NCBI RefSeq assembly: GCF_947503045.1
Contig: NZ_CANNCF010000006.1
Location: 62,001 to 126,000, forward strand
Direction: 5' to 3'
DNA: 64,000 nucleotides
Source of the DNA: an uncultured Tateyamaria sp.
GTDB lineage: Bacteria; Pseudomonadota; Alphaproteobacteria; Rhodobacterales; Rhodobacteraceae
Shown here: one piece after another, positions 1 through 64,000 of the stretch
How the letters are laid out: every line of letters begins with the position of its first letter
How positions within the stretch are numbered: the first letter of the stretch is position 1
Notes under the pieces: generated by a model
What the model was told of the DNA's origin: nothing
What the model saw: only the letters and a program-made list of their open reading frames with translations
Database searches by the model: none
Position numbers and translations under genes: made by a program

Positions 1-580
1 GCGCGATACGGCCCATGCCCCACAAGACAAGGCTGAGCAACGCAAAGACTAGGGCGAAAAACTGAATGGGGTCAAGGGTGTTGAGGCCGGGAAAGCTGTT
101 GCGCACATAGATGCTGAGCCCGTCCTCGCCCCCGTAAGCGGGCCATGAGATTGAGAAATAGTAAAACATCTGCCCAAAGGCGAGCGTGATCATGATGAAA
201 TAGACGCCCGAGGTGCGCAGGGACAGCAGACCGATAATCAGCGCCGCCAGCGCACTGCTGAGGACCGCGACCAGCCAGATCACGGGCATGGACTTGGTCC
301 CCTCGACCACGAACCACCCATCGTAGAGCGGCGCATAACTCTGCGCGTGGCTGGCGAGAATGCCCATCGCATAACCGCCAAGCCCGAAGAACACCGCGTG
401 ACCGAGGCTGACGAGACCACCCAGACCGAGGGCCAGGTTCAGACCCACGGCTGCCAGCGCAAGGATGGCCGCACGGGTGGCAAGGGTGATCGTGAACGGC
501 TCATCCAGTGCGAGGGCCGCCAACGCCAGCACCGGCAGGGCGAGGTAAACGCTCGCGTTGATCAGCCCCTCGCGGTTCAT
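1..580 (-). CDS. livM: Branched-chain amino acid ABC transporter permease, LivM family (partial)
   Basis: This gene starts at 580 and runs off the left edge, so only about the first 193 residues are visible. They begin MNREGLINASVYLALPVLAL and hold several hydrophobic segments. The family hallmark ALGLGGLVSLGHAVFFGLGG is present, as in LivM-type inner-membrane permeases. The start ATG overlaps the livH stop (ATGA), so the two permease subunits are translationally coupled. With LivH and the upstream binding protein it forms an importer for branched-chain amino acids or related amides. The substrate cannot be told from sequence, and the ATPase genes must lie outside the window. Confidence 0.9.
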   Translation of the reverse strand, partial: MNREGLINASVYLALPVLALAALALDEPFTITLATRAAILALAAVGLNLALGLGGLVSLGHAVFFGLGGYAMGILASHAQSYAPLYDGWFVVEGTKSMPVIWLVAVLSSALAALIIGLLSLRTSGVYFIMITLAFGQMFYYFSISWPAYGGEDGLSIYVRNSFPGLNTLDPIQFFALVFALLSLVLWGMGRIA

Positions 581-1497
581 GTGGCGACCCCATAGAGGCC
601 CGTGGGGCGATAGATCAGCACCACGGCCATGAGGATGTAGATCGCCATCGAGGCGAGTGATGACCCGATGGACGTCGCGGTGGCGGGGTCAAGAAACAGA
701 CCGAAGGCAAGCGGCAACAGCACACCGCCCAGCGTGTCCGTGAGGCCCACCAGCAAGGCCCCGATCAGCGCGCCCTTGATCGACCCGATCCCGCCGATCA
801 CGATCACCACAAAGGCAAGGATCAGCACAGGCTCACCCATGCCGACCTGCACGGATTGGATGGCCCCCACCAGCGCCCCGGCCAGTCCCGCGAGAGCGGC
901 GCCAAGGGCAAAGACGATGGTATAAAGCCGCGAGATATCAACGCCCAAGGCCCCGATCATCTCGCGATCGCTTTCGCCTGCGCGAATCTGGATGCCGATG
1001 CGCGTCCGAGCGATCAGCAGGAAAAGACCAACCGCCACCGCAAGACCCACGGCAATGATCAGCAAGCGATAAGCGGGGTATTGGATGCCACCGGGCAAAG
1101 TGACCGGCCCGGCAAAGGCGGCTGGCACATCCAGATACAGCGGGAACGAGCCGAACAGCCAGCGCGTCCCTTCGGAAAAGATCAGGATCAGCGCAAAGGT
1201 GGCCAGCACCTGATCAAGGTGGTCGCGGTCATACAGGCGGCGGATCACGGTGACCTCGACAATGGCGCCCGCAGCCGCCGCCGCCGCAAGGCTCGCCATC
1301 AGGGCCAGCGCAAACGATCCCGTCGCCCCGGCCACAGCGGCGGCGGCAAAGGCTCCGATCATGTAAAGCGAGCCGTGCGCCAGATTGATCAGGCCCATGA
1401 CCCCAAAAATCAACGTGAGGCCCGCCGCCATCAGGAACAGCATGATGCCCGACTGAAGCCCGTTGAGTACCTGCTCGATCAGCAAAAGGGTGGTCAT
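577..1497 (-). CDS. livH: Branched-chain amino acid ABC transporter permease, LivH family
   Basis: This 306-residue inner-membrane permease is the usual size for LivH. It contains GVMGLINLAHGSLYMIGAFA near residues 30-50 and a cytoplasmic loop (RAGESDREMIGALGVD) typical of the family's ATPase-contact region. About eight hydrophobic stretches are visible. The start at 1497 has a good ribosome site (AGGAG) just upstream on the minus strand. It sits between the substrate-binding protein gene and livM, overlapping livM by four bases. It should form a heterodimeric channel with LivM. Confidence 0.93.
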   Translation of the reverse strand: MTTLLLIEQVLNGLQSGIMLFLMAAGLTLIFGVMGLINLAHGSLYMIGAFAAAAVAGATGSFALALMASLAAAAAAGAIVEVTVIRRLYDRDHLDQVLATFALILIFSEGTRWLFGSFPLYLDVPAAFAGPVTLPGGIQYPAYRLLIIAVGLAVAVGLFLLIARTRIGIQIRAGESDREMIGALGVDISRLYTIVFALGAALAGLAGALVGAIQSVQVGMGEPVLILAFVVIVIGGIGSIKGALIGALLVGLTDTLGGVLLPLAFGLFLDPATATSIGSSLASMAIYILMAVVLIYRPTGLYGVAT

Positions 1498-1557
1498 CTA
1501 CTCCTGCCCTGCCGGATGGCGTTCACCTGGCAAGCCCTTGGAAATATAAAAGGAAAC

Positions 1558-1582
1558 TGTCCCGGCGCGGGTGGCCGGGACA
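1558..1582 (-). terminator. Hairpin between binding-protein gene and livH (attenuator-like)
   Basis: A perfect 9-bp stem (1558-1566 with 1574-1582) and a 7-nt loop lie between the two genes. It is followed on the minus strand by a T-rich stretch (GTTTCCTTTTATATTT). Partial termination or 3' protection here would give more binding protein than permease, as is common in ABC operons. Its effect is inferred. Confidence 0.65.
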
Positions 1583-1588
1583 CATGGC

Positions 1589-2734
1589 TTACATCTTGCA
1601 GTCAGCCCCGTAGACGTCAGTGTGATCCGTTGCGGCCACGCCGATCATCTTGTTGGTGACCACATCGCCTTCCTTGACCACTTCACGCATGTAGATGGTC
1701 TGGATCGGGTGGTGGTTGTCTGCGAACGCAAAGTCACCGCGCACCGACTGGAACTCGGCCTCTTTCAGGGCCGCGCGGAAGGCGTCGGCATCCGAGACTT
1801 CGGCCTTGGCAGCGGCAGACAACAGGAGCAATCCGGTGTCATAGCCTTGGGCCGCATAAAGCGACGGCAGACGCCCGTATTCAGCCTGAAACGCGGCAAC
1901 GAAATCGGCATTGCCCGGCACATCGAGGTCTTTGGACCAATGGGCGGTGTTCTTAACCCCCAGTGCCGCCTCACCAATGGCACCGAGAATGCCCTGATCA
2001 AAGCTGAAGGCAGGGCCGGCGACAGGTTTGTCAACGCCCGAGCCAGCATATTGCTTCATAAAGGAAATCCCCATGCCGCCGGGCAGAAAGAAATAGACCT
2101 GATCGGCATCACTTGCGCGGATTTGCGCGATCTCGGCGGCATAATCGGTCTGGCCAAGCTGGGTATAGACTTCGTCCGTCACCTCACCTTTGAAAAAGCG
2201 TTTGAAGCCCGCCATCATGTCCTGACCAGCGGGATAGTTGGGCGCCATGAGGAACACTTTACCCACGCCCTCATTGCTCAGGTAGGCGCCTGCCGCTTCG
2301 GAAAAGGCGTCATTCTGCCAGCTGACATTGAAATAGTTCGGGCTGCAGCCGCGCCCGGCCAGTGCCGAGGGGCCTGCATTGGGGCTGAGATAGAATTTGC
2401 CCTGCGCGGTGGCCGAGGGCACCACAGCCATTGCAAGGTTGGACCAGATGATGCCGGTCAGCACATCGACCTTTTCGGACTGGATCAGCTTGTCTGCGAG
2501 ACCGACCGCGATGTCGGGTTTGCGCTGATCATCCTCGATCACCGTCTCGATCACGTCGCTGCCCTTGGTCGCCAGCAAAAAGCCGTCGCGCACGTCGATG
2601 CCGAGGCCCGCGCCCCCGCCTGAAAGCGTGGTGATCATTCCGACCTTGATCTTGCCGCCATGTCCGTCGGCCAACCCTGCCGTCGCTGCCGCGGCCATAC
2701 AGACCGCCAGTGCCATCATGTTTCTGATGCGCAT
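1589..2734 (-). CDS. ABC transporter substrate-binding protein (Leu/Ile/Val-type, periplasmic)
   Basis: This 381-residue protein starts with a signal peptide (MRIRNMMALAVCMAAAATAG, cleaved near the Ala-Asp that follows). A type I periplasmic binding fold of the Peripla_BP_6/LivJ kind comes next, with IKVGMITTLSGGGAGLG at the start of the first lobe. AAGG-type ribosome site AAGGGAG precedes the ATG. It is the first gene of the minus-strand operon with livH and livM and should capture the ligand in the periplasm. In Roseobacters related proteins bind amino acids, amides or aromatic acids, so the ligand is left open. Confidence 0.92.
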   Translation of the reverse strand: MRIRNMMALAVCMAAAATAGLADGHGGKIKVGMITTLSGGGAGLGIDVRDGFLLATKGSDVIETVIEDDQRKPDIAVGLADKLIQSEKVDVLTGIIWSNLAMAVVPSATAQGKFYLSPNAGPSALAGRGCSPNYFNVSWQNDAFSEAAGAYLSNEGVGKVFLMAPNYPAGQDMMAGFKRFFKGEVTDEVYTQLGQTDYAAEIAQIRASDADQVYFFLPGGMGISFMKQYAGSGVDKPVAGPAFSFDQGILGAIGEAALGVKNTAHWSKDLDVPGNADFVAAFQAEYGRLPSLYAAQGYDTGLLLLSAAAKAEVSDADAFRAALKEAEFQSVRGDFAFADNHHPIQTIYMREVVKEGDVVTNKMIGVAATDHTDVYGADCKM

Positions 2735-3099
2735 AATTCACTCCCTTATTGTATTCCGGTCTACGCCCCGGTTTTCTGGCCCTATCAAGCACTTATCCCG
2801 TCCTGTCCTGTCAAGCCGATAGGGCAGACGTGGTGCCATTTCTCTGCTTGGATTGCCGCAGCTGGGCGCACACGCGTAGTGGGTGAATATTGAAGAATTA
2901 CTTCACGTATAACCAACAACACTCTGATTTATATAGTCATTAAAGTTATCCACAGAAAGGCTTTTCTCCAAAACCGACACGCAAGCGTCCCTTCGCAGAT
3001 TTGCGCGTGAAATCACAAGGCGCTCAACCCACATCTGGCCACAGCCCGCGCAGCCTGCTAGGGCGCGTTGCAACAAAACCAGCCGGATCGGATCCCGCC
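2735..3099. other. Gene-free stretch between the liv-type operon and rpiB
   Basis: About 365 bases separate two divergent transcripts, so both promoters should lie here. The stretch from about 2885 to 2960 is strikingly AT-rich compared with its surroundings and is the best place for them. I see no convincing gene, RNA or clear operator. Reading frames here are short and unrelated to known proteins. Confidence 0.4.
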
Positions 3100-3543
3100 A
3101 TGACCGCCAAAAACCGCATCGTTCTGTCCAGCGACCATGCCGCAATCGCCCTGCGCCAGGCCATCGGCGCCCACATCGCCACGCAAGGCTGGGAGGCGAT
3201 CGATATCGGTCCGATAACGGCGGAAAGCACCCACTACCCCGAACACGGGCGCGCAGCGGCCTTGCGTGTGGCATCGGGTGACTGCGCGCTTGGGATCATC
3301 CTGTGCGGCACCGGCCAGGGCATCATGATGGCGGCCAACAAGGTTCCCGGCATCCGCTGCGGGGTCTGTTCGGACACGTTCTCGGCCCGCATGATCCGCC
3401 AGCACAACAACGCCAACATGCTCGCGCTCGGGGCGCGGGTGATCGGCGACGCACTGGCCATCGACATCGTTTATGCCTTCCTTGGTGCGGAGTTCGAAGG
3501 TGGTCGACATGCAACACGGGTGAAGATGATAGAGGCGACCTGA
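3100..3543 (+). CDS. rpiB: Ribose-5-phosphate isomerase B
   Basis: This 147-residue enzyme interconverts ribose 5-phosphate and ribulose 5-phosphate in the pentose phosphate pathway (or a related sugar phosphate). The RpiB/LacAB fold is clear: SSDHAA at residues 10-15 (Asp12 and His13 in the phosphate/ring-opening site) and IILCGTGQGIMMAANK around the catalytic Cys69. The ATG at 3100 is chosen over an upstream in-frame start because family proteins begin a few residues before SSDHAA. It stands alone, with tRNA-Ser just downstream on the other strand. Confidence 0.92.
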   Translation: MTAKNRIVLSSDHAAIALRQAIGAHIATQGWEAIDIGPITAESTHYPEHGRAAALRVASGDCALGIILCGTGQGIMMAANKVPGIRCGVCSDTFSARMIRQHNNANMLALGARVIGDALAIDIVYAFLGAEFEGGRHATRVKMIEAT

Positions 3544-3580
3544 GGCGCCCGCCGTCGCGCGTAATCTCACTGAAAATGGG

Positions 3581-3670
3581 TGGCGGAGGCTCAGGGATTC
3601 GAACCCTGGGGACGCTCTCACGCCCAACGGTTTTCAAGACCGCCGCATTCGACCACTCTGCCAAACCTCC
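3581..3670 (-). tRNA. tRNA-Ser(UGA)
   Basis: A 90-nt class II tRNA on the minus strand with an encoded CCA (3581-3583). The acceptor stem GGAGGTT pairs with AGCCTCC (one G-T). The anticodon loop CTTGAAA gives anticodon TGA. It has a long variable arm and an intact T loop (GGTTCGAATCC), as expected for serine tRNA. No integrated element is seen beside it. Confidence 0.97.
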
Positions 3671-3880
3671 GGTGAAACTCCTTTAGGCAGGCTTGCGCGA
3701 TTCGGCAAATGCCGCACATCACGGGGAAATATGCCGATTTTGCTTGCCCACGCTTTTCAGAGCGAGCCATTAACGCTATGGTAACCGCAGAACTCCGCAT
3801 GACGGGGCAAAATCAGGTGTCGAAAACGGCATTGGCCACAACATGGTCGCACGAGGCAACAGCAGGCAAGGATATGGTCC

Positions 3881-4804
3881 ATGAGCAGACCCATCACCCG
3901 TTCCACTCTCCGCAATAGTGTTTTTCTGACCATGGCCCTGGGCCTTTTGGCGGGATGCGACGAAAGCGGACAATTCGTGGCCATGCAGGCCTTTAAACCC
4001 AACACCCAGACCGAAGGGACGCCCGAACCCGGCGCGCCGATCAAGACGGTCGAGCGGGATGTCGAGGCCCCGGACGTGTTCGCGGCCGACGAGGCAGGCC
4101 TCTGGGATGGCCGCCCCTCTTTGGGCGGTGTCTGGGTCGCACACCCGGACGTGACTGACCCCGAGCGGGTGATCATTCGAAACACCACCAATGACAAGTT
4201 TGTCGTCGGCGCCCTGTTCCGGCGCGAGCGGGACATTCCCGGGCCACGCCTGCAGATCAGCTCGGACGCGGCTGAGGCACTTGGCATGCTGGCCGGTGCA
4301 CCGGCGCAGTTGAACGTCACGGCCCTGCGCAAGGAAGAGGTCGCCGTCGAACCCGAAATCGAGGACATCGCGGCCGAGGCCGTCGCTGCCCCCGCCGAGG
4401 TGACAACCGCACCGCTTGATCCAATCGAAAGCGCGGCCGCCGCCATTGACGCGCCAAGCCCCGCGATCGACGCCCCAAGTGCTGCGAGCGGCATCCAGCC
4501 GCCCGCTGCAACAACCCCCAAACCGACACCGGCAGCCGCCACCGCCCCTGCGCGCACAGCGGCCTCTGGTCTGTCCAAACCCTTCATCCAGATCGGCATC
4601 TTCTCGGTCGAGGCCAATGCCAACCGGACGGCCGCGCAGATGCGCAATGCGGGCATTATCCCGACCGTGAAAACCTTTGACCGGGACGGCAAGCCGTTCT
4701 GGCGCGTGGTGGTCGGCCCGGCAACCACATCGGGCGAACGCAGCCAGTTGCTGGCCAAGATCAAGACCGAAGGGTTCACGGACGCCTATGCCGTAAGCAA
4801 CTGA
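3881..4804 (+). CDS. SPOR-domain lipoprotein (RlpA-like)
   Basis: This 307-residue lipoprotein has a lipobox (LLAGC, Cys at about residue 26). A double-psi-barrel-like region follows (SLGGVWVAHP to about residue 150), then a long Ala/Pro-rich linker and a C-terminal SPOR domain (about 230-305, FIQIGIFSVEANANRT). SPOR domains bind denuded septal glycan, so it should act at the division site in the periplasm. It is followed 22 bases later by the D,D-carboxypeptidase gene, a common Roseobacter arrangement. Whether the barrel retains RlpA-type glycosylase activity cannot be judged. Confidence 0.85.
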   Translation: MSRPITRSTLRNSVFLTMALGLLAGCDESGQFVAMQAFKPNTQTEGTPEPGAPIKTVERDVEAPDVFAADEAGLWDGRPSLGGVWVAHPDVTDPERVIIRNTTNDKFVVGALFRRERDIPGPRLQISSDAAEALGMLAGAPAQLNVTALRKEEVAVEPEIEDIAAEAVAAPAEVTTAPLDPIESAAAAIDAPSPAIDAPSAASGIQPPAATTPKPTPAAATAPARTAASGLSKPFIQIGIFSVEANANRTAAQMRNAGIIPTVKTFDRDGKPFWRVVVGPATTSGERSQLLAKIKTEGFTDAYAVSN

Positions 4805-4826
4805 TCTTAAAAGGAGACCCAAGCCC

Positions 4827-5993
4827 GTGATCCGCATTCTTGCTGCCGCCGCCCTGGCCATTCCGCTGACGGCGATGTCCGTTGACGCCTTTGATACGCG
4901 GGCCGCGGCGGCATATGTGATCGACCACACCACGGGCACGGTTCTGCTCAACAAGAACGCGGATGAACCGCTGCCGCCGGCCTCGATGTCCAAGCTGATG
5001 ACGCTTTACATGGCGTTCGAGGCGATCGAGCGCGGGCAGTTGTCGATGACGGACGAACTGGTCGTGTCCGCCCATGCCAACAGCTTTGGCGGCTCCACCC
5101 TGTTTCTGAAAACCGGCGAACGGGTCTCGGTCGAGGACCTGATCCGGGGCATCATCGTGCTCTCTGGCAACGACGCCTGCGTGGTGATTGCCGAGGCGCT
5201 GAGCCCTGACGGCACCGAGGGCGGCTTTGCCCGCCTGATGACCCGCCGGGCGCAGGAAATGGGTATGACCAATTCGACCTTTGCCAATTCCAGCGGCTGG
5301 CCTGCGGCTGGGCATCTGATGTCGATGCGCGATCTGGGGTTGCTGGCGCAGCGGCTGCTGACCGACTACCCCGAATATTACCCGATGTTTGCCGAAACCG
5401 AGTTCCTGTTTGACGCCAATGAATCCGCCAACCGGTTCAACCGCAACCCGCTGCTGAAACTGGGCATTGGTGCGGATGGCCTCAAGACCGGACACACGCA
5501 AGAAGCTGGATACGGTCTCACCGGCTCGGCCAAGCAGGGCGAGCGCCGGGTGGTGTTTGTACTCTCCGGTATGGACTCGGCCGATGCGCGCGCGCAGGAA
5601 TCCGAGGCCATCGTGAACTGGGCCTTCCGCCAGTTTGCGCAGCGCACCCTTGCGACCTCTGGTCAGCGTCTTGCCGTGGCCGAGGTTTGGGAAGGGGCCG
5701 AACCGCAGGTCGGGTTGGTCCCGGCCGAGGATATCAGCGTGCTGATCCCGGTCCTTGCGGGCAAGGAAGTGGCCGCCGAAGTCGTCTATACCGGCCCCAT
5801 TCAGGCCCCGATTGTCGCAGGCACGCCGCTGGCTGAATTGGTGCTGCAACCCGAAGGCCTGCCCGAACAACGCTTTGCCCTCGTGGCCGAAACGGACGTG
5901 GCCCATGGCGGCTTTCTCGCCAAGGTCTCGACCGCCGCACTGTCGCTGATCAAGACCGTGCGCGACACCCCTGAGGCGGAAGACGGCGTGTGA
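4827..5993 (+). CDS. D-alanyl-D-alanine carboxypeptidase (serine type, PBP5/6-like)
   Basis: This 388-residue penicillin-binding protein trims the terminal D-Ala from peptidoglycan stem peptides. The three active-site motifs are visible: S53-M-S-K56, S113-G-N115 and a KTG near residue 218. A signal peptide covers about the first 21 residues, and the C-terminal part has the family's beta domain and a final amphipathic helix that anchors to the membrane. It uses a GTG start at 4827 with a strong AAGGAG site. Its stop overlaps the tmk start (GTGA). Confidence 0.95.
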   Translation: MIRILAAAALAIPLTAMSVDAFDTRAAAAYVIDHTTGTVLLNKNADEPLPPASMSKLMTLYMAFEAIERGQLSMTDELVVSAHANSFGGSTLFLKTGERVSVEDLIRGIIVLSGNDACVVIAEALSPDGTEGGFARLMTRRAQEMGMTNSTFANSSGWPAAGHLMSMRDLGLLAQRLLTDYPEYYPMFAETEFLFDANESANRFNRNPLLKLGIGADGLKTGHTQEAGYGLTGSAKQGERRVVFVLSGMDSADARAQESEAIVNWAFRQFAQRTLATSGQRLAVAEVWEGAEPQVGLVPAEDISVLIPVLAGKEVAAEVVYTGPIQAPIVAGTPLAELVLQPEGLPEQRFALVAETDVAHGGFLAKVSTAALSLIKTVRDTPEAEDGV

Positions 5994-6619
5994 CAGCCCA
6001 AGGGCATTTTCTGAGCTTTGAAGGCATCGACGGGTCGGGCAAGTCCACGCAGGCCCGATTGCTGGCCGACCATCTGCGCGCAACTGGCCACGATGTGGTC
6101 CTGACCCGCGAACCGGGCGGCAGCCCCGGGGCCGAGGAAATTCGTGCCCTCGTGTTGCAAGGCGATCCCGATCGCTGGTCTGCCGAGACCGAGCTGCTGC
6201 TTTTCACCGCCGCGCGGCGTGACCATATGGAACGGCTCATCGCACCGTCATTGGCGGCGGGCAAAATCGTGATCTGTGACCGTTTTGCAGACAGCACGCG
6301 CATGTATCAGGGCCTCAGCCGGGGTGATCTGCGCGGCACGGTCGATGCGCTGCATGATCTGATGATCGGGCGCGAACCGGACCTGACCATCCTGATCGAC
6401 ATGGATCCCGCTCAAGGCCTTGCCCGTGCCAAGGGGCGACAAGGGGCCGAAGAACGGTTCGAGGACTTCGGCACCGATCTGCAAGCCGCCATGCGCACAG
6501 GCTTCCTGTCGCTGGCAAAGGAATTTGCGAGCCGTTTTCATGTGATCGACGGTGCGCGCGCGGTCGAGGATGTGGCAGCGGATGTCACCGCGACCGTCAC
6601 CGATTATCTCGCAAGCTGA
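5990..6619 (+). CDS. tmk: Thymidylate kinase
   Basis: This 209-residue enzyme phosphorylates dTMP to dTDP. The P-loop is GIDGSGKST (residues 12-20). The DR(Y/F) motif appears as CDRFADST, and the lid region near residue 145 contains RAKGRQGAEERFE, fitting the bacterial type. The GTG start overlaps the carboxypeptidase stop by four bases, so translation is coupled. HolB, another DNA-replication gene, follows. Confidence 0.95.
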   Translation: MTAQGHFLSFEGIDGSGKSTQARLLADHLRATGHDVVLTREPGGSPGAEEIRALVLQGDPDRWSAETELLLFTAARRDHMERLIAPSLAAGKIVICDRFADSTRMYQGLSRGDLRGTVDALHDLMIGREPDLTILIDMDPAQGLARAKGRQGAEERFEDFGTDLQAAMRTGFLSLAKEFASRFHVIDGARAVEDVAADVTATVTDYLAS

Positions 6620-6627
6620 TCCGACCC

Positions 6628-6684
6628 ACCTTCTCTGTTTCAAAAAAATCCCGGGGGAGGCTGAAAGCCGGGGGCAGAGCCCCC
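6628..6684 (+). repeat. Roseobacter-type 3' intergenic repeat with hairpin
   Basis: A CCTTCTCTG-then-A-rich-then-CCCGGGGGAGG string runs from 6628. It is followed by a perfect GGGGGC-AGA-GCCCCC hairpin (6670-6684). Diverged relatives follow the stops of the MBL hydrolase gene (9455-9490) and the hydrolase-OsmC gene (53598-53634). It probably acts as a transcript end or mRNA 3' stabiliser. Confidence 0.5.
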
Positions 6685-6739
6685 TCAATCCGGCCCAAGC
6701 CCATTCCCCCTGCCCCGCGCCAGTGCTACATCCCGGCCC

Positions 6740-7855
6740 ATGGCTGACGAAACACCCGATCCCACCCGCGTCGAGGGCGCACCGCATCCGCGCGACACGG
6801 CCCGCCTGATCGGTCAGGACGCGGCGCAATCGGCCTTTGTCGATGCGTTCAACACCGGGCGTCTGCATCATGCCTGGCTGATCACCGGCCCGCGCGGAGT
6901 GGGCAAGGCGACGCTGGCCTGGCGCATCGCGCGCTTTCTGCTCGCCACACCTGATCCCGACCCCGACGACATGTTCGGCACGCCTGAGCCCCGCAGCCTC
7001 GAAATCCCTGCGGACCACCCGGTTGCACACCGGATCGCGGCGGGCGCCGAACCGGGCCTCAAATCCGTGCACCGAACTGAGAACGAGAAGACCAAGCGCA
7101 TGCGTGACCAGATCGTGGTCGATGACATCCGGGACATGGCCTCCTTCTTTCAGCTTTCGGCCACGGACGGCGGGCGGCGGGTGGTGATCATCGACGCGGC
7201 GGACGACATGAACGTCAACGCCGCCAACGCGCTGCTGAAAATGCTCGAAGAGCCACCCGCCCGCACCACCTTGCTTCTGATCTGCCACCAGCCCAGCCGC
7301 CTTTTGCCCACCATCCGCTCGCGCTGCCGGACATTGCGACTGGGCACGCTCAACGCGGACCAGATGGCCGAGGCGATGGCGCAAGCAGGCGTCGATCCCG
7401 GCCCCGGCGCGGCGGCGCTGGCCGAACTGAGCGCAGGATCAGTGGGTGACGCGCTGCGGCTTGCCCTTCTGGACGGGTTGAAACTCTATTCCGACTTCAT
7501 TGGATTGATGGGAACCATGCCCAATCTTGATCGCGGGCGCGCGCTGGCCATGGCCGAAGCCGCAGGCGCGCGCGGGGCCGAGGCGCGGCTTGATCTGCTC
7601 TACACGCTGATCGACATCGCGCTGTCGCGTCTGGCCCGCACCGGCGCCGGTCACCCACCAGCCGTCGAGGCGGCCCCGAACGAGGCTGCCACCTTCGCCC
7701 GCCTCGCCGCCCACCCCGCGCAGGCGCGCGCCTGGGCCGACACCGCGCAAACAGCGCTGGCGCGCGCGCGCCATGGGCGGGCGGTCAACCTTGACCCCGG
7801 CGCGCTGGTGCTCGACACCCTGTTCAAACTTTCAACCACGGCCAATCCAAGATGA
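6740..7855 (+). CDS. holB: DNA polymerase III subunit delta'
   Basis: This 371-residue clamp-loader subunit belongs to the AAA+ family. The P-loop-like GPRGVGKA is at residues 50-57. The SRC motif appears as TIRSRCRTLRLG, and the sensor and LLKMLEEPP regions are typical. The cysteine cluster that binds zinc in the E. coli protein is absent from the 75-110 region. It works with DnaX and HolA to load the beta clamp. The stop overlaps the tatD ATG (ATGA), so the two genes are coupled. Confidence 0.93.
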   Translation: MADETPDPTRVEGAPHPRDTARLIGQDAAQSAFVDAFNTGRLHHAWLITGPRGVGKATLAWRIARFLLATPDPDPDDMFGTPEPRSLEIPADHPVAHRIAAGAEPGLKSVHRTENEKTKRMRDQIVVDDIRDMASFFQLSATDGGRRVVIIDAADDMNVNAANALLKMLEEPPARTTLLLICHQPSRLLPTIRSRCRTLRLGTLNADQMAEAMAQAGVDPGPGAAALAELSAGSVGDALRLALLDGLKLYSDFIGLMGTMPNLDRGRALAMAEAAGARGAEARLDLLYTLIDIALSRLARTGAGHPPAVEAAPNEAATFARLAAHPAQARAWADTAQTALARARHGRAVNLDPGALVLDTLFKLSTTANPR

Positions 7856-8652
7856 TCCCACACATTACCGACAGTCACTGCCACCTCGATTTCCCAGATT
7901 TCGAAGGGCAGCTGGAACAGATCATCGCAAATGCAGCCGAGGCCGGGGTGACGCGCATGGTCACGATCTGCACGCGCTTGCGGCATGAGCCACAGGTGCG
8001 GGCGATTGCCGAAACCCACGCACCCGTATTCTACGCCGCAGGCACCCACCCGATGAGTGCCGCAGACGAGCCACTGGCCAGCACGGACGAGTTGATCGCA
8101 CTGGCCAAACACCCCAAATTCGTCGGCATCGGCGAAACGGGGCTCGACTATCACTACACCTCGGAAAGTGCTGCGATCCAACAGGCCTCGCTGCGCATAC
8201 ACATCGATGCGGCGCGCCAAACGGGTCTGCCGCTGATCATCCACGCGCGCGCCGCGGACGAGGACATGGCCGAAATCCTCAGCGAGGAATTCGCGCAAGG
8301 GGCCTATTCTTGCGTCATGCACTGCTTTTCCTCGGGCGCGGCACTGGCACGCGCCGCGCTTGATCTGGGGTTTTACCTGTCGATGTCCGGCATCGCGACC
8401 TTCCCCAAGTCACAAGAGTTGCGCGACATCTTTGCCGCCGCCCCGGTGGACCGAATCCTTGTCGAAACCGACGCCCCCTACCTCGCCCCGCCCCCACATC
8501 GGGGCAAAAGAAACCAGCCCGCCTATACCGCCCACACGGCGCGCAAAGGGGCAGAGGTGTTCGACATGGACTATGCCGATTTCGCCGCGCAAACCCAAAA
8601 GAACTTCGACCGCTTGTTCTCAAAGGCGGCTGCGTACAGAGTTGCCCCATGA
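7852..8652 (+). CDS. tatD: TatD family metal-dependent hydrolase / DNase
   Basis: This 266-residue TIM-barrel hydrolase carries H9-x-H11 (DSHCHLDF), GIGETGLDYHY, IIHARAADED, VMHCFSSG and LVETDAPYLAP, the full set of metal ligands of the TatD/YcfH family. These enzymes act as 3'-5' exonucleases or D-aminoacyl-related hydrolases. It sits between holB and the MBL-fold gene, overlapping both by four bases, a widely conserved trio. Cytoplasmic. Confidence 0.93.
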   Translation: MIPHITDSHCHLDFPDFEGQLEQIIANAAEAGVTRMVTICTRLRHEPQVRAIAETHAPVFYAAGTHPMSAADEPLASTDELIALAKHPKFVGIGETGLDYHYTSESAAIQQASLRIHIDAARQTGLPLIIHARAADEDMAEILSEEFAQGAYSCVMHCFSSGAALARAALDLGFYLSMSGIATFPKSQELRDIFAAAPVDRILVETDAPYLAPPPHRGKRNQPAYTAHTARKGAEVFDMDYADFAAQTQKNFDRLFSKAAAYRVAP

Positions 8653-9452
8653 CGGATACGCTGACCTTCACCATCCTGGGCTGCGGCTCTTCGGGCGGAG
8701 TGCCGCGCCTTGGCGGGCATTGGGGGGCGTGTGACCCGGACAATCCGAAAAACCGGCGGCAACGTTGCTCGCTGCTGGTGGAACGGACCAGCGCGGCGGG
8801 CACCACAACGGCGCTGATCGACACCTCGCCGGACCTGCGCAACCAGTTGCTTAACGCAGGCGTCGGGCGGTTGGACGGTGTGATCTATACCCATTCCCAT
8901 GCCGATCATGTGCACGGCATCGACGATCTGCGCATGATCGTGTTCAATATGCGCACTCGCCTGCAGGTCTGGGCGGACAGCCCGACGCAGGACTCCCTGC
9001 TCAACCGCTTTGGCTATGTCTTTGTGCAACCCAAGGGCTCGCCCTACCCGCCCATCCTCGAACTCAACACGATTGAAGGGGCCACGGTGATCGACGGCCC
9101 CGGCGGACCAATCACCTTTGAACCGTTCGAGGTCGGCCATGGCAGCATGGAGGCGCTCGGGTTCCGTATCGCAAACCTCGCCTATCTGCCGGACGTCGCC
9201 GACATCCCCGACGGGGCGTGGAGCGCGCTGGAAAACCTCGACATCTGGATCGTGGACGCGTTGCGGCGAGACCCCCACCCGACGCACAGCCACCTGTCCA
9301 ACACGCTGAACTGGATCGAGCAGATCAAACCGAAACGCGCAGTGTTGACCAACATGCATATCGATCTGGACTACGACACCGTTCTGCACGAAACCCCTGA
9401 CCATATCGAACCCGCCTATGACGGCATGCGGCTCACCCTGCCCGCGCCCTGA
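8649..9452 (+). CDS. MBL-fold metallohydrolase (PhnP-like)
   Basis: This 267-residue metallo-beta-lactamase fold enzyme has the zinc motif H82-S-H84-A-D86-H87 (THSHADHVHG). An N-terminal GCGSSGGVPRLGG loop is typical of the PhnP / cyclic phosphodiesterase branch. Further ligands lie in GHGSMEALGF and LTNMHIDLDY. The start overlaps the tatD stop. Exact substrate unknown; relatives cleave phosphodiesters. Confidence 0.88.
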   Translation: MTDTLTFTILGCGSSGGVPRLGGHWGACDPDNPKNRRQRCSLLVERTSAAGTTTALIDTSPDLRNQLLNAGVGRLDGVIYTHSHADHVHGIDDLRMIVFNMRTRLQVWADSPTQDSLLNRFGYVFVQPKGSPYPPILELNTIEGATVIDGPGGPITFEPFEVGHGSMEALGFRIANLAYLPDVADIPDGAWSALENLDIWIVDALRRDPHPTHSHLSNTLNWIEQIKPKRAVLTNMHIDLDYDTVLHETPDHIEPAYDGMRLTLPAP

Positions 9453-9524
9453 TCCACCTTCACTTGGCAAAGAAAACTCCCGCCGGAGGCTCCCGCACTC
9501 TCGGCCCACACCAAGGCCTGAAAC

Positions 9525-10454
9525 ATGCAAGCCCTCCTCGACGTCATCCTGCCCGTCTTTCTGGTGATCGGGTTCGGCTATGTTGCCGTGTGGCGCGGGT
9601 TTTTCCCGGCCTCCGGGGTCGATGCGCTGATGAAATTCTCGCAGCATTTCGCGATTCCCTGCCTCTTGTTTTCGGCCATCGCCAATCTCGACCTCACGGT
9701 CAGCCTGAACCCGCTCCTTCTGTTCAGCTTTTATACCGGGGCGACAGCCGGGTTCTTCCTTGGCCTCTTTGGCGCGCGTTTCCTGTTCAACCGCGACTGG
9801 GAGGACAGCGTCGCCATCGGCTTTTGCTGCCTGTTTTCCAACTCGGTCCTGCTGGGGCTGGCGATCAACGAACGGGCCTATGGACCGGATGCGTTGGCCG
9901 GGGCCTATTCGATCATCGCCTTCCATTCCCCCTTTTGCTACGGGCTGGGGATCACGGCGATGGAGATTGCGCGCAATCGCGGTCAGTCGCCGCTGGTCAT
10001 GGCGCGGGGCGTGGCGCGGGCGATGTTCCGCAACGTGCTGGTGCTGGCGATCATAGCCGGGTTCATCGTCAACCTTGCCGGGATCACCCTGCCGGAAGTG
10101 CTGCGCGACGGGCTTGATCTGGTGATCCGGGCGGCCCTGCCCACCGCGCTGTTCGCGCTTGGCGGCGTGCTGATCCAGTACAAACCCGAGGGCGATGCGC
10201 GGGTGATCGTGATGATCTGCGCGGTGTCACTTCTGATCCATCCGGCGATCACCTGGACTTTGGGAAATGCGCTGGCAGTACCAGCCGGCATCTTCAACAC
10301 CGGCGTTCTGACTGCGGCCATGGCGCCGGGGGTCAACGGCTATATCTTTGCAAATATGTACGGGCGGGCGCGACGGGTGGCGGCCTCCTCCGTGCTGGTC
10401 GCCACGGCGGCGTCGCTGATCACGGCGTGGATGTGGCTGGTGGTTCTGGGATAG
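9525..10454 (+). CDS. AEC family transporter (auxin efflux carrier-like permease)
   Basis: This 309-residue membrane protein has about ten hydrophobic helices. It shows the pattern of AEC family permeases: N-terminal LPVFLVIGFGY, a conserved Asn in the half-point FSNSVLLGLAI, and a C-terminal NGYIFANMYG. AEC proteins export small carboxylic acids or amino acids. Its last 35 bases overlap the 3' end of the convergent BrkB-like gene. Substrate not predictable. Confidence 0.88.
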   Translation: MQALLDVILPVFLVIGFGYVAVWRGFFPASGVDALMKFSQHFAIPCLLFSAIANLDLTVSLNPLLLFSFYTGATAGFFLGLFGARFLFNRDWEDSVAIGFCCLFSNSVLLGLAINERAYGPDALAGAYSIIAFHSPFCYGLGITAMEIARNRGQSPLVMARGVARAMFRNVLVLAIIAGFIVNLAGITLPEVLRDGLDLVIRAALPTALFALGGVLIQYKPEGDARVIVMICAVSLLIHPAITWTLGNALAVPAGIFNTGVLTAAMAPGVNGYIFANMYGRARRVAASSVLVATAASLITAWMWLVVLG

Positions 10455-11319
10455 ACAGTTTGGCCCGGCGCGCGCGCGCAAGCTCGGCGTTGAGCGCGCC
10501 ACCAAGCAGGACCAGATAAGCACTGATGAACAGCCACATCAGCATGACAATCACTGCCCCGATCGAGCCATAGACCTCGTTATAGGTGCCAAAATTGCGC
10601 AAATAGATCGAAAATCCGATCGACGCGCCGACCCAGCCCACTGTGGCAAACACGGCCCCCGGCGAGACCAGCTTGGGCCGCCGCCCGCTCAGGTTCGGGC
10701 CCAGTCGGTAAATCAACGCAAATCCGATCAGCAAGACGCCAACCCCGACAACCCAGCGCACCACCTCAACGCCAAAGCCTGCAAGCGGCCCAAGCGGGAA
10801 AAAGGCAAGGATCACGGGCAGGATCACGATGCAGGCCATCGCCACCAGCAATACGCCAATCAGGCTGGCCGTCAGCATCAGTGCGCGGATGTATTGCGAC
10901 AGCCCCGTGCGGTTCGGTGCGTCGTAAATCGCGTTAAGTCCGCGCATCAACGCGGCCACCCCGGCGCGCGACGACCACAGCGCAAAAGCAAAGGAAATCA
11001 CCGAAGCCCACCCGAGTGTCAGCCCGTCCGTGGTCGCCAGCTTGGTCAACTGCGCATCCAACAGGCGATAGACATCCGCAGGCATGACCGCCTGAAACTC
11101 CTGCAACTGCGCCAGTGCAAGACCCGGATCGCCGACGATGCCCCACAATGCAATGGTCGCGGCGAGACCGGGAAAGATCGCTAGGATGGCATAAAACGCC
11201 ACACCGGCTGCAATCAGCCCAAGGTTTTTTTCATCCATCAGTCGAAACACATGGGTGCCCGCCCGCCACCACAGCGCGGCATCTTTCGGGGGTCTGGCAC
11301 TCGTCACGGGTTCGCTCAT
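10420..11319 (-). CDS. YihY/BrkB-like inner-membrane protein
   Basis: This 299-residue protein has six hydrophobic segments and YihY/BrkB family motifs: FYAILAIFPGLAATIALWG near residues 40-60, WASVISFAFALWSSRAGVAA, and GAVFATVGWVGASIGFS. The start at 11319 (MSEPVTSARPP) is preferred, since the frame extends upstream only with unlikely sequence. The name virulence factor BrkB is historical; no ribonuclease or virulence role is established. It ends convergently with the AEC gene. Confidence 0.85.
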   Translation of the reverse strand: MSEPVTSARPPKDAALWWRAGTHVFRLMDEKNLGLIAAGVAFYAILAIFPGLAATIALWGIVGDPGLALAQLQEFQAVMPADVYRLLDAQLTKLATTDGLTLGWASVISFAFALWSSRAGVAALMRGLNAIYDAPNRTGLSQYIRALMLTASLIGVLLVAMACIVILPVILAFFPLGPLAGFGVEVVRWVVGVGVLLIGFALIYRLGPNLSGRRPKLVSPGAVFATVGWVGASIGFSIYLRNFGTYNEVYGSIGAVIVMLMWLFISAYLVLLGGALNAELARARRAKLSIPEPPATSTP

Positions 11320-11471
11320 ATCGGCGCAGTCTTCTTTGTCTATGCCGTAACAACATAGGGCCGATGCCCAGCGCTGCAATCGCGATGCTTGGGTTACGGG
11401 TGATCTTTGAGCGGGGTGAGACATGGCGGTCGGCAGGCGTGGCCGATCAAGGCGTCGAACCAAGGCGGGCA

Positions 11472-13985
11472 CTACCCGGTCCGGGGCACCTCGGCCTTGC
11501 AGTTGGCTTTCAATAGGGCGGCAAATTCCAGTTCTGCCATGGGCCGTTGCAGCACGTATCCCTGAAGGACATCGCAATCGAGCTTGCGGATCGCGGCCAT
11601 GTGGGTGCCGGTCTCCAACCCTTCGACCACGACATCCGCACCCTCCAGCCGGGCGATGCGCGACAGGCTTTGCAGTATCTCCAACTGCTTGGCGTGGGTG
11701 CCCAGATAGGTCACCAGGCTGCGGTCGATCTTGACCGCGTCGGGCTGCAGCGCCTGCAACGCCTTGACCGACGCGTGACCAGTGCCAAAGTCGTCCATTT
11801 CGATCCGTATGCCCATCTCGCGGATCGCGTCCAGCTTGTAAAGCAAGGCCGTGCTGGGGGTGTCGTAAAATGTGGTTTCAAGCAACTCAAACGCAATCTC
11901 ATGGTGATCACGCAGGTCGGCCCTCGTCTGTTCCAGCAGGGCCTCATCCTCAAGGCGCGCCCGAGAGATGTTGACGGAAATGCGCGGAAAACTGAGCCCC
12001 AGGTCCGTCCATTCGGTCTGCAAGGTGGCGACGCGCTGAAACACGCAGCGATCAATTGCATCGAGCAGGCCCGCATCAATGGCGTTGGGCAGAAACTGCG
12101 CCGGGGCCAGCAAACCGCGCTTGGGGCATTGCCAGCGCACAAGCGCTTCTGCGCCGACGATCTCAAGGGTTTCCGCATCATATTGCGGCTGGAAAAAGCA
12201 CACGATCTGATCCGCGTTCAGCGCCGCCTTGAGGTCTTGGCGGGTGTTTGAGACCAGATGGAACTCGGCCCCCACCTCTTCGCTATAGGCGCGGTAACAA
12301 AAACGCCCGGCCCGCTTGGCGGCATAAAGGGCCGTATCGGCCTCGATAAAGATCGACGATTGGGATCGCGGCTGGCCGTGGCCAATCGCATAGCCAATGC
12401 TGGCGCCCACCGAACAGGGCTGACCCTGAAAGGACATCGGCGCGCTGATCGCCTCGATCAGCTGATCGCACATCGCGTTGAGCACATCCTTGTCCGGCGC
12501 ATCTTCAAAAAGCACCGCAAATTCATCGCCCCCGACCCGAAACGGCTGGCCCATGGTCCCGATGGTATCGACCAGAATATCGCTCACCTGCGACAGCACG
12601 AAATCACCTGCCGGGTGCCCTAGCGTATCATTCACCTTTTTGAAGTGGTCGAGGTCGATATGCATTGCCGCATAGCAACTGTCGCCCGAGATGCGATTGA
12701 ACAACTCTGCCGCCGCCTGATCGAGCCCACGGCGATTCCCAAGACCGGTGAGTTCGTCGTGCAGGGCGTCATGTTCCAGCTTGGCGCGCGCCACCTCCAA
12801 CTCTTCGGCGCGACGATAGTCTTCGGTGACGTCGAAATTCACACCGATCAGCTTGGTCGGCCCGTTTGGCGCGGTCACTGTGCGCGCAAGACTTCGGATA
12901 TGGCGCACCGTTCCGCCAGGGCGGACAATGCGGTAATCACGTTTGAAGTCCGTGTTCAGGCGCTGACACTCGCGCGCATAGGCCACCGTCGCTTCATAGT
13001 CATCGGGGTGCAGATGCGTTTCCCACAGGTTGTCAGAACGGACGTTCGACCCATCGCTGATCCCGTAGATTTCCAGCATGCGGTCATCCCAATGCACCTT
13101 TCTGGTCTCGGGATTGAACTCCCAAATCCCCATGCCCGATGCCTCGACCGCAAGCTTGAGCTTGCCTGCAAGCTGGTTGATGGCCTCCTGACTGTGCATC
13201 GCCTCGGAAATGTCGGTGTCGGTGCCGACAATCTGCACAGGCCTGCCGCTCGAATCCGTCTCGACCACGCTGGCACGGCACAGGATCCAGACCCAATGCC
13301 CCTCGTCGTGCAGATGCCGGTACTGGATGACGATACTCTTGGCTCCGCCGTCCCGCTGGTCATCAAAGGCCTCCCGCAGGCGGGCGCGATCCTCGGGGTG
13401 GACCTGTGCCAGCCAGTTGTCATTGGACATGTCGATCACATGATCCTCGGACCAGCCGCGCAATTTGCGCCACGCCTTTGAGGCGACAAAGGCGCCCGTC
13501 TGCAGGTTATAGTCCCAAACCCCCTGATCGAGGTTTTCCATCAGGTAGCGCAATGTCGGACTTTGAGCGCATTGATCCGGCGTCATCTGGCACAGGATCC
13601 CGGCAAAAGCGCCGTCATAGGTCAAACGGGTCAGGTCCGCGGAATGGGTTGTGACCAACGCGCCGGGCAGTTGCCAGTCCAGTTGGTACCGCCCGGGACG
13701 CAGGCCTGTCACGTCCCGCGCCATCTGTTCGACTTTTGCGCGATCAAAGGGCTTGAGGGTCTCGAGGAAATCGTCCGGTGCAATCGCGGGAAAAGCCCGG
13801 TCTCGCAAAGACCGAAAGGCACGGTTTTCATGGCTGATCTGCCCCACACCCTGCAAGACAGCCGCCGGATGCGGCAGGGTGTCCACAATCAGTCTGAGCG
13901 AGGCCAGATCGATTGCATCGCAAAGGGCGTCCTTGGTCGACAAGAGGCGTTCATCCTGGTGCTTGGTCGGAACGTAGGGGCTCAA
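11472..13985 (-). CDS. PAS-GGDEF-EAL cyclic-di-GMP signalling protein
   Basis: This 837-residue cytoplasmic protein has an N-terminal sensor part and two PAS folds with PAC tails (about 145-270 and 285-395). A diguanylate cyclase domain with intact GGDEF (RVGGDEFAVLF) follows, then a phosphodiesterase domain with intact EAL (GAEALVRW), DDFGTG and KIDRSLV. Both enzyme active sites look intact, so it may make or break c-di-GMP. No RxxD inhibitory site precedes GGDEF at the usual distance. No transmembrane segment is visible, so the PAS domains probably sense an internal cue. It uses a TTG start with AGGCAG upstream. Confidence 0.93.
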   Translation of the reverse strand: MSPYVPTKHQDERLLSTKDALCDAIDLASLRLIVDTLPHPAAVLQGVGQISHENRAFRSLRDRAFPAIAPDDFLETLKPFDRAKVEQMARDVTGLRPGRYQLDWQLPGALVTTHSADLTRLTYDGAFAGILCQMTPDQCAQSPTLRYLMENLDQGVWDYNLQTGAFVASKAWRKLRGWSEDHVIDMSNDNWLAQVHPEDRARLREAFDDQRDGGAKSIVIQYRHLHDEGHWVWILCRASVVETDSSGRPVQIVGTDTDISEAMHSQEAINQLAGKLKLAVEASGMGIWEFNPETRKVHWDDRMLEIYGISDGSNVRSDNLWETHLHPDDYEATVAYARECQRLNTDFKRDYRIVRPGGTVRHIRSLARTVTAPNGPTKLIGVNFDVTEDYRRAEELEVARAKLEHDALHDELTGLGNRRGLDQAAAELFNRISGDSCYAAMHIDLDHFKKVNDTLGHPAGDFVLSQVSDILVDTIGTMGQPFRVGGDEFAVLFEDAPDKDVLNAMCDQLIEAISAPMSFQGQPCSVGASIGYAIGHGQPRSQSSIFIEADTALYAAKRAGRFCYRAYSEEVGAEFHLVSNTRQDLKAALNADQIVCFFQPQYDAETLEIVGAEALVRWQCPKRGLLAPAQFLPNAIDAGLLDAIDRCVFQRVATLQTEWTDLGLSFPRISVNISRARLEDEALLEQTRADLRDHHEIAFELLETTFYDTPSTALLYKLDAIREMGIRIEMDDFGTGHASVKALQALQPDAVKIDRSLVTYLGTHAKQLEILQSLSRIARLEGADVVVEGLETGTHMAAIRKLDCDVLQGYVLQRPMAELEFAALLKANCKAEVPRTG

Positions 13986-14326
13986 TTCTGCCTAAATTGT
14001 CGGAGTTACAATTTCGCTAAGTGGGCTTGGTCCCGCACTGGAACGCGTGTGACCCGGACAAGCACAGCGTCAAGAAACTTTGTCGGATTTCGAACAGATC
14101 GTCAGGGCAGCGTCAGATGTATTGTAGTGAAGGGACGAAGGAACACCTGCGACGCTCTGGCACACAGTGCGCATGCGTTCGTCGGAGCGGTGTTTTGCGG
14201 GCGATGCGGGCCCGATGCAGAGGCGCCAAATGAGCACATTTTCATTCCAATTGGACGGCAGACAAAGACAGCATCACCTTGCACAAAAGGCCTGGACGCA
14301 CCTCGTCGAATGAACGACCGGGTATA
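13986..14326. other. Gene-free stretch
   Basis: About 340 bases separate the start of the PAS-GGDEF-EAL gene and the stop of the TetR gene, both on the minus strand. The promoter of the signalling gene should be here. I see no tRNA, clear hairpin terminator or coding frame with recognisable content. Confidence 0.35.
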
Positions 14327-14965
14327 CTAGGGTTCAGCACTCCAGACCCGATCCAGGGCGCTGACGGGTGTGCCCGCATCAACATAAGACTGGATCAGTC
14401 GGTCCATCGCGTTTCGGGTCAACTGATTGTGCCCGCTCGACACGCCAAGGCTCGCCACCATTTTCCAATGCCCATACATCAGCGCGACGAACAAATAGGA
14501 CAGCTCCTCCGAAGACTGTTTGCCCAATTCGGGATGTGCCAGTTGAAACTCGTGGCTCAGGACCTGACCCAACAGGACGTATTGCCCCCTGAGGTTTTCG
14601 CGCACGCGCAATGAGCCGGCCGCGATGCTCATCATCGCGTCGTATACTGCGTCGTCCCTGGGCTTTCCGACCCCATCAATGAGATCAAAATAGAAATCCA
14701 GAAACATCTCGAGACGCGCCGACCCCACCAGTTGCGCTGCATTCTGTAAAAGGGCCTCGCGATAGGCGTTGGCGAGGAAATCGCAAATCGCCACCATAAG
14801 TGTCTCGGGGTCTTCGTAGTGATAGCGGACCAACTGCCGCGACACCCCGGCCTCCGCCGCGATCCTGTCATAGGACAGGGGCGGCAAGCCTTCTTTGTTC
14901 AACGCCTTGAACGCACCTTCAATGATACGAACGCGCGTGTCCTTGGGCTCGTCTGACTGCGTCAT
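14327..14965 (-). CDS. TetR/AcrR family transcriptional regulator
   Basis: This 212-residue regulator has an N-terminal TetR helix-turn-helix (about residues 10-55: IAAEAGVSRQLVRYHYEDPE) and an all-helical ligand domain. The ATG at 14965 lies directly after a strong AGGAGG; a GTG at 14992 is an alternative start. No target is obvious: its neighbours are a c-di-GMP enzyme and a chemoreceptor, both transcribed in the same direction but with long gaps. The regulated genes may lie elsewhere. Confidence 0.88.
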   Translation of the reverse strand: MTQSDEPKDTRVRIIEGAFKALNKEGLPPLSYDRIAAEAGVSRQLVRYHYEDPETLMVAICDFLANAYREALLQNAAQLVGSARLEMFLDFYFDLIDGVGKPRDDAVYDAMMSIAAGSLRVRENLRGQYVLLGQVLSHEFQLAHPELGKQSSEELSYLFVALMYGHWKMVASLGVSSGHNQLTRNAMDRLIQSYVDAGTPVSALDRVWSAEP

Positions 14966-15357
14966 CCTCCTGCCCCCTAAATCAATTCTCACATCAATCT
15001 AAGCAGCATTTATGCGAAGTCGGACGCGACCCCGTCAATGAATACAGCTTGTTAGGTCACGCAAAAGAGTATCGAGGCGGGCCAATTCTCCGCCGTCTGT
15101 TGAAGAGAAAGGCGGTTCCACATTGACCAAAATCAGGCACGCACCCACGCATGGTCAGGAACAGCATTCATACCGTTTCTATCTCGCAGTGCATAAAGCC
15201 GTCTCCCAATTGCGAAGAATGTGACAACGCCTTCGCACAGGCATCCAGCAATTCCCAACGCTCCGGCTTTGTTCGAGGCGCGGCGATAAATCAATGTACA
15301 GTGTCCAATCCCGCACACGTCACGTGGAAAATGGGTACAACTCTAGATGTTCCGGCG
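14966..15357. other. Gene-free stretch downstream of the chemoreceptor gene
   Basis: About 390 bases between the TetR start and the chemoreceptor stop. It should hold the TetR promoter. Small frames exist (for example 15133-15318 on the minus strand) but lack a ribosome site or recognisable content. Nothing further can be supported. Confidence 0.3.
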
Positions 15358-17928
15358 TCAAAACTCTTCCCATCCTCCACCGCCAACAACCTTCGCCGGG
15401 GCGGGTGCGTCGGCGGGTTTGGCAACTGTCTGCTTCATCGCGACGACCTGTCCATACTCGCCCGTACGGAACCGCGCGGTCGACTGCTGCAGGCTTTCTG
15501 CCTCGCTGGCCAGCACAGTGCTGGCGGCGGTGACTTCCTCGAAGGACGCGGCCTGCTCCTGCGTGTTTTGATCGATCAGGCCAACGGCCGAGGCGATTTC
15601 GCCAATTCCGCTCGCCTGTTCGGCAATTGCGGCGGAGACTTCTTCAACTCCGGTCGTGATCCGGATGACACTCTCGGCAATCGTTTCAAGCGAAGACCGC
15701 GCATTCCTGACTTTTGTCACGCCCTCTGACACCGCCTCGTCACTCTTGGTAATGACGGTATCAATCTCCTTGGCAGCCTCGCCCGCGCGCTGCGCCAGTT
15801 GCCGCACTTCGGAGGCGACGACGGAAAACCCGCGCCCCGCATCCCCTGCCCGCGCCGCCTCGACCCCGGCATTCAGGGCCAACAGGTTGATCTGGAACGC
15901 AATATCGTTGATGACGCCGACGACGCGCGCAATCTCGTTTGAGGCGTCCGCAATACGCTCCATCGAGCTGGCCGCATCTGCAGCCACCTGTTCACTGGAC
16001 ACTGCCGTGTCGCGTGCGGATCGCGCATTCTTGCTGGCATCGTCAATATTCCCGCTCACCTGCTTGATGCTCGCCGTCAACTCTTCCAGCGCGGCGGAGG
16101 TTTCCTCAAGCGAGGCGGCATTGCGTTCGGCCTGTCGCGACATATCGGCGGCCGTGTCGCGCATTTCCGCAGACGAGGACGCAAGTGTTGTGCCACTGCG
16201 GGAAATGTCACCAATCAGCGACTTCAACGACTCCATCATGTCGTTGACGTTGCCCTGAAGGCTCCCAAATGCGCCGCGGAAATCACCCTCCATTCGTTTG
16301 GAAAGATCACCGTCCGCGATGCGTTCCAGAACCTGACCGGTGTCGGACAAGCCCTGATCGACGACACTGAGCAGCTGATTAATGTTTTCAGCAAGATCAT
16401 TGAGAACGCGATCCGAGAAATTCGCCTCAACCCGTTCGGAAAACTCACCCTCAATGGCCGCTTCGACAACACGCCCAAACGACTTGCCCAGATGACCCAT
16501 CATCTCTTCACGTTCCGCCGCGACCTGTGCGTCAGCCTGCTCTCTTTCCTTGGCCAATTCGACCTCGCGCCGGGCGGCTTTCTCGCGCTCTTTGGCCATT
16601 TCGGCCATTTTGCGGTTGGCTTCTTCCTGCTCGGCGTTCAGGGCTTCGACCTTTATGGCATTCTGCTTGAACACCTCGGTTGCACGGGCCATTTCACCCA
16701 CTTCGTCCGCGCGCTCAATACCGGGAATCTCCGTTTCATAGGTCCCGCCCGCAACACGGCGAATTGCAACGGTCAGCTTCTGAACCGGTCGCGAAATCGT
16801 CCGCGAGAAAAAGACCGAAATCGTCAGAACCGCCATAAAGGTCGCCACGGCAATCCCAACTGCCCATTTTAATGCCCAAGGCAGTCCGGCGAACAATTCC
16901 GCCCTGTCCTGCTGAACAATTGCGACCCAAGTTGTGCCCAGAAACTCGATTGGCGCATAAAACGCCTTTACGTCACGACCCGTCGGCTCGGTGTATGCGG
17001 ACAGTCCCGATTGGCCCGCAAGGCCCGCGCGCACAACATCCAGATCGTATTCGGTGCTCAGGATATCGTCCTCTTCGGACATGATGGAATCTGTGCGCAT
17101 GAGAAAATCAGCACCCACCAGAAATCCGTCCGCCGTCTCACCAAGCCCTTCGAGATCACTTGCCGCTGTGTTCAGCTGCCCAATCGGCATCTGATAGGCC
17201 AGCACGCCGATGCGTTTGCCATTTTCGTTGAACACCGGACGCGAGATAAAGGCCGCCGGAGCAAAGGCGCTTGGCTCGTAAGGTGCGAAATCTACGAAGA
17301 AAGCCGGATCGCTCGCATTCAACTCCATCGCGCCGCGAAACACTTGGCCAAGGCCGGAATCCTTCCACGGACCGGTCAGGAGGTTGGTGGCATAGTCATT
17401 TTCCTTGAACACACTGTAGACCAGATTGCCCTCGGGATCGAACAGGAAGATATCGTAATATTCCATCTCGTTTTGCAAAGCATCCAGCGCCGGATGGTAG
17501 ACCGCATGGATAAAACCATAGCTTGATCCGGTATCGGTCGACACCAACAGATCTTTTTCGCCCAGCGGATGCGGGTTGTCCGTGATATAGGCCCGCTGCA
17601 GCACCTCCGCCGCGTTCTCGGTCGAGGCAAAACCATCCGCCAGCGCAATCAGCGCCGTTCTGACCGACGGATCCGACGCTCGCAGCCGCAGGTCGCGGTC
17701 GATGGTGTTCAAAAGGGTCTCAACTTCCTTGACCTTGAGGATGCCAACGCCTTCCAGCCGCTGGCTTGCGCCATCAGTGATGATGCGTTTGGTCAGGGCA
17801 GAGTTGGCAAACACCAACACGAGGATTGTGGTGGCAACCAGGGCGCTTATCAGCAGGGGAAGCTTGATCCCGATCTGGTTGATGGACGCGCGCAGGCCTT
17901 GATGCGAAGCAGGGTTTTCGGATGTCAT
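15358..17928 (-). CDS. Methyl-accepting chemotaxis protein with periplasmic sensor domain
   Basis: This 856-residue chemoreceptor has a first membrane helix at about 22-43, a periplasmic Cache-like sensor domain (about 45-340) and a second helix (about 350-372). A HAMP domain, a charged coiled coil rich in Glu/Lys/Arg, a second HAMP-like stretch and the signalling domain follow. The hairpin tip appears as [20 protein letters not shown]. The last five residues, GWEEF, after a Gly-rich linker resemble the tethering pentapeptide that binds CheR/CheB. The start at 17928 ([10 protein letters not shown]) is preferred over a 30-codon upstream extension. No che operon is nearby. Confidence 0.93.
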
Positions 17929-18470
17929 GGCTGCGCACTCCGGAATTGCGTTGTAAAGGCGTTCGTTTGGGAACCAAATGGACCTATCGGCGACAACAAG
18001 GCATGCCAGACTGCGCACCTAGCCGCGCCGCGCGCACCAACTTGTCGATGCCGGTGAGTCCGCCGCCTGTTTTGTCCAGTGATGGCAGTGAATGCCATGG
18101 CCCATTGATCCTTCAGTCGCTCAGGTGGCCATTCGATACCCCGCAAATGTTACTGATTGCTGAACCCAAGTGCAGGTCGGGCGCCGCGGTGAATGCAAAA
18201 TGCCGGGCTGGACCAGCCTTGCTGTTCGAAGCCCGGCGAAATGCGACAACTATCCTAACGCGGAGCGGTTGGAGAAATGCGAGGTGGATGTCGGAGATGC
18301 AAAAAATGCGACTCGCAGGTCGACGCAAATCGGGAGCCTTCGATGCACCAGTCGGCCCCAGAATTCTGAGCAGAGCTCCGATTCCCTGAAACTCCAAAGA
18401 AGCCGGGCGCATCAGAACCGAGCGCCAAGCGCATGCTCACATGCTGATACAAAACCGCCAAATGAGAAGC
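17929..18470. other. Chromosomal intergenic stretch left of the mobile element
   Basis: About 540 bases of backbone-like composition between the chemoreceptor start and the proposed left attachment core. It should contain the chemoreceptor promoter. A 7-bp inverted repeat CCGGGCT/AGCCCGG (18203-18209, 18230-18236) and an AATGCAAAATG string (18192-18202) that recurs at the right junction are visible. A 102-codon open frame (18170-18511) has a non-protein-like composition and is not called a gene. Confidence 0.4.
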
Positions 18471-18632
18471 ATGGTGCGGTCAGACAGAGAAAATTCGAAC
18501 GCTGTCCTTAGCCAGTTTAACAATTCTTGTGGGCGCGCACAGCCTTCCATTGATGAGGTGTTTGATGAGCTAGAACGATGGCACGACATAATCAGGCCAC
18601 TTGCTGACGAGTTGCGAGGACCGCGTCCATGA
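18441..18632 (+). CDS. Small protein upstream of mobC; possible detached recombinase C-terminus
   Basis: This 63-codon frame ends in an ATGA overlap with mobC, which suggests that ribosomes do read it. Only residues from the Met at 18471 on would belong to the element. From there it reads MVRSDRENSNAV and ends in a helix-like acidic/basic stretch (DEVFDELERWHDIIRPLADE). The proposed attachment core encodes its Met-Val-Arg. If the element circularises at that core, these 52 residues after Met would join in frame to residue 508 of the serine recombinase and give about 560 residues, a normal family size. Alternatively it is just a small leader gene for mobC. Confidence 0.5.
   Translation: MLIQNRQMRSMVRSDRENSNAVLSQFNNSCGRAQPSIDEVFDELERWHDIIRPLADELRGPRP
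18471..18479 (+). repeat. Proposed left attachment core (attL)
   Basis: ATGGTGCGG recurs at 40638-40646, across the 3' end of tRNA-Leu. In both places the bases read as codons Met-Val-Arg in the frame of a real or proposed recombinase product. GC content drops just to the right. A nine-base match is short, as is normal for serine recombinases, so this assignment needs a circular-junction or empty-site sequence. Confidence 0.5.
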
Positions 18633-19024
18633 CTTTACAGCAAACAAAGCCTCAACAAAGAACACCCAAGAAACGCCCCGCCCCGTTGTCTCTCCGACTG
18701 TCGGACGAAGAACGTACACTTCTAGAGCAACAGGCAGGGAACTTGGCGCTTGGTGCCTACATCAAGCTAGTGGTTTTTGACGAAGCGGCACCCACATACC
18801 GCAAGCGACAAAAACCACCTGTTGCTGAACAACAGCTCTTGGCGGAAGTGCTGGCGCGTCTAGGGCAATCACGCACAGCCAACAATCTCAATCAGATCGC
18901 CAAGCATCTGAACCAAGGCACGTTGGTTGTAGATGAAGAATTAGAAGCCGACTTGCAGCAAGCCATTGCCGAAGTCGCGTGGATGCGTGCGACCTTGATG
19001 AAAGCCCTCGGGATCAAGCCATGA
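18629..19024 (+). CDS. mobC: MobC-like relaxosome accessory protein
   Basis: This 131-residue protein has LSLRLSDEERTLLEQQAGNL near residues 15-35, the start of a ribbon-helix-helix-like DNA-binding fold. A C-terminal segment rich in Asn/Leu/His (NNLNQIAKHLNQGTL) is typical of plasmid MobC/MobS proteins that help the relaxase at oriT. It overlaps the small upstream frame and the relaxase gene (ATGA at 19021), so all three are translationally coupled. The origin of transfer is expected just upstream, but no certain nick site is visible. Confidence 0.85.
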   Translation: MTLQQTKPQQRTPKKRPAPLSLRLSDEERTLLEQQAGNLALGAYIKLVVFDEAAPTYRKRQKPPVAEQQLLAEVLARLGQSRTANNLNQIAKHLNQGTLVVDEELEADLQQAIAEVAWMRATLMKALGIKP

Positions 19025-20301
19025 TCATCATCGCTTCTCAACGCTCTGGTGCGCGGGCGCTGGCAGATCATTTGATGAATCATCGCGACAATGATCACGT
19101 CACTCTGGCCAAGGTTGATGGATTCATGGCCGATGATCTTCACGGTGCGTTGGATGAAGCCTATGCGGTTTCAAAGGCGACCCAATGCACACAGTTTATG
19201 TTTTCAGTCAGCTTAAACCCGCCGGAAGATGCCTTCGTTTCTGAGGAAGAGTTTGAACAGGCTGCGCAACGCATCGCAGACAAGCTCGGGCTTCAAGATC
19301 AACCCCGAGCCATGATCATCCATGAAAAACAAGGACGGCGTCATGCGCATGTTGTGTGGTCACGTATCGATGCTGACAGCATGAAGGCCATCAACCTCCC
19401 CCATTTCAAAGTCAAACTTCGCGATGTTTCAAAAGAGCTGTTCTTGGATCATGGTTGGGAACTCCCAAAGGGTCTTAAAACCTACGGCGACAAAGACCCT
19501 CTGAACTTCACACTGGAAGAATGGCAGATTGCGCAACGCGTTGGTGTTGATCCAAGAGAGATGAAGCAGCTTTTTCGTGAGGCATGGGCACAATCCGATG
19601 ATGCGAAGTCTCTGAAGGCGGCGTTGACTGACAAAGGTCTGTATCTCGCCACGGGAGACCGCCGTGCGTTCGTCGCCTTGGATATTCATGACAACATCTA
19701 TTCACTGTCGAGATGGATGGGCGTCAAAGCAAAAGACATCAAAACTCGACTGACGGACGCAGGTGATTCAAAATCCCCCGCCGACGTTACAGAGTGGCTG
19801 CGTGCCCGCAAAACCGATCAAGTGCGTGACTACATCCAGCAGATCAAAGACAAGCATGGTCGTGAAATGCAGCCATTCTATGCGGAGCGCGCCGCGATAG
19901 TAAAAGCACAGCGCAAGGAACGCGCTGATCTCAAGCTCAAACAAGACAAACGATGGGCCGAAGAAACCCAAAGTCGCTCTGATCGCCTTAACAGGGGTCT
20001 GCGCGGATTGTTTGATCGGCTCACAGGCGCGCATCGCCGGATCATCAAACGCAATGAAGTTGAGGCATTATCATCCTCGCGCCGCGATCAAGAACAGCGA
20101 GATCAATTGATCTTGACACAAATGGCCGAGCGCAAGGACTTGCAGCAACGGGTCAAACGGCTCAAATCCAGCCAGAGGAGAGACCGAGGCCTACTGGCGC
20201 GCAACATCGCTAGCTACCTAATACGGCAGCAAGCTCACACAAATCGCGCAACAAGTCAGCGAGTTCACAGCCGATCCCGCAGCCTTGGGTTCACTCGGTG
20301 A
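19021..20301 (+). CDS. Relaxase / mobilization nuclease
   Basis: This 426-residue relaxase should nick one strand at oriT and lead it into a recipient. The histidine metal motif is visible as H108-A-H110 (GRRHAHVVWSRID), with His101 just before. The C-terminal third is highly charged and helical (KAQRKERADLKLKQDKRWAE). I see no tyrosine in the first 30 residues, where many relaxases of the MOBP type keep the nicking residue, so the nucleophile may be a later Tyr such as Tyr48. Start at 19021 overlaps mobC. No primase or helicase domain is fused. Confidence 0.88.
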   Translation: MIIIASQRSGARALADHLMNHRDNDHVTLAKVDGFMADDLHGALDEAYAVSKATQCTQFMFSVSLNPPEDAFVSEEEFEQAAQRIADKLGLQDQPRAMIIHEKQGRRHAHVVWSRIDADSMKAINLPHFKVKLRDVSKELFLDHGWELPKGLKTYGDKDPLNFTLEEWQIAQRVGVDPREMKQLFREAWAQSDDAKSLKAALTDKGLYLATGDRRAFVALDIHDNIYSLSRWMGVKAKDIKTRLTDAGDSKSPADVTEWLRARKTDQVRDYIQQIKDKHGREMQPFYAERAAIVKAQRKERADLKLKQDKRWAEETQSRSDRLNRGLRGLFDRLTGAHRRIIKRNEVEALSSSRRDQEQRDQLILTQMAERKDLQQRVKRLKSSQRRDRGLLARNIASYLIRQQAHTNRATSQRVHSRSRSLGFTR

Positions 20302-20333
20302 GATAATTGGCACGACAAAGACCCATAGTAAGC

Positions 20334-21437
20334 CTAGTCTCCATGGCGCCGCCATTGAGACTCTTTAAACAGCTGGCCGTTCCACTGTATCGTGAAGTAC
20401 CCATTTTCGCTGCGATATGTCAGAACTGGCGGAGTTTCAGACCCGACTTCAATGTCTCCGCCCAAGTACGTCCTCCAACCAGTAAATACAGGTTCACCGG
20501 TGTAAGAAGAGATTACGGGCCAAAGTATGAAAACCGGACACAAGTTATCTCTAACACATCTGTTGCTTTTGGGGTTGGGACCGTCGCAGGTGATTTTGTC
20601 ATGGTATAGAATAAGATCATCCATGCCATCAGCGTTGAGATCACGGACAAGAAGTCCGTCAGAAGCAACCTGACCACGCCTATCTGCATGCTCGCAAGCT
20701 CGTCCGATATACTTGTCTAATGCTTCTTGAGCCTCGTCCGTAAGTGCTCGTGAGCCTAGCGTTCTGCTAGAGTCTGCACCCTCGGTGCTGATGGCAGGCG
20801 GGCTTCGCAATTGATATGTTTGAGTATCAACGATTGCCCCATTTTTAATAGTTGTATCCGTCCTAATTGCTTGATCCACCACCGTATACCGGTCGGTAAT
20901 CATCACTCGTTCGCGACCCTCAAAGTCTATAACCACTACTTGCTCGTACTCACGTACAGAACCGTCAGGCATTATTCTTATGTAAGGAGGCGGTGCACTA
21001 GTCGTTGGAACGCCAGATGCTGATTGGGCTTCGCGTCGAAGAACTGACGTGCTAGTCGAGTTTCCCAATAAGAACCGGTTGTAGCTCGTGTTGACGTCCT
21101 CAAGAGCTTGTCTAACCTCCGATCGAGCGCGAGAAATACTTTGTGCTCGTTCCGCACCTTCTGGAGTGTCTGTACCTCCTAGCTTCTGCACCGCTTCATT
21201 GATTTGTCCAACGGGTACATTACGCTGCGTCGTCGCGAGCCCAAAGAATTCAAGCACAGTACCCCAGAGGTTTATTTGTTCTGCTATCTCTAACTGACGG
21301 TCTGCTTCCTGAATCCCAACAAGATCAATTTCTTGGTTTTCTTGACCAAACGTCTCTGCGGGAGCGGTCAGCAAAAGACAGATGCCAAGCACAGATGAGG
21401 ATTGCCGACGAAACACATATGTGAACATTGTTCCCAC
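20334..21437 (-). CDS. Exported protein of unknown function with FG-GAP/calcium-loop-like motif
   Basis: I do not recognise this 367-residue protein. It begins with a signal sequence (VLGICLLLTAPAETFG, about residues 16-31). A helical, Gln/Glu-rich segment follows, then a Ser/Thr/Pro-rich linker and a C-terminal region with four cysteines. It contains DLNADGMDDLILYHD, which looks like an acidic calcium-binding or FG-GAP loop. It lies 6 bases after the next minus-strand gene, also exported, so the two form an operon wedged between the relaxase and coupling-protein genes on the opposite strand. A surface or periplasmic role is inferred. Confidence 0.7.
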   Translation of the reverse strand: MGTMFTYVFRRQSSSVLGICLLLTAPAETFGQENQEIDLVGIQEADRQLEIAEQINLWGTVLEFFGLATTQRNVPVGQINEAVQKLGGTDTPEGAERAQSISRARSEVRQALEDVNTSYNRFLLGNSTSTSVLRREAQSASGVPTTSAPPPYIRIMPDGSVREYEQVVVIDFEGRERVMITDRYTVVDQAIRTDTTIKNGAIVDTQTYQLRSPPAISTEGADSSRTLGSRALTDEAQEALDKYIGRACEHADRRGQVASDGLLVRDLNADGMDDLILYHDKITCDGPNPKSNRCVRDNLCPVFILWPVISSYTGEPVFTGWRTYLGGDIEVGSETPPVLTYRSENGYFTIQWNGQLFKESQWRRHGD

Positions 21438-21443
21438 TCATAT

Positions 21444-21899
21444 CTATTGGACTATTTCTTCTATTCGGCTATTGACGTACCAGAAATAGTCGAACACGCC
21501 ATTGACGATTGCAGCAAACGATGCGTCCTTGTTTCGACGCTGAATTTCATAGTATTTTACAACGTATAATGTTTGGGCGATGTGTTGACAGTTCTGAAAT
21601 GCGTATTCCATGTCAATTTTGAGTTCTGTCTTTCCTTCCTCAAAATCATCGGTGGCTTTCAGAGCACCTGCTGCCAACATACAGTCGATGTACACCCCAA
21701 CGACCTCACCCTCAGAGATCTTGGGCGGTTCTTCAGGAAGTGTGAGTTCCAGATAGTTGGCGACGTCTAAGGCCCTAGCCGGAAGAAGAGACCCAAACAT
21801 CAAGAGCGAAAAAACGGCGCAGAAACTTAAACGTAAAGTAAGCGCCAGTGGCTTTCTTGCGTTATGATATCCACTAAGACTTCTAACGGTTCTGGCCAT
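21444..21899 (-). CDS. Small exported protein of unknown function
   Basis: From the Met at 21899 this is a 151-residue protein with a hydrophobic leader (LSFCAVFSLLMFGSLLPARA, about 23-42). A mature part of about 110 residues follows with two cysteines (IDCMLAAG and FQNCQHIAQ) that could form a disulfide, and a helical aromatic C-terminus. The frame is open to 22004 but that extension lacks a better start. It is the first gene of a two-gene minus-strand unit. It resembles in layout Rap/Tai-like small periplasmic helical proteins, but I cannot assign a family. Confidence 0.6.
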   Translation of the reverse strand: MARTVRSLSGYHNARKPLALTLRLSFCAVFSLLMFGSLLPARALDVANYLELTLPEEPPKISEGEVVGVYIDCMLAAGALKATDDFEEGKTELKIDMEYAFQNCQHIAQTLYVVKYYEIQRRNKDASFAAIVNGVFDYFWYVNSRIEEIVQ

Positions 21900-22135
21900 G
21901 AGTAGTACAGCGCCTTTCCCGTGGTAACGTATTTGCCATGATAGTCCTGTCTCCTGCTCCATGCAGTACGTAAACAGTGTGCCTGTCGAGTGTATCAACT
22001 GCAAACGTCTAGATCACTTTATCCCAAACAAATCTTCGAAGCCTTCACCCGCAATCACCCGTGTTTCACCTGAGACGGGTGTGGGTTTGATGTTTCATGA
22101 GAGCGGCACGTTCAATCTTTGAAAGGAGACGTGCT

Positions 22136-23941
22136 GTGAAACTTCCACTTAACCACTTGGCCACGTTTGGTCTGTGCCTTGCCCTCGGGCTGGTCACGAC
22201 CAATGCGGCTGCTCAGGGCTTTTTCGACCCTGATCAACGGTACTATCTCACCCAATCAGAATGGCAGATGCGCATGTCAATGTTGCGTGTCGTCATGATT
22301 GGTGGGGCTACCGGGCTGGGCTTTGCCATCGGCTGGTTCTTTTCACCTGCTGCGCGTGAGCTGCGCGCGGCCATCGCCGTTGGAGCGGCGGTCGTAGCTT
22401 GCGCTGTTGCTGTCTTGAACCATGGCCCGCTGGGCTGGAGCCTCGCCACTTTGATTGCCATGATCGGCTTTTGTTACGGCGTAGGCTATTGGTTTGATCA
22501 AGCCGTGCGCCGTTTGGGCGAAACCCCAACCACGTTCGGGTCTGCCAAATGGGCAGATGCGCAGCATTTAGCGCAAAAGGACATCTTTGGCAGCTCGGGC
22601 ATTCTGCTCGGGTCGTATTTTGATGGGCAATATTGGCAAAAGATCTCCTACAAGGGAGATCGTCACGCCTTTACCTATGCCCCAACACGATCAGGCAAAG
22701 GTGTGTCGCACATCATTCCAAACCTGCTGGAATACCTCGGCTCGGTGCTGGTCATTGACGTCAAAGGCGAAAACCTCCTGATCACCGGCAAAGCGCGCGC
22801 AGAGATGGGCCAAGAGGTTCTGGCCTTCGATCCCTGGAACATCGCTGCCGAAGAGGCAGGGTTCACGCCTGCGCGGTTCAACTTTCTGGATTGGATTCAA
22901 CTCACTGATCCCAACGCGCCGGAGAATGCGATGGTACTCGCTGAATCCTTCGTTGTTAAAAACGACAAGGGTGATCCGTTCTGGCAGGAAGAGGCCAAGG
23001 CTCTCGTTCGGGGTCTGATCTTGCTGGTGGCTTTTGACATCACCTATCACGACAAGCGCCATATGGGCACTGTGCGTGACCTGCTGTTGCTCACCGGTGA
23101 TGATCAAACATCCTTGTTTGAATATATGGCCAACAGCCCGCATGCGCTGATTGCCTCGACCGGGGCGCGGTTCCTGCAAAAGGATGATAAGCTGCTCTCC
23201 AGTGTGATGGCCTCGGCGCAAGCTGAGACGCACTTTCTGGATAGTGAGCGGGTGCGGGATGCGATTAGCACATCTGACTTCGATTTTGCTGACCTGAAGA
23301 CCAAAGCCATGTCGGTCTATCTGATCATACCCGCAGATCGGGTTGAGGCATTCTCACGGCTCTTACGCGCCATGGTGCAACAATCCATCACCGTCAATGC
23401 GCGCAATATCGGCGAGAAGCCAGAAACACCGGTGCTGTTCATCCTCGATGAAATGCCTTCTTTGGGGCGTCTGGCATCTGTCGAGCAAGCTTATGGGCTG
23501 ATGGCAGGGTTTGGCATGCAAATCTGGGGCATTGCCCAAGACCTCTGTCAGATGCGTCGGGTCTATGGTGAGGATTATGAAAGCTTCATCGCCAATAGCG
23601 GGGTTGTTGCGTATTTTGGTTCGCCTGATGAACGCTCTACCGAGTATTTTTCTAAGCTGTGTGGTGTGACTACTGTTTGGAATTTCTCCTCAGCCTTGGC
23701 ATCGGCGTTCAGCTCATCCTCTGGGGCTGGTGGCGGCTCCAGCAGCACGTCAAACACAAACACCGACACACGGGCCGCGACACAGCGCAAGCTGATCTTT
23801 GCGGACGAGTTGCGTCGTTTGGATGATGATCTGCAGTTGATCCTGATCGAAAACGCCAATCCCATCATGGCGCGCAAGATCAGATGGTTTGAAGACCCTG
23901 ATCTGAAAGACAAAGGCGTCAATCTGCACGACGCAGCCTGA
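22136..23941 (+). CDS. Type IV coupling protein (TraG/VirD4 family)
   Basis: This hexameric ATPase would link the relaxosome to a mating pore. A GTG start at 22136 fits the GAAAGGAGA ribosome site; 601 residues result. An N-terminal leader and two to three membrane helices cover about 1-125. The Walker A APTRSGKG is at about 182-189 and the Walker B VLFILDEMPSLG at about 437-448. An unusual Ser/Gly/Asn-rich segment (about 520-550) lies near the C-terminus. It is large for an element without its own pore and suggests compatibility with a helper conjugation system. Confidence 0.93.
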   Translation: MKLPLNHLATFGLCLALGLVTTNAAAQGFFDPDQRYYLTQSEWQMRMSMLRVVMIGGATGLGFAIGWFFSPAARELRAAIAVGAAVVACAVAVLNHGPLGWSLATLIAMIGFCYGVGYWFDQAVRRLGETPTTFGSAKWADAQHLAQKDIFGSSGILLGSYFDGQYWQKISYKGDRHAFTYAPTRSGKGVSHIIPNLLEYLGSVLVIDVKGENLLITGKARAEMGQEVLAFDPWNIAAEEAGFTPARFNFLDWIQLTDPNAPENAMVLAESFVVKNDKGDPFWQEEAKALVRGLILLVAFDITYHDKRHMGTVRDLLLLTGDDQTSLFEYMANSPHALIASTGARFLQKDDKLLSSVMASAQAETHFLDSERVRDAISTSDFDFADLKTKAMSVYLIIPADRVEAFSRLLRAMVQQSITVNARNIGEKPETPVLFILDEMPSLGRLASVEQAYGLMAGFGMQIWGIAQDLCQMRRVYGEDYESFIANSGVVAYFGSPDERSTEYFSKLCGVTTVWNFSSALASAFSSSSGAGGGSSSTSNTNTDTRAATQRKLIFADELRRLDDDLQLILIENANPIMARKIRWFEDPDLKDKGVNLHDAA

Positions 23942-24025
23942 CCCTGATCCTTTGGCTCCGGTGGGCGATGCTCACCGGGATCATTCCTCCCCACATCCAC
24001 AATCAACTCACGATGAGGCTTCCTT

Positions 24026-24295
24026 ATGGTCTTAGAAACCACACCGATGATGCATTGGTCTGAGCCGCAACTGGTGCTCTCGCCAACGGACACATTCAAA
24101 GCCGCTGCTCTGGGTGAGCTGTATTTCGACGAAGCTCTGCTCATCGATATCTGGCGCTCCAGCCGCAGCAATCCTGTTCTAAGGGCTTATCTGCATGATG
24201 CTGCTGTCTATGGGCTGCAAGCTCTGTTGGATGCCGTGACCTTCGAGCAGCTCTACACAACCCCCTCCCCTTTCATCACTGACGACGCCTACTAA
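24026..24295 (+). CDS. Small protein of unknown function in the mobilization region
   Basis: This 89-residue acidic, mostly helical protein has no recognised motif. A GAGG ribosome site precedes the ATG by about eight bases, and the gene lies between the coupling protein and the next gene with short gaps, so the three are probably one transcript. It has no signal sequence or membrane helix. An accessory role in transfer is only suggested by position. Confidence 0.6.
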   Translation: MVLETTPMMHWSEPQLVLSPTDTFKAAALGELYFDEALLIDIWRSSRSNPVLRAYLHDAAVYGLQALLDAVTFEQLYTTPSPFITDDAY

Positions 24296-24306
24296 GGAGA
24301 CCTGCA

Positions 24307-24894
24307 ATGTCAGATGACAAAACACCGACCTCCAAAGACGCCTTTGGCCGCATCACCAATCCTGACGGCACGCCTGTGCGCGATAAGGACAATGCAGCCC
24401 CTGATCTGAAACCAACCCAAACGCAACGACCTGCACCCAATCTTGCGCCTCCCGGCATGAGCGGGATCAAACAGCCAATAGCTCAGAGGCAAGTGTCGCC
24501 GCACCAAGAGAAGATTATCTTCCGTAAGGACCCATCGTCCCTGGTGCCGCGAGCCAACAAACAAGAGGCTGGCCTGTCTATCGATGGTGGCAAAGTAGAG
24601 CCTGATCTTTGGATCAAGGGCACTCTGATCACCATGCCCGGATATAGCTTTGCCGCGAAAATGTATGACGCGCCGTCCGAACACGGCCTTGAAGGCGGTC
24701 AAGTCTCCAAGCTGGAAGTGCGCAAGAATGGCGAGGTCATCGTGAATTATGATCGTGGTTGGGATGTTGAACCCAAAACAGGCGAGCACGTAGAAGCCGT
24801 GTTACGTATCCGTGAAGGTCTGGGAGATACACGCGAAAATGAAATCAAAACGCCTGAGCAAAAGCCTGAGAAGGACCACGGCATGAGCCGCTGA
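24307..24894 (+). CDS. Conserved-looking cytoplasmic protein of unknown function
   Basis: This 195-residue protein has a disordered, Pro/Gln-rich N-terminal half and a compact beta-rich region at about 98-170 (WIKGTLITMPGYSFAAKMYD, then KNGEVIVNYDRGWD). A charged tail follows. A strong AAGGAGA site lies before the ATG and it follows the previous gene by 11 bases. It may be a single-domain plasmid-type protein of the transfer region. I do not assign a function. Confidence 0.65.
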   Translation: MSDDKTPTSKDAFGRITNPDGTPVRDKDNAAPDLKPTQTQRPAPNLAPPGMSGIKQPIAQRQVSPHQEKIIFRKDPSSLVPRANKQEAGLSIDGGKVEPDLWIKGTLITMPGYSFAAKMYDAPSEHGLEGGQVSKLEVRKNGEVIVNYDRGWDVEPKTGEHVEAVLRIREGLGDTRENEIKTPEQKPEKDHGMSR

Positions 24895-24922
24895 CGCTCA
24901 CGATAAGACTATTTTCCTAAGA

Positions 24923-24950
24923 CAGGATGGCGCAGATATGTGCTATCCTG
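24923..24950 (+). promoter_or_regulatory. RNA hairpin over ribosome site and start codon, copy 1
   Basis: Twelve-base arms (24923-24934 and 24939-24950) around a GATA loop can pair fully as RNA when G-U pairs are allowed. The left arm holds AGGA, the likely ribosome site; the right arm holds most of the start codon at 24938. The second copy keeps the pairing by different wobble pairs, which favours a translational control hairpin, though a protein operator is also possible. Confidence 0.5.
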
Positions 24951-25306
24951 TTTGCATGTCTCAAGTTGAGTTTATGCAGTTTCTCCAATCCGTTAAACAT
25001 GACCACCCGAGTTACGTCCCCGTCATGCGGCTCTACCCCAACTCTGCTGGTGCAGACCTGATGGTCCATCTGCCGCAAAACTCATGGGACTATGTTGATT
25101 GGCTCGAAGGACGCGGTGATATCGACTTCACAGTCTGGGTTCAGCATTGCGAACAAACGCCGTTCGATGGCTGGCCGATCTCCAAGCTCCTGATGTACTG
25201 GTTGTGGTTGGATAGCTGTCGCAGGCATCGCAATGGGTTGGAAACCTTCTCAGACAGGCTGCCAGAGGGATATGATGCGTTTGGGGAACCAGCGAATGAT
25301 GAGTAG
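24938..25306 (+). CDS. Small protein of unknown function, paralogue copy 1
   Basis: This 122-residue protein is rich in Trp/Tyr and acidic residues, with HLPQNSWDYVDWLEGRGDID in the middle and a C-rich motif (WVQHCEQTPF, WLDSCRRH). It is close to the protein of 26035-26403. ATG 24938 has AGGA upstream; an in-frame ATG at 24956 is an alternative start. No known family is recognised. The two copies could be an antirestriction-like, regulatory or immunity protein; none of these is supported directly. Confidence 0.6.
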   Translation: MCYPVCMSQVEFMQFLQSVKHDHPSYVPVMRLYPNSAGADLMVHLPQNSWDYVDWLEGRGDIDFTVWVQHCEQTPFDGWPISKLLMYWLWLDSCRRHRNGLETFSDRLPEGYDAFGEPANDE

Positions 25307-25488
25307 TTCATTGGAAAAAAGTTATCGACCAAGTCAGACAACTTTTTTGGAATACCAAATGATTACGCTGCCATTTTTTTTTAAAGTCATGAGCGTGCCA
25401 GCAGTTGGAACGCTGGTAGTCTAAAAGAGCTGTAGCTCACTTCAGCTAGAATGAAATTATACATCAACTTATACTGGCGTAAGCACAT

Positions 25489-25761
25489 CTAGCTCTCTAA
25501 TTTAAGCCGCTCCAAAAGCCGCTCTACAATAGGAATTGCACTTACTCGATCATTCTCACACCTTACAAGAAATCTAATTTCACGGCGGATGTAATTTCGA
25601 AATTCGTTTTCCTCAATAGATTTGTCAAGCACATCCCGCAATTCAAGAAGGCAATTGGCCAAAAACTTCACCGTGATGACGTTGTTATATCTAGTACGTT
25701 CATTAATAAAATCTTCGCAGTTCTTAATCGCTTCCAACACCTCAAATTTATATACACTCAT
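25489..25761 (-). CDS. Small AT-rich helical protein (second gene of a two-gene cassette)
   Basis: This 90-residue, mostly helical, Glu/Arg/Leu-rich protein has no recognised domain. Its codon use and low GC differ sharply from the backbone. It follows the 68-codon gene by eight bases on the minus strand. Small paired genes inside duplicated flanks are often toxin-antitoxin or defence cargo, but no motif of those families is visible here. Confidence 0.45.
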   Translation of the reverse strand: MSVYKFEVLEAIKNCEDFINERTRYNNVITVKFLANCLLELRDVLDKSIEENEFRNYIRREIRFLVRCENDRVSAIPIVERLLERLKLES

Positions 25762-25769
25762 ATTTCATA

Positions 25770-25976
25770 TTAATATCTTTTACTTACCGATACAACAGTC
25801 ATTCGATCATCTGTCACAACCACAAGAATATCACCCAGCTCTAACGCAATTTCTCCAGGCCTGCTGGCCTTCTCCGAACCCGACACTTTACCGTATCGGA
25901 TTACTTCGATAACATTCCTTGTCAAGAACGCAATCGAACGTTTTGAAAACTTAGCAACACCCGAGACATAGACCAC
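25770..25976 (-). CDS. Possible small protein (first gene of a two-gene cassette)
   Basis: A 68-codon frame with a GTG start and no clear ribosome site. The predicted product has an Arg-Lys-rich N-terminal half and a hydrophobic beta-like C-terminal stretch (IALELGDILVVVTDDRMTVV). The pair spacing with the gene at 25489-25761 is the main support. It could be a small DNA-binding or antitoxin-like protein, but this is not shown. Confidence 0.3.
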   Translation of the reverse strand: MVYVSGVAKFSKRSIAFLTRNVIEVIRYGKVSGSEKASRPGEIALELGDILVVVTDDRMTVVSVSKRY

Positions 25977-26019
25977 GGCATGGATCGCTAAAACAGCGCA
26001 TAAGACTATTATCCTAAGG

Positions 26020-26047
26020 CAGGATAGTGCAGATATGTGCTATCCTG
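26020..26047 (+). promoter_or_regulatory. RNA hairpin over ribosome site and start codon, copy 2
   Basis: Arms 26020-26031 and 26036-26047 around GATA. Differences from copy 1 at arm positions 7, 9 and 10 leave every pair possible (Watson-Crick or G-U). It overlaps the start codon at 26035. Confidence 0.5.
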
Positions 26048-26403
26048 TTTGCATGTCTCAAGTTGAATTTATGCAGTTTCTCCAGTCCGTTAAAGACGAT
26101 CATCCTGACTATGCACCCGTCATGCGGCCACACAAAAACACTGCCGGTGCAGACGTGATGATCCATCTGCCGCAAAACTCATGGGACTATGTTGATTGGC
26201 TCGAAGGACGCGGTGATATCGACTTCACCGCCTGGGTCCAGCATTGCGAACAAACACCGTTCGATAACTGGCCGATTTCAAAGCTGCTGATGTACTGGCT
26301 CTGGCTGGATAGCTGCCGCAGGCATCGCAATGGGTTGGAGACGTTTTCAAACGTGCTGCCAGAGGGATATGACGCGTTTGGGGAGCCTGCGAACGACGGG
26401 TAG
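26035..26403 (+). CDS. Small protein of unknown function, paralogue copy 2
   Basis: This 122-residue protein differs from copy 1 at scattered positions, mainly in the first third (for example VMRPHKNTAGADVMIHL in place of VMRLYPNSAGADLMVHL). The central and C-terminal parts, including both cysteine motifs, are nearly unchanged. Retention of two intact copies suggests both are functional or that the duplication is recent. Same start uncertainty as copy 1 (26035 or 26053). Confidence 0.6.
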   Translation: MCYPVCMSQVEFMQFLQSVKDDHPDYAPVMRPHKNTAGADVMIHLPQNSWDYVDWLEGRGDIDFTAWVQHCEQTPFDNWPISKLLMYWLWLDSCRRHRNGLETFSNVLPEGYDAFGEPANDG

Positions 26404-26640
26404 AAACGAGTGACACCTAAGTCGCCCAAAAAATCTAAGCTGTTTGCGAAGCTTTATGGTTTGGGTATTGTCTGAAATTTTGACTTCGAACAACTGCATT
26501 CAACAGACGGTTCATTGTTTACTCTGTTTACTTCGTCGTCCTTAAGTGCGTAAGCATAGGTAGCGACCAAAATCGCGGAGGTTAAGCTAAATTGAAGCGC
26601 AGCACTGTAAACAAAGTACCTACTAATAGGATGAATAAAC

Positions 26641-27996
26641 TTGTCGGACATATCAAAAACCTTTAATAAAGATGTATTCGTTAAAAATAAAAGAAGATAC
26701 ACTCTAGGAGTTTATCTGTCAAGAATTTTTGGAGCCCTTGTTGGCGCAGCACTTGCGGCCAACGCTATATTTGAAATTGTCGATATAAACCCAGATGAAG
26801 ATGAATCCAAAACAGCTGTCATAATTTTTGGGGTTTTAGTTTCCTTCATTTTTGTTCAAATTGGCGAAATTTTTGGAAAACTAAGCGAAAGTCAAGAAGA
26901 AGGCACTGCAATAGAAACCGCCTTACGATCACATGAAATCTCGTCCGAGATGGTTTTTGGAAAGATTGAAAGCTTGCGAGATACCATTGGACAGAGTTTC
27001 AACGCTGAAAGAATGGAGAACTTCGAAAAGGCGCATGAGATAATAATATCCCGCGTCAAAAGCTCAAACAAAATTAGAAATACATTTGTTGGAAACTCCG
27101 CAGATGGCGCGTCCGATCGTGCAATTGATGCCTACAACCATTTTTTATCAATCCCAGGAAACAAATGGCACGACGTAATGAGTCCAGCCGAGTTGTTCTC
27201 AGAAAGATATAAGCAAATAGCCCCCGCAGACTTCTCAATTGGAAGACACGAAATATCTGTTCTGAGGCATAGCATGCCGATGATAAACTTTATCATCCTC
27301 GAGTATTCAAACGGCTCAAAATCTGAAGTTTTCTGGGGTTGGGTTGATTCCTTGAGCGGCAGTCAAGGGTCCGCATCAGAAGTCTTTCGATCTGATGATG
27401 CTAGTATTGTGAAGATGTTCAGCGATCTTTTTTCCAACATGGTTCAAAAGAAATGTGATGTCAGCATACAAACGGATTTTTCCAAACTTGGCGATGCGAA
27501 GTTTAGAAGCAAAAACACGGGCGAAGTAGTCGATAAAGAAGGCATCTGGTACACTAGAGCGTATAGAAGGAAGAACCTTGGAGTATCCTCGCCTCAAGCG
27601 AGAAGCTGCGCCGTTTTTAAAATAATATTCCAAAATGGGAAACCCTTCATTACCGGTGTCATATGTGACTTTGCAAACAAGGAGTTTGAACCCATTGATC
27701 ACAGCAAAATAGAGAAAGTTGAAAATGCATCTAACAAAATATTCATTGAGTTCCACAAAAAAATTGGCGGCGCAGCTTATGACGGTTACGTTGTGTACGA
27801 CTTCAAGCACATTGAAATGGCCCAGCTGGACATAGTGTCAGGGTTTTTTATCGATCCAGAGACAACCGGACGGTACGATATAGTGGGCTTCAAGGTTAAC
27901 TCGGATTTCTCGATTGAGCCAAGTAAAAGTACCCTCGCCAAGCTAGATGCGGAACACAAGGATATGATTGCGAAAATCAAAACAGAATTATTGTAA
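26641..27996 (+). CDS. Two-helix membrane protein with large cytoplasmic domain, unknown function
   Basis: I do not recognise this 451-residue protein. Two hydrophobic helices lie near the N-terminus (about 23-45 and 59-78). A short helical linker (about 85-130) and a roughly 320-residue soluble domain follow, beginning around HFLSIPGNKWHDVMSPAELF. It is very AT-rich and full of AAA/ATA-type codons unlike the backbone. A TTG start at 26641 with AGGAT upstream is the best start I can find. The N-terminal helical pair plus effector-sized domain is a layout seen in membrane-bound defence proteins, but no catalytic motif is evident. Confidence 0.65.
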   Translation: MSDISKTFNKDVFVKNKRRYTLGVYLSRIFGALVGAALAANAIFEIVDINPDEDESKTAVIIFGVLVSFIFVQIGEIFGKLSESQEEGTAIETALRSHEISSEMVFGKIESLRDTIGQSFNAERMENFEKAHEIIISRVKSSNKIRNTFVGNSADGASDRAIDAYNHFLSIPGNKWHDVMSPAELFSERYKQIAPADFSIGRHEISVLRHSMPMINFIILEYSNGSKSEVFWGWVDSLSGSQGSASEVFRSDDASIVKMFSDLFSNMVQKKCDVSIQTDFSKLGDAKFRSKNTGEVVDKEGIWYTRAYRRKNLGVSSPQARSCAVFKIIFQNGKPFITGVICDFANKEFEPIDHSKIEKVENASNKIFIEFHKKIGGAAYDGYVVYDFKHIEMAQLDIVSGFFIDPETTGRYDIVGFKVNSDFSIEPSKSTLAKLDAEHKDMIAKIKTELL

Positions 27997-28079
27997 CGCT
28001 GACATGGAAAGCCCAAAGACTTTTTGTGATGTAAGTTCAATGCGGTCAGTAAATTCTGCTAAATTTGACTTTCTGTCAA

Positions 28080-28766
28080 TCACATCCTCACAGCATCTCG
28101 AACAGCCCTTACAATTGTCTGCGGAGAAATTTGAAGCTCTTCAGCCAGCATTTCTATAGTAGCGGCTCCTGCATCCAACCGCTCCCGCAAGATCACAGCG
28201 ACATCCGGCGAAATGGCGCGTGGGCGACCAATGTGAACACCTCGTGCACGTGCCGCTTCCATACCAGCCTTGGTGCGTTCCCGTATTTGTTCACGCTCAA
28301 ACTCAGCAAACACTGCCAAATGCCCATAGAGCATCCGCCCGATGGCCGTCGTTGTGTCGATCCCTTGTGTGAGGGCAATGAAATCCACACCGTTTTCCCG
28401 CAGGTCTTCGAGCAACTGTAATAGATGCAGCATGGATCGGCCTAACCTGTCGAGTTTCCACACCACCAACACGTCACCGGGTTCTAGGTCATACAGCAGA
28501 GTATCCAACGAGCGGCGCTTGATACGCGCGCCTGAGATGCCAAGATCGCCGTAGATGACATCGCAGCCCGCTGCCTCCAACGCATCAACCTGCAGGGCCT
28601 CGCTCTGATCAGCATCCGACACACGCACGTAACCGATTTTTCGTCCTGTATGCGCCTCTCCTGCTGGGTCAGGACTATCTCTCTGTTTGGACTCATTCTT
28701 TTTCGATTTGGGGCTTTTCATTCCATCATTCTGACATACAGAATCCGTCCAACAAGCGGTTTTCAT
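28080..28766 (-). CDS. Small serine recombinase (resolvase/invertase family)
   Basis: From the ATG at 28766 (AAGGA site upstream) this is 228 residues. The catalytic serine is Ser50 in GYVRVSDADQ. The arginine motif appears as VWKLDRLGRS, and the linker helix as FAEFEREQIRERTKAGMEAA. A C-terminal helix-turn-helix (EMLAEELQISPQTIVRAVRD) is complete. It has an extra lysine-rich N-terminal tail of about 40 residues. Resolvases of this kind resolve plasmid or transposon multimers or invert DNA. Two palindromes lie just upstream. Confidence 0.9.
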   Translation of the reverse strand: MKTACWTDSVCQNDGMKSPKSKKNESKQRDSPDPAGEAHTGRKIGYVRVSDADQSEALQVDALEAAGCDVIYGDLGISGARIKRRSLDTLLYDLEPGDVLVVWKLDRLGRSMLHLLQLLEDLRENGVDFIALTQGIDTTTAIGRMLYGHLAVFAEFEREQIRERTKAGMEAARARGVHIGRPRAISPDVAVILRERLDAGAATIEMLAEELQISPQTIVRAVRDAVRM

Positions 28767-28784
28767 TGCAAATAGTCCTTGTCT

Positions 28785-28798
28785 AAAGGGGTCCCTTT
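28785..28798 (+). promoter_or_regulatory. Palindrome 1 between resolvase and divergent gene
   Basis: AAAGGGGTCCCTTT is a near-perfect 14-bp palindrome preceded by TCT. Its exact reverse complement occurs at 28903-28916. The pair lies in the 186-bp divergent gap, fitting resolvase binding subsites or an operator. Confidence 0.5.
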
Positions 28799-28902
28799 GC
28801 AACGCCGCGTCCATTGATGATTTGATCGGCAAGCCCCTGCCAAAAAATCTGTGGAAAACAAGTCTCTGACGATTTGGAAGCCGAATGCCAGTAGAACTAT
28901 CT

Positions 28903-28916
28903 AAAGGGACCCCTTT
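28903..28916 (+). promoter_or_regulatory. Palindrome 2 between resolvase and divergent gene
   Basis: AAAGGGACCCCTTT, again preceded by TCT, starts 118 bp from the first palindrome and 37 bp before the ATG at 28953. It is the reverse complement of palindrome 1. Confidence 0.5.
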
Positions 28917-28952
28917 TGCTGTGCCGCTCAAAAATCAAGCGAGACACATCAA

Positions 28953-29717
28953 ATGGATACGAGCAAAGAGTTGTACCTTGATGACTTCAGCCAAGACGAT
29001 GTGATGTTCTTCACATCGGATGTTGGCTTGGCGATCAACATAGCAAAAGATCGCCTGATCCTGTTCCGCTATAAGGATGAATGGAGCCACGCCATTCATG
29101 CACTGTCCTATCTCCACCAGGTTCAAGAATCCGTTGGTCAGGCTGAGGAGTTTTTTCGGGTTGGCGGCTCGGGCGGCGCTAGAGGGATTGGCGAAGGTGT
29201 CGGTCTGGCCATTCGCAATTCTAGGGCAAAATCCCGTGCCTCGGCTGAGACAGGTATCAAGCTCTCTTTGCGATCCACCAAAGAGCCAACATTGTTTTTG
29301 AACATCCTTGATCAAACACGACGCGAGCGATTGTTTGAAGCCCTTCGCCAAGTGCTCAATGATGGCGTCGTAAGCACCCCATATCGGATCTCGGGCAACT
29401 ATGTCTCAACGCAATATCGTCGTCCAACCCCAGCAGAATTGGAACATCGAAAGGTCTATGCAGCCAAACAGGCTAAATGGGAGGCCCGCAAAGCTGAAAA
29501 GGCACAAGCAGCAAAGCCCAAGTTAAGCGATGTCTTAAACATGGTGATCATTGCCGCCGTCGCCACTTGGCCAACCGCTTGGGTCGGACGCGAGTTGATG
29601 TACGGTGATCTTGTGCCATTGCCTGAAATTAGCGTGGACAGCCTTAAGTTTTCCTTTGTGATCTGGTTGGTCATCGCATTCTTTTTGCTACGTGGATCAC
29701 GCTGGCTACGAGCGTAG
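28953..29717 (+). CDS. Protein of unknown function with C-terminal membrane anchor
   Basis: This 254-residue protein has a soluble N-terminal part (about 1-150) with a Gly-rich loop (FRVGGSGGARGIGEGVGLAI) and a charged Lys/Ala helix (about 165-190). Two hydrophobic segments follow (about 196-212 and 230-247) and it ends in Arg-rich residues. I recognise no family. It is transcribed divergently from the resolvase, shares the palindromes, and ends in a good terminator, so it is a single-gene unit. Confidence 0.6.
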   Translation: MDTSKELYLDDFSQDDVMFFTSDVGLAINIAKDRLILFRYKDEWSHAIHALSYLHQVQESVGQAEEFFRVGGSGGARGIGEGVGLAIRNSRAKSRASAETGIKLSLRSTKEPTLFLNILDQTRRERLFEALRQVLNDGVVSTPYRISGNYVSTQYRRPTPAELEHRKVYAAKQAKWEARKAEKAQAAKPKLSDVLNMVIIAAVATWPTAWVGRELMYGDLVPLPEISVDSLKFSFVIWLVIAFFLLRGSRWLRA

Positions 29718-29748
29718 CTGTTTTTTGTCTTCTCTCTCTGGTTCAATT

Positions 29749-29780
29749 AAGAGCTGTTCAACAGGCCGCTCTTTTCTTTT
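29749..29780 (+). terminator. Rho-independent terminator
   Basis: AAGAGC (29749-29754) pairs with GCTCTT (29768-29773), with an inner TGTT/AACA pairing, followed by a T-rich tract. It ends the transcript of 28953-29717. Confidence 0.7.
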
Positions 29781-30001
29781 GGATTGCCATCACGGGCAGC
29801 CTATCCGGCCTCATGATCCAATCCGGGGCTTTCATCTGTTCTGTCTGCCCCAAGCCCTGTCTTTAGGGGGACAAGGGTAAACCCTTCTTCTCTGCCGTTG
29901 CGACCGTGCGCGGTGCCCCCATCCAGTGTTGGTGCGCTCCATTCCTTCTTTTGCGAAAGACCCGGATTGGCTGGGTCGTAAGACCAAGAGAGGACCATCC
30001 C

Positions 30002-30196
30002 ATGATAAGACATTATTCCAAAGAAGAGCTCGCGGCATTGGCCGCAACTGATCTTCATCGGCTCGAAGCTGAACTACGCCACCAATTGGCACAGGTTGAA
30101 CTCACTGACGGTGACTACCAGCACATTATCGTCACGCTGGACATGATCGTGCGCATCCGTGCAGATCAACGGAGACAACCAACGTTGCAACCATGA
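30002..30196 (+). CDS. Small helical protein of unknown function
   Basis: From the ATG at 30002 (AGAGAGGA just upstream) this encodes 64 residues that are almost wholly helical (EELAALAATDLHRLEAELRH), with an acidic middle and a basic end. No membrane helix. A perfect 10-bp hairpin follows the stop. It may be a small regulatory or DNA-element protein; function unknown. Confidence 0.5.
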   Translation: MIRHYSKEELAALAATDLHRLEAELRHQLAQVELTDGDYQHIIVTLDMIVRIRADQRRQPTLQP

Positions 30197-30211
30197 CCAT
30201 GGCTGCTCGTG

Positions 30212-30236
30212 ACAGGCTGGCTTTAGGCCAGCCTGT
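30212..30236. terminator. Perfect hairpin between convergent genes
   Basis: Ten-base arms ACAGGCTGGC and GCCAGCCTGT around TTTAG lie between the stop at 30196 and the convergent stop at 30269. There is no long T tract, so it may be a two-way terminator or a structured 3' end. Confidence 0.5.
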
Positions 30237-30268
30237 AGATCAATTGCTGGTGTCGTGATCACGGTGAC

Positions 30269-30601
30269 CTAAAACAACTGACCCTGACGCGATTGCTCTA
30301 GCGCGGCCTTCCACTTTGGATCGTTGGCGGCTTCATCAAGCCAAGCCAGCACGTATTCAGTAGCGCCGCCATGTGCCTCGATACGCTCGGGGCAAAGAAA
30401 CTGAGATTTATAGCCTGTCTCAGTCATTGGTAAGGGCAAGCGATCTGGGCTAATGATTTCTAAATGTGCGATGTGAAAGCCATCTACATCTGATTTTGTC
30501 CACGACGTGCAGTAGCGTACGACAACCTTCGTCTCTTTCCAGTCGAACACATAGCTTTCGTAGGTTGGCGATCTTAAGTCTGTTTCTTTTGGGCTTTGCA
30601 T
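30269..30601 (-). CDS. Protein of unknown function
   Basis: This 110-residue protein starts at 30601, where GAGGAA lies nine bases upstream. It looks like a small alpha/beta fold with many aromatic residues (YESYVFDWKETKVVVRY) and a C-terminal helix. No motif is recognised. The next minus-strand gene upstream is the H-NS-like gene, about 250 bases away, so they are likely separate units. Confidence 0.55.
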   Translation of the reverse strand: MQSPKETDLRSPTYESYVFDWKETKVVVRYCTSWTKSDVDGFHIAHLEIISPDRLPLPMTETGYKSQFLCPERIEAHGGATEYVLAWLDEAANDPKWKAALEQSRQGQLF

Positions 30602-30854
30602 CTTTCTGTTCCTCTTCATTGGTTTGACGTGTTGCGCATGCAACCGTCTGGCCTCCGCCGAGGAACGGGGGTGTAAGGATCAAAGGCGTGTGTCGGCGGT
30701 TGCGCGAAAGCGCAGAGCCGAAGTGAAACGCCACACGGGACCAGAGCCACGCGCAGTCTGCAACGTCAGTGAAGCGAGCATGGCGAGGACCCACCCTTTG
30801 ATCCGCGCCTGGGGCAGTCGCCCCAAGTCAGGACGCTACAGCGTCCAAATATGG

Positions 30855-31172
30855 TTAGATTAGAAAGTCATCCAAGGACTTGCCTGCGGCCAAAGCCTCT
30901 TTGATCCACTTGGGCTGACGGCCACGACCAGACCAAGTGGCCGAAGGATTGTCGGGATGCGCGTATTTTGCAGGCGCAGGCGTTTTGGCTGATGACTTGC
31001 CCTTCCCAAAAAGTTCATCCAACGTAAAGCCATGCTTGGCCGCTGCTGCATTTGCGGCATCAATGGCGGCTTTGCGATTGGCTTTGCGTGCAGCGGCAAT
31101 TGCGGCATCAACGTCTTTGCTGAGTTGTTGGAGTTCTTTGACGGAAAGCTTGTCGAGGTTGATTTTTGCCAT
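30855..31172 (-). CDS. H-NS family nucleoid-associated protein
   Basis: This 105-residue protein has an N-terminal coiled-coil oligomerisation region with many Lys/Ala (about 1-50). The C-terminal H-NS DNA-binding motif is plain: YAHPDNPSATWSGRGRQPKW (about 69-88). H-NS-like proteins carried on plasmids and islands silence AT-rich genes and hide the burden of the element. Here its likely targets are the AT-rich cargo genes nearby. A T-rich leader lies before the start. Confidence 0.9.
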   Translation of the reverse strand: MAKINLDKLSVKELQQLSKDVDAAIAAARKANRKAAIDAANAAAAKHGFTLDELFGKGKSSAKTPAPAKYAHPDNPSATWSGRGRQPKWIKEALAAGKSLDDFLI

Positions 31173-31807
31173 TTTGAAAATGCCTTTTTTTTGGTGAGTG
31201 TCCCAAACAGAGCGCTACAAGCTTTTGGCGGACAGAGCAAATGGGTGGGTCAACATCAGCAATGCATGGCCTCCAATCGCCATCAGATTGGTCTCCCGGT
31301 ATGTATTGGGGGAATAGGACTTGTTCCCCTGATCGCAGGATCAATCGCGCATCTCGATTGTGCATGGTTTGGTCGCAAGGTGGAGAGGCAGTTCTCCAAA
31401 ACCTTGCGAGTGGGTTCCCAAAGGGGCGCGATAGCCCCAATGGTCGGGTTCAGCGTCGATAACGGTGACGGCACTCAATCCGCGCAGGGTTGATCTATGG
31501 GGTGCTGGGAAGAGATGACATCTCCCCGGCGAGGGATCAAACACCGATATGTTTGCATGGTCAGGCAAGGCTCAAAGCCGCTGTCTGACCATATGCGAGG
31601 GGGATAGAACGGGGGAGCGCACACGCAGTGTGAAAGCGTCCCCCTTCTCAAGAGGTGTGGTACTACCACACACATCTTGCGATGAACGCCAGCTTGGAAA
31701 TCTGTGCGAAATGACCTCTTTGTACAATGGCAAATTGTAGTCATTGACGTCACTGTAATAGCCTGCAATTTTATCGGGAAAATGTATTGTCTTGCTGGTA
31801 TTTGAAC
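31173..31807. other. Gene-free stretch with a cluster of palindromes
   Basis: About 635 bases without a convincing gene. The left part should contain the H-NS promoter. The right part holds four palindromic structures: ATGGTCAG/CTGACCAT with nested GGCT/AGCC (31557-31592); GGGGGA/TCCCCC with nested CACAC/GTGTG (31611-31644); GTGTGGTA-C-TACCACAC (31655-31671); and TGACGTCA (31745-31752). Such a cluster could be an origin, a transfer origin, or operators for the following lipoprotein gene. No iterons are visible. Confidence 0.5.
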
Positions 31808-32371
31808 ATGCTTAGGTTTTCCATTCTGTCACTTCTTGGCGTTTTGACTTTGACGGGGTGTGCCGCGACAACGCCGGAGACTATCGGGCCGCGCGTAGAT
31901 AATGCATCAACGTCGCAATTATGGACGGCGCACCGTGATCTCAGCCTATCTGCACTTCAATTAGCCTATGTAGAGGCGGAACTATCTTCCCGTGGTGAAA
32001 CGCGATTTGGTTCGTCATACATTGGTCAACGAACAGCGAGTGCATACGGTAAGGCACTTTATTCGCGTGTCGCGCCGGCTTCTTCATCTAGTGATCTTAA
32101 GAATTGCTCGGACTTTTCTTCAAGCTGGCAAGCGCAACGATATTTTTTGGACAATGGCGGACCAGTAAGTGATCCCAACAACTTGGACAGGGATGGCGAT
32201 GGCCTAGCTTGTGAATGGGGTGCGACTGTTCGTTCAAGCGTCAGGAAAGCAACGGCGGTTAGAACGCCTGTTCGGACACGTCCGCGTTACACTTCTAGAT
32301 GCTACGTTGGTCCGCGCGGTGGCACCTATACGATCTCGGCGAGTGGACGGAAGAACTATGGGGGTTGCTGA
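31808..32371 (+). CDS. Excalibur-domain lipoprotein
   Basis: From the ATG at 31808 this is 187 residues with a lipoprotein signal (LLGVLTLTGC, Cys near residue 18). A helical middle part follows, then an excalibur calcium-binding loop (NLDRDGDGLACEW with an upstream paired Cys in NCSDFSSSW). The C-terminal cysteine module contains GPRGGTYTISASGRKNYGGC. Excalibur domains are extracellular calcium binders, sometimes next to nucleases, but no nuclease motif is visible. It should sit on a membrane facing the periplasm or surface. Confidence 0.78.
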   Translation: MLRFSILSLLGVLTLTGCAATTPETIGPRVDNASTSQLWTAHRDLSLSALQLAYVEAELSSRGETRFGSSYIGQRTASAYGKALYSRVAPASSSSDLKNCSDFSSSWQAQRYFLDNGGPVSDPNNLDRDGDGLACEWGATVRSSVRKATAVRTPVRTRPRYTSRCYVGPRGGTYTISASGRKNYGGC

Positions 32372-32435
32372 CCCGTTGGCGGTAGACGCGCATTGGCGTC
32401 AAATAACTTAGAAAATAGGGATTGAACACACTTCT

Positions 32436-33248
32436 ATGGGAAATATGGAACACTGGGCGGCGATCTCTCGCCCGCCCTATGATTTTGATGAAAACTACTT
32501 GAACACATGCACGCACTTACTACAAAGCAGCATCGATTTATTGGAGGACGGTTTCTTGGCTAAGGCAAAATCGCCAGCTTGCGCTCGATACGAATCTGGT
32601 ACGGTTGAAGAGACACCAGAACGACAGCAATGTAGGCAAGCAGAAGAAGAGACGGTCCAGACAAAGTCCTCAAAGTCCTTCGATGCCGACGGAAACGAGG
32701 AGAATATTTCAGATTTCAACAAAGACCGTCTGGCTGAAGAAGCACTCAGGTACCTCAAGGACATGGGCATAGTCTCCGACGCCGATATCGAGAAAAGCAA
32801 AGGCGGTTTGGCGGATCACTTTAATCGGTCCTTTCCAGAAATTTCAAAAATCACTGAGCTCCAACGACACTTCCGGCAGAGCACCGAATGCCCATCTGTG
32901 AAATTTCAAGACAGAACAGAGGGCCAGACGCTTGAAGACTACCTGCACGAGCATTACGCCCGCAGCATAAATTCGGGCTTGCTGTTGGTCTCTGAAATTG
33001 AAGATGAGCCTCTCAGAAGACGAATTTCCATAGAGAAGGCGCGTAGTGGGCTTTCTAAAGACCTTGGTGACATTTGCTTGACCTACAACGACTTACTCTA
33101 TGTTCGCCGAGATGCATTCAGCAAACTCATCGGCATTGAACAAGAGACTGACAGCGGAAGAAAACAGCTCGCTGCTTTGGGGCGCAGTCTTATCAACCGC
33201 CAAACTACCCAAAACAGACACAGTCCGAAGACCAAAGTGCCAGGCTAA
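32436..33248 (+). CDS. Protein of unknown function
   Basis: This 270-residue soluble, highly charged protein begins at 32436 or 32445 and shows a Glu/Gln-rich low-complexity stretch (about 55-90) and helical segments after it. I see no signal peptide, membrane helix or catalytic motif. It follows the lipoprotein gene by 64 bases. Function unknown. Confidence 0.55.
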   Translation: MGNMEHWAAISRPPYDFDENYLNTCTHLLQSSIDLLEDGFLAKAKSPACARYESGTVEETPERQQCRQAEEETVQTKSSKSFDADGNEENISDFNKDRLAEEALRYLKDMGIVSDADIEKSKGGLADHFNRSFPEISKITELQRHFRQSTECPSVKFQDRTEGQTLEDYLHEHYARSINSGLLLVSEIEDEPLRRRISIEKARSGLSKDLGDICLTYNDLLYVRRDAFSKLIGIEQETDSGRKQLAALGRSLINRQTTQNRHSPKTKVPG

Positions 33249-33361
33249 CAGCAAGAAACGGCTGTCATAAAACAGTTACAAAAACGTCATGTATCGTTTG
33301 ACTTCACCGGTTACTACTTTTCATGTAGCATCTGAGCTACTGTGTTACATGGAGAGAAGTA

Positions 33362-33649
33362 ATGTCTACAATCCACGGTCAAGCATTGTTCCAAGTTGGC
33401 GTATATCTCGCAAAGGATAAAAAATACGAGCGAGAGTTCCCAGTCCGCGACCCTGTTGAGCTGTCACCAGCAGACCTTCGAGAGGCGCTAAAGGGTCTGG
33501 AGAGCAAACAACGGCGCGTAAGAGCAGAACAAAAAATCGATGAAAATGACAAAAAAAATTCGCAACGGCGCTCTAGAAACCGGCAAATTGCCAACAAAAT
33601 TCTCGAAACTGATCTGTCGTTACAGGAGGCATACGACCGCAAGAACTGA
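33362..33649 (+). CDS. Small basic protein of unknown function
   Basis: This 95-residue protein has a short beta-like N-terminus and then a long, highly charged Lys/Arg/Glu helix (DLREALKGLESKQRRVRAEQ). A strong GGAGAGAAG ribosome site precedes the ATG. A TTGACT box at 33298 may be the -35 element of its own promoter, and a strong terminator follows the stop, so it is a single-gene unit. A nucleic-acid-binding role is possible from charge only. Confidence 0.6.
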   Translation: MSTIHGQALFQVGVYLAKDKKYEREFPVRDPVELSPADLREALKGLESKQRRVRAEQKIDENDKKNSQRRSRNRQIANKILETDLSLQEAYDRKN

Positions 33650-33673
33650 TCTTGGCCAAATCAAAACGACATG

Positions 33674-33704
33674 AAAGGCGTTCAACTTTTTGAGCGCCTT
33701 TTTT
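33674..33704 (+). terminator. Strong rho-independent terminator
   Basis: A 12-bp stem (AAAGGCGTTCAA with TTGAGCGCCTTT, one G-T) with a 4-nt loop, running into six T residues. It ends the 33362-33649 transcript. Confidence 0.9.
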
Positions 33705-33794
33705 AGCTTAAAAACACGCGCCCCTTGGCGCGGAGCTAAACAAACGTTCCAATTAATATTACCCGGACTGGCGAATTCTGGTCACTGATGCCAA

Positions 33795-34787
33795 ATGTTC
33801 GGCATGCCAAAACACCATATACCCGCCATCGAAAATGCACTATCTGCCGCCCTCGCCCACTATGAGGAAACGATGGGTGAAGCGTTTCCCGTGGTGCCGG
33901 AATTGTTGCCCGTCGAGGACGATGAATTTTGGGGCGTTGCCGAAGCAAAAGGCGACACCGTTTCAATCTCTGTCAGCACTGGCATCGTCCAAACGCTCAC
34001 AGACCTGTGGGACAAGGCGGCGGACGACACTGACTTGCTGAACGGTGTCGGAAACCCATTCCAAATCGATAATAATGAAATGGTTCACCTCGGTCTTGTG
34101 TGGCTGATGCTCCATGAGTTGCATCACTTTCAGATGGGCCATTTTGTATTTACGGGTAAGCTTTCCTTGACAGAGGCCAATGCGCCAAAGCGCTACGGTG
34201 TAGCGCAGCGTGCTAGCACACAAGTTTCGGCTTATGACCACATTCCCGAAGAGGATTGGCCGAAGGTCGAACCTTGCTTGGAGCTCCAGGCAGACCACGA
34301 TGCGATGGAAATGCTGATCGATGCGTATTCCAAGGATGGCTGGGAGATCATACGAACCCGCACGGCGGCCATATCTGCCATGATGATGCTGATCGAGCGA
34401 GAAGACACTAAGCGGGACTCGCCAGGCACCTCACACCCAAAGGCAGCCACACGGATATTCCAACTCTTAGGTCACGTAATCGAAATGCCGTTGATCCAAG
34501 CTAAGCTTGCTCAAGCCCGGCCAGAACAGAACCTAGACTCTGCGATCCCTCCAGATGAAGAACAGTCGGCTTACAATCGTGAGGTCACAATCCCAAGCTT
34601 CTTCGATGCCGTGAATCTCGCCAGGATTGTAGATACTGATACAATCCGCGAGGACCTCGGCGAAGCGCAGGATTTTTTCCAAGATGTCCACGTCGCCAAA
34701 CTGGGTGATCCCGAACAGTTCCAACATCTGATGACAGAAGGCGCTGTTCAGTGGGGTGAGTTGATTTTGTTGAACCGACGCCTATAA
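33795..34787 (+). CDS. Putative zinc metallopeptidase with HELHH motif
   Basis: This 330-residue protein has HELHHFQMGH (near residue 112), an HExxH zinc motif, and a downstream CLELQADHDAMEML (near 158) that supplies the likely third ligand. The layout HExxH ... E-x2-AD resembles M48-like and Lit/U49-type peptidases. No signal peptide or membrane helix is visible, so it should act in the cytoplasm. Lit-type proteases abort phage infection, so a defence role is plausible but unproven; it could also process an element regulator. Start may be 33795 or 33804. Confidence 0.65.
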   Translation: MFGMPKHHIPAIENALSAALAHYEETMGEAFPVVPELLPVEDDEFWGVAEAKGDTVSISVSTGIVQTLTDLWDKAADDTDLLNGVGNPFQIDNNEMVHLGLVWLMLHELHHFQMGHFVFTGKLSLTEANAPKRYGVAQRASTQVSAYDHIPEEDWPKVEPCLELQADHDAMEMLIDAYSKDGWEIIRTRTAAISAMMMLIEREDTKRDSPGTSHPKAATRIFQLLGHVIEMPLIQAKLAQARPEQNLDSAIPPDEEQSAYNREVTIPSFFDAVNLARIVDTDTIREDLGEAQDFFQDVHVAKLGDPEQFQHLMTEGAVQWGELILLNRRL

Positions 34788-34871
34788 ATGTGGTCCGCAA
34801 TCTGAGGTAGTGAATATCTAAATGATACTGCAAAACCCGTTTTCATTTTGAAAAAGGCCATAGTTTTTAAG

Positions 34872-36116
34872 TTAGAAACTTAGGTTAGAATGATGACGTG
34901 GTCTGATCAAGTTACCAAATTGAGTTAGCCTCGCGTCAAAAGACAAATCGATCGGCCCGGTCGGGCCATTGCGCTGTTTTGCTACCAAAATCTCAGCATA
35001 ACCGTGAACGCGCTCCATATGCTCCTGCCAATTGGCTAGAGCCTCCAAGTCGTAATCATCAGGGCGCTGCTGTTCCACATAAAATTCTTCGCGGTGCAGG
35101 AATAAGACCGTATCAGCAAACTGGTTGATCACTGCAATCTCGGCGAGATCAGAAACCCTTGGTCGTTTGTCACTCCGTTTCGCGACAACCCTTCCAAGAT
35201 CAGCCGTCGCGAAAATACAAAGATCGTGTTCCATGGCTATACGTTTCAGCGCCCTTAAGACTGTCTCAATCTCAGATGCATGTCTTTGGCTACTAGCGCG
35301 ACCATCCGAAAAGTCATCAATCATGTCCACCACGAGCAAGTCTAGCCCTGCCTCACGTTTTAGTTGTCGGGCTCTGATTGCCAATGCGTCAAGCTCCGCC
35401 AATGAGTCATTGATAAACAAAGGAATATTTTCAAGCATTTTAGCTGCTTCGACATAGTTCCTGAATTCATTTTCGGTTATATCACCGCGTTGGATGTTCA
35501 CTACAGGTACACCGCTTTCAATGGCTAGTATACGTTGAGCCAGCTGCTCCGCTTTTAGTTGAAGAGAAAAGTACCCTACGCTACCTCCAGTTTTACGCGG
35601 ATGATCGCCCAAACTGGCTTTCGCTATGTTGAAAGCGATTTGCGTACTGATCGCTGTTTTCCCAATAGATGGTGCTGCAGCCAAAACAACTAGACTCGCT
35701 GGGCTTAATCCTCCTATTTTTCTGTCTAAATCAACAAAACCTGTAGGCAATCCAGAGATATGATCATCTCTTTGAAAAGCTGCGTTTGTCGCATTGACTG
35801 CCCCCGATATGGAATGCAGAAAGGTTTTGAAACCTGTGTTATCTGATATTTCTGGCAATGGAGACGTCAGTTTTTGAGCTAACTCTTGCATTTGAAGAGC
35901 TGACACGTGTTCTGGTAAATCAGAACTGATAATAAACGCCTCCATATCTGAGCCCCGAAAATCCAAATCCGAAATAGACAGCTGGCGAAAGTCAGTACTT
36001 GGATCAAGGCCTGCAATTGCGCATAGGTCTGAAAGCGAAGCTGTTTTTGAATGCCGTACTGCCTTCAACAACGCTAAATTAGGAGAAAACTCTCTAACTT
36101 TCTTATCTTCACCCAA
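34872..36116 (-). CDS. DnaB-like helicase/RecA-fold ATPase
   Basis: This 414-residue protein has a DnaB C-terminal type ATPase core: Walker A AAAPSIGKTA (about 149-158), a Walker B-like LLVVDMIDDF, and the sensor region TADLGRVVAKRSDKRPRVSD, parallel to DnaB's SQLNR-to-KRPxxSDL. The usual DnaB N-terminal domain is missing. Instead about 110 residues include DFRQLSISDLDFRGSDMEAF, which resembles pentapeptide repeats. A TTG start directly follows the stop codon of the upstream gene, so the two are translationally coupled. A role in element replication is likely; a defence ATPase is an alternative. Confidence 0.75.
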   Translation of the reverse strand: MGEDKKVREFSPNLALLKAVRHSKTASLSDLCAIAGLDPSTDFRQLSISDLDFRGSDMEAFIISSDLPEHVSALQMQELAQKLTSPLPEISDNTGFKTFLHSISGAVNATNAAFQRDDHISGLPTGFVDLDRKIGGLSPASLVVLAAAPSIGKTAISTQIAFNIAKASLGDHPRKTGGSVGYFSLQLKAEQLAQRILAIESGVPVVNIQRGDITENEFRNYVEAAKMLENIPLFINDSLAELDALAIRARQLKREAGLDLLVVDMIDDFSDGRASSQRHASEIETVLRALKRIAMEHDLCIFATADLGRVVAKRSDKRPRVSDLAEIAVINQFADTVLFLHREEFYVEQQRPDDYDLEALANWQEHMERVHGYAEILVAKQRNGPTGPIDLSFDARLTQFGNLIRPRHHSNLSF

Positions 36117-37094
36117 TTACTTACTCTTTCGTGACTTGCTCACCTCAATATGGCCGCGCGCTAATACGACTTCACCTTCTGGTGGACTTAAGCCATCAGC
36201 GCGGTTTTGCTCTTCTAACATCCTTAGAGTGAGGAGACGTTCGATTTGTGTTTTGTTCTTTTTTGCCCAACTTTCTTCGTTTCGTTCGTCACCAAGTGGG
36301 GAGTAAACACAATCACGTTTACGGGCTCGAAGTTCTACGCTGGCAGAAAATTTTGAGCCTTTCTTAGGAATTAAGAAACACAAAGGGTTTGACGAACCAT
36401 CTTCAGCATCGTCCCCTAGCTGAGAAAAGTATCCACCTCGCAACTCGCCGCTAGGTTCATTTGGATCTCCAATAACTTCGTGCCCTATTTGCCATCGACT
36501 GGCTCCAACCCATCTCACTATTTTAAACTCAAGTTGACTTTCAGTCGACTGCATATCTCCAGTCTGAATCTTTTTTTGCATTTCGCCGTGCAGTGAAGTT
36601 TCTATTCCGAGAGCCGACAAAATTTTTGAAAACTGAAGCGAAACACCACCAGAAGCTATCCCTTTTTTGCTTGAAGAGCTCTCACTTACTCTCTTCAAAA
36701 GATGATGGAATTGATCCCTTGGTAGCGATCTTTGGTATCTACCGTCACGCGAAATTTCACAGTTCTCTGGGATTACCTCAACAAATGCCCTACGAAAACT
36801 CAGTTTGAAACCAAACCCATCATTGTCAGTGAACTCCTGTTCTCCAAACGAAGCTTCAATCTCAAATGGCACTCGTGAAAAGATCGATTCACCTTGTCGC
36901 GGTAAGAACGTTTCAAGATCGGCGGCGTATCGAGCAGCGCTAGTCGGGCCAATACGATTTATGCGAGCGTCTTCCATAGAGGCAGCATAGTCACGTACGA
37001 CATCGATGCAACACGGACGTGCGATCTCAAGCAAACGAAGTGAGGAATCCTTGTCCAAGTGTTTGTTCCCTAGAACACTAAAAAATCTAACCAA
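36117..37094 (-). CDS. Unknown protein coupled to the DnaB-like helicase
   Basis: I do not recognise this 325-residue soluble protein. It has mixed alpha/beta sequence in the first 130 residues, a Ser-rich patch (about 137-150) and a strongly basic C-terminal tail ending SKSRKSK. Its stop TAA is followed at once by the TTG of the helicase gene, so the products probably work in fixed ratio. The start at 37094 is a TTG with weak ribosome site; a Met at 36977 is an alternative. A replication initiator or helicase loader is a reasonable guess, not a finding. Confidence 0.6.
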   Translation of the reverse strand: MVRFFSVLGNKHLDKDSSLRLLEIARPCCIDVVRDYAASMEDARINRIGPTSAARYAADLETFLPRQGESIFSRVPFEIEASFGEQEFTDNDGFGFKLSFRRAFVEVIPENCEISRDGRYQRSLPRDQFHHLLKRVSESSSSKKGIASGGVSLQFSKILSALGIETSLHGEMQKKIQTGDMQSTESQLEFKIVRWVGASRWQIGHEVIGDPNEPSGELRGGYFSQLGDDAEDGSSNPLCFLIPKKGSKFSASVELRARKRDCVYSPLGDERNEESWAKKNKTQIERLLTLRMLEEQNRADGLSPPEGEVVLARGHIEVSKSRKSK

Positions 37095-37261
37095 AGGTGT
37101 TGGGGACGTTTTTTATTAAGTATATCGCAATCGAAAGGCGATGTGCGACGCAACGAGATCACCGGTTTCAAGTTAGTCTTCGATGATTTGAGACTTCATC
37201 GAGATACTTGCGGTTAGCTAGAGCTAGAGCACTGTTCAATTCAGCGTTTTGCGGCCCCAAG

Positions 37262-37822
37262 TTAATGCCGAACACTTCTTTGCGGTTTGAGGTCAGACCC
37301 CAAACGCTCGATCTGGATAGACGTTTGGATCGCCGAGGCAAAATATGTCTCAAGCTCTTGAATATCCGAACATTCCTGGCGTGGCGCTATGTCTTTCAAC
37401 GTCTTCATGAGCGATCTCGCAGATCCGATGGCGAAGTTAATGTCGGCGTCCTCCTTCGTCGAAAAACTGCCAAAGCCTAGTTTCGGCGCATGCATCATCA
37501 TGTAGTTTTTGTTTTCGTCGCGATGTGTTTGGCACTTCATTTGCAGCAGGGCAAAACTCTGCTGAACGCCTGCTTCAAGCTCCTGGCGCTTTAGTCTCAA
37601 GACTGTTGCTTCATGCTTTTCAGCGGCACCCAATGCCGCTTTCATTGACCTTCGGTCAATAGACCAAAGCGCTACTCCCAAGGTCGCGATGATCGCTGTG
37701 TAAACGTCAAAGCTGTTGCCTGCGAGAAAACTCCAAACTGTATCAAACACGTTCCACCGCCCTATGTTGGGTCCTATCAAGTTGGTACAACCACATTTGG
37801 GTGTCTTATGTTGCAGCTTCAA
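37262..37822 (-). CDS. Membrane protein of unknown function
   Basis: This 186-residue protein has one hydrophobic helix (about 36-53, NSFDVYTAIIATLGVALWS). A long coiled-coil-like cytoplasmic helix follows (about 60-105), then a helical tail. Its start overlaps the stop of the upstream gene (ATGA at 37819-37822), so the pair is co-translated. The 'short membrane anchor plus coiled coil' layout is common but not specific. Confidence 0.55.
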   Translation of the reverse strand: MKLQHKTPKCGCTNLIGPNIGRWNVFDTVWSFLAGNSFDVYTAIIATLGVALWSIDRRSMKAALGAAEKHEATVLRLKRQELEAGVQQSFALLQMKCQTHRDENKNYMMMHAPKLGFGSFSTKEDADINFAIGSARSLMKTLKDIAPRQECSDIQELETYFASAIQTSIQIERLGSDLKPQRSVRH

Positions 37823-38592
37823 GCCTTGATCCGCATAGAAGCTAACTGCACCGCGACTTCATTCTCAGCAGCATAGCCAATCAAAGCGTCACGCCCTGTT
37901 GGCGGCTTGCCTCCAAAACACAAGATGAAGGCGAAGCGATGTTGCCCGGTTTGATCATGTTCCATGAGCGGAATGGGTCTGCCGTCTTTTGTAGAAGGCA
38001 GCTTTGATTTGCCGGTTCCAACATGCACGATCAAGTCTTTGTCGGCATCACCCAAAGCGAGCGGATGCCATTTTTGCTCATACTCTTCAAAGGCAATGAC
38101 ATGAGTTGGCTTTGATGCCGTCAATTCAAACAGATACTTTTGACCCAAGCGAAAGGTGGGAATACCATCTTGAGGAGGCTTTCGACTGGCAATCCCGAAT
38201 TGGTCGGCTGGTATGATCTGAACACCGCCTTCAACTGCATAAGTATCCAAAAAAACATCCCAAGGATCACGGCGCGGATATTGGAACAGCTTTGGTGCTT
38301 CTTTTTGCGCAAACGTAAAGTGATGAGTCGCTAGCCATTCGTGGATGGATCGCATTTTGTGGCGGTCATAGACACCACGTTTTATGTTCGAGTATGGATC
38401 GATCCCCTGGCTGAGAGGCACGCCTTGAGCTTGCTCAAACAGATCATCAAACCGCCCACCCTGTGATCGATGCAGCGCGCGCAATAGCTCATATAGCGTC
38501 TTTGTTGGCCCTCTGCGCTCCTGCGCCGACAAAGCGAGCCAGTCGAGTTCAGTGTCTTCCATGGCATGCACGGTACAAGTGTATGTGGGCAT
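37819..38592 (-). CDS. Protein of unknown function, first gene of a coupled pair
   Basis: From the Met at 38592 this is 257 residues (a GTG at 38637 is an alternative). The N-terminal third is helical (LYELLRALHRSQGGRFDDLF). The rest contains beta-rich segments with Gly/Lys/Thr loops (IVHVGTGKSKLPSTKDGRPI) and a conserved-looking RFAFILCFGGKPPTGRDALI. No known catalytic motif. It overlaps the membrane protein gene by four bases. Confidence 0.55.
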   Translation of the reverse strand: MPTYTCTVHAMEDTELDWLALSAQERRGPTKTLYELLRALHRSQGGRFDDLFEQAQGVPLSQGIDPYSNIKRGVYDRHKMRSIHEWLATHHFTFAQKEAPKLFQYPRRDPWDVFLDTYAVEGGVQIIPADQFGIASRKPPQDGIPTFRLGQKYLFELTASKPTHVIAFEEYEQKWHPLALGDADKDLIVHVGTGKSKLPSTKDGRPIPLMEHDQTGQHRFAFILCFGGKPPTGRDALIGYAAENEVAVQLASMRIKA

Positions 38593-38817
38593 AGCAACCA
38601 AGAACGGCTTTGCCACCCGTTTCCACCCTCGCTTCACCTGAGATCACCCTTAGCTTGCCACTGTATGGTCACATCTAAGCGCATAGGATAATTGGAGAAT
38701 TTTCCTTGCGTGGACGCAAGTGATGTGGTTTAATGTTCTATATTTGTTCTCTCTACGCCCTATGGACCAACCCATAGCCGATTGAGCCCATCACCCAACA
38801 ATTTGAAGAAAGGAACC

Positions 38818-39120
38818 ATGGCCATGCCCCGCCTGCCGTCCCACGACGAGTCTTTTGATCCCCGCCCTACTCTCAGCATCGACTGGGAAGTCTATGCTGC
38901 CATGTTGGAAGAGAGCGATATGCCGCTCGACCAACAAAAGGAACTGATCGAAACGCTCTGGTCGATTGTGGTGATGTTTGTTGATCTGGGCTTTGATTTG
39001 AACCCTGTTGCGCAAATCTGTGGGGAAGACGAAGAAGCATTGTCCGACGACCCACCGGATTTGGTACAATTGTTGGGACAAAAGCTGATCAAACAAAACC
39101 AACACGAGGAGGATGCATGA
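38818..39120 (+). CDS. Small acidic partner gene upstream of the serine recombinase
   Basis: This 100-residue acidic protein is preceded by AAAGGA and overlaps the recombinase start by four bases (ATGA). It contains DQQKELIETLWSIVVMFVDL and a long acidic tail. Small genes of this kind in the same coupled position are seen upstream of large serine recombinases in Rhodobacterales elements. A direction factor or regulator of the recombinase is possible from position alone. Confidence 0.7.
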   Translation: MAMPRLPSHDESFDPRPTLSIDWEVYAAMLEESDMPLDQQKELIETLWSIVVMFVDLGFDLNPVAQICGEDEEALSDDPPDLVQLLGQKLIKQNQHEEDA

Positions 39121-41368
39121 ACCAGATACAAACAAAACCAAGCAAGGCGGTGATATACACCCGTGTGTCTGGGGCCAAGCAGGTCCGCGAAGGTGATGGC
39201 CTCGCCTCCCAAGAAAACCGGTGTCGCGAATATGCCACTTACAAGGATTATGATGTGGTCGAAGTCTTCAGCGATGACATGTCAGGCAAGTTTGAACGCC
39301 GCCCGGCCATGGATCGGATGCTGGCCTTCCTGCGTTTGAACAGGAAAAACAATATCGTCGTCATCATCGATGACATCAGCCGCTTTGCCCGCAATGTGCA
39401 GGCCCATATCAAACTGCGCGAGACGCTGGCTGATGCGGGCGGAATTTTGGAAAGCCCTTCCATTGAGTTTGGTGAGGATAGTGACTCCCGGCTTGTCGAG
39501 CACATGCTGGCCTCTGTGGCGCAGCATCAACGCGAAAAGAACGCAGAACAAACGTCCAACCGGATGAAGGGCCGGATGATGAATGGGTATTCGGTCTTTG
39601 CCGCGCCTATCGGTTACACATACAAAAAGACCGGCGCGCATGGGAAATTGCTCACGCGTGATGAGCCTGTCGCCTCCATCATTAAAGAAGCAATGGAAGG
39701 GTATGCGTCTGGACGCTTTGGCACACAGGCGGAAGTGACGCGCTTCTTAGAAAGCCAGCCGGACTTTCCAAAAGACCTTCCCGGTGGCCATATCCGCCAG
39801 CAAAAAGTCAGCGATATGCTCAACCGCGTGATCTATGCTGGATACATCGAGCATGAACCTTGGGGCATTACGCGCCGCAAAGGTCATCATGAACCCATCA
39901 TCTCACTAGAGACGTTCCTGAATATCCAAGATCGTAAAGCGACCAAGACAGTTGCTCCCATGCGCAAAGACCTGAACCATGACTTCCCGCTTCGTGGTGC
40001 AGTAACCTGTGCTTGCTGTGATCAGCCTATGACGTCTTGCTGGTCTAAGAGCTCAACAGGCAAGCGCTATCCCTATTACTGGTGCCAGACCCGCGATTGT
40101 TCTGAGTATCGCAAGAGCATCCGCGCAGAGAAGATCGATGCGGGCTTTGGAGACATCCTCAAAGGCATGACGCCCACCAAGGGGCTGCTGTCCGTGGTGA
40201 AGGCGATGCTCAAATCCGCCTGGGATCAAAGACTGGATCAAGCGTCCAGCAGCAAACAGGCTTGCAAACGCGAGATTGGCCAGTTGGACAAGCAACAAGA
40301 GGCTCTCATCGAGCGTTTGGTCGAAACCTCGAATCCAAAAGCCATCGCAGCCTTTGAAACCAAGATCGCCAAGCTGGAAGATGAGAAGCTCATTCTCACA
40401 GAAAAGATGGGACAAAATACCAAACCGCGCGTGACCGTGGGCGAGATTTTCGAACTATTGAATGAGTTCCTCGCAAACCCCTGGAATATATACCAAAACG
40501 GCAATCTGAGAGTGAAGAAAACAGTGCTGAAAACAGTGTTTCGCGCACCCTTGGCCTACGACCGAAGAATTGGATTTCGAACGCCGCAAACCTCTGTAAT
40601 CTTTAGGTTTTTGGAGGAAATTTCGGGAAAATGCAAAATGGTGCGGGTGAAGGGACTCGAACCCCCACGCCAAAGGCGCCAGAACCTAAATCTGGTGCGT
40701 CTACCAATTCCGCCACACCCGCATGCACGTGGGCTTAGCAAAGCCCGCATCAGGACGCGAGAGGTATTCGCGCACCACTATGGCAGAAATTGCATAACCT
40801 CGCGCGACATTAAAGAAATCTTGAGGTATCTTTGGCTCAACCTAGAGGCAGGTTGTAACAAGAGAGACGCCATGAAACCGAATACGGTCGGGCGCGAATT
40901 GAGCGGGCGGATGCCCCCTTTGCGCACAGAGATATGCCATGTCGGGCTTGTGTCCGGCACACTCCTTTTGACAGCTGACGGCGAAATACCGGTCGAGTAT
41001 CTCTCGCCCGGGGATCGCATCATCACGCGCAATGCGGGGCTGGTCCCGCTTGCCGCGATCAAGACGGTGCGGGCCCGCGAAGAGGCAGTGAAGATCGCCG
41101 CCGGTTCGCTGGGCGACACCAAGCCCACGCATCACGTGATGATCCCCGCCGCCCAGATGGTTCTGGTGCGCGACTGGCGGGCCAAGGCGCTGCGCGGTGC
41201 GGCGCAGGCGGTGATGCCCGCAGGGTGCCTGATCGATGATGAGTTCATCACGGCACTTGGCGTGCGCGACATGACGCTGGTGCGTCTGGGCTTTGACGCG
41301 CCTTACGTGGTTTACGCTGATGGGCTGGAAATGTCTGTGCCTGCAATGAGCATGGCAGAGGTCGACGC

Positions 41369-41372
<4 letters not shown>
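39117..41372 (+). CDS. Large serine recombinase (element integrase), reading through the right junction
   Basis: The catalytic domain starts with Ser18 in VIYTRVSGAKQVREGDGL. The recombinase domain, a zinc ribbon (cysteines from about residue 298, CACCDQPM ... YWCQTRDC) and a coiled coil (about 380-445) follow. Residue 508 is at the proposed attachment core. From there the frame continues without a stop through the antisense strand of tRNA-Leu (VRVKGLEPPRQRRQNLNLVR) and into the chromosomal Hint gene, giving 751 codons. Element-encoded sequence ends at about 40640, so the last 243 residues are chromosomal. Before integration the tail would differ. Confidence 0.93.
40638..40646 (+). repeat. 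Proposed right attachment core (attR)
   Basis: ATGGTGCGG overlaps the encoded CCA and acceptor end of tRNA-Leu and repeats at 18471-18479. The tRNA is left intact, as expected when an element targets its 3' end. Confidence 0.55.
40639..40722 (-). tRNA. tRNA-Leu(UAG), integration target
   Basis: An 84-nt class II tRNA on the minus strand with an encoded CCA at its 3' end (40639-40641). Acceptor GCGGGTG pairs with CACCCGC. The anticodon loop TTTAGGT gives anticodon TAG. The long variable arm CGCCTTTGGCG and T loop GGTTCGAGTCC are intact. The element lies directly 3' of it. Confidence 0.97.
40872..41372 (+). CDS. Hint-domain protein
   Basis: This 166-residue chromosomal protein has a Hint-type core: VSGTLLLTADGEIPVEYLSP near residues 28-47, then GDRIITRNAGLVPLAAI and THHVMIP. 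Hint domains autocatalyse cleavage in inteins and hedgehog proteins, but these short Roseobacter forms are single-domain and of unknown role. Its own start at 40872 has a purine-rich leader; the same frame is also open from the recombinase. Its stop overlaps the convergent NAD(P)HX repair gene by four bases. Confidence 0.75.
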
Positions 41373-43523
<2,151 letters not shown>

Positions 43524-43559
43524 TTCTCTACACCTAAAGACAGGAAGGATTTTCCGCAC

Positions 43560-44963
43560 ATGGCAAACCCCGTTCTCGACATGATCAAGGCAGAAGATGC
43601 CGAATACGTCGACATCCGTTTCACCGACCCGCGTGGCAAGCTGCAGCACGTGACCGTCATGGCCGATCAGGTCGACGAGGATTTCCTCGAAGAGGGCTTC
43701 ATGTTTGACGGCTCCTCCATCGCGGGCTGGAAGTCGATCGAAGCTTCGGACATGAAGCTGATGCCCGATCAGGACAGCGCCTATGTCGACCCGTTCTATG
43801 CGGAAAAGACGATCTGCGTGCACTGCTCGATTGTGGAACCCGACACCGGCGAGGCCTATGACCGCGACCCCCGCGGCACAGCCGAGAAGGCTGAAGCCTA
43901 TCTGAAAGCCACCGGCATCGGTGATGTGGCCTATATGGGCCCCGAGGCCGAGTTCTTTCTGTTTGACGATGTACGTTATTCCAACAGTATCAACAAGGTA
44001 TCCTACGAAGTTGATGCAACGGATGCGTCCTGGAACACCGACACAGAATACGAGATGGGCAACATGGGCCACCGCCCCGGCGTCAAGGGCGGCTATTTCC
44101 CCGTGAACCCAACGGACGAGTCGCAAGACCTGCGCTCCGAGATGCTGAGCACCATGAAGCGCCTCGGCATGAAGGTCGACAAGCACCACCACGAGGTGGC
44201 GTCCTGCCAGCACGAATTGGGCCTGATCTTTGGCTCGGTCACCAAGCAGGGTGACGAGCTGCAGAAGTACAAATACGTGATCCACAACGTGGCCGCCGCC
44301 TACGGCAAGTCGGCCACCTTCATGCCCAAGCCCATCGCGGGCGACAACGGCACTGGCATGCACGTGAACATGTCGATCTGGAAAGACGGCAAGCCCCTGT
44401 TTGCAGGCGACAAATACGCCGATCTGTCGGACGAGGCCCTGTGGTTCATCGGCGGCATCCTGAAACACGCCAAGGCGCTCAACGCCTTCACAAACCCTTC
44501 GACCAACAGCTACAAGCGTCTGATCCCCGGCTTCGAGGCCCCTGTGCTGCGCGCCTATTCGGCCCGCAACCGCTCGGGCTGCGTGCGTATCCCATGGACC
44601 GACTCGCCCAAGGCCAAGCGGGTTGAGGCACGCTTCCCCGATCCGTCTGCCAACCCCTACCTGTGCTTTGCCGCTCTGCTGATGGCGGGCCTTGACGGAA
44701 TCAAGAACAAGATCAATCCCGGTGAACCATCCGACAAGGACCTTTACGATCTGCCACCAGAAGAGCTGGCCGGCATCCCAACGGTCTGCGGTTCCTTGCG
44801 CGAAGCGATGGAAGAGCTGGAAAAAGACATGGACTTCCTGCTGGCCGGTGACGTGTTCACCAAGGACCAGATCGACGGCTATATCGAGCTGAAGATGGAA
44901 GAGATCACCACTTACGAACACACCCCTCACCCGGTTGAGTTCGGCATGTATTACAGCTGCTGA
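43560..44963 (+). CDS. glnA: Glutamine synthetase, type I
   Basis: This 467-residue dodecameric enzyme makes glutamine from glutamate, ammonia and [33 protein letters not shown] and the C-terminal DLYDLPPEE, with the adenylylation Tyr near 396, are all visible. So activity should be tuned by GlnE/GlnB. A strong terminator follows, closing the glnB-glnA transcript. Confidence 0.97.
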
Positions 44964-44985
44964 TCCTCCCTGGCAGCTAAACTTG

Positions 44986-45016
44986 AAAGGGCACCTTCAC
45001 GGGTGCCCTTTTTTTT
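44986..45016 (+). terminator. Rho-independent terminator of glnBA
   Basis: Perfect 10-bp stem AAAGGGCACC / GGTGCCCTTT with a 6-nt loop, followed by a run of eight T residues. Confidence 0.95.
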
Positions 45017-45105
45017 GTGCTCGCCCCATTTCGCCGCCTTGGCAGGGTCAAAATACGGCCATCATCTTGCGTTAACCACGAAGCCTCACGCGCAGAAACG
45101 GGCCC

Positions 45106-45399
45106 ATGCAGATGGAATCGATCAGTGAATTTGAACGGAGGCTCAAGCTTATCCAGTCCCGCACGCGGAAGCGGGCGCAGCGTGTCTATGTCCCGTCCGA
45201 AGACGATATCCGCCGCACCATCCCGACGCCCCGCCCCGGCTGGCCGATGCCCATCATCGCCACAGTTGTGGGCGTTGCCCTGCTTGCCGGTCTGATCGCC
45301 GTTGCGCGCGACGACATCGCGCGTCTGATGTCCGCACCGGACGAGGCGCAGCGGGTCAGCCTTCTGGACTCGAACACCTCCGATCCGATCACAAACTGA
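45106..45399 (+). CDS. Small single-helix membrane protein (paralogue 1)
   Basis: This 97-residue protein has a basic N-terminal stretch, one membrane helix (about 48-67, MPIIATVVGVALLAGLIAVA) and a short acidic outside tail. It shares layout and motifs with the next protein (EFERRLKLIQ versus EFEQRLARIR; LLAGLIAVARDDIARL versus LMAGLIGYVWDDIAIL). They are tandem paralogues. Function unknown. Confidence 0.7.
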   Translation: MQMESISEFERRLKLIQSRTRKRAQRVYVPSEDDIRRTIPTPRPGWPMPIIATVVGVALLAGLIAVARDDIARLMSAPDEAQRVSLLDSNTSDPITN

Positions 45400-45429
45400 C
45401 GCAAAGCAATTCAAACACGAGGGTTGAGC

Positions 45430-45792
45430 ATGACCGGAAACACCGAATTCGAACAACGCCTCGCACGCATCCGGGCAAACCAGCCCGCGCAAGCATCCCG
45501 CCCCGAAGCACCGAAAAGGTCGGAAACGCCGACCTTGCGCCCGGCGCCAAAGCCCCCGATGCGCTGGCAACTGGTGTCGTCTGTGCTGGGTCTGGCCCTG
45601 ATGGCGGGGCTGATTGGCTATGTCTGGGATGACATCGCGATCCTGTTCCCCAGATCCGAGGACGGCCGCCAGGTCTCTTACCTGGAATCCGCGCTGCGCG
45701 ACACGATGAGCGAGGACGAGATCAGGCGGATGAACAACGATCCAGACCTTGAGGGCATGACGCAGATGCAAAAGATGATCCTCAGCCACTGA
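45430..45792 (+). CDS. Small single-helix membrane protein (paralogue 2)
   Basis: This 120-residue protein starts at 45430 with GAGG upstream. It has a Pro/Ala-rich linker, a membrane helix (about 46-66) and an acidic, helical C-terminal tail with several Met residues. It repeats the plan of the gene 30 bases upstream, from which it probably arose by duplication. Confidence 0.7.
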   Translation: MTGNTEFEQRLARIRANQPAQASRPEAPKRSETPTLRPAPKPPMRWQLVSSVLGLALMAGLIGYVWDDIAILFPRSEDGRQVSYLESALRDTMSEDEIRRMNNDPDLEGMTQMQKMILSH

Positions 45793-45897
45793 AGCTACCC
45801 GCGCCGAGTGGCACAAGCACGCGCACGTGCCCCGCGTGGACTTTCCCAATCCCATCCAAATCCGCTAGTCTGTGCAAAACGGTGATGGAGTGCGGGT

Positions 45898-46695
45898 ATG
45901 ATGTTCAAATCCATAAGTGCAATTGCGGCCTGTCTGGCCTTGTCCGGTGCCGCCCATGCGGCCAGTTGCGGCAACACCAGCGCAGGCTTTGAGGCATGGA
46001 AACCCGAATTCGCCAAAGAGGCCAAACGCGCGGGCGTCAAATCGGCAGGCCTTCAGGCACTGGCCCAAGCGACATATGCGACGCGCACCATCGCTGCTGA
46101 TCGCAACCAGAAATCCTTTCGCTATTCACTGCCCAAGTTCATGCAAATCCGCGGCGCTGATACGATTGTTGCCCAAGGGCGCAAGCGCAAGGCACGCAGC
46201 CCCGATTTCTACGCCGCGCTCGAGCGCCAATACGGCGTGCCCGCAGGCGTGCTGATCGCCATTCACGGCATGGAAACGGCCTTTGGCGGCTTTATGGGCG
46301 ACAGTTCGGTTGTCTCGGCCATCGTCACGCTGACCTATGATTGCCGCCGTTCCGATTTCTTTGCGCCCCACGCCATCGGCGCGCTGAAACTGGTCGATCA
46401 GGGTGCCATTACGGGCGCCACCAAAGGCGCCAAACACGGGGAGCTGGGCCACACCCAGTTCCTGCCCGGCAATGCGCTGACCTATGGGATTGATGCCAAT
46501 GGCGACGGGCGGGTGGATTTCTACAACCAGACCGATGCGCTGGCCTCGACCGCCAATTTCCTGCGCCAGAAGGGTTGGAAACCGGGCAAGGGCTATCAGG
46601 AAGGCCAGCCCAATTTCGCGGTGATCAAGCAGTGGAATGCGGCCACCGTCTACCAGCAGGCCATCGCCATTATGGGCGCGCGCATAGACGGGTAG
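45898..46695 (+). CDS. Lytic murein transglycosylase (MltB-like)
   Basis: This 265-residue secreted enzyme (signal peptide about 1-21, ending AAHA) cleaves peptidoglycan glycan strands to anhydro-muropeptides. The catalytic glutamate lies in IAIHGMETAFGGFMGD (about residue 125). GHTQFLPGNALTYGIDANGDGRVDFYNQTD follows the MltB/SLT plan, given here in part: GHTQFLPGNALTYGI. It lacks a lipobox, so it is periplasmic and soluble. Confidence 0.88.
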   Translation: MMFKSISAIAACLALSGAAHAASCGNTSAGFEAWKPEFAKEAKRAGVKSAGLQALAQATYATRTIAADRNQKSFRYSLPKFMQIRGADTIVAQGRKRKARSPDFYAALERQYGVPAGVLIAIHGMETAFGGFMGDSSVVSAIVTLTYDCRRSDFFAPHAIGALKLVDQGAITGATKGAKHGELGHTQFLPGNALTYGIDANGDGRVDFYNQTDALASTANFLRQKGWKPGKGYQEGQPNFAVIKQWNAATVYQQAIAIMGARIDG

Positions 46696-46704
46696 GCCTC
46701 GCCT

Positions 46705-47469
46705 CTATTCGCCTTGGCCTGGTTCCACACCCGGCACATCTGTCCGCGCCAGCACATAGGTGTGAATGGCAAAAACCACCGCCTGACTGTCGGGCAAGCG
46801 TAGCAATGTCTGCCGTTCCGAGCGATAATATGGCCCCGTGGCCAGACCCGCCCCCACCCGGCGCGGCTCGGACGCCGAGCGGGGCTGGAACAGTTCGGGG
46901 TCCTGATACCAAAGCTGGTTGAACCGCCACAGCGGACGCCCCACTTGAATGCCATCAAACAACCGCTGCACCCGCCGCGCCAGATCGTCGGTATATTCAT
47001 GCACGGGGATGTGGATGTCCGTCAGCGGCCGCCCGGCCTTTTCGCTTAGCCGCCACGAGGCGGGAAAACACAGCACAGCCCCCGTCAGCACATGCTGGTC
47101 CCCGCGCTTTTCCATCAGCACAAAGTCGTTCTGCACGAGCCGCCCAAGAACTGCGAGCGGCGGGGTGGACGACACGTCCACCTTACGCCGGTCCGGGCAG
47201 GTGACCAGATGGTCGTCGACATCAAATCCAAGGTCCGGCAGAGACGCCATCACCAGCGCCAGCAGTTCCTGCGCCGCCGCCTTGGCCTCCGGATCAAGGA
47301 ACAGCACATCATCGGCACGCGTCTTTAGCAATTCCTCGCGCCGCGCCATTTGCCCGGGATAGGCCTCGTCCACGCGCAGCCACGGTCCCCGCTCGGGCTG
47401 AATACCGGGCAAGGCGCGTGCGCTATGCATATCTTCGGGCAGATTGCGGTGCAGGATCGGGGCGCTCAT
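46705..47469 (-). CDS. DUF3445 family protein (haem-dependent oxidative N-demethylase-like)
   Basis: This 254-residue cytoplasmic protein carries the family blocks FPASWRLSEKAGRPLTDIH, VQRLFDGIQVGRPLWRFN and ERQTLLRLP. DUF3445 proteins include the haem subunit of oxidative N-demethylases acting on dimethylamine. No partner reductase gene is next to it, so the substrate is unknown. It is convergent with the transglycosylase gene and lies downstream of the S41-like gene, tail to head. Confidence 0.82.
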   Translation of the reverse strand: MSAPILHRNLPEDMHSARALPGIQPERGPWLRVDEAYPGQMARREELLKTRADDVLFLDPEAKAAAQELLALVMASLPDLGFDVDDHLVTCPDRRKVDVSSTPPLAVLGRLVQNDFVLMEKRGDQHVLTGAVLCFPASWRLSEKAGRPLTDIHIPVHEYTDDLARRVQRLFDGIQVGRPLWRFNQLWYQDPELFQPRSASEPRRVGAGLATGPYYRSERQTLLRLPDSQAVVFAIHTYVLARTDVPGVEPGQGE

Positions 47470-47511
47470 GCCCGCATCTGTGCCACGCGGCGCGCGCCTG
47501 TTCCAGTCGGA

Positions 47512-48645
47512 TCAATCGCCGCGCGCAAAGGCATGTGCCGCGCCAACCTGTGCCGCCCGCACGACCGGTGTGACGCGCACCTCGCCCGCCCCGATCAAAT
47601 GCGCCGCAATCTCTGGCGGGGTGGTGTGATCCGCCCGGCCCGTCTGCCAGTTATGCCACGCGCTGGAATGGCGCAGATGCGCGCCGCTGTCGGTCAGCGG
47701 AGTTGTGCCGCCCTCCGCGAAAAAGGCCAGATCATCGCCCATCGGCGCACCAAACAGCCGCGCGCGATCACCCAGATGGTGGGCCAGCAAGGTTGCCGTC
47801 ACGATGGCGGCCGAAAATGTGTATTCATCCACCAGCACCGCACAGCGCGTCCCGCCCCATTCACGGCGCAACCAGTCAATCAGCGACAAGGCTTTCAGAA
47901 AACTACCGCCCGGATTTCCGCGCAGATCAATGACGACATTGGTTGACTCTGATCCCGACATCTCGGCAACGCCTTTGACAACCTCCGAAGCATCAAGGGT
48001 CATCAGATCGGCAATCCGCCACCACCACAGACCCTCACGCAACTCCAGCAGCGCCCCATTGGGCAAGCCGTGATCATCCTGCCCCGGCACCAGCATTCCG
48101 CTTTCACCCGTAGGATAAAGCGGCAAGGCGGGCACAATGGCACTGCGCGAAAACACACGCTCGGCCCCGGTGACAAGGCGGTAGCGGATGTCATCCCCGC
48201 CCCCAACACCGGCCCGCCGCAAGGCCGCGGGCCATCCCAGCATCAGCCCCGACAGCACCCGCTGACGCGCTGCATTACCCGCCAACATCGGCGCCCAGTC
48301 CGCCATGATGCGCGCGCAAGGCATGCCATCGACGCTTAGAATGCGGGTGGCCCGCCCTTGCTCGACCAGCACCGGATGGCCATCGCGGATCACGATGCGC
48401 TTGGGGATCACCGAGACGGCCGCATTCGGGATCACCCGGCTGTGCCCGTTCCGCCCCAGTGCAACAGCCTCGATCGCGGCCAAAAGAAACCGATCCCTGC
48501 CGCCTGATGCCGCCATGCGCAAGGCCTCAAGGGCGTGGTCCAACACGTCATTCGGCACCCGGACGAAGGCCGGATCACCGCCACGCATAACCGCCTCGAT
48601 CACCTCGATATCCTGTGCAAATCCCATCTCCGCACAGTGCAACAT
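47512..48645 (-). CDS. S41-like peptidase domain protein
   Basis: This 377-residue protein has VVIDLRGNPGGSF and VDEYTFSAAIVTATLLAHHL, which match the S41/tail-specific protease core with the nucleophilic Ser in the FSAA motif. A preceding PDZ-like region may be at about 95-160. I do not see the usual catalytic Lys clearly, so the activity is uncertain. No signal peptide is obvious with the Met at 48645; the frame opens upstream and overlaps the divergent dddP start only if extended. The promoters for both genes lie around 48650-48760. Confidence 0.68.
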   Translation of the reverse strand: MLHCAEMGFAQDIEVIEAVMRGGDPAFVRVPNDVLDHALEALRMAASGGRDRFLLAAIEAVALGRNGHSRVIPNAAVSVIPKRIVIRDGHPVLVEQGRATRILSVDGMPCARIMADWAPMLAGNAARQRVLSGLMLGWPAALRRAGVGGGDDIRYRLVTGAERVFSRSAIVPALPLYPTGESGMLVPGQDDHGLPNGALLELREGLWWWRIADLMTLDASEVVKGVAEMSGSESTNVVIDLRGNPGGSFLKALSLIDWLRREWGGTRCAVLVDEYTFSAAIVTATLLAHHLGDRARLFGAPMGDDLAFFAEGGTTPLTDSGAHLRHSSAWHNWQTGRADHTTPPEIAAHLIGAGEVRVTPVVRAAQVGAAHAFARGD

Positions 48646-48760
48646 CCCCCCGCGCCGTCCAACCGGTTTCAGAAAAACGACGCCCCGACGCGTCGCAAAT
48701 CGGCAAACACAGGCGCAAAATCCCGCCCAATCTGGCCCAAACAGAAGAAAAGGCGGCGCC

Positions 48761-50101
48761 ATGAACCGGCATTATCGCGAAATCCGCAAGATCGACCCCA
48801 GTCGCGGACCCACCCTTGGCGATGGCACACCCAATGATGCGGACCGGATCGAGATCGGGCCAACGCAACTGGCCTTTGCCGAATGGGAGGCCGCGGGGCT
48901 GACCCTGCCCAACCTCGCGAGTATGCGCGAATATCGCTGGAAACGGCTGACCCAACACGTGGTGGACCGCGACTATGGCGGGCTGTTGATGTTTGACCCG
49001 CTCAACATCCGCTATGCCACCGACAGCACCAACATGCAGCTTTGGAATACCCACAACCCGTTCCGGGCGGTGCTGGTCTGTGCGGACGGGTACATGGTGA
49101 TCTGGGACTACAAGAATGCACCGTTCCTGTCCTCGTTCAACCCGCTGGTGCGCGAGGTGCGGTCGGGCGCGTCGATGTTCTACTTTTCCGCCGGGGACAG
49201 GCCGATGGACGTGGCTGACCCACTGGCCGCTGAAATCCGCGATCTGATCGCCGAACATGGCGGTGGCAACACGCGCCTTGCGGTGGACAAGATCATGCTG
49301 CACGGCGCCCGCGCCCTTGAGGCACAAGGTTTCGAGATCATGGACGGCGAGGAGGTCACCGAAAAGGCCCGCTCGATCAAGGGCCCGGACGAGGTACTGG
49401 CCATGCGCTGCGCCAATCACGCCTGTGAGACCTCGGTCCGCGCGATGGAGGATTTCGCCCGCGCCAATGTGGGCGACGGCACAACCTGCGAAGATGATGT
49501 CTGGGCCGTGCTGCACGCCGAAAACATCAAGCGTGGTGGCGAATGGATCGAAACCCGCCTGCTGGCCTCAGGGCCGCGCACCAATCCGTGGTTTCAGGAA
49601 TGTGGCGGGCGGGTGTGCCAGCAAAACGAGATCATCTCGTTTGATACCGACCTGATTGGCGCGTACGGGATCTGCATTGATATTTCGCGCAGCTGGTGGA
49701 TCGGGGATCAGAAACCACGCCCCGACATGATCTATGCGATGCAGCACGCGGTCGAGCATATCCAGACCAATATGCAGATGATCAAACCCGGCGTGATGAT
49801 CCCCGAACTGACCGCCAACACCCATGTGCTGGACGACAAGTTTCAGGCACAGAAATACGGCTGCCTGATGCACGGGGTGGGCCTGTGCGATGAATGGCCC
49901 CTTGTCGCCTACCCGGATAAGGCCGTGCCCGGCGCCTTCGACCACCCACTTGAGGCGGGCATGGTGCTGTGCGTCGAGGCCTCGGTTGGCGAAGTGGGCG
50001 CAGATTTCTCGATCAAGCTCGAAGATCAGGTTCTGGTGACCGAGGATGGGTTCGAGAACCTCACGACCTATCCATTTGATACGGCGTTGATGGGAGCTTA
50101 G
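48761..50101 (+). CDS. dddP: Dimethylsulfoniopropionate lyase DddP
   Basis: This 446-residue enzyme cleaves DMSP, the abundant algal osmolyte, to dimethyl sulfide and acrylate. The fold is that of M24 creatinase/aminopeptidase P, but sequence and length follow DddP: RKIDPSRGPTLGDGTPND near the start and ATDSTNMQLWNTHNPFR. Residues reported for the Ruegeria enzyme are all at the same numbers here: Asp295, Asp297, Asp307, His371, Asp377, Glu406 and Glu421. Cytoplasmic, no signal peptide. No other DMSP genes are adjacent. An aminopeptidase role is much less likely. Confidence 0.93.
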   Translation: MNRHYREIRKIDPSRGPTLGDGTPNDADRIEIGPTQLAFAEWEAAGLTLPNLASMREYRWKRLTQHVVDRDYGGLLMFDPLNIRYATDSTNMQLWNTHNPFRAVLVCADGYMVIWDYKNAPFLSSFNPLVREVRSGASMFYFSAGDRPMDVADPLAAEIRDLIAEHGGGNTRLAVDKIMLHGARALEAQGFEIMDGEEVTEKARSIKGPDEVLAMRCANHACETSVRAMEDFARANVGDGTTCEDDVWAVLHAENIKRGGEWIETRLLASGPRTNPWFQECGGRVCQQNEIISFDTDLIGAYGICIDISRSWWIGDQKPRPDMIYAMQHAVEHIQTNMQMIKPGVMIPELTANTHVLDDKFQAQKYGCLMHGVGLCDEWPLVAYPDKAVPGAFDHPLEAGMVLCVEASVGEVGADFSIKLEDQVLVTEDGFENLTTYPFDTALMGA

Positions 50102-50548
50102 GTTGGGTGTGAGTATAGATTTTTAGGATTTTATCCATCCAATTCAATCTACTACACGACATAGCTAACGCAGAAAAACGCGAGCGCTGCGCTGATCCAT
50201 CGCCAGTCCGCGGGATGGCGAACGCACACACATTCCCGGGCCCTTTATGGATCAGGGTTATCTCTCCGCTCGCCTGTCGCACCAAGCAAAGCCAAATCGC
50301 CAGCCCGTTCGGGCGGACTGGCGATGGATCGGCGCCTTCGGCTTGACTCCGATCCGGGTGCGTACCGTCACTGGCACCAAATGGAGACCGAACCGCCTTT
50401 CCCCGACGTGCATCATCCTGCACCTTCCAACTTCGGGTTTTCCTGACCTTTGTCTTTTTTCGAATTCACCCTAAGCTGCCGGACATATTGCCTGCCCGCG
50501 ATCCGGTAGCGTACGCCCCGGATTGCCTCGCTTTAGGGAGATCACGAT
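50102..50548. other. Gene-free stretch with inverted repeats
   Basis: About 450 bases between dddP and the next gene. It holds a near-perfect 23-bp inverted repeat (50189-50211 and 50313-50335, one mismatch). A competing hairpin in its right half pairs ATCGCCAG (50297-50304) with CTGGCGAT (50318-50325). The sequence may be a remnant of a small repetitive element or a structured RNA. The promoter and TAGGGAG ribosome site of the next gene lie at its right end. Confidence 0.5.
50189..50335. repeat. Long inverted repeat with alternative hairpin
   Basis: Left arm 50189-50211 and right arm 50313-50335 match at 22 of 23 positions as reverse complements, about 100 bases apart. The string ATCGCCAG also appears at 50297, so the right arm could pair with either copy. 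Confidence 0.65.
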
Positions 50549-52201
50549 TTGAGCCTCGCCATCACCGCCCCCGTCGGGGACAAGAACCGCATCACCATCG
50601 CCGACAAGAAGGGGCAAAAGTTCAAGCCGGTGGCGAACAAGCCCGAAGACGTGAAGATGGTGCAGCTTTTTCTGATCGCCAACGGCTACAAGGTGCCCAT
50701 CGACGGCAAGGTCAACGCCTCGGTCATCAAGGCGATCCGTGCCTTTCAGAAATCCGCCTGCGGCTTCAAGAAACCCGACGGCATCATCGACCCCGGCGGC
50801 AAAAGCTGGAAGGCCGGTTTCGGCAAGCTGAAGACAAAACACGAGGCCAACCTCAAGGAACTCGCCAACCGGGTCGAGATCACCGAGAACGGCAAGGTCA
50901 AACACATCACCATCAAGGAGTTCGAAAAGCGTCAGGCCGAGATGCTGCGCAAGTTCTCCAACCGCGCCGACGGGCTGATCGGACAGGCCGAATCCTGGGA
51001 AAGCTTTGCCCAAGGCGCCGAAAAGACCATGCAAGGGACCGACGGGTTCATGATGCAGATGACGGAATTCACCGTCCGCTGGGCCAACAAGGCCGCTGAA
51101 CCGCCGTGGAACGCCATTCTGAATGCCCGCAGCGAGGCCAAGTTCCTCAAATCCCTGACCACCCATTCCAAGCCGAACTGGGAAAAGATCAGCGCGCAGG
51201 AAACCAAGGCGGTCAAGGCCCACAATGCGGGCAAGAAGGCCTTCAAGAAATACATCGATGCCCGCATCGGCACGGCCAGCGCCTTTGCAGGCTCGCTTGA
51301 GATTGTACGCGACACGTCATTTACCGTGGTCGAGGTCTATGTCACGGCCCAGATCGTGATCCAGTCCAAGGGCAAGATCAAACCCTACGAGGCCCAGATC
51401 CTCGCCGCCACCACGGTCGAGGGCATCAAGTCCAGCGCAGGACAGGTGGGCGAGGTTCTGGCAGGCAACAACGTGACCTTCGAGGGGGCCGCCAAAAAGG
51501 TGGCGCTCGACATGTTCTTTGCCGGGGCCGGTGCAGCCATCACTGGCAAGCTCGGCCCTGCCATGGCAAAGAAATTCGCAGGCGATTTCTCGGTGCAGCT
51601 GTTTTCCAAACTCGGCACCAGCAAGATCCCCAAAGAGGCCATCGACAAGATGATCACCTCTTTCCTGAAATCCGGCGCCGGTCAGGCCTATATGGAAAAT
51701 ATGGCCAAAGAGACCTTCATGCTGCTCAAGACCGGCATCGAAAAGGGCAAGATCACCGGCAAGGATTTTCAGGATGCGTTTTTCAAGGCGGCAACTGCGG
51801 GCCTGCTCAAGGGGGGCATCGGCAAGGCCCTGTCCAAATTCAGCGCCGACCGGCCCGCCCGCACAAGCCTTGTGGTGGGCAAGCTGGTCTATTCCAAATA
51901 CCTCAAGGGCGCGCCCGATTTCCTGCGCAAGCTGTATCCGGACGAGGACAACCTGACCAAGGTCCTGCTCAAGCACGGACCCGACATCGCCCAGAACCTT
52001 TCGGAAAAGGTCAGCGGCAAGATCACGGAAACGGCCGTGCTCAAGACCGTGGACATGGCCAGCGGCACCGAGAACGACAAGCAATTGGGCAAGCTTTACG
52101 AGGCCGAATTGCGCAAATCCAAGGCGCTGCATGACGAGTTGGACAAGCTGATCAAGGACGAGGTCGGCAAGCACTACAAAAAGCTGGAAAAGGCAAACTA
52201 G
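50549..52201 (+). CDS. Large lysine-rich protein with N-terminal peptidoglycan-binding-like domain
   Basis: This 550-residue protein starts with TTG at 50549 behind TAGGGAGA. Residues about 32-85 look like a peptidoglycan-binding (PGB_1) fold: PEDVKMVQLFLIANGYKVPI ... SVIKAIRAFQK. The rest is Lys/Ala-rich and mostly helical, with a hydrophobic Gly/Ala-rich stretch (about 325-350) that could insert in a membrane. No signal peptide is visible, so if it reaches the wall it needs a non-Sec route (phage-like or contact-dependent). It stands alone. Function unknown. Confidence 0.6.
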   Translation: MSLAITAPVGDKNRITIADKKGQKFKPVANKPEDVKMVQLFLIANGYKVPIDGKVNASVIKAIRAFQKSACGFKKPDGIIDPGGKSWKAGFGKLKTKHEANLKELANRVEITENGKVKHITIKEFEKRQAEMLRKFSNRADGLIGQAESWESFAQGAEKTMQGTDGFMMQMTEFTVRWANKAAEPPWNAILNARSEAKFLKSLTTHSKPNWEKISAQETKAVKAHNAGKKAFKKYIDARIGTASAFAGSLEIVRDTSFTVVEVYVTAQIVIQSKGKIKPYEAQILAATTVEGIKSSAGQVGEVLAGNNVTFEGAAKKVALDMFFAGAGAAITGKLGPAMAKKFAGDFSVQLFSKLGTSKIPKEAIDKMITSFLKSGAGQAYMENMAKETFMLLKTGIEKGKITGKDFQDAFFKAATAGLLKGGIGKALSKFSADRPARTSLVVGKLVYSKYLKGAPDFLRKLYPDEDNLTKVLLKHGPDIAQNLSEKVSGKITETAVLKTVDMASGTENDKQLGKLYEAELRKSKALHDELDKLIKDEVGKHYKKLEKAN

Positions 52202-52368
52202 GGCTGGCCCTTCCCCGCCACTTCTGATGTCACACCGCCCAAAATGGCGCGCGCCTATGCAGCGCGCGCCCGTGTCGCAGGCAACACAAGCCCGTCACCC
52301 ATATTACACCCCCCTTCACAATGCCCCGCTGACTCCCCATCCTGAGGGCAACACGAAGGAACATCACA

Positions 52369-53580
52369 ATGCCCACCGAACGCATCACCTTTCCCGGCCA
52401 CGCAGGCACGCTGGATGCACGTCTTGACCTGCCCGACGGTCCGCATCTGGCCACGGCGGTCTTTGCCCACTGCTTTACCTGCGGCAAGGACATCCCCGCA
52501 GCCCGCCGCGTGGCCGCACGCCTGACGACGCTGGGCATCGCCGTGTTGCGCTTTGATTTCACCGGGTTGGGGCACAGCGACGGCGAGTTTGCCAACACCT
52601 CCTTTACCTCGAACGTGACGGACCTCGCGCGCGCCGTGGACTACCTCAACGACCGCGACATGCCCCCGGCCCTGATGATCGGCCATTCGCTGGGCGGGGC
52701 AGCCGTGCTCAAGGCCACTGCCGACCTGCCACAGATCAAGGCGGTCGCGACCCTCGGCGCGCCCTTTGATCCCGGCCACGTGACCCACAACTTTGCCGAA
52801 GCCCTGCCCGAAATCGAAGCCAAAGGTGCGGCGGAGGTCTCGCTTGGTGGACGTCCCTTCCGCATCGGGCAGACCTTTGTCGAGGACGTCAAAGCCGAGG
52901 CGCTGTCGCCGGCAATCGCAAAACTCAACGCCGCGCTGATGGTGCTGCACGCACCGGGCGACACAATCGTCGGCATCGACAATGCCAGCCAGATTTTCAT
53001 GGCCGCCAAACATCCCAAAAGCTTTGTGACGCTCGATGATGCAGACCATTTGATCACCCGGGCGGAACATGCCGAATATGCCGCCGACATCATCGCCACA
53101 TGGGCCAAGAAATACCTCGCCCTGAAACCACCCGCCCCGCCGATTGGCGCGCCCGAAGGGATCGTGCGCAGCTCCGAGGCGGACCCGAACGGCTACCTGC
53201 AGGACATCACCCACGGCACGCGACACCACATCCTCGCGGATGAACCGCGCGCCTATGGCGGCACCAACCAGGGCCTGTCCCCTTACGGGCTGCTCAGCGC
53301 CGGACTTGCGGCCTGTACGTCGATGACGATCCGCATGTATGCGCGGCGCAAAGGCTGGCCGCTGGAACATGTCTCGGTCGATGTGAGCCACAACAAGGTG
53401 CACGCTCAGGACGCCGATACAGGCAGCGGCGACAAAATCGACGAATGGAAACGGCTGATTTCCCTGCGCGGCACGCTCGATGGTGAGCAACGCGCCCGCC
53501 TTCTCGAAATTGCCGACAAATGCCCGGTGCACCGCACGCTCGAACAAAGCTCAACGGTGATCACCGAACTCGCACCCTGA
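52369..53580 (+). CDS. Alpha/beta hydrolase fused to OsmC-type peroxide-detoxifying domain
   Basis: This 403-residue protein has an N-terminal alpha/beta hydrolase (about 1-255) with nucleophile Ser107 in GHSLGG and the histidine near DDADHLI. An OsmC/Ohr-like domain follows (about 265-403) with peroxidatic cysteines Cys316 (LAACTS) and Cys385 (KCPVHRTL). Such fusions are widespread; the OsmC part reduces organic hydroperoxides. The coupling may detoxify lipid peroxides. Single-gene transcript, with a 3' repeat after the stop. Confidence 0.88.
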   Translation: MPTERITFPGHAGTLDARLDLPDGPHLATAVFAHCFTCGKDIPAARRVAARLTTLGIAVLRFDFTGLGHSDGEFANTSFTSNVTDLARAVDYLNDRDMPPALMIGHSLGGAAVLKATADLPQIKAVATLGAPFDPGHVTHNFAEALPEIEAKGAAEVSLGGRPFRIGQTFVEDVKAEALSPAIAKLNAALMVLHAPGDTIVGIDNASQIFMAAKHPKSFVTLDDADHLITRAEHAEYAADIIATWAKKYLALKPPAPPIGAPEGIVRSSEADPNGYLQDITHGTRHHILADEPRAYGGTNQGLSPYGLLSAGLAACTSMTIRMYARRKGWPLEHVSVDVSHNKVHAQDADTGSGDKIDEWKRLISLRGTLDGEQRARLLEIADKCPVHRTLEQSSTVITELAP

Positions 53581-53597
53581 GAAGAAAGCACCGCGTC

Positions 53598-53634
53598 CCT
53601 CTTCTCTGATTTGAAAAAATCCTCCCCGAAGGGA
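53598..53634 (+). repeat. Roseobacter-type 3' intergenic repeat, second copy
   Basis: CTCTTCTCTGATTTGAAAAA followed by CCTCCCCGAAGGG matches the repeat after tmk (6628) in pattern. A third diverged copy lies at 9455-9490. Confidence 0.4.
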
Positions 53635-53689
53635 CGGGTGGACATGTGCGCCGACCGGGCGTGATGCGAGAACGCCGGACAAAGGCACC

Positions 53690-53731
53690 AAAATGAAACG
53701 AGGCGCGCAGCCCGGCAGGGATGCGCGCCTC
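53690..53731 (-). terminator. Terminator of bioY
   Basis: Nine-base perfect stem GAGGCGCGC/GCGCGCCTC (53700-53708, 53723-53731) followed on the minus strand by GTTTCATTTT. Confidence 0.85.
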
Positions 53732-53768
53732 TCAATCAGATCAGACCGGGCAGATCAGGTGGGGCAGA

Positions 53769-54368
53769 TCAGCCGCGCGCGCGGCCCACCAGCGCCCATA
53801 CCCCGGGCAGTACCAGAGCGGCCAGCGCCAGCTTCAGCGCATCGCCAATCAGGAACGGTGTCAGACCCCAGGCGAGGATCGGTTTGTCCCAGCCATAAAG
53901 CTGACCCAGCCACAACAGGCCCGGCACATAGATCAGCACGGTACCGATCAGCATCGCCAGCGCCATCCAGACAACCGAGCGGTCCCAGCCGCGCTGCGCC
54001 AGCGCACCCAGCGCCAACGTGGCCAGCACGTAGCCGACCAGATAGCCGCCCGTACCACCCATCATGTAGGACAGTCCGTAGGCCTCGGCCGACGAGCCTG
54101 CAAACACATCAAAGCCCAGCGCACCGATAATCATGTAGCCAAGGATCGTCACCAGACCCAGACGCGCCCCATAGGCGGCCCCTATGGTCAGAACGGCAAA
54201 TGTGCCCATGGTGATCGGCACCGGCCACATCGGCACCTTGATCTTGGCCGCCACGGCCAGAACCACGATACCCACCAGAACCAGAACCACCTGCTTGACG
54301 CGCAGGGCCACACCCTCATCCGCACCAAGAACGTCGCTCAGCACCTTGTTATTCCACGTTGTTTCCAT
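53769..54368 (-). CDS. bioY: Biotin transporter BioY (substrate-specific ECF component)
   Basis: This 199-residue membrane protein has about six helices and the BioY signature: VPMWPVPITMGTFAVLTIGA (about 51-70) and the GGTGGYLVGYVLA motif. BioY binds biotin; it can work with the energizing modules or alone. The start at 54368 has GGCGAGA upstream. No bioMN genes are adjacent, so this is a solitary BioY. Three exact CAGATCAG strings spaced by 14 bases lie across its stop codon and the 3' end (53737-53772). Confidence 0.92.
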   Translation of the reverse strand: METTWNNKVLSDVLGADEGVALRVKQVVLVLVGIVVLAVAAKIKVPMWPVPITMGTFAVLTIGAAYGARLGLVTILGYMIIGALGFDVFAGSSAEAYGLSYMMGGTGGYLVGYVLATLALGALAQRGWDRSVVWMALAMLIGTVLIYVPGLLWLGQLYGWDKPILAWGLTPFLIGDALKLALAALVLPGVWALVGRARG

Positions 54369-54448
54369 GAATTCTCGCCTTGTGATGTGAAAAACCTTGC
54401 CATCTTGTGCCAAGGTGCCGGGATTTCTGCAAGTGCAAAGGGGGCGGC

Positions 54449-54862
54449 TTACCCCGCCCCGGCCCGCCTGAACCGGCTGATCATCACGTAATCCTTGCGC
54501 GGCCCACTTACGTCATAGCGCACCGTGAATGCAGGCCAGTCGGAAAAGTCATACGTGACCAGATAGGTGTCGGGGTCACAAAAATGGCTGGCCTGCCCGC
54601 CCGCAGGCGGCACCTGATGAAAGTCGCGCCCATCCCCAAAACGCACCGACAAATCCTCGGCCCAATGATATCGCCGCTCTGCCGTCATCGGCGGCGCACC
54701 GTCCAGATGCAGCACTCCGGTCTCAAAATACTCTGCCCCGCCGGGCGCCGCAGACCACTCCGCATGGCCGGAAAAGGATGCACGCGGCCCCGACGCTGGC
54801 ACAATCTCGCGCGCAATCTCCCAACGGCCCAGAAAATCGGCCAGAACCCGTTCAGTCGGCAT
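54449..54862 (-). CDS. DUF6314-like protein
   Basis: This 137-residue protein begins FLGRWEIAREI and has AEYFETGVLHLDG, RRYHWAEDLSVRFGDGRDFH and CDPDTYLVTYDF, a lipocalin-like pattern seen in small Rhodobacterales proteins. No signal sequence. Its start overlaps the upstream gene's stop region, so the two are translated together. Function unknown. Confidence 0.62.
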   Translation of the reverse strand: MPTERVLADFLGRWEIAREIVPASGPRASFSGHAEWSAAPGGAEYFETGVLHLDGAPPMTAERRYHWAEDLSVRFGDGRDFHQVPPAGGQASHFCDPDTYLVTYDFSDWPAFTVRYDVSGPRKDYVMISRFRRAGAG

Positions 54863-55187
54863 AGGCACCGATCGTGATGTCATCGCGCTCTCCGACAAAA
54901 CGCACCGCCGCCCCGTCCCGCTCAAGCCCGTAACAGGCCCACAGATCCGAGGGCGGCCACTGGCTGCAATACTGATCGTCCTCGACCCGCCAGTTGCCCC
55001 AACTGTCGCGCCCGTTTGTGGTGTAAAGCGTCTTGCCCGAGGCGCGGAAATCCTGGGTTGCGTTCTCATAGGCCAGCACACGCCCTTCCAGGGCCGCGCG
55101 GATCTCTGCCCCACGCAACACCACCCAGTCCGCATGGGCGATTTGGGGCGCGCACAGCGCCAAAATCAGGGCAAAGCGTCTCATCAT
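54852..55187 (-). CDS. Small secreted protein of unknown function
   Basis: This 111-residue protein has a signal peptide (MMRRFALILALCAPQIAHAD) and a mature part with two cysteines (QYCSQWPPSDLWACYGLERD) that probably pair, plus aromatic residues. It overlaps the downstream DUF6314-like gene by 11 bases. It may be a periplasmic binding or structural protein. Confidence 0.65.
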   Translation of the reverse strand: MMRRFALILALCAPQIAHADWVVLRGAEIRAALEGRVLAYENATQDFRASGKTLYTTNGRDSWGNWRVEDDQYCSQWPPSDLWACYGLERDGAAVRFVGERDDITIGAYAD

Positions 55188-55266
55188 CCGGCCTTCATCT
55201 TGTCGTCTTGCTGCGCGCAGTCTAAGAGCGCGGCAACCCAACTGACAGTCAAAAAAGGTGCCGCCC

Positions 55267-56574
55267 ATGATCCCTCGCTATTCCCGCCCCGACATGGTCG
55301 CGATCTGGGAGCCGGCCACCAAGTTCCGCATCTGGTTCGAGATCGAGGCCCATGCCTGCGACGCCATGGCCGATCTGGGCGTGATCCCCCGCGAAAACGC
55401 CCAAGCCGTGTGGAAAGCCAAGGACGTGGAATTCGACGTGGCCCGCATCGACGAGATCGAAGCGGTGACCAAGCATGACGTGATCGCGTTCCTCACCCAT
55501 CTCGCCGAACATGTGGGCAGTGACGAGGCGCGCTTTGTGCATCAGGGCATGACATCTTCGGACGTTCTGGACACCTGCTTCAACGTCCAGCTCACCCGCG
55601 CCGCTGACCTGCTGGTCGCGGACATCGAAGCACTGCTCGCCGCCCTCAAACGCCGCGCGATCGAACACAAGGACACGGTGCGCATCGGCCGCTCCCACGG
55701 CATCCACGCCGAACCCACCACGATGGGTCTGACCTTTGCCCGCTTTTATGCCGAGATGGATCGGAACCTCTCGCGCATGCGCGATGCACGCGCCGAAATC
55801 GCCACAGGCGCCATCAGCGGCGCGGTTGGCACTTTCGCAAATATCGACCCTGCCGTCGAAGAGCATGTCTGCGACCAGCTTGGCCTCGTGCCAGAACCGA
55901 TCTCCACCCAAGTGATCCCGCGCGACCGCCACGCGGCCTTTTTCGCCACGCTCGGCGTTGTCGCCTCAAGCATCGAAAACATCGCCACCGAAATCCGCCA
56001 CATGCAGCGCACCGAAGTGCTGGAAGGGGCGGAGTTTTTCTCCATGGGCCAAAAAGGCTCAAGCGCGATGCCGCACAAGAAAAACCCGGTGCTGACCGAA
56101 AACCTCACAGGGCTTGCGCGCATGGTCCGCTCGGCAGTGATTCCGGCGATGGAGAATGTCGCGCTCTGGCACGAACGCGATATCAGCCACTCTTCGGTCG
56201 AGCGGATGATCGGCCCCGACGCCACCATCACGCTCGACTTTGCGCTGGCCCGCCTCACGGGTGTGATCGACAAAATGCTGATCTTCCCCGAAAACATGCT
56301 CGACAACATGAACAAGTTCCCCGGCCTCGTGATGAGCCAGCGGGTGCTTCTGGCTCTTACCCAGGCCGGGGTCAGCCGCGAGGACGCCTATACTTACGTG
56401 CAGCGCAACGCACTCAAGGTCTGGGAACATCGTACTGATTTCAAAGAGGAACTGCTGGCCGACGCGGATGTCGCCGCCGCCCTCAGCCCAGCCGAAATCG
56501 AAGAGAAATTCGACCTCGGCTATCACACCAAACATGTGGACACGATCTTTGCCCGCGTATTTGGCGAGAACTGA
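55267..56574 (+). CDS. purB: Adenylosuccinate lyase
   Basis: This 435-residue enzyme of the fumarase/aspartase superfamily acts twice in purine synthesis (SAICAR to AICAR; adenylosuccinate to AMP). The signature GSSAMPHKKNP is at about 262-272. The catalytic His/Ser region TSSDVLDTC and the N-terminal IPRYSRPDMVAIWEP fit purB. ATG 55267 is preferred over a GTG three codons upstream. A short hairpin follows the stop. Confidence 0.95.
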   Translation: MIPRYSRPDMVAIWEPATKFRIWFEIEAHACDAMADLGVIPRENAQAVWKAKDVEFDVARIDEIEAVTKHDVIAFLTHLAEHVGSDEARFVHQGMTSSDVLDTCFNVQLTRAADLLVADIEALLAALKRRAIEHKDTVRIGRSHGIHAEPTTMGLTFARFYAEMDRNLSRMRDARAEIATGAISGAVGTFANIDPAVEEHVCDQLGLVPEPISTQVIPRDRHAAFFATLGVVASSIENIATEIRHMQRTEVLEGAEFFSMGQKGSSAMPHKKNPVLTENLTGLARMVRSAVIPAMENVALWHERDISHSSVERMIGPDATITLDFALARLTGVIDKMLIFPENMLDNMNKFPGLVMSQRVLLALTQAGVSREDAYTYVQRNALKVWEHRTDFKEELLADADVAAALSPAEIEEKFDLGYHTKHVDTIFARVFGEN

Positions 56575-56583
56575 ACCGGCTTG

Positions 56584-56602
56584 GGCGCAGGACACCTGCG
56601 CC
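56584..56602 (+). terminator. Hairpin after purB
   Basis: Perfect 8-bp stem GGCGCAGG / CCTGCGCC with a 3-nt loop lies a few bases after the purB stop. There is no T run, so it may be a rho-dependent or stabilising structure. Confidence 0.5.
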
Positions 56603-56728
56603 ATACGGTCCGACCGCTTTTCGATTGAGCAGTAAGGCGCATGCGCATGCACCCGCGTCAGAATTGATTTTGAACGCCGCCCGATCTGCTCTACCTTCGT
56701 CCCATCTGGAACATGAAGGAGACGACTG

Positions 56729-56893
56729 ATGACGACCAAGACATTCGCCGTGGCACTTGCGCTCACCCTCGCCCCTGCACTGGCCTTCGCACAGGGCTGC
56801 AACTACGGCAAACACGACCAGCAGGCGATGTCCTGTGCGGACGGAACCACCTATGACGCGGCCTCCAAAACCTGCCTTCCCACAACCGGCTGA
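56729..56893 (+). CDS. Tiny secreted cysteine-containing protein
   Basis: A 54-residue product with a clear signal peptide (FAVALALTLAPALAFA) and a short mature part with three cysteines (QGCNYG, MSCADGTTYD, KTCLPT). A good ribosome site (GAAGGAGAC) precedes the ATG. The CADGTTYDxxxKTC pattern is like small extracellular cysteine modules. It precedes the next gene by about 100 bases. Confidence 0.6.
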   Translation: MTTKTFAVALALTLAPALAFAQGCNYGKHDQQAMSCADGTTYDAASKTCLPTTG

Positions 56894-56996
56894 GCATCTA
56901 TTCGCAGGCTCACGGCTTCGTGATCGCATAAAATGCGGGCGTGCGGGGTTGTACTGATATCATCAACCCAAGCGCGTCCAAAATCGGAGACCTGAC

Positions 56997-57602
56997 ATGC
57001 TACGTACCCTGATCCTGACTACAGCCATCGCCCTGCCCCTCGCCCTGCCCACAACCGGCTTTGCCGCTGGCGGCGGCAGCGATGCCAAGCCCAAGAAAAC
57101 GGAAACCACACAGAACTGCCTGCAGGCACGCCAGTGGGATCCCGAGACCAAGAAATACGTACGCTTCTCCGAGCCGGTGAACGGCGTGTGGGATGCCGAC
57201 ATCAAAAAATGCGTGCGCCCCGACAAGACGTCCCATCTGGACAGCGACACGCTGTATAAGGCCGTGCGTGAACTGGCCTATGCGGGCCGCTACAACGAAG
57301 CCATTCAGGTCCTCGACCAGATGCCCGAGCAACTGGATGACCGCGTGCTGACCTATCGCGGCTTTACCGCGCGCAAGCTGGGCAATCTGGAACAGGCCAA
57401 CCTCTACTATGAGCAGGCCCTGACGGTGAACCCCGACAACATCCTGGCACGCTCCTACATGGGTCAGGGCAAACTGGCCGCGGGTGACAAGGTTGCCGCC
57501 ATGACGCAGCTGCGCGAAATCCAAGAGCGGGGCGGCGCCGGCACATGGGCCGAAGCGTCTCTGCGCGATGCCATTCAGACCGGATCGACTTACAACTATT
57601 GA
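56997..57602 (+). CDS. Secreted TPR protein
   Basis: This 201-residue periplasmic protein has a signal peptide (ALPLALPTTGFA), a short basic region with two cysteines, and about three tetratricopeptide units at about 85-185 (ELAYAGRYNEAIQVLDQMPE, then NLEQANLYYEQALTVNPDN). TPR proteins mediate protein-protein contacts. It stands next to the fliG homologue but has no obvious link. Confidence 0.82.
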   Translation: MLRTLILTTAIALPLALPTTGFAAGGGSDAKPKKTETTQNCLQARQWDPETKKYVRFSEPVNGVWDADIKKCVRPDKTSHLDSDTLYKAVRELAYAGRYNEAIQVLDQMPEQLDDRVLTYRGFTARKLGNLEQANLYYEQALTVNPDNILARSYMGQGKLAAGDKVAAMTQLREIQERGGAGTWAEASLRDAIQTGSTYNY

Positions 57603-57679
57603 TCCCCATCCCGGTCATCGGTTGAGAGTTTTTCAACCATTGCCTGCCAGAACTGTCGCAAACAGCTTTTAGGCAGGAC

Positions 57680-58750
57680 ATGACCGAACTGGTACCTATG
57701 TCCGCCGCCCCTGCGCTGATGCAGTCGGGCGGCGGTTCTTCTTTACCGACCGTACGTCTCAGCCGCCGGGCAAAGGCGGCTATCGTGGTGCGTTTGCTGC
57801 TGAACGAGGGCGCCGATATCCCGCTTGAGGATTTGCCCGACGAGTTGCAGGCCCATCTGACCAAGGCGATGGGGGCCATGCGCGTGGTCGATCGCGACAC
57901 GTTGCAGGCCGTGGTCGCCGAATTCGCCGAAGAGGTTGAGCGGATCGGCCTCAGCTTTCCCGGCGGCATGGCCGGTGCGCTCAACGCTCTTGATGGCAAG
58001 ATCAGCCCACACACCGCCGCCCGCCTGCGCAAAGAGGCCGGCGTGCGCGAAAGCGGCAATCCATGGGCCCGGATCAAGGCGATGGACAGCGATATCCTTG
58101 TGCCCGTGATGGAACATGAAAGCATCGAGATTGCAGCCGTCATGCTCTCCAAACTCGATGTGACCAAGGCTGCTGCCCTGCTGGGCAAACTGCCCGGCCC
58201 CCGCGCCCGCCAGATCACCTACGCGGTGTCCAAGACCGGCGCGATCAGCCCTGATGCTGTGGAACGCATTGGCCTGTCGCTGGCGAGCCAGCTCGATTCC
58301 CGCCCTGTCAGCGCCTTTGACGACGGCCCGGCCGAACGGGTCGGAGCCATCCTGAACTCCACCACGTCGATGACACGCGACGATGTGCTGACCGGCCTTG
58401 ATGAATCCGATCAGGGCTTTGCCGACGCCGTGCGCAAGGCGATCTTCACCTTCGGCAACATCCCCGACCGCATCGCGCCGCGTGACATCCCGCGCGTGCT
58501 GCGCGACATCGATCAGGGCGATCTGGTCACGGCGCTGGCCGGTGCTGGCAGCATGGGCATGGAAAAAAGCGTGGATTTCATCCTCGAAAACATGTCCGCG
58601 CGCCTTGCCGATCAGCTGCGCGAAGAGGTGGCAGAGGCTGGCACACCCAAAACCGCCGACACGGACGCGGCCATGTCGGCCATCGTCACCAGCATCCGCG
58701 CGATGGAGGCGTCGGGCGATCTGATGCTGGTCAGCCCGGATGAGGACTAG
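57680..58750 (+). CDS. fliG: Flagellar motor switch protein FliG homologue
   Basis: This 356-residue protein has FliG features: the N-terminal FliF-binding type helix set (about 25-100), the middle EHxQ-like motif as MEHESIEIAAVMLSKL (about 143-158), and a C-terminal FliG_C motor domain with the charged torque helix (GFADAVRKAIFTFGNIPDRI). No other flagellar gene is in the window, so it is isolated from any flagellar cluster. The flanks are purB-side small genes and a DMT exporter. Confidence 0.82.
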   Translation: MTELVPMSAAPALMQSGGGSSLPTVRLSRRAKAAIVVRLLLNEGADIPLEDLPDELQAHLTKAMGAMRVVDRDTLQAVVAEFAEEVERIGLSFPGGMAGALNALDGKISPHTAARLRKEAGVRESGNPWARIKAMDSDILVPVMEHESIEIAAVMLSKLDVTKAAALLGKLPGPRARQITYAVSKTGAISPDAVERIGLSLASQLDSRPVSAFDDGPAERVGAILNSTTSMTRDDVLTGLDESDQGFADAVRKAIFTFGNIPDRIAPRDIPRVLRDIDQGDLVTALAGAGSMGMEKSVDFILENMSARLADQLREEVAEAGTPKTADTDAAMSAIVTSIRAMEASGDLMLVSPDED

Positions 58751-58765
58751 GCATTGCGGATCGCG

Positions 58766-58785
58766 GTGGATGGGCGGTCATCCAC
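58766..58785 (+). terminator. Hairpin after fliG
   Basis: GTGGATG (58766-58772) pairs with CATCCAC (58779-58785) soon after the fliG stop. No T tract follows. Confidence 0.4.
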
Positions 58786-58976
58786 GACCGACCCCATGGC
58801 GGGTCAGCAAATTCGTGGCCCTCACTGACTGACCCAACGCTGTAGCACGCCCGTTCTTGGCTGCTTCCACTTGCACGCCGACAGGCCGCAACAATCGGGT
58901 CAGTCCTTCACTGCAAAGCCTTCGCCAGACCACACCGCCCGTTCCCTTCACCACCCAAACCCCCTATGCCAAGCGG

Positions 58977-59849
58977 ATGAGTCAGCACGCCCCTCCTCCG
59001 ACCCGCGCCATAGTGCTGGCTGTCTCTGCGATCTTCTGCTTTTCCCTCATGGATACCGCCGTCAAGGCGGTCAGTCCGGTGACCGGCACCGTCCCTGCCC
59101 TCTGGGCGCGTTACGCGGGGCAGATGATCATCGTGATCCTGCTGGTGGCGCCTCGCCTGCGTCAGGTCACCCGCAGCCAATATCCCAAACTTCAGATCGC
59201 CCGCTCGGTGCTGTTGATGCTGGCCACGTTCTTCTTCTTTCTGGCGCTGGGGCAGATCGGGCTGGCGGATGCAACGGCCGTGATGATGATGAACCCGCTG
59301 CTGATCACGCTCGGGGGCGCACTGTTTCTGGGGGAGGCGCTGGGACCGCGCCGCATCTTCGCGATCCTCGCGGCCCTGCTGGGCGCACTGATCGTGATCC
59401 GTCCAGGCAGCGAGGTGTTCCAGCCCGCCAGCCTTTTGCCCCTCGTCGCCGCCTTCTGTTTTGCCAGCTACACGCTGATCACCCGCCGCCTTGGCCCGGA
59501 CGAAGACGTCTGGACCTCGCTGTTTTACACCGGCCTCGTAGGTGCTGTGATCCTCAGCGCGATTGTCCCCTTTCACATGCCCGCCCTCGATTTGCGCAGC
59601 GGCGCGCTGCTGGTGATGATCGGTGCTGTGGGCACGGCCGGGCAGCTCATGCTGATCCGCGCGCTTTCCCAGGCCGAGGCCGGATTGCTGGCCCCGTTCA
59701 ATTACAGCGGAATCGTCTTTGCGGTGGTCTTTGGCTTTGCCCTCTTTGACGAAGTGCCCGATGCGCTGACCCTGCTGGGCGCGCTTGTGATCGCGGGGGC
59801 GGGGATTTATGTCTGGCATCGCGAAGCGCACGCACCCGGCGGACGCTGA
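58977..59849 (+). CDS. DMT family transporter (EamA type)
   Basis: This 290-residue membrane protein has ten hydrophobic helices in two EamA repeats (FSLMDTAVKAVSPVTGTVPA in the first; FNYSGIVFAVVFGFALFDE in the second). Start 58977 is preferred over an upstream extension because the mature fold begins there. Such carriers export small metabolites. The next gene begins about 15 bases later, so the two are probably one operon. Confidence 0.87.
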   Translation: MSQHAPPPTRAIVLAVSAIFCFSLMDTAVKAVSPVTGTVPALWARYAGQMIIVILLVAPRLRQVTRSQYPKLQIARSVLLMLATFFFFLALGQIGLADATAVMMMNPLLITLGGALFLGEALGPRRIFAILAALLGALIVIRPGSEVFQPASLLPLVAAFCFASYTLITRRLGPDEDVWTSLFYTGLVGAVILSAIVPFHMPALDLRSGALLVMIGAVGTAGQLMLIRALSQAEAGLLAPFNYSGIVFAVVFGFALFDEVPDALTLLGALVIAGAGIYVWHREAHAPGGR

Positions 59850-59863
59850 AACACAAGGTGGCG

Positions 59864-60763
59864 ATGCGACACGATCCAGACGACATTCCGGCGCTGACAC
59901 GGGCGGGGTATTTCGCCACAAATGCCGTGGCGCGGGCCTGTATCGGGGCGGCGCTGGCCATGCCCTATCGCTGGCGCGTGCCGTTTCTGGGCTGGATCAT
60001 GTCACGCTTGATTGGCCCTGCCGCCGGGTTCTTGGCCCGGGCCGAGGCCCATGTCGCCTTTGCCATGCCCCACCTGCCCCATGCCGAACATCGCCGTATC
60101 GCGCGCGCCAGCCTCGACAATGCAGGCCGCACTCTGATCGAGAACTATTCGACCCGCGATCTGCTGGCCCGCCAAAAGGACGCGCCGATTTCGGGCGGCG
60201 GTCTTGAACATCTCCAGGCCGCCGTGACCCGGGGCCAGCCGGTCATCCTGGTCACCGGCCATTTCGGCAATTACGAGGCTGTGCGCGCCACGCTGCTGGG
60301 TCAGGGCTTTGACGTGGGTGGACTTTACCGCGACATGTCGAACCCTTATTTCAATGCCCATTACGTGCGCACGATGTATGATCTGGGTGGCCCTGTCTTT
60401 GCCCAGGGGCGCAAAGGCACCGCCGGATTCGTGCGCCACCTCAAGGGCGGCGGGCAGTTGGTGCTGCTGTTCGATCAGCACGTCATAGACGCGCCGGTTC
60501 TGGAGTTTCTCGGCCACCCGGCGCACACCGCGATTTCGGCGGCAGAGCTGGCCTTGCGCTATGACGCCCTGCTGATCCCGTTTTTCGGCATTCGCGGCCC
60601 GGACGGCATGAGTTTCGACTGTGTCATGGAAGAGCCCATCCCACACTCCGACCCGCTCACCATGACGCAGGCGATGAATGACAGCATCGGCGCGCGCATC
60701 CGCGCCCATCCGGGGCAATGGCTGTGGGTGGCGCGGCGCTGGCGGGCACCGCCGCAAGGCTAG
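59864..60763 (+). CDS. LpxL-type lauroyl/lysophospholipid acyltransferase
   Basis: This 299-residue protein has the acyltransferase motif as TGHFGNYEAVR (about 127-137). The helix-turn region GGLYRDMSNPYFN and the C-terminal GQWLWVARRWRAPP are usual for the LpxL/HtrB family. It would acylate lipid A or a similar lipid at the inner membrane. Start 59864 (AAGGTGG upstream) is chosen; a GTG at 59858 is an alternative. Follows the DMT gene closely. Confidence 0.85.
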   Translation: MRHDPDDIPALTRAGYFATNAVARACIGAALAMPYRWRVPFLGWIMSRLIGPAAGFLARAEAHVAFAMPHLPHAEHRRIARASLDNAGRTLIENYSTRDLLARQKDAPISGGGLEHLQAAVTRGQPVILVTGHFGNYEAVRATLLGQGFDVGGLYRDMSNPYFNAHYVRTMYDLGGPVFAQGRKGTAGFVRHLKGGGQLVLLFDQHVIDAPVLEFLGHPAHTAISAAELALRYDALLIPFFGIRGPDGMSFDCVMEEPIPHSDPLTMTQAMNDSIGARIRAHPGQWLWVARRWRAPPQG

Positions 60764-60830
60764 GGGCGATCACGCGCGCCTCTTCCGCCCGAGGCCACGG
60801 GCCTCAAAGCGTCAGTTCAAGTTTGAAATA

Positions 60831-61523
60831 TTAGCGAATCTGCGCCGCAGCAAGGATCGCGCCGTGCCGCCCTTCCTGCACCATCACCACAACCGGAATG
60901 TCACCGGGGGCCTGCGCGTCCAGCTCCAGATCGGTGACCCCGTCCCATTGCTGCAGGATTTTCCAATCCTGCGTGACATTGGCATAGGCCAGCGTGTGCC
61001 CTGCGTTTTCGCCGCGGGTGATGCGGGCCGTGCGCTCAGGCTGATAGCGCACCATATGCACCAGCATCTCGGCATTGGGTTGCGTGCTTGTCGCCTTGAT
61101 CGTGACCACATCACCGGATCGCACGGCGGTCAGCGTCACGGGAGAGGCTTTTGTCTGATGTTCGGAAATCGCCTTGGATAGGTCCATGGGCCGCGCACCG
61201 ACAATGTCGGTGGTGCCGTTGATGATCATCTGCGGGGTGTAGACCGAGCGACGCCCGGCCTCCATCGCGTATCCACGTTGACGGTCCGAATAGGACGGGT
61301 TCGCGAACTCGTCTTTCCAGCCGATGTAATCCCAGTAATCCACATGCAGCGCCAGCGCGATCACGTCATCCCGCTTGGCCAGCTCGTGCATCAGCTTGTC
61401 TGCCGGCGGACAGGACGAACAGCCCTGCGAGGTGAACAGTTCGACAACCACCGGCGATTGCGCCGTGGCAGGGGCACTGAACGTGCCGAAGACGGCAAAG
61501 ACCAGAGGGATCAGATATTTCAT
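60831..61523 (-). CDS. DUF1223 family secreted thioredoxin-like protein
   Basis: This 230-residue protein has a signal peptide (VFAVFGTFSAPATA) and the DUF1223 start VVVELFTSQGCSSCPPADKL, a thioredoxin-like fold with a CxxC-type pair (CSSC). HVDYWDYIGWKDEFANP and QMIINGTTDIVG are also characteristic. Role unknown, perhaps periplasmic thiol chemistry. Minus-strand single gene, divergent from acnA across a 250-base gap that should hold both promoters. Confidence 0.86.
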   Translation of the reverse strand: MKYLIPLVFAVFGTFSAPATAQSPVVVELFTSQGCSSCPPADKLMHELAKRDDVIALALHVDYWDYIGWKDEFANPSYSDRQRGYAMEAGRRSVYTPQMIINGTTDIVGARPMDLSKAISEHQTKASPVTLTAVRSGDVVTIKATSTQPNAEMLVHMVRYQPERTARITRGENAGHTLAYANVTQDWKILQQWDGVTDLELDAQAPGDIPVVVMVQEGRHGAILAAAQIR

Positions 61524-61772
61524 TGAGGCAGCCCGATTTGTGATTTGATCGTGTTTTGCGATACCCTACCCACATACGAAAGCCGCTCGTAATGCGCCAA
61601 TCAATGTTTGTTGAGGATATGTGACAGCGCGATTTTGGACACAGCCTTCATTTTCGGTACACCACGGTATACAAAAACGTCACAAGCGGCTCAATTCCAG
61701 TTGAACCAATGCCCCGCTTAAGGCATGAGGTGATCAAACTGCCCCCCGCCGCCGCAAGGAAAGGATTCCCCC

Positions 61773-64000
<2,228 letters not shown>

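Follow-up and report, generated by a model that had tools for sequence, protein, structure and literature searches.

In Tn916, joining of the element's ends links the recombination module to the transfer genes, and the tyrosine integrase is not known to change as a protein. Serine integrases must have a rule for keeping integration apart from excision, and their excision needs a directionality factor. Integration-dependent immunity of mycobacteriophages was reportedly described by Broussard in 2013. In such phages, as set out in the accessible text of two papers, attP lies near the 3' end of the repressor gene, and integration removes a C-terminal stretch of the protein (PMC6109161, PMC9934374). 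Archaeal tyrosine integrases carry attP in their own genes, and self-disrupting recombinases are termed exclusively archaeal in the available part of a review (PMC8371274). The serine recombinase of the Dehalococcoides ssrA islands (DsiB) is described in the accessible text as integrating at the tmRNA T-loop (PMC3146451), and the word tRNA is absent from the available main text of a large LSR survey (PMC10083194). Among open-licence full texts, the accessible portions yielded no case of a serine integrase whose own gene contains attP.

We analyzed a stretch of 64,000 nucleotides (the window) from an uncultured Tateyamaria sp. As read from its sequence, the window holds a mobilizable element of ~22 kb, 18471 to 40638, at the 3' end of a tRNA-Leu gene (Table 1). 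The element is classed as integrative and mobilizable, an assignment that rests on its own recombinase and relaxase as predicted by Pfam. Its attP is placed by this analysis inside int, between a full serine-integrase domain set and a conserved C-terminal tail, with the predicted crossover within the three bases of the tRNA CCA. Such an anatomy almost certainly encodes two protein forms, that of the circle having the conserved tail and that of the chromosome having 4 to 468 arbitrary residues instead. What appears to be new is attP in its own gene for a bacterial serine integrase; attP in phage repressor and archaeal tyrosine integrase genes was already known.

Table 1. Features of the integrated element and its junctions, in window coordinates
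Feature	Position	Strand	Basis
Element half of attL (= attP right half): TGG, 20 bp, TCGAAC	18472..18500	+	Pattern search
Integrase C-terminal tail, 53 codons + stop, parted from int by integration	18471..18631	+	Homologous tails, same frame, purifying selection
mobC, start overlapping tail stop by ATGA	18629..19024	+	Pfam MobC
Relaxase, MobA/VirD2-like nuclease domain (likely ATG at 19021, again overlapping the mobC stop)	19021..20301	+	Pfam Relaxase
Type IV coupling protein, TraG/VirD4 type	22097..23941	+	Pfam T4SS-DNA_transf
Partner ORF, conserved, no assigned family, ATGA overlap with int start	38818..39120	+	Relatives upstream of int
Large serine integrase, 507 codons up to junction	39117..40637	+	Pfam domains, structure model
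tRNA half of attR (= attB half): TGG, 15 bp, TCGAAC	40639..40662	+	Crossover within TGG
tRNA-Leu(tag), kept intact by insertion	40639..40722	-	tRNA call
Chance extension of int frame: antisense tRNA, intergenic DNA, chromosomal Hint_2 gene (~40872-41372)	40638..41372	+	Pfam, congener matches

Pfam was applied to selected ORFs of the element. On the minus strand the element also encodes a resolvase with a helix-turn-helix and a protein with a DnaB-like helicase domain (28080-28931 and 34872-36116; Pfam), and two near-identical frames of 122 amino acids (24938-25306 and 26035-26403) lie ~1.1 kb apart within it.

A sequence-only reading of this DNA had described a recombinase frame that is unstopped at the right end of the element, and the frame (39117-41372, plus strand, 751 amino acids) is indeed open through that end. 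Codon 508 is the ATG of the 9-bp string ATGGTGCGG at 40638, and the TGG at 40639 is the CCA end of the tRNA-Leu. The string recurs in the identical reading frame at 18471, and the residue counts given for the two states were likewise correct: residue 508 is followed by 243 residues when integrated versus 52 to a stop when joined to the left end. As evidence, however, the string is weaker than had been presented. Although it is present in frame, a third copy lies at 45213 on the minus strand, 0.97 copies are expected per window, and at least three copies occurred in 5 of 100 shuffles; because of these counts the repeat alone is weak evidence, and we judge the att site to be real because of the family evidence, not the 9-bp string.

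The first 28 codons of the 243 extra residues are antisense tRNA; intergenic DNA follows, and then a gene with a Hint domain (Pfam Hint_2). DNA like this extension lies next to the same tRNA in 18 of 19 congeners; 17 of those 18 matches start at, or a few bases from, the tRNA 3' end, and the best match continues into the Hint_2 gene region. Since the DNA of the congeners continues from the tRNA into that region, the long fusion is an accident of the insertion site.

Of 394 genomes of the taxonomic family, 75 held integrase relatives at E ≤ 1e-60; at E ≤ 1e-30, so did 23 of 385 genomes of the class. A contig scan of genomes gave 27 loci, of which six that were short or partial were left out when tails were examined; ARAGORN called a tRNA on the opposite strand at the recombinase end in 18 of the remaining 21. 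The C-terminus test covered 84 loci, 83 of them usable (L024, which had no C-terminal match, was dropped), and a called antisense tRNA adjoins the integrase end in 74 of the 83, with 20 anticodon types represented. At least four pairs of rows are the same locus fetched twice, giving a corrected count of ~70 of 79. In every one of the 74 loci with a called tRNA, the TGG is the tRNA 3' end, its first base is the second of a codon, and past the TGG the reading frame stays open (4 to 468 codons, with a median of 30). Homologues with a conserved tail that ends before the junction, which had been named as evidence that would count against the proposal, were not seen, since in all 74 the frame crosses the junction, and the conserved tail sits at the opposite end of the element. 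Most of the rows without a called tRNA (L009, L031, L107, L108, L138, L145, L151, L171, and L181) have a TGG and tRNA-like sequence, the exceptions being L145 and L181; in G388, an exception from outside the set of 74, antisense tRNA-like sequence is crossed in a different frame. Among full-length chromosomal integrase matches, internal stops were present in 3 of 73 and absent in 70. The genome of the window (G000) has two further integrases of the family, one at a tRNA-Tyr (C1, 1159048-1160559) and one at a tRNA-like end (C5, 282682-284166).

At the left end of the element, ATGGTGCGG at 18471 opens a 53-codon frame whose TGA overlaps the mobC ATG. The 53-residue tail was searched for by protein similarity, independently of the att site and frame, and was located at 17 places in 13 of 20 homologue genomes (E ≤ 0.01). 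All 18 recognizable tails overlap the next start by ATGA, and 17 are followed by an open MobC-like frame; the mobC frame of L083 has a stop. Tail loci number 27, the window included, and a TGG-N20-TCGAAC-like signature is found in all of them but L090 and L100; L069 has a second, out-of-frame match. The 25 tails that bear the signature all match the int frame and are open to their stop, with lengths of 35 to 66 codons.

Among 15 tails, the differences per codon position were 0.35/0.21/0.56 beyond the att half-site and 0.35/0.24/0.34 inside it, so the first eleven codons appear to be constrained as DNA and the remainder as protein. Pairwise dN ranged from 0.03 to 0.35 among the pairs listed, with dS mostly well higher and sometimes saturated. 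These substitution patterns indicate that the tail is under protein-level purifying selection beyond the att half-site. The tail is helical, and tails end mostly in RGPRP. A plasmid search for the close tail gave no match; in viral contigs, none of 85 pattern stretches was a relative, and the exact joined-site pattern did not occur. At L104 (G389 C8), a tail-like frame lies directly ahead of the apparent start of another family recombinase.

The crossover core common to the family is TGG only (the tRNA CCA read on the other strand), and the rest of the identity is acceptor-stem sequence. In the Yoonia element, attL reads gTGGC and attR aTGGT; because the two differ on either side of TGG, crossover is confined to those three bases. 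On the element side TGG and TCGAAC are spaced by 20 bp, versus 15 bp in the tRNA, where TCGAAC is the T-loop. The strict pattern TGG-N20-TCGAAC has two matches in all over the two strands of the window, at 18472 and 60315, and the relaxed family pattern matches at 18472 only. For the LI integrase, the accessible text of one study places the zinc-domain (ZD) motif 5 bp closer to the center in attB, with attP positions 16-24 (PMC3783163). From attB to attP the motif described here moves outward by 5 bp, an exact match to the LI integrase shift that is seen in one half-site only; inspection of the other half of attB revealed no visible motif. If GG is the crossover dinucleotide, TCGAAC lies ~3 bp farther from the center than does the LI integrase ZD motif. 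We infer that CCA serves as the crossover and the T-loop as the recognition motif, which would account for the use of so many tRNA genes.

A sister element in Phaeobacter sp. 11ANDIMAR09 sits in tRNA-Thr(tgt). When its left flank was searched in 40 genomes, its own included, exact empty sites were found in three Phaeobacter relatives (L124, L125, and L126), in which the flank (93-96% identical) leads to an intact tRNA-Thr at the TGG. In L127 and L128 the flank is followed by a 16-bp tRNA piece and then by foreign DNA, presumably that of other elements. As a separate observation, L127, L128, L031, and L107 all have ~14-16 bp of the tRNA-Thr 3' end and then other DNA, which presumably marks where another element ends or where insertions lie in tandem. 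A search of 41 genomes for an empty site of the Yoonia element returned only weak matches, elsewhere.

In Roseobacter cerasinus (L063), a degraded recombinase end, TGG-N20-TCGAAC, and the tail lie in one frame, followed by mobC. Compared with 20 genomes, this stretch of 110 residues had an end-to-end match at its own place only. Other matches cover one side, recombinase or tail, except for G063 (2-91), which passes through two stops, and short or partial ones such as L069 (49-110). We read L063 as a natural attP-like junction, though a decayed one.

For the window itself, the left flank at 18470 is joined to the tRNA in no genome examined. The suggested check for a circle or an empty site was answered by the exact empty sites of the sister element and by the joined form in L063, but not for the window's left flank; a boundary placed elsewhere by such a sequence, the other result named as counting against the proposal, did not appear. 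In two congeners the tRNA is 83-110 bp from DNA that matches the window from 11.3 kb leftwards, which makes 11.3-18.47 kb an additional difference of this genome. That region of ~7 kb (11300-18470) contains GGDEF/EAL-like, TetR-like, and chemoreceptor-like frames, named by eye. Because the congener flank differs, the left boundary in the window rests on the att signature and the tail rather than on an empty site. The central proposal of the sequence-only reading, an attP inside the integrase gene whose use swaps the C-terminus, is supported by the sister element's empty sites, the L063 junction, the 74 of 74 loci, and the tails, and the pattern extends more widely than that reading described. 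The swap may, as it also suggested, favor excision or lock integration.

The search for tails was extended to wider-family integrases, in ten upstream regions that each span up to 60 kb. Five of these regions (G000 C1, G045, G614, and G022 twice) combine the signature with an in-frame tail that fits SNxLF..L..W, and none was found in G000 C5 (where the contig ends), G521, G388, G362, or G598. Of 287 signature matches on both strands, 5 carry SNxLF..L..W, all five being upstream of int and on its strand; the motif occurs 7 times over 516 kb in six frames. A profile built on the close tails could not tell wider-family tails apart from 1400 shuffles in which the sequence up to SN was preserved, and the wider-family case therefore relies on position, frame, and the SNxLF..L..W motif. 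The frame that follows the tail in these elements is not MobC-like, yet the int/tail split is identical. A Tritonibacter mobilis plasmid carries a similar tail as well, with ~17.5 kb between it and a partial recombinase adjoining tRNA-Thr.

Resolvase, Recombinase, and Zn-ribbon domains, all three over the Pfam cut-offs, lie in the first 507 codons. R16 and S18 are invariant among the 17 sequences compared; by homology, we take S18 to be the catalytic serine of the integrase and R16 the neighboring arginine, both near the N-terminus. An AlphaFold2 model of the 507 residues (mean pLDDT, 77.5; pTM, 0.35) has the elements typical of serine integrases, among them a coiled-coil insertion in the zinc domain (helices 355-403 and 407-433) and a final helix (494-506) that adjoins the junction, and every LSR domain precedes the junction. 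Its best Foldseek matches, within the PDB, were SPbeta, Bxb1, and phiC31 integrase complexes, with TM-scores of 0.2-0.35, low as expected of a flexible multidomain protein. Judged by this model, the tail is an appendage past the known integrase domains. Of 30 loci, 22 have a relative of the partner ORF ahead of int, as do 49 of 58 loci from the wider family; the ORF has no Pfam or PHROGs match and is a candidate directionality factor.

The explanation that we favor overall, and think probable, combines the attP-in-int anatomy with a tail that acts as a state-specific module setting integration versus excision. The full-length enzyme would be made by the excised circle only, from one overlapping operon (partner ORF, int, mobC, relaxase), and would carry out attP x attB integration while being restrained from excision. 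In the integrated state the int frame is fused to arbitrary antisense-tRNA residues and the tail stays at the other end by mobC, and the shortened chromosomal enzyme, with the partner ORF as candidate directionality factor, would be the form left for excision. Recombination would in this way alter the very enzyme that performs it. The direction of the tail's effect, favoring integration over excision, is put forward tentatively. With slightly less assurance than for the overall explanation, we think that a widespread alphaproteobacterial clade combines attP in its own gene, the targeting of universal tRNA features, with CCA for crossover and the T-loop for recognition, and a free or integrated state that is a protein-level switch of directionality or activity. 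At the left end of the element, no promoter-like site was found.

The same protein pair could be used differently if the tail were needed for activity. The resident enzyme would then be weak or dead after integration, which would spare attB-like tRNA genes, and excision would need the full-length enzyme of another element. The very general targets (20 anticodon types) fit this reading, since a constantly active enzyme could do harm; the three integrase copies in the window's genome would make help in trans possible, and the archaeal suicidal integrases, excised by related elements according to the accessible text of the review (PMC8371274), provide a precedent. The shortened protein nevertheless keeps all predicted LSR domains, and 70 of 73 full-length chromosomal matches lack internal stops, although recent spread would explain the latter too. 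Since domain retention and open frames suit an enzyme still in use after integration, we consider a self-inactivating integrase rather unlikely.

If, alternatively, the join served to bring mobC and the relaxase under control of the int promoter, then the tail change would be a by-product. ATGA overlaps connect the partner ORF to int and the tail to mobC, and Tn916 is a precedent; selection on the tail as protein past the att half-site, and a split that persists in the wider family where the next frame is not MobC-like, make this an unlikely account of the whole. It is less probable still that attP sits at the int 3' end simply because the two travel together, both protein forms being alike and the swap having no regulatory role. 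Extensions as different as 4 and 468 codons are tolerated, and the accessible text on archaeal integrases holds that att within int gives a compact, exchangeable module (PMC8371274), but a tail selected as protein past the half-site implies that the full-length form does something. If the integrated element made the tail as a small peptide of its own, translation could begin at the xTG codon always left by the TGG at attL, any base before TGG yielding ATG, GTG, TTG, or CTG; the upstream DNA, however, is unconserved host sequence and the tail frame always fits int, and we hold this to be very improbable. A chance 9-bp repeat beside an accidentally open frame, with which the string by itself is compatible, has a negligible probability and is ruled out by the family evidence (the tails, the empty sites, the 74 tRNA loci, and the wider-family tails).

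If the attP-in-int reading with its state-specific tail is true, self-altering integrases extend from archaeal tyrosine to bacterial serine enzymes. Because the product of recombination rewrites the enzyme, the role of the C-terminal module in directionality becomes testable with natural protein pairs. The tRNA CCA and T-loop as attB would also provide a simple rule for locating the ends of such elements; in the available text of a Paracoccus survey, integration sites are left unidentified for 11 serine recombinases (PMC6536676). A warning for annotation follows as well, in that antisense tRNA forms the C-termini of many "recombinase family" proteins.

Among known systems, Tn916 resembles this element in that the circle join connects the recombination module to transfer genes, but here the enzyme is a serine recombinase and the protein tail changes. 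The DsiB islands likewise use a serine recombinase with an RNA gene as its integration site; they differ in target position and in having a paired second recombinase, and the available text makes no mention of an att site inside the recombinase gene (PMC3146451). With the large serine integrases of phiC31, Bxb1, A118/LI, and SPbeta, the enzyme shares the resolvase, recombinase, and zinc-ribbon domains, the coiled coil, and the 5-bp att shift; unlike theirs, its attP is in its own gene, and it targets many tRNAs at their CCA end and T-loop. As in mycobacteriophage immunity, attP lies within a gene near the 3' end and a C-terminal stretch is lost on integration, but there the gene encodes a repressor that loses an ssrA-like degradation tag, whereas here an integrase loses a helical tail ending mostly in RGPRP. 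The archaeal suicidal (SSV-type) integrases likewise have attP in the integrase gene, which is split by integration into a tRNA gene. In contrast to those tyrosine recombinases, the Pfam domains here are those of a bacterial serine recombinase, and the structure model suggests a cut after the known domains, such that the catalytic and DNA-binding parts stay together and the C-terminal tail is exchanged.
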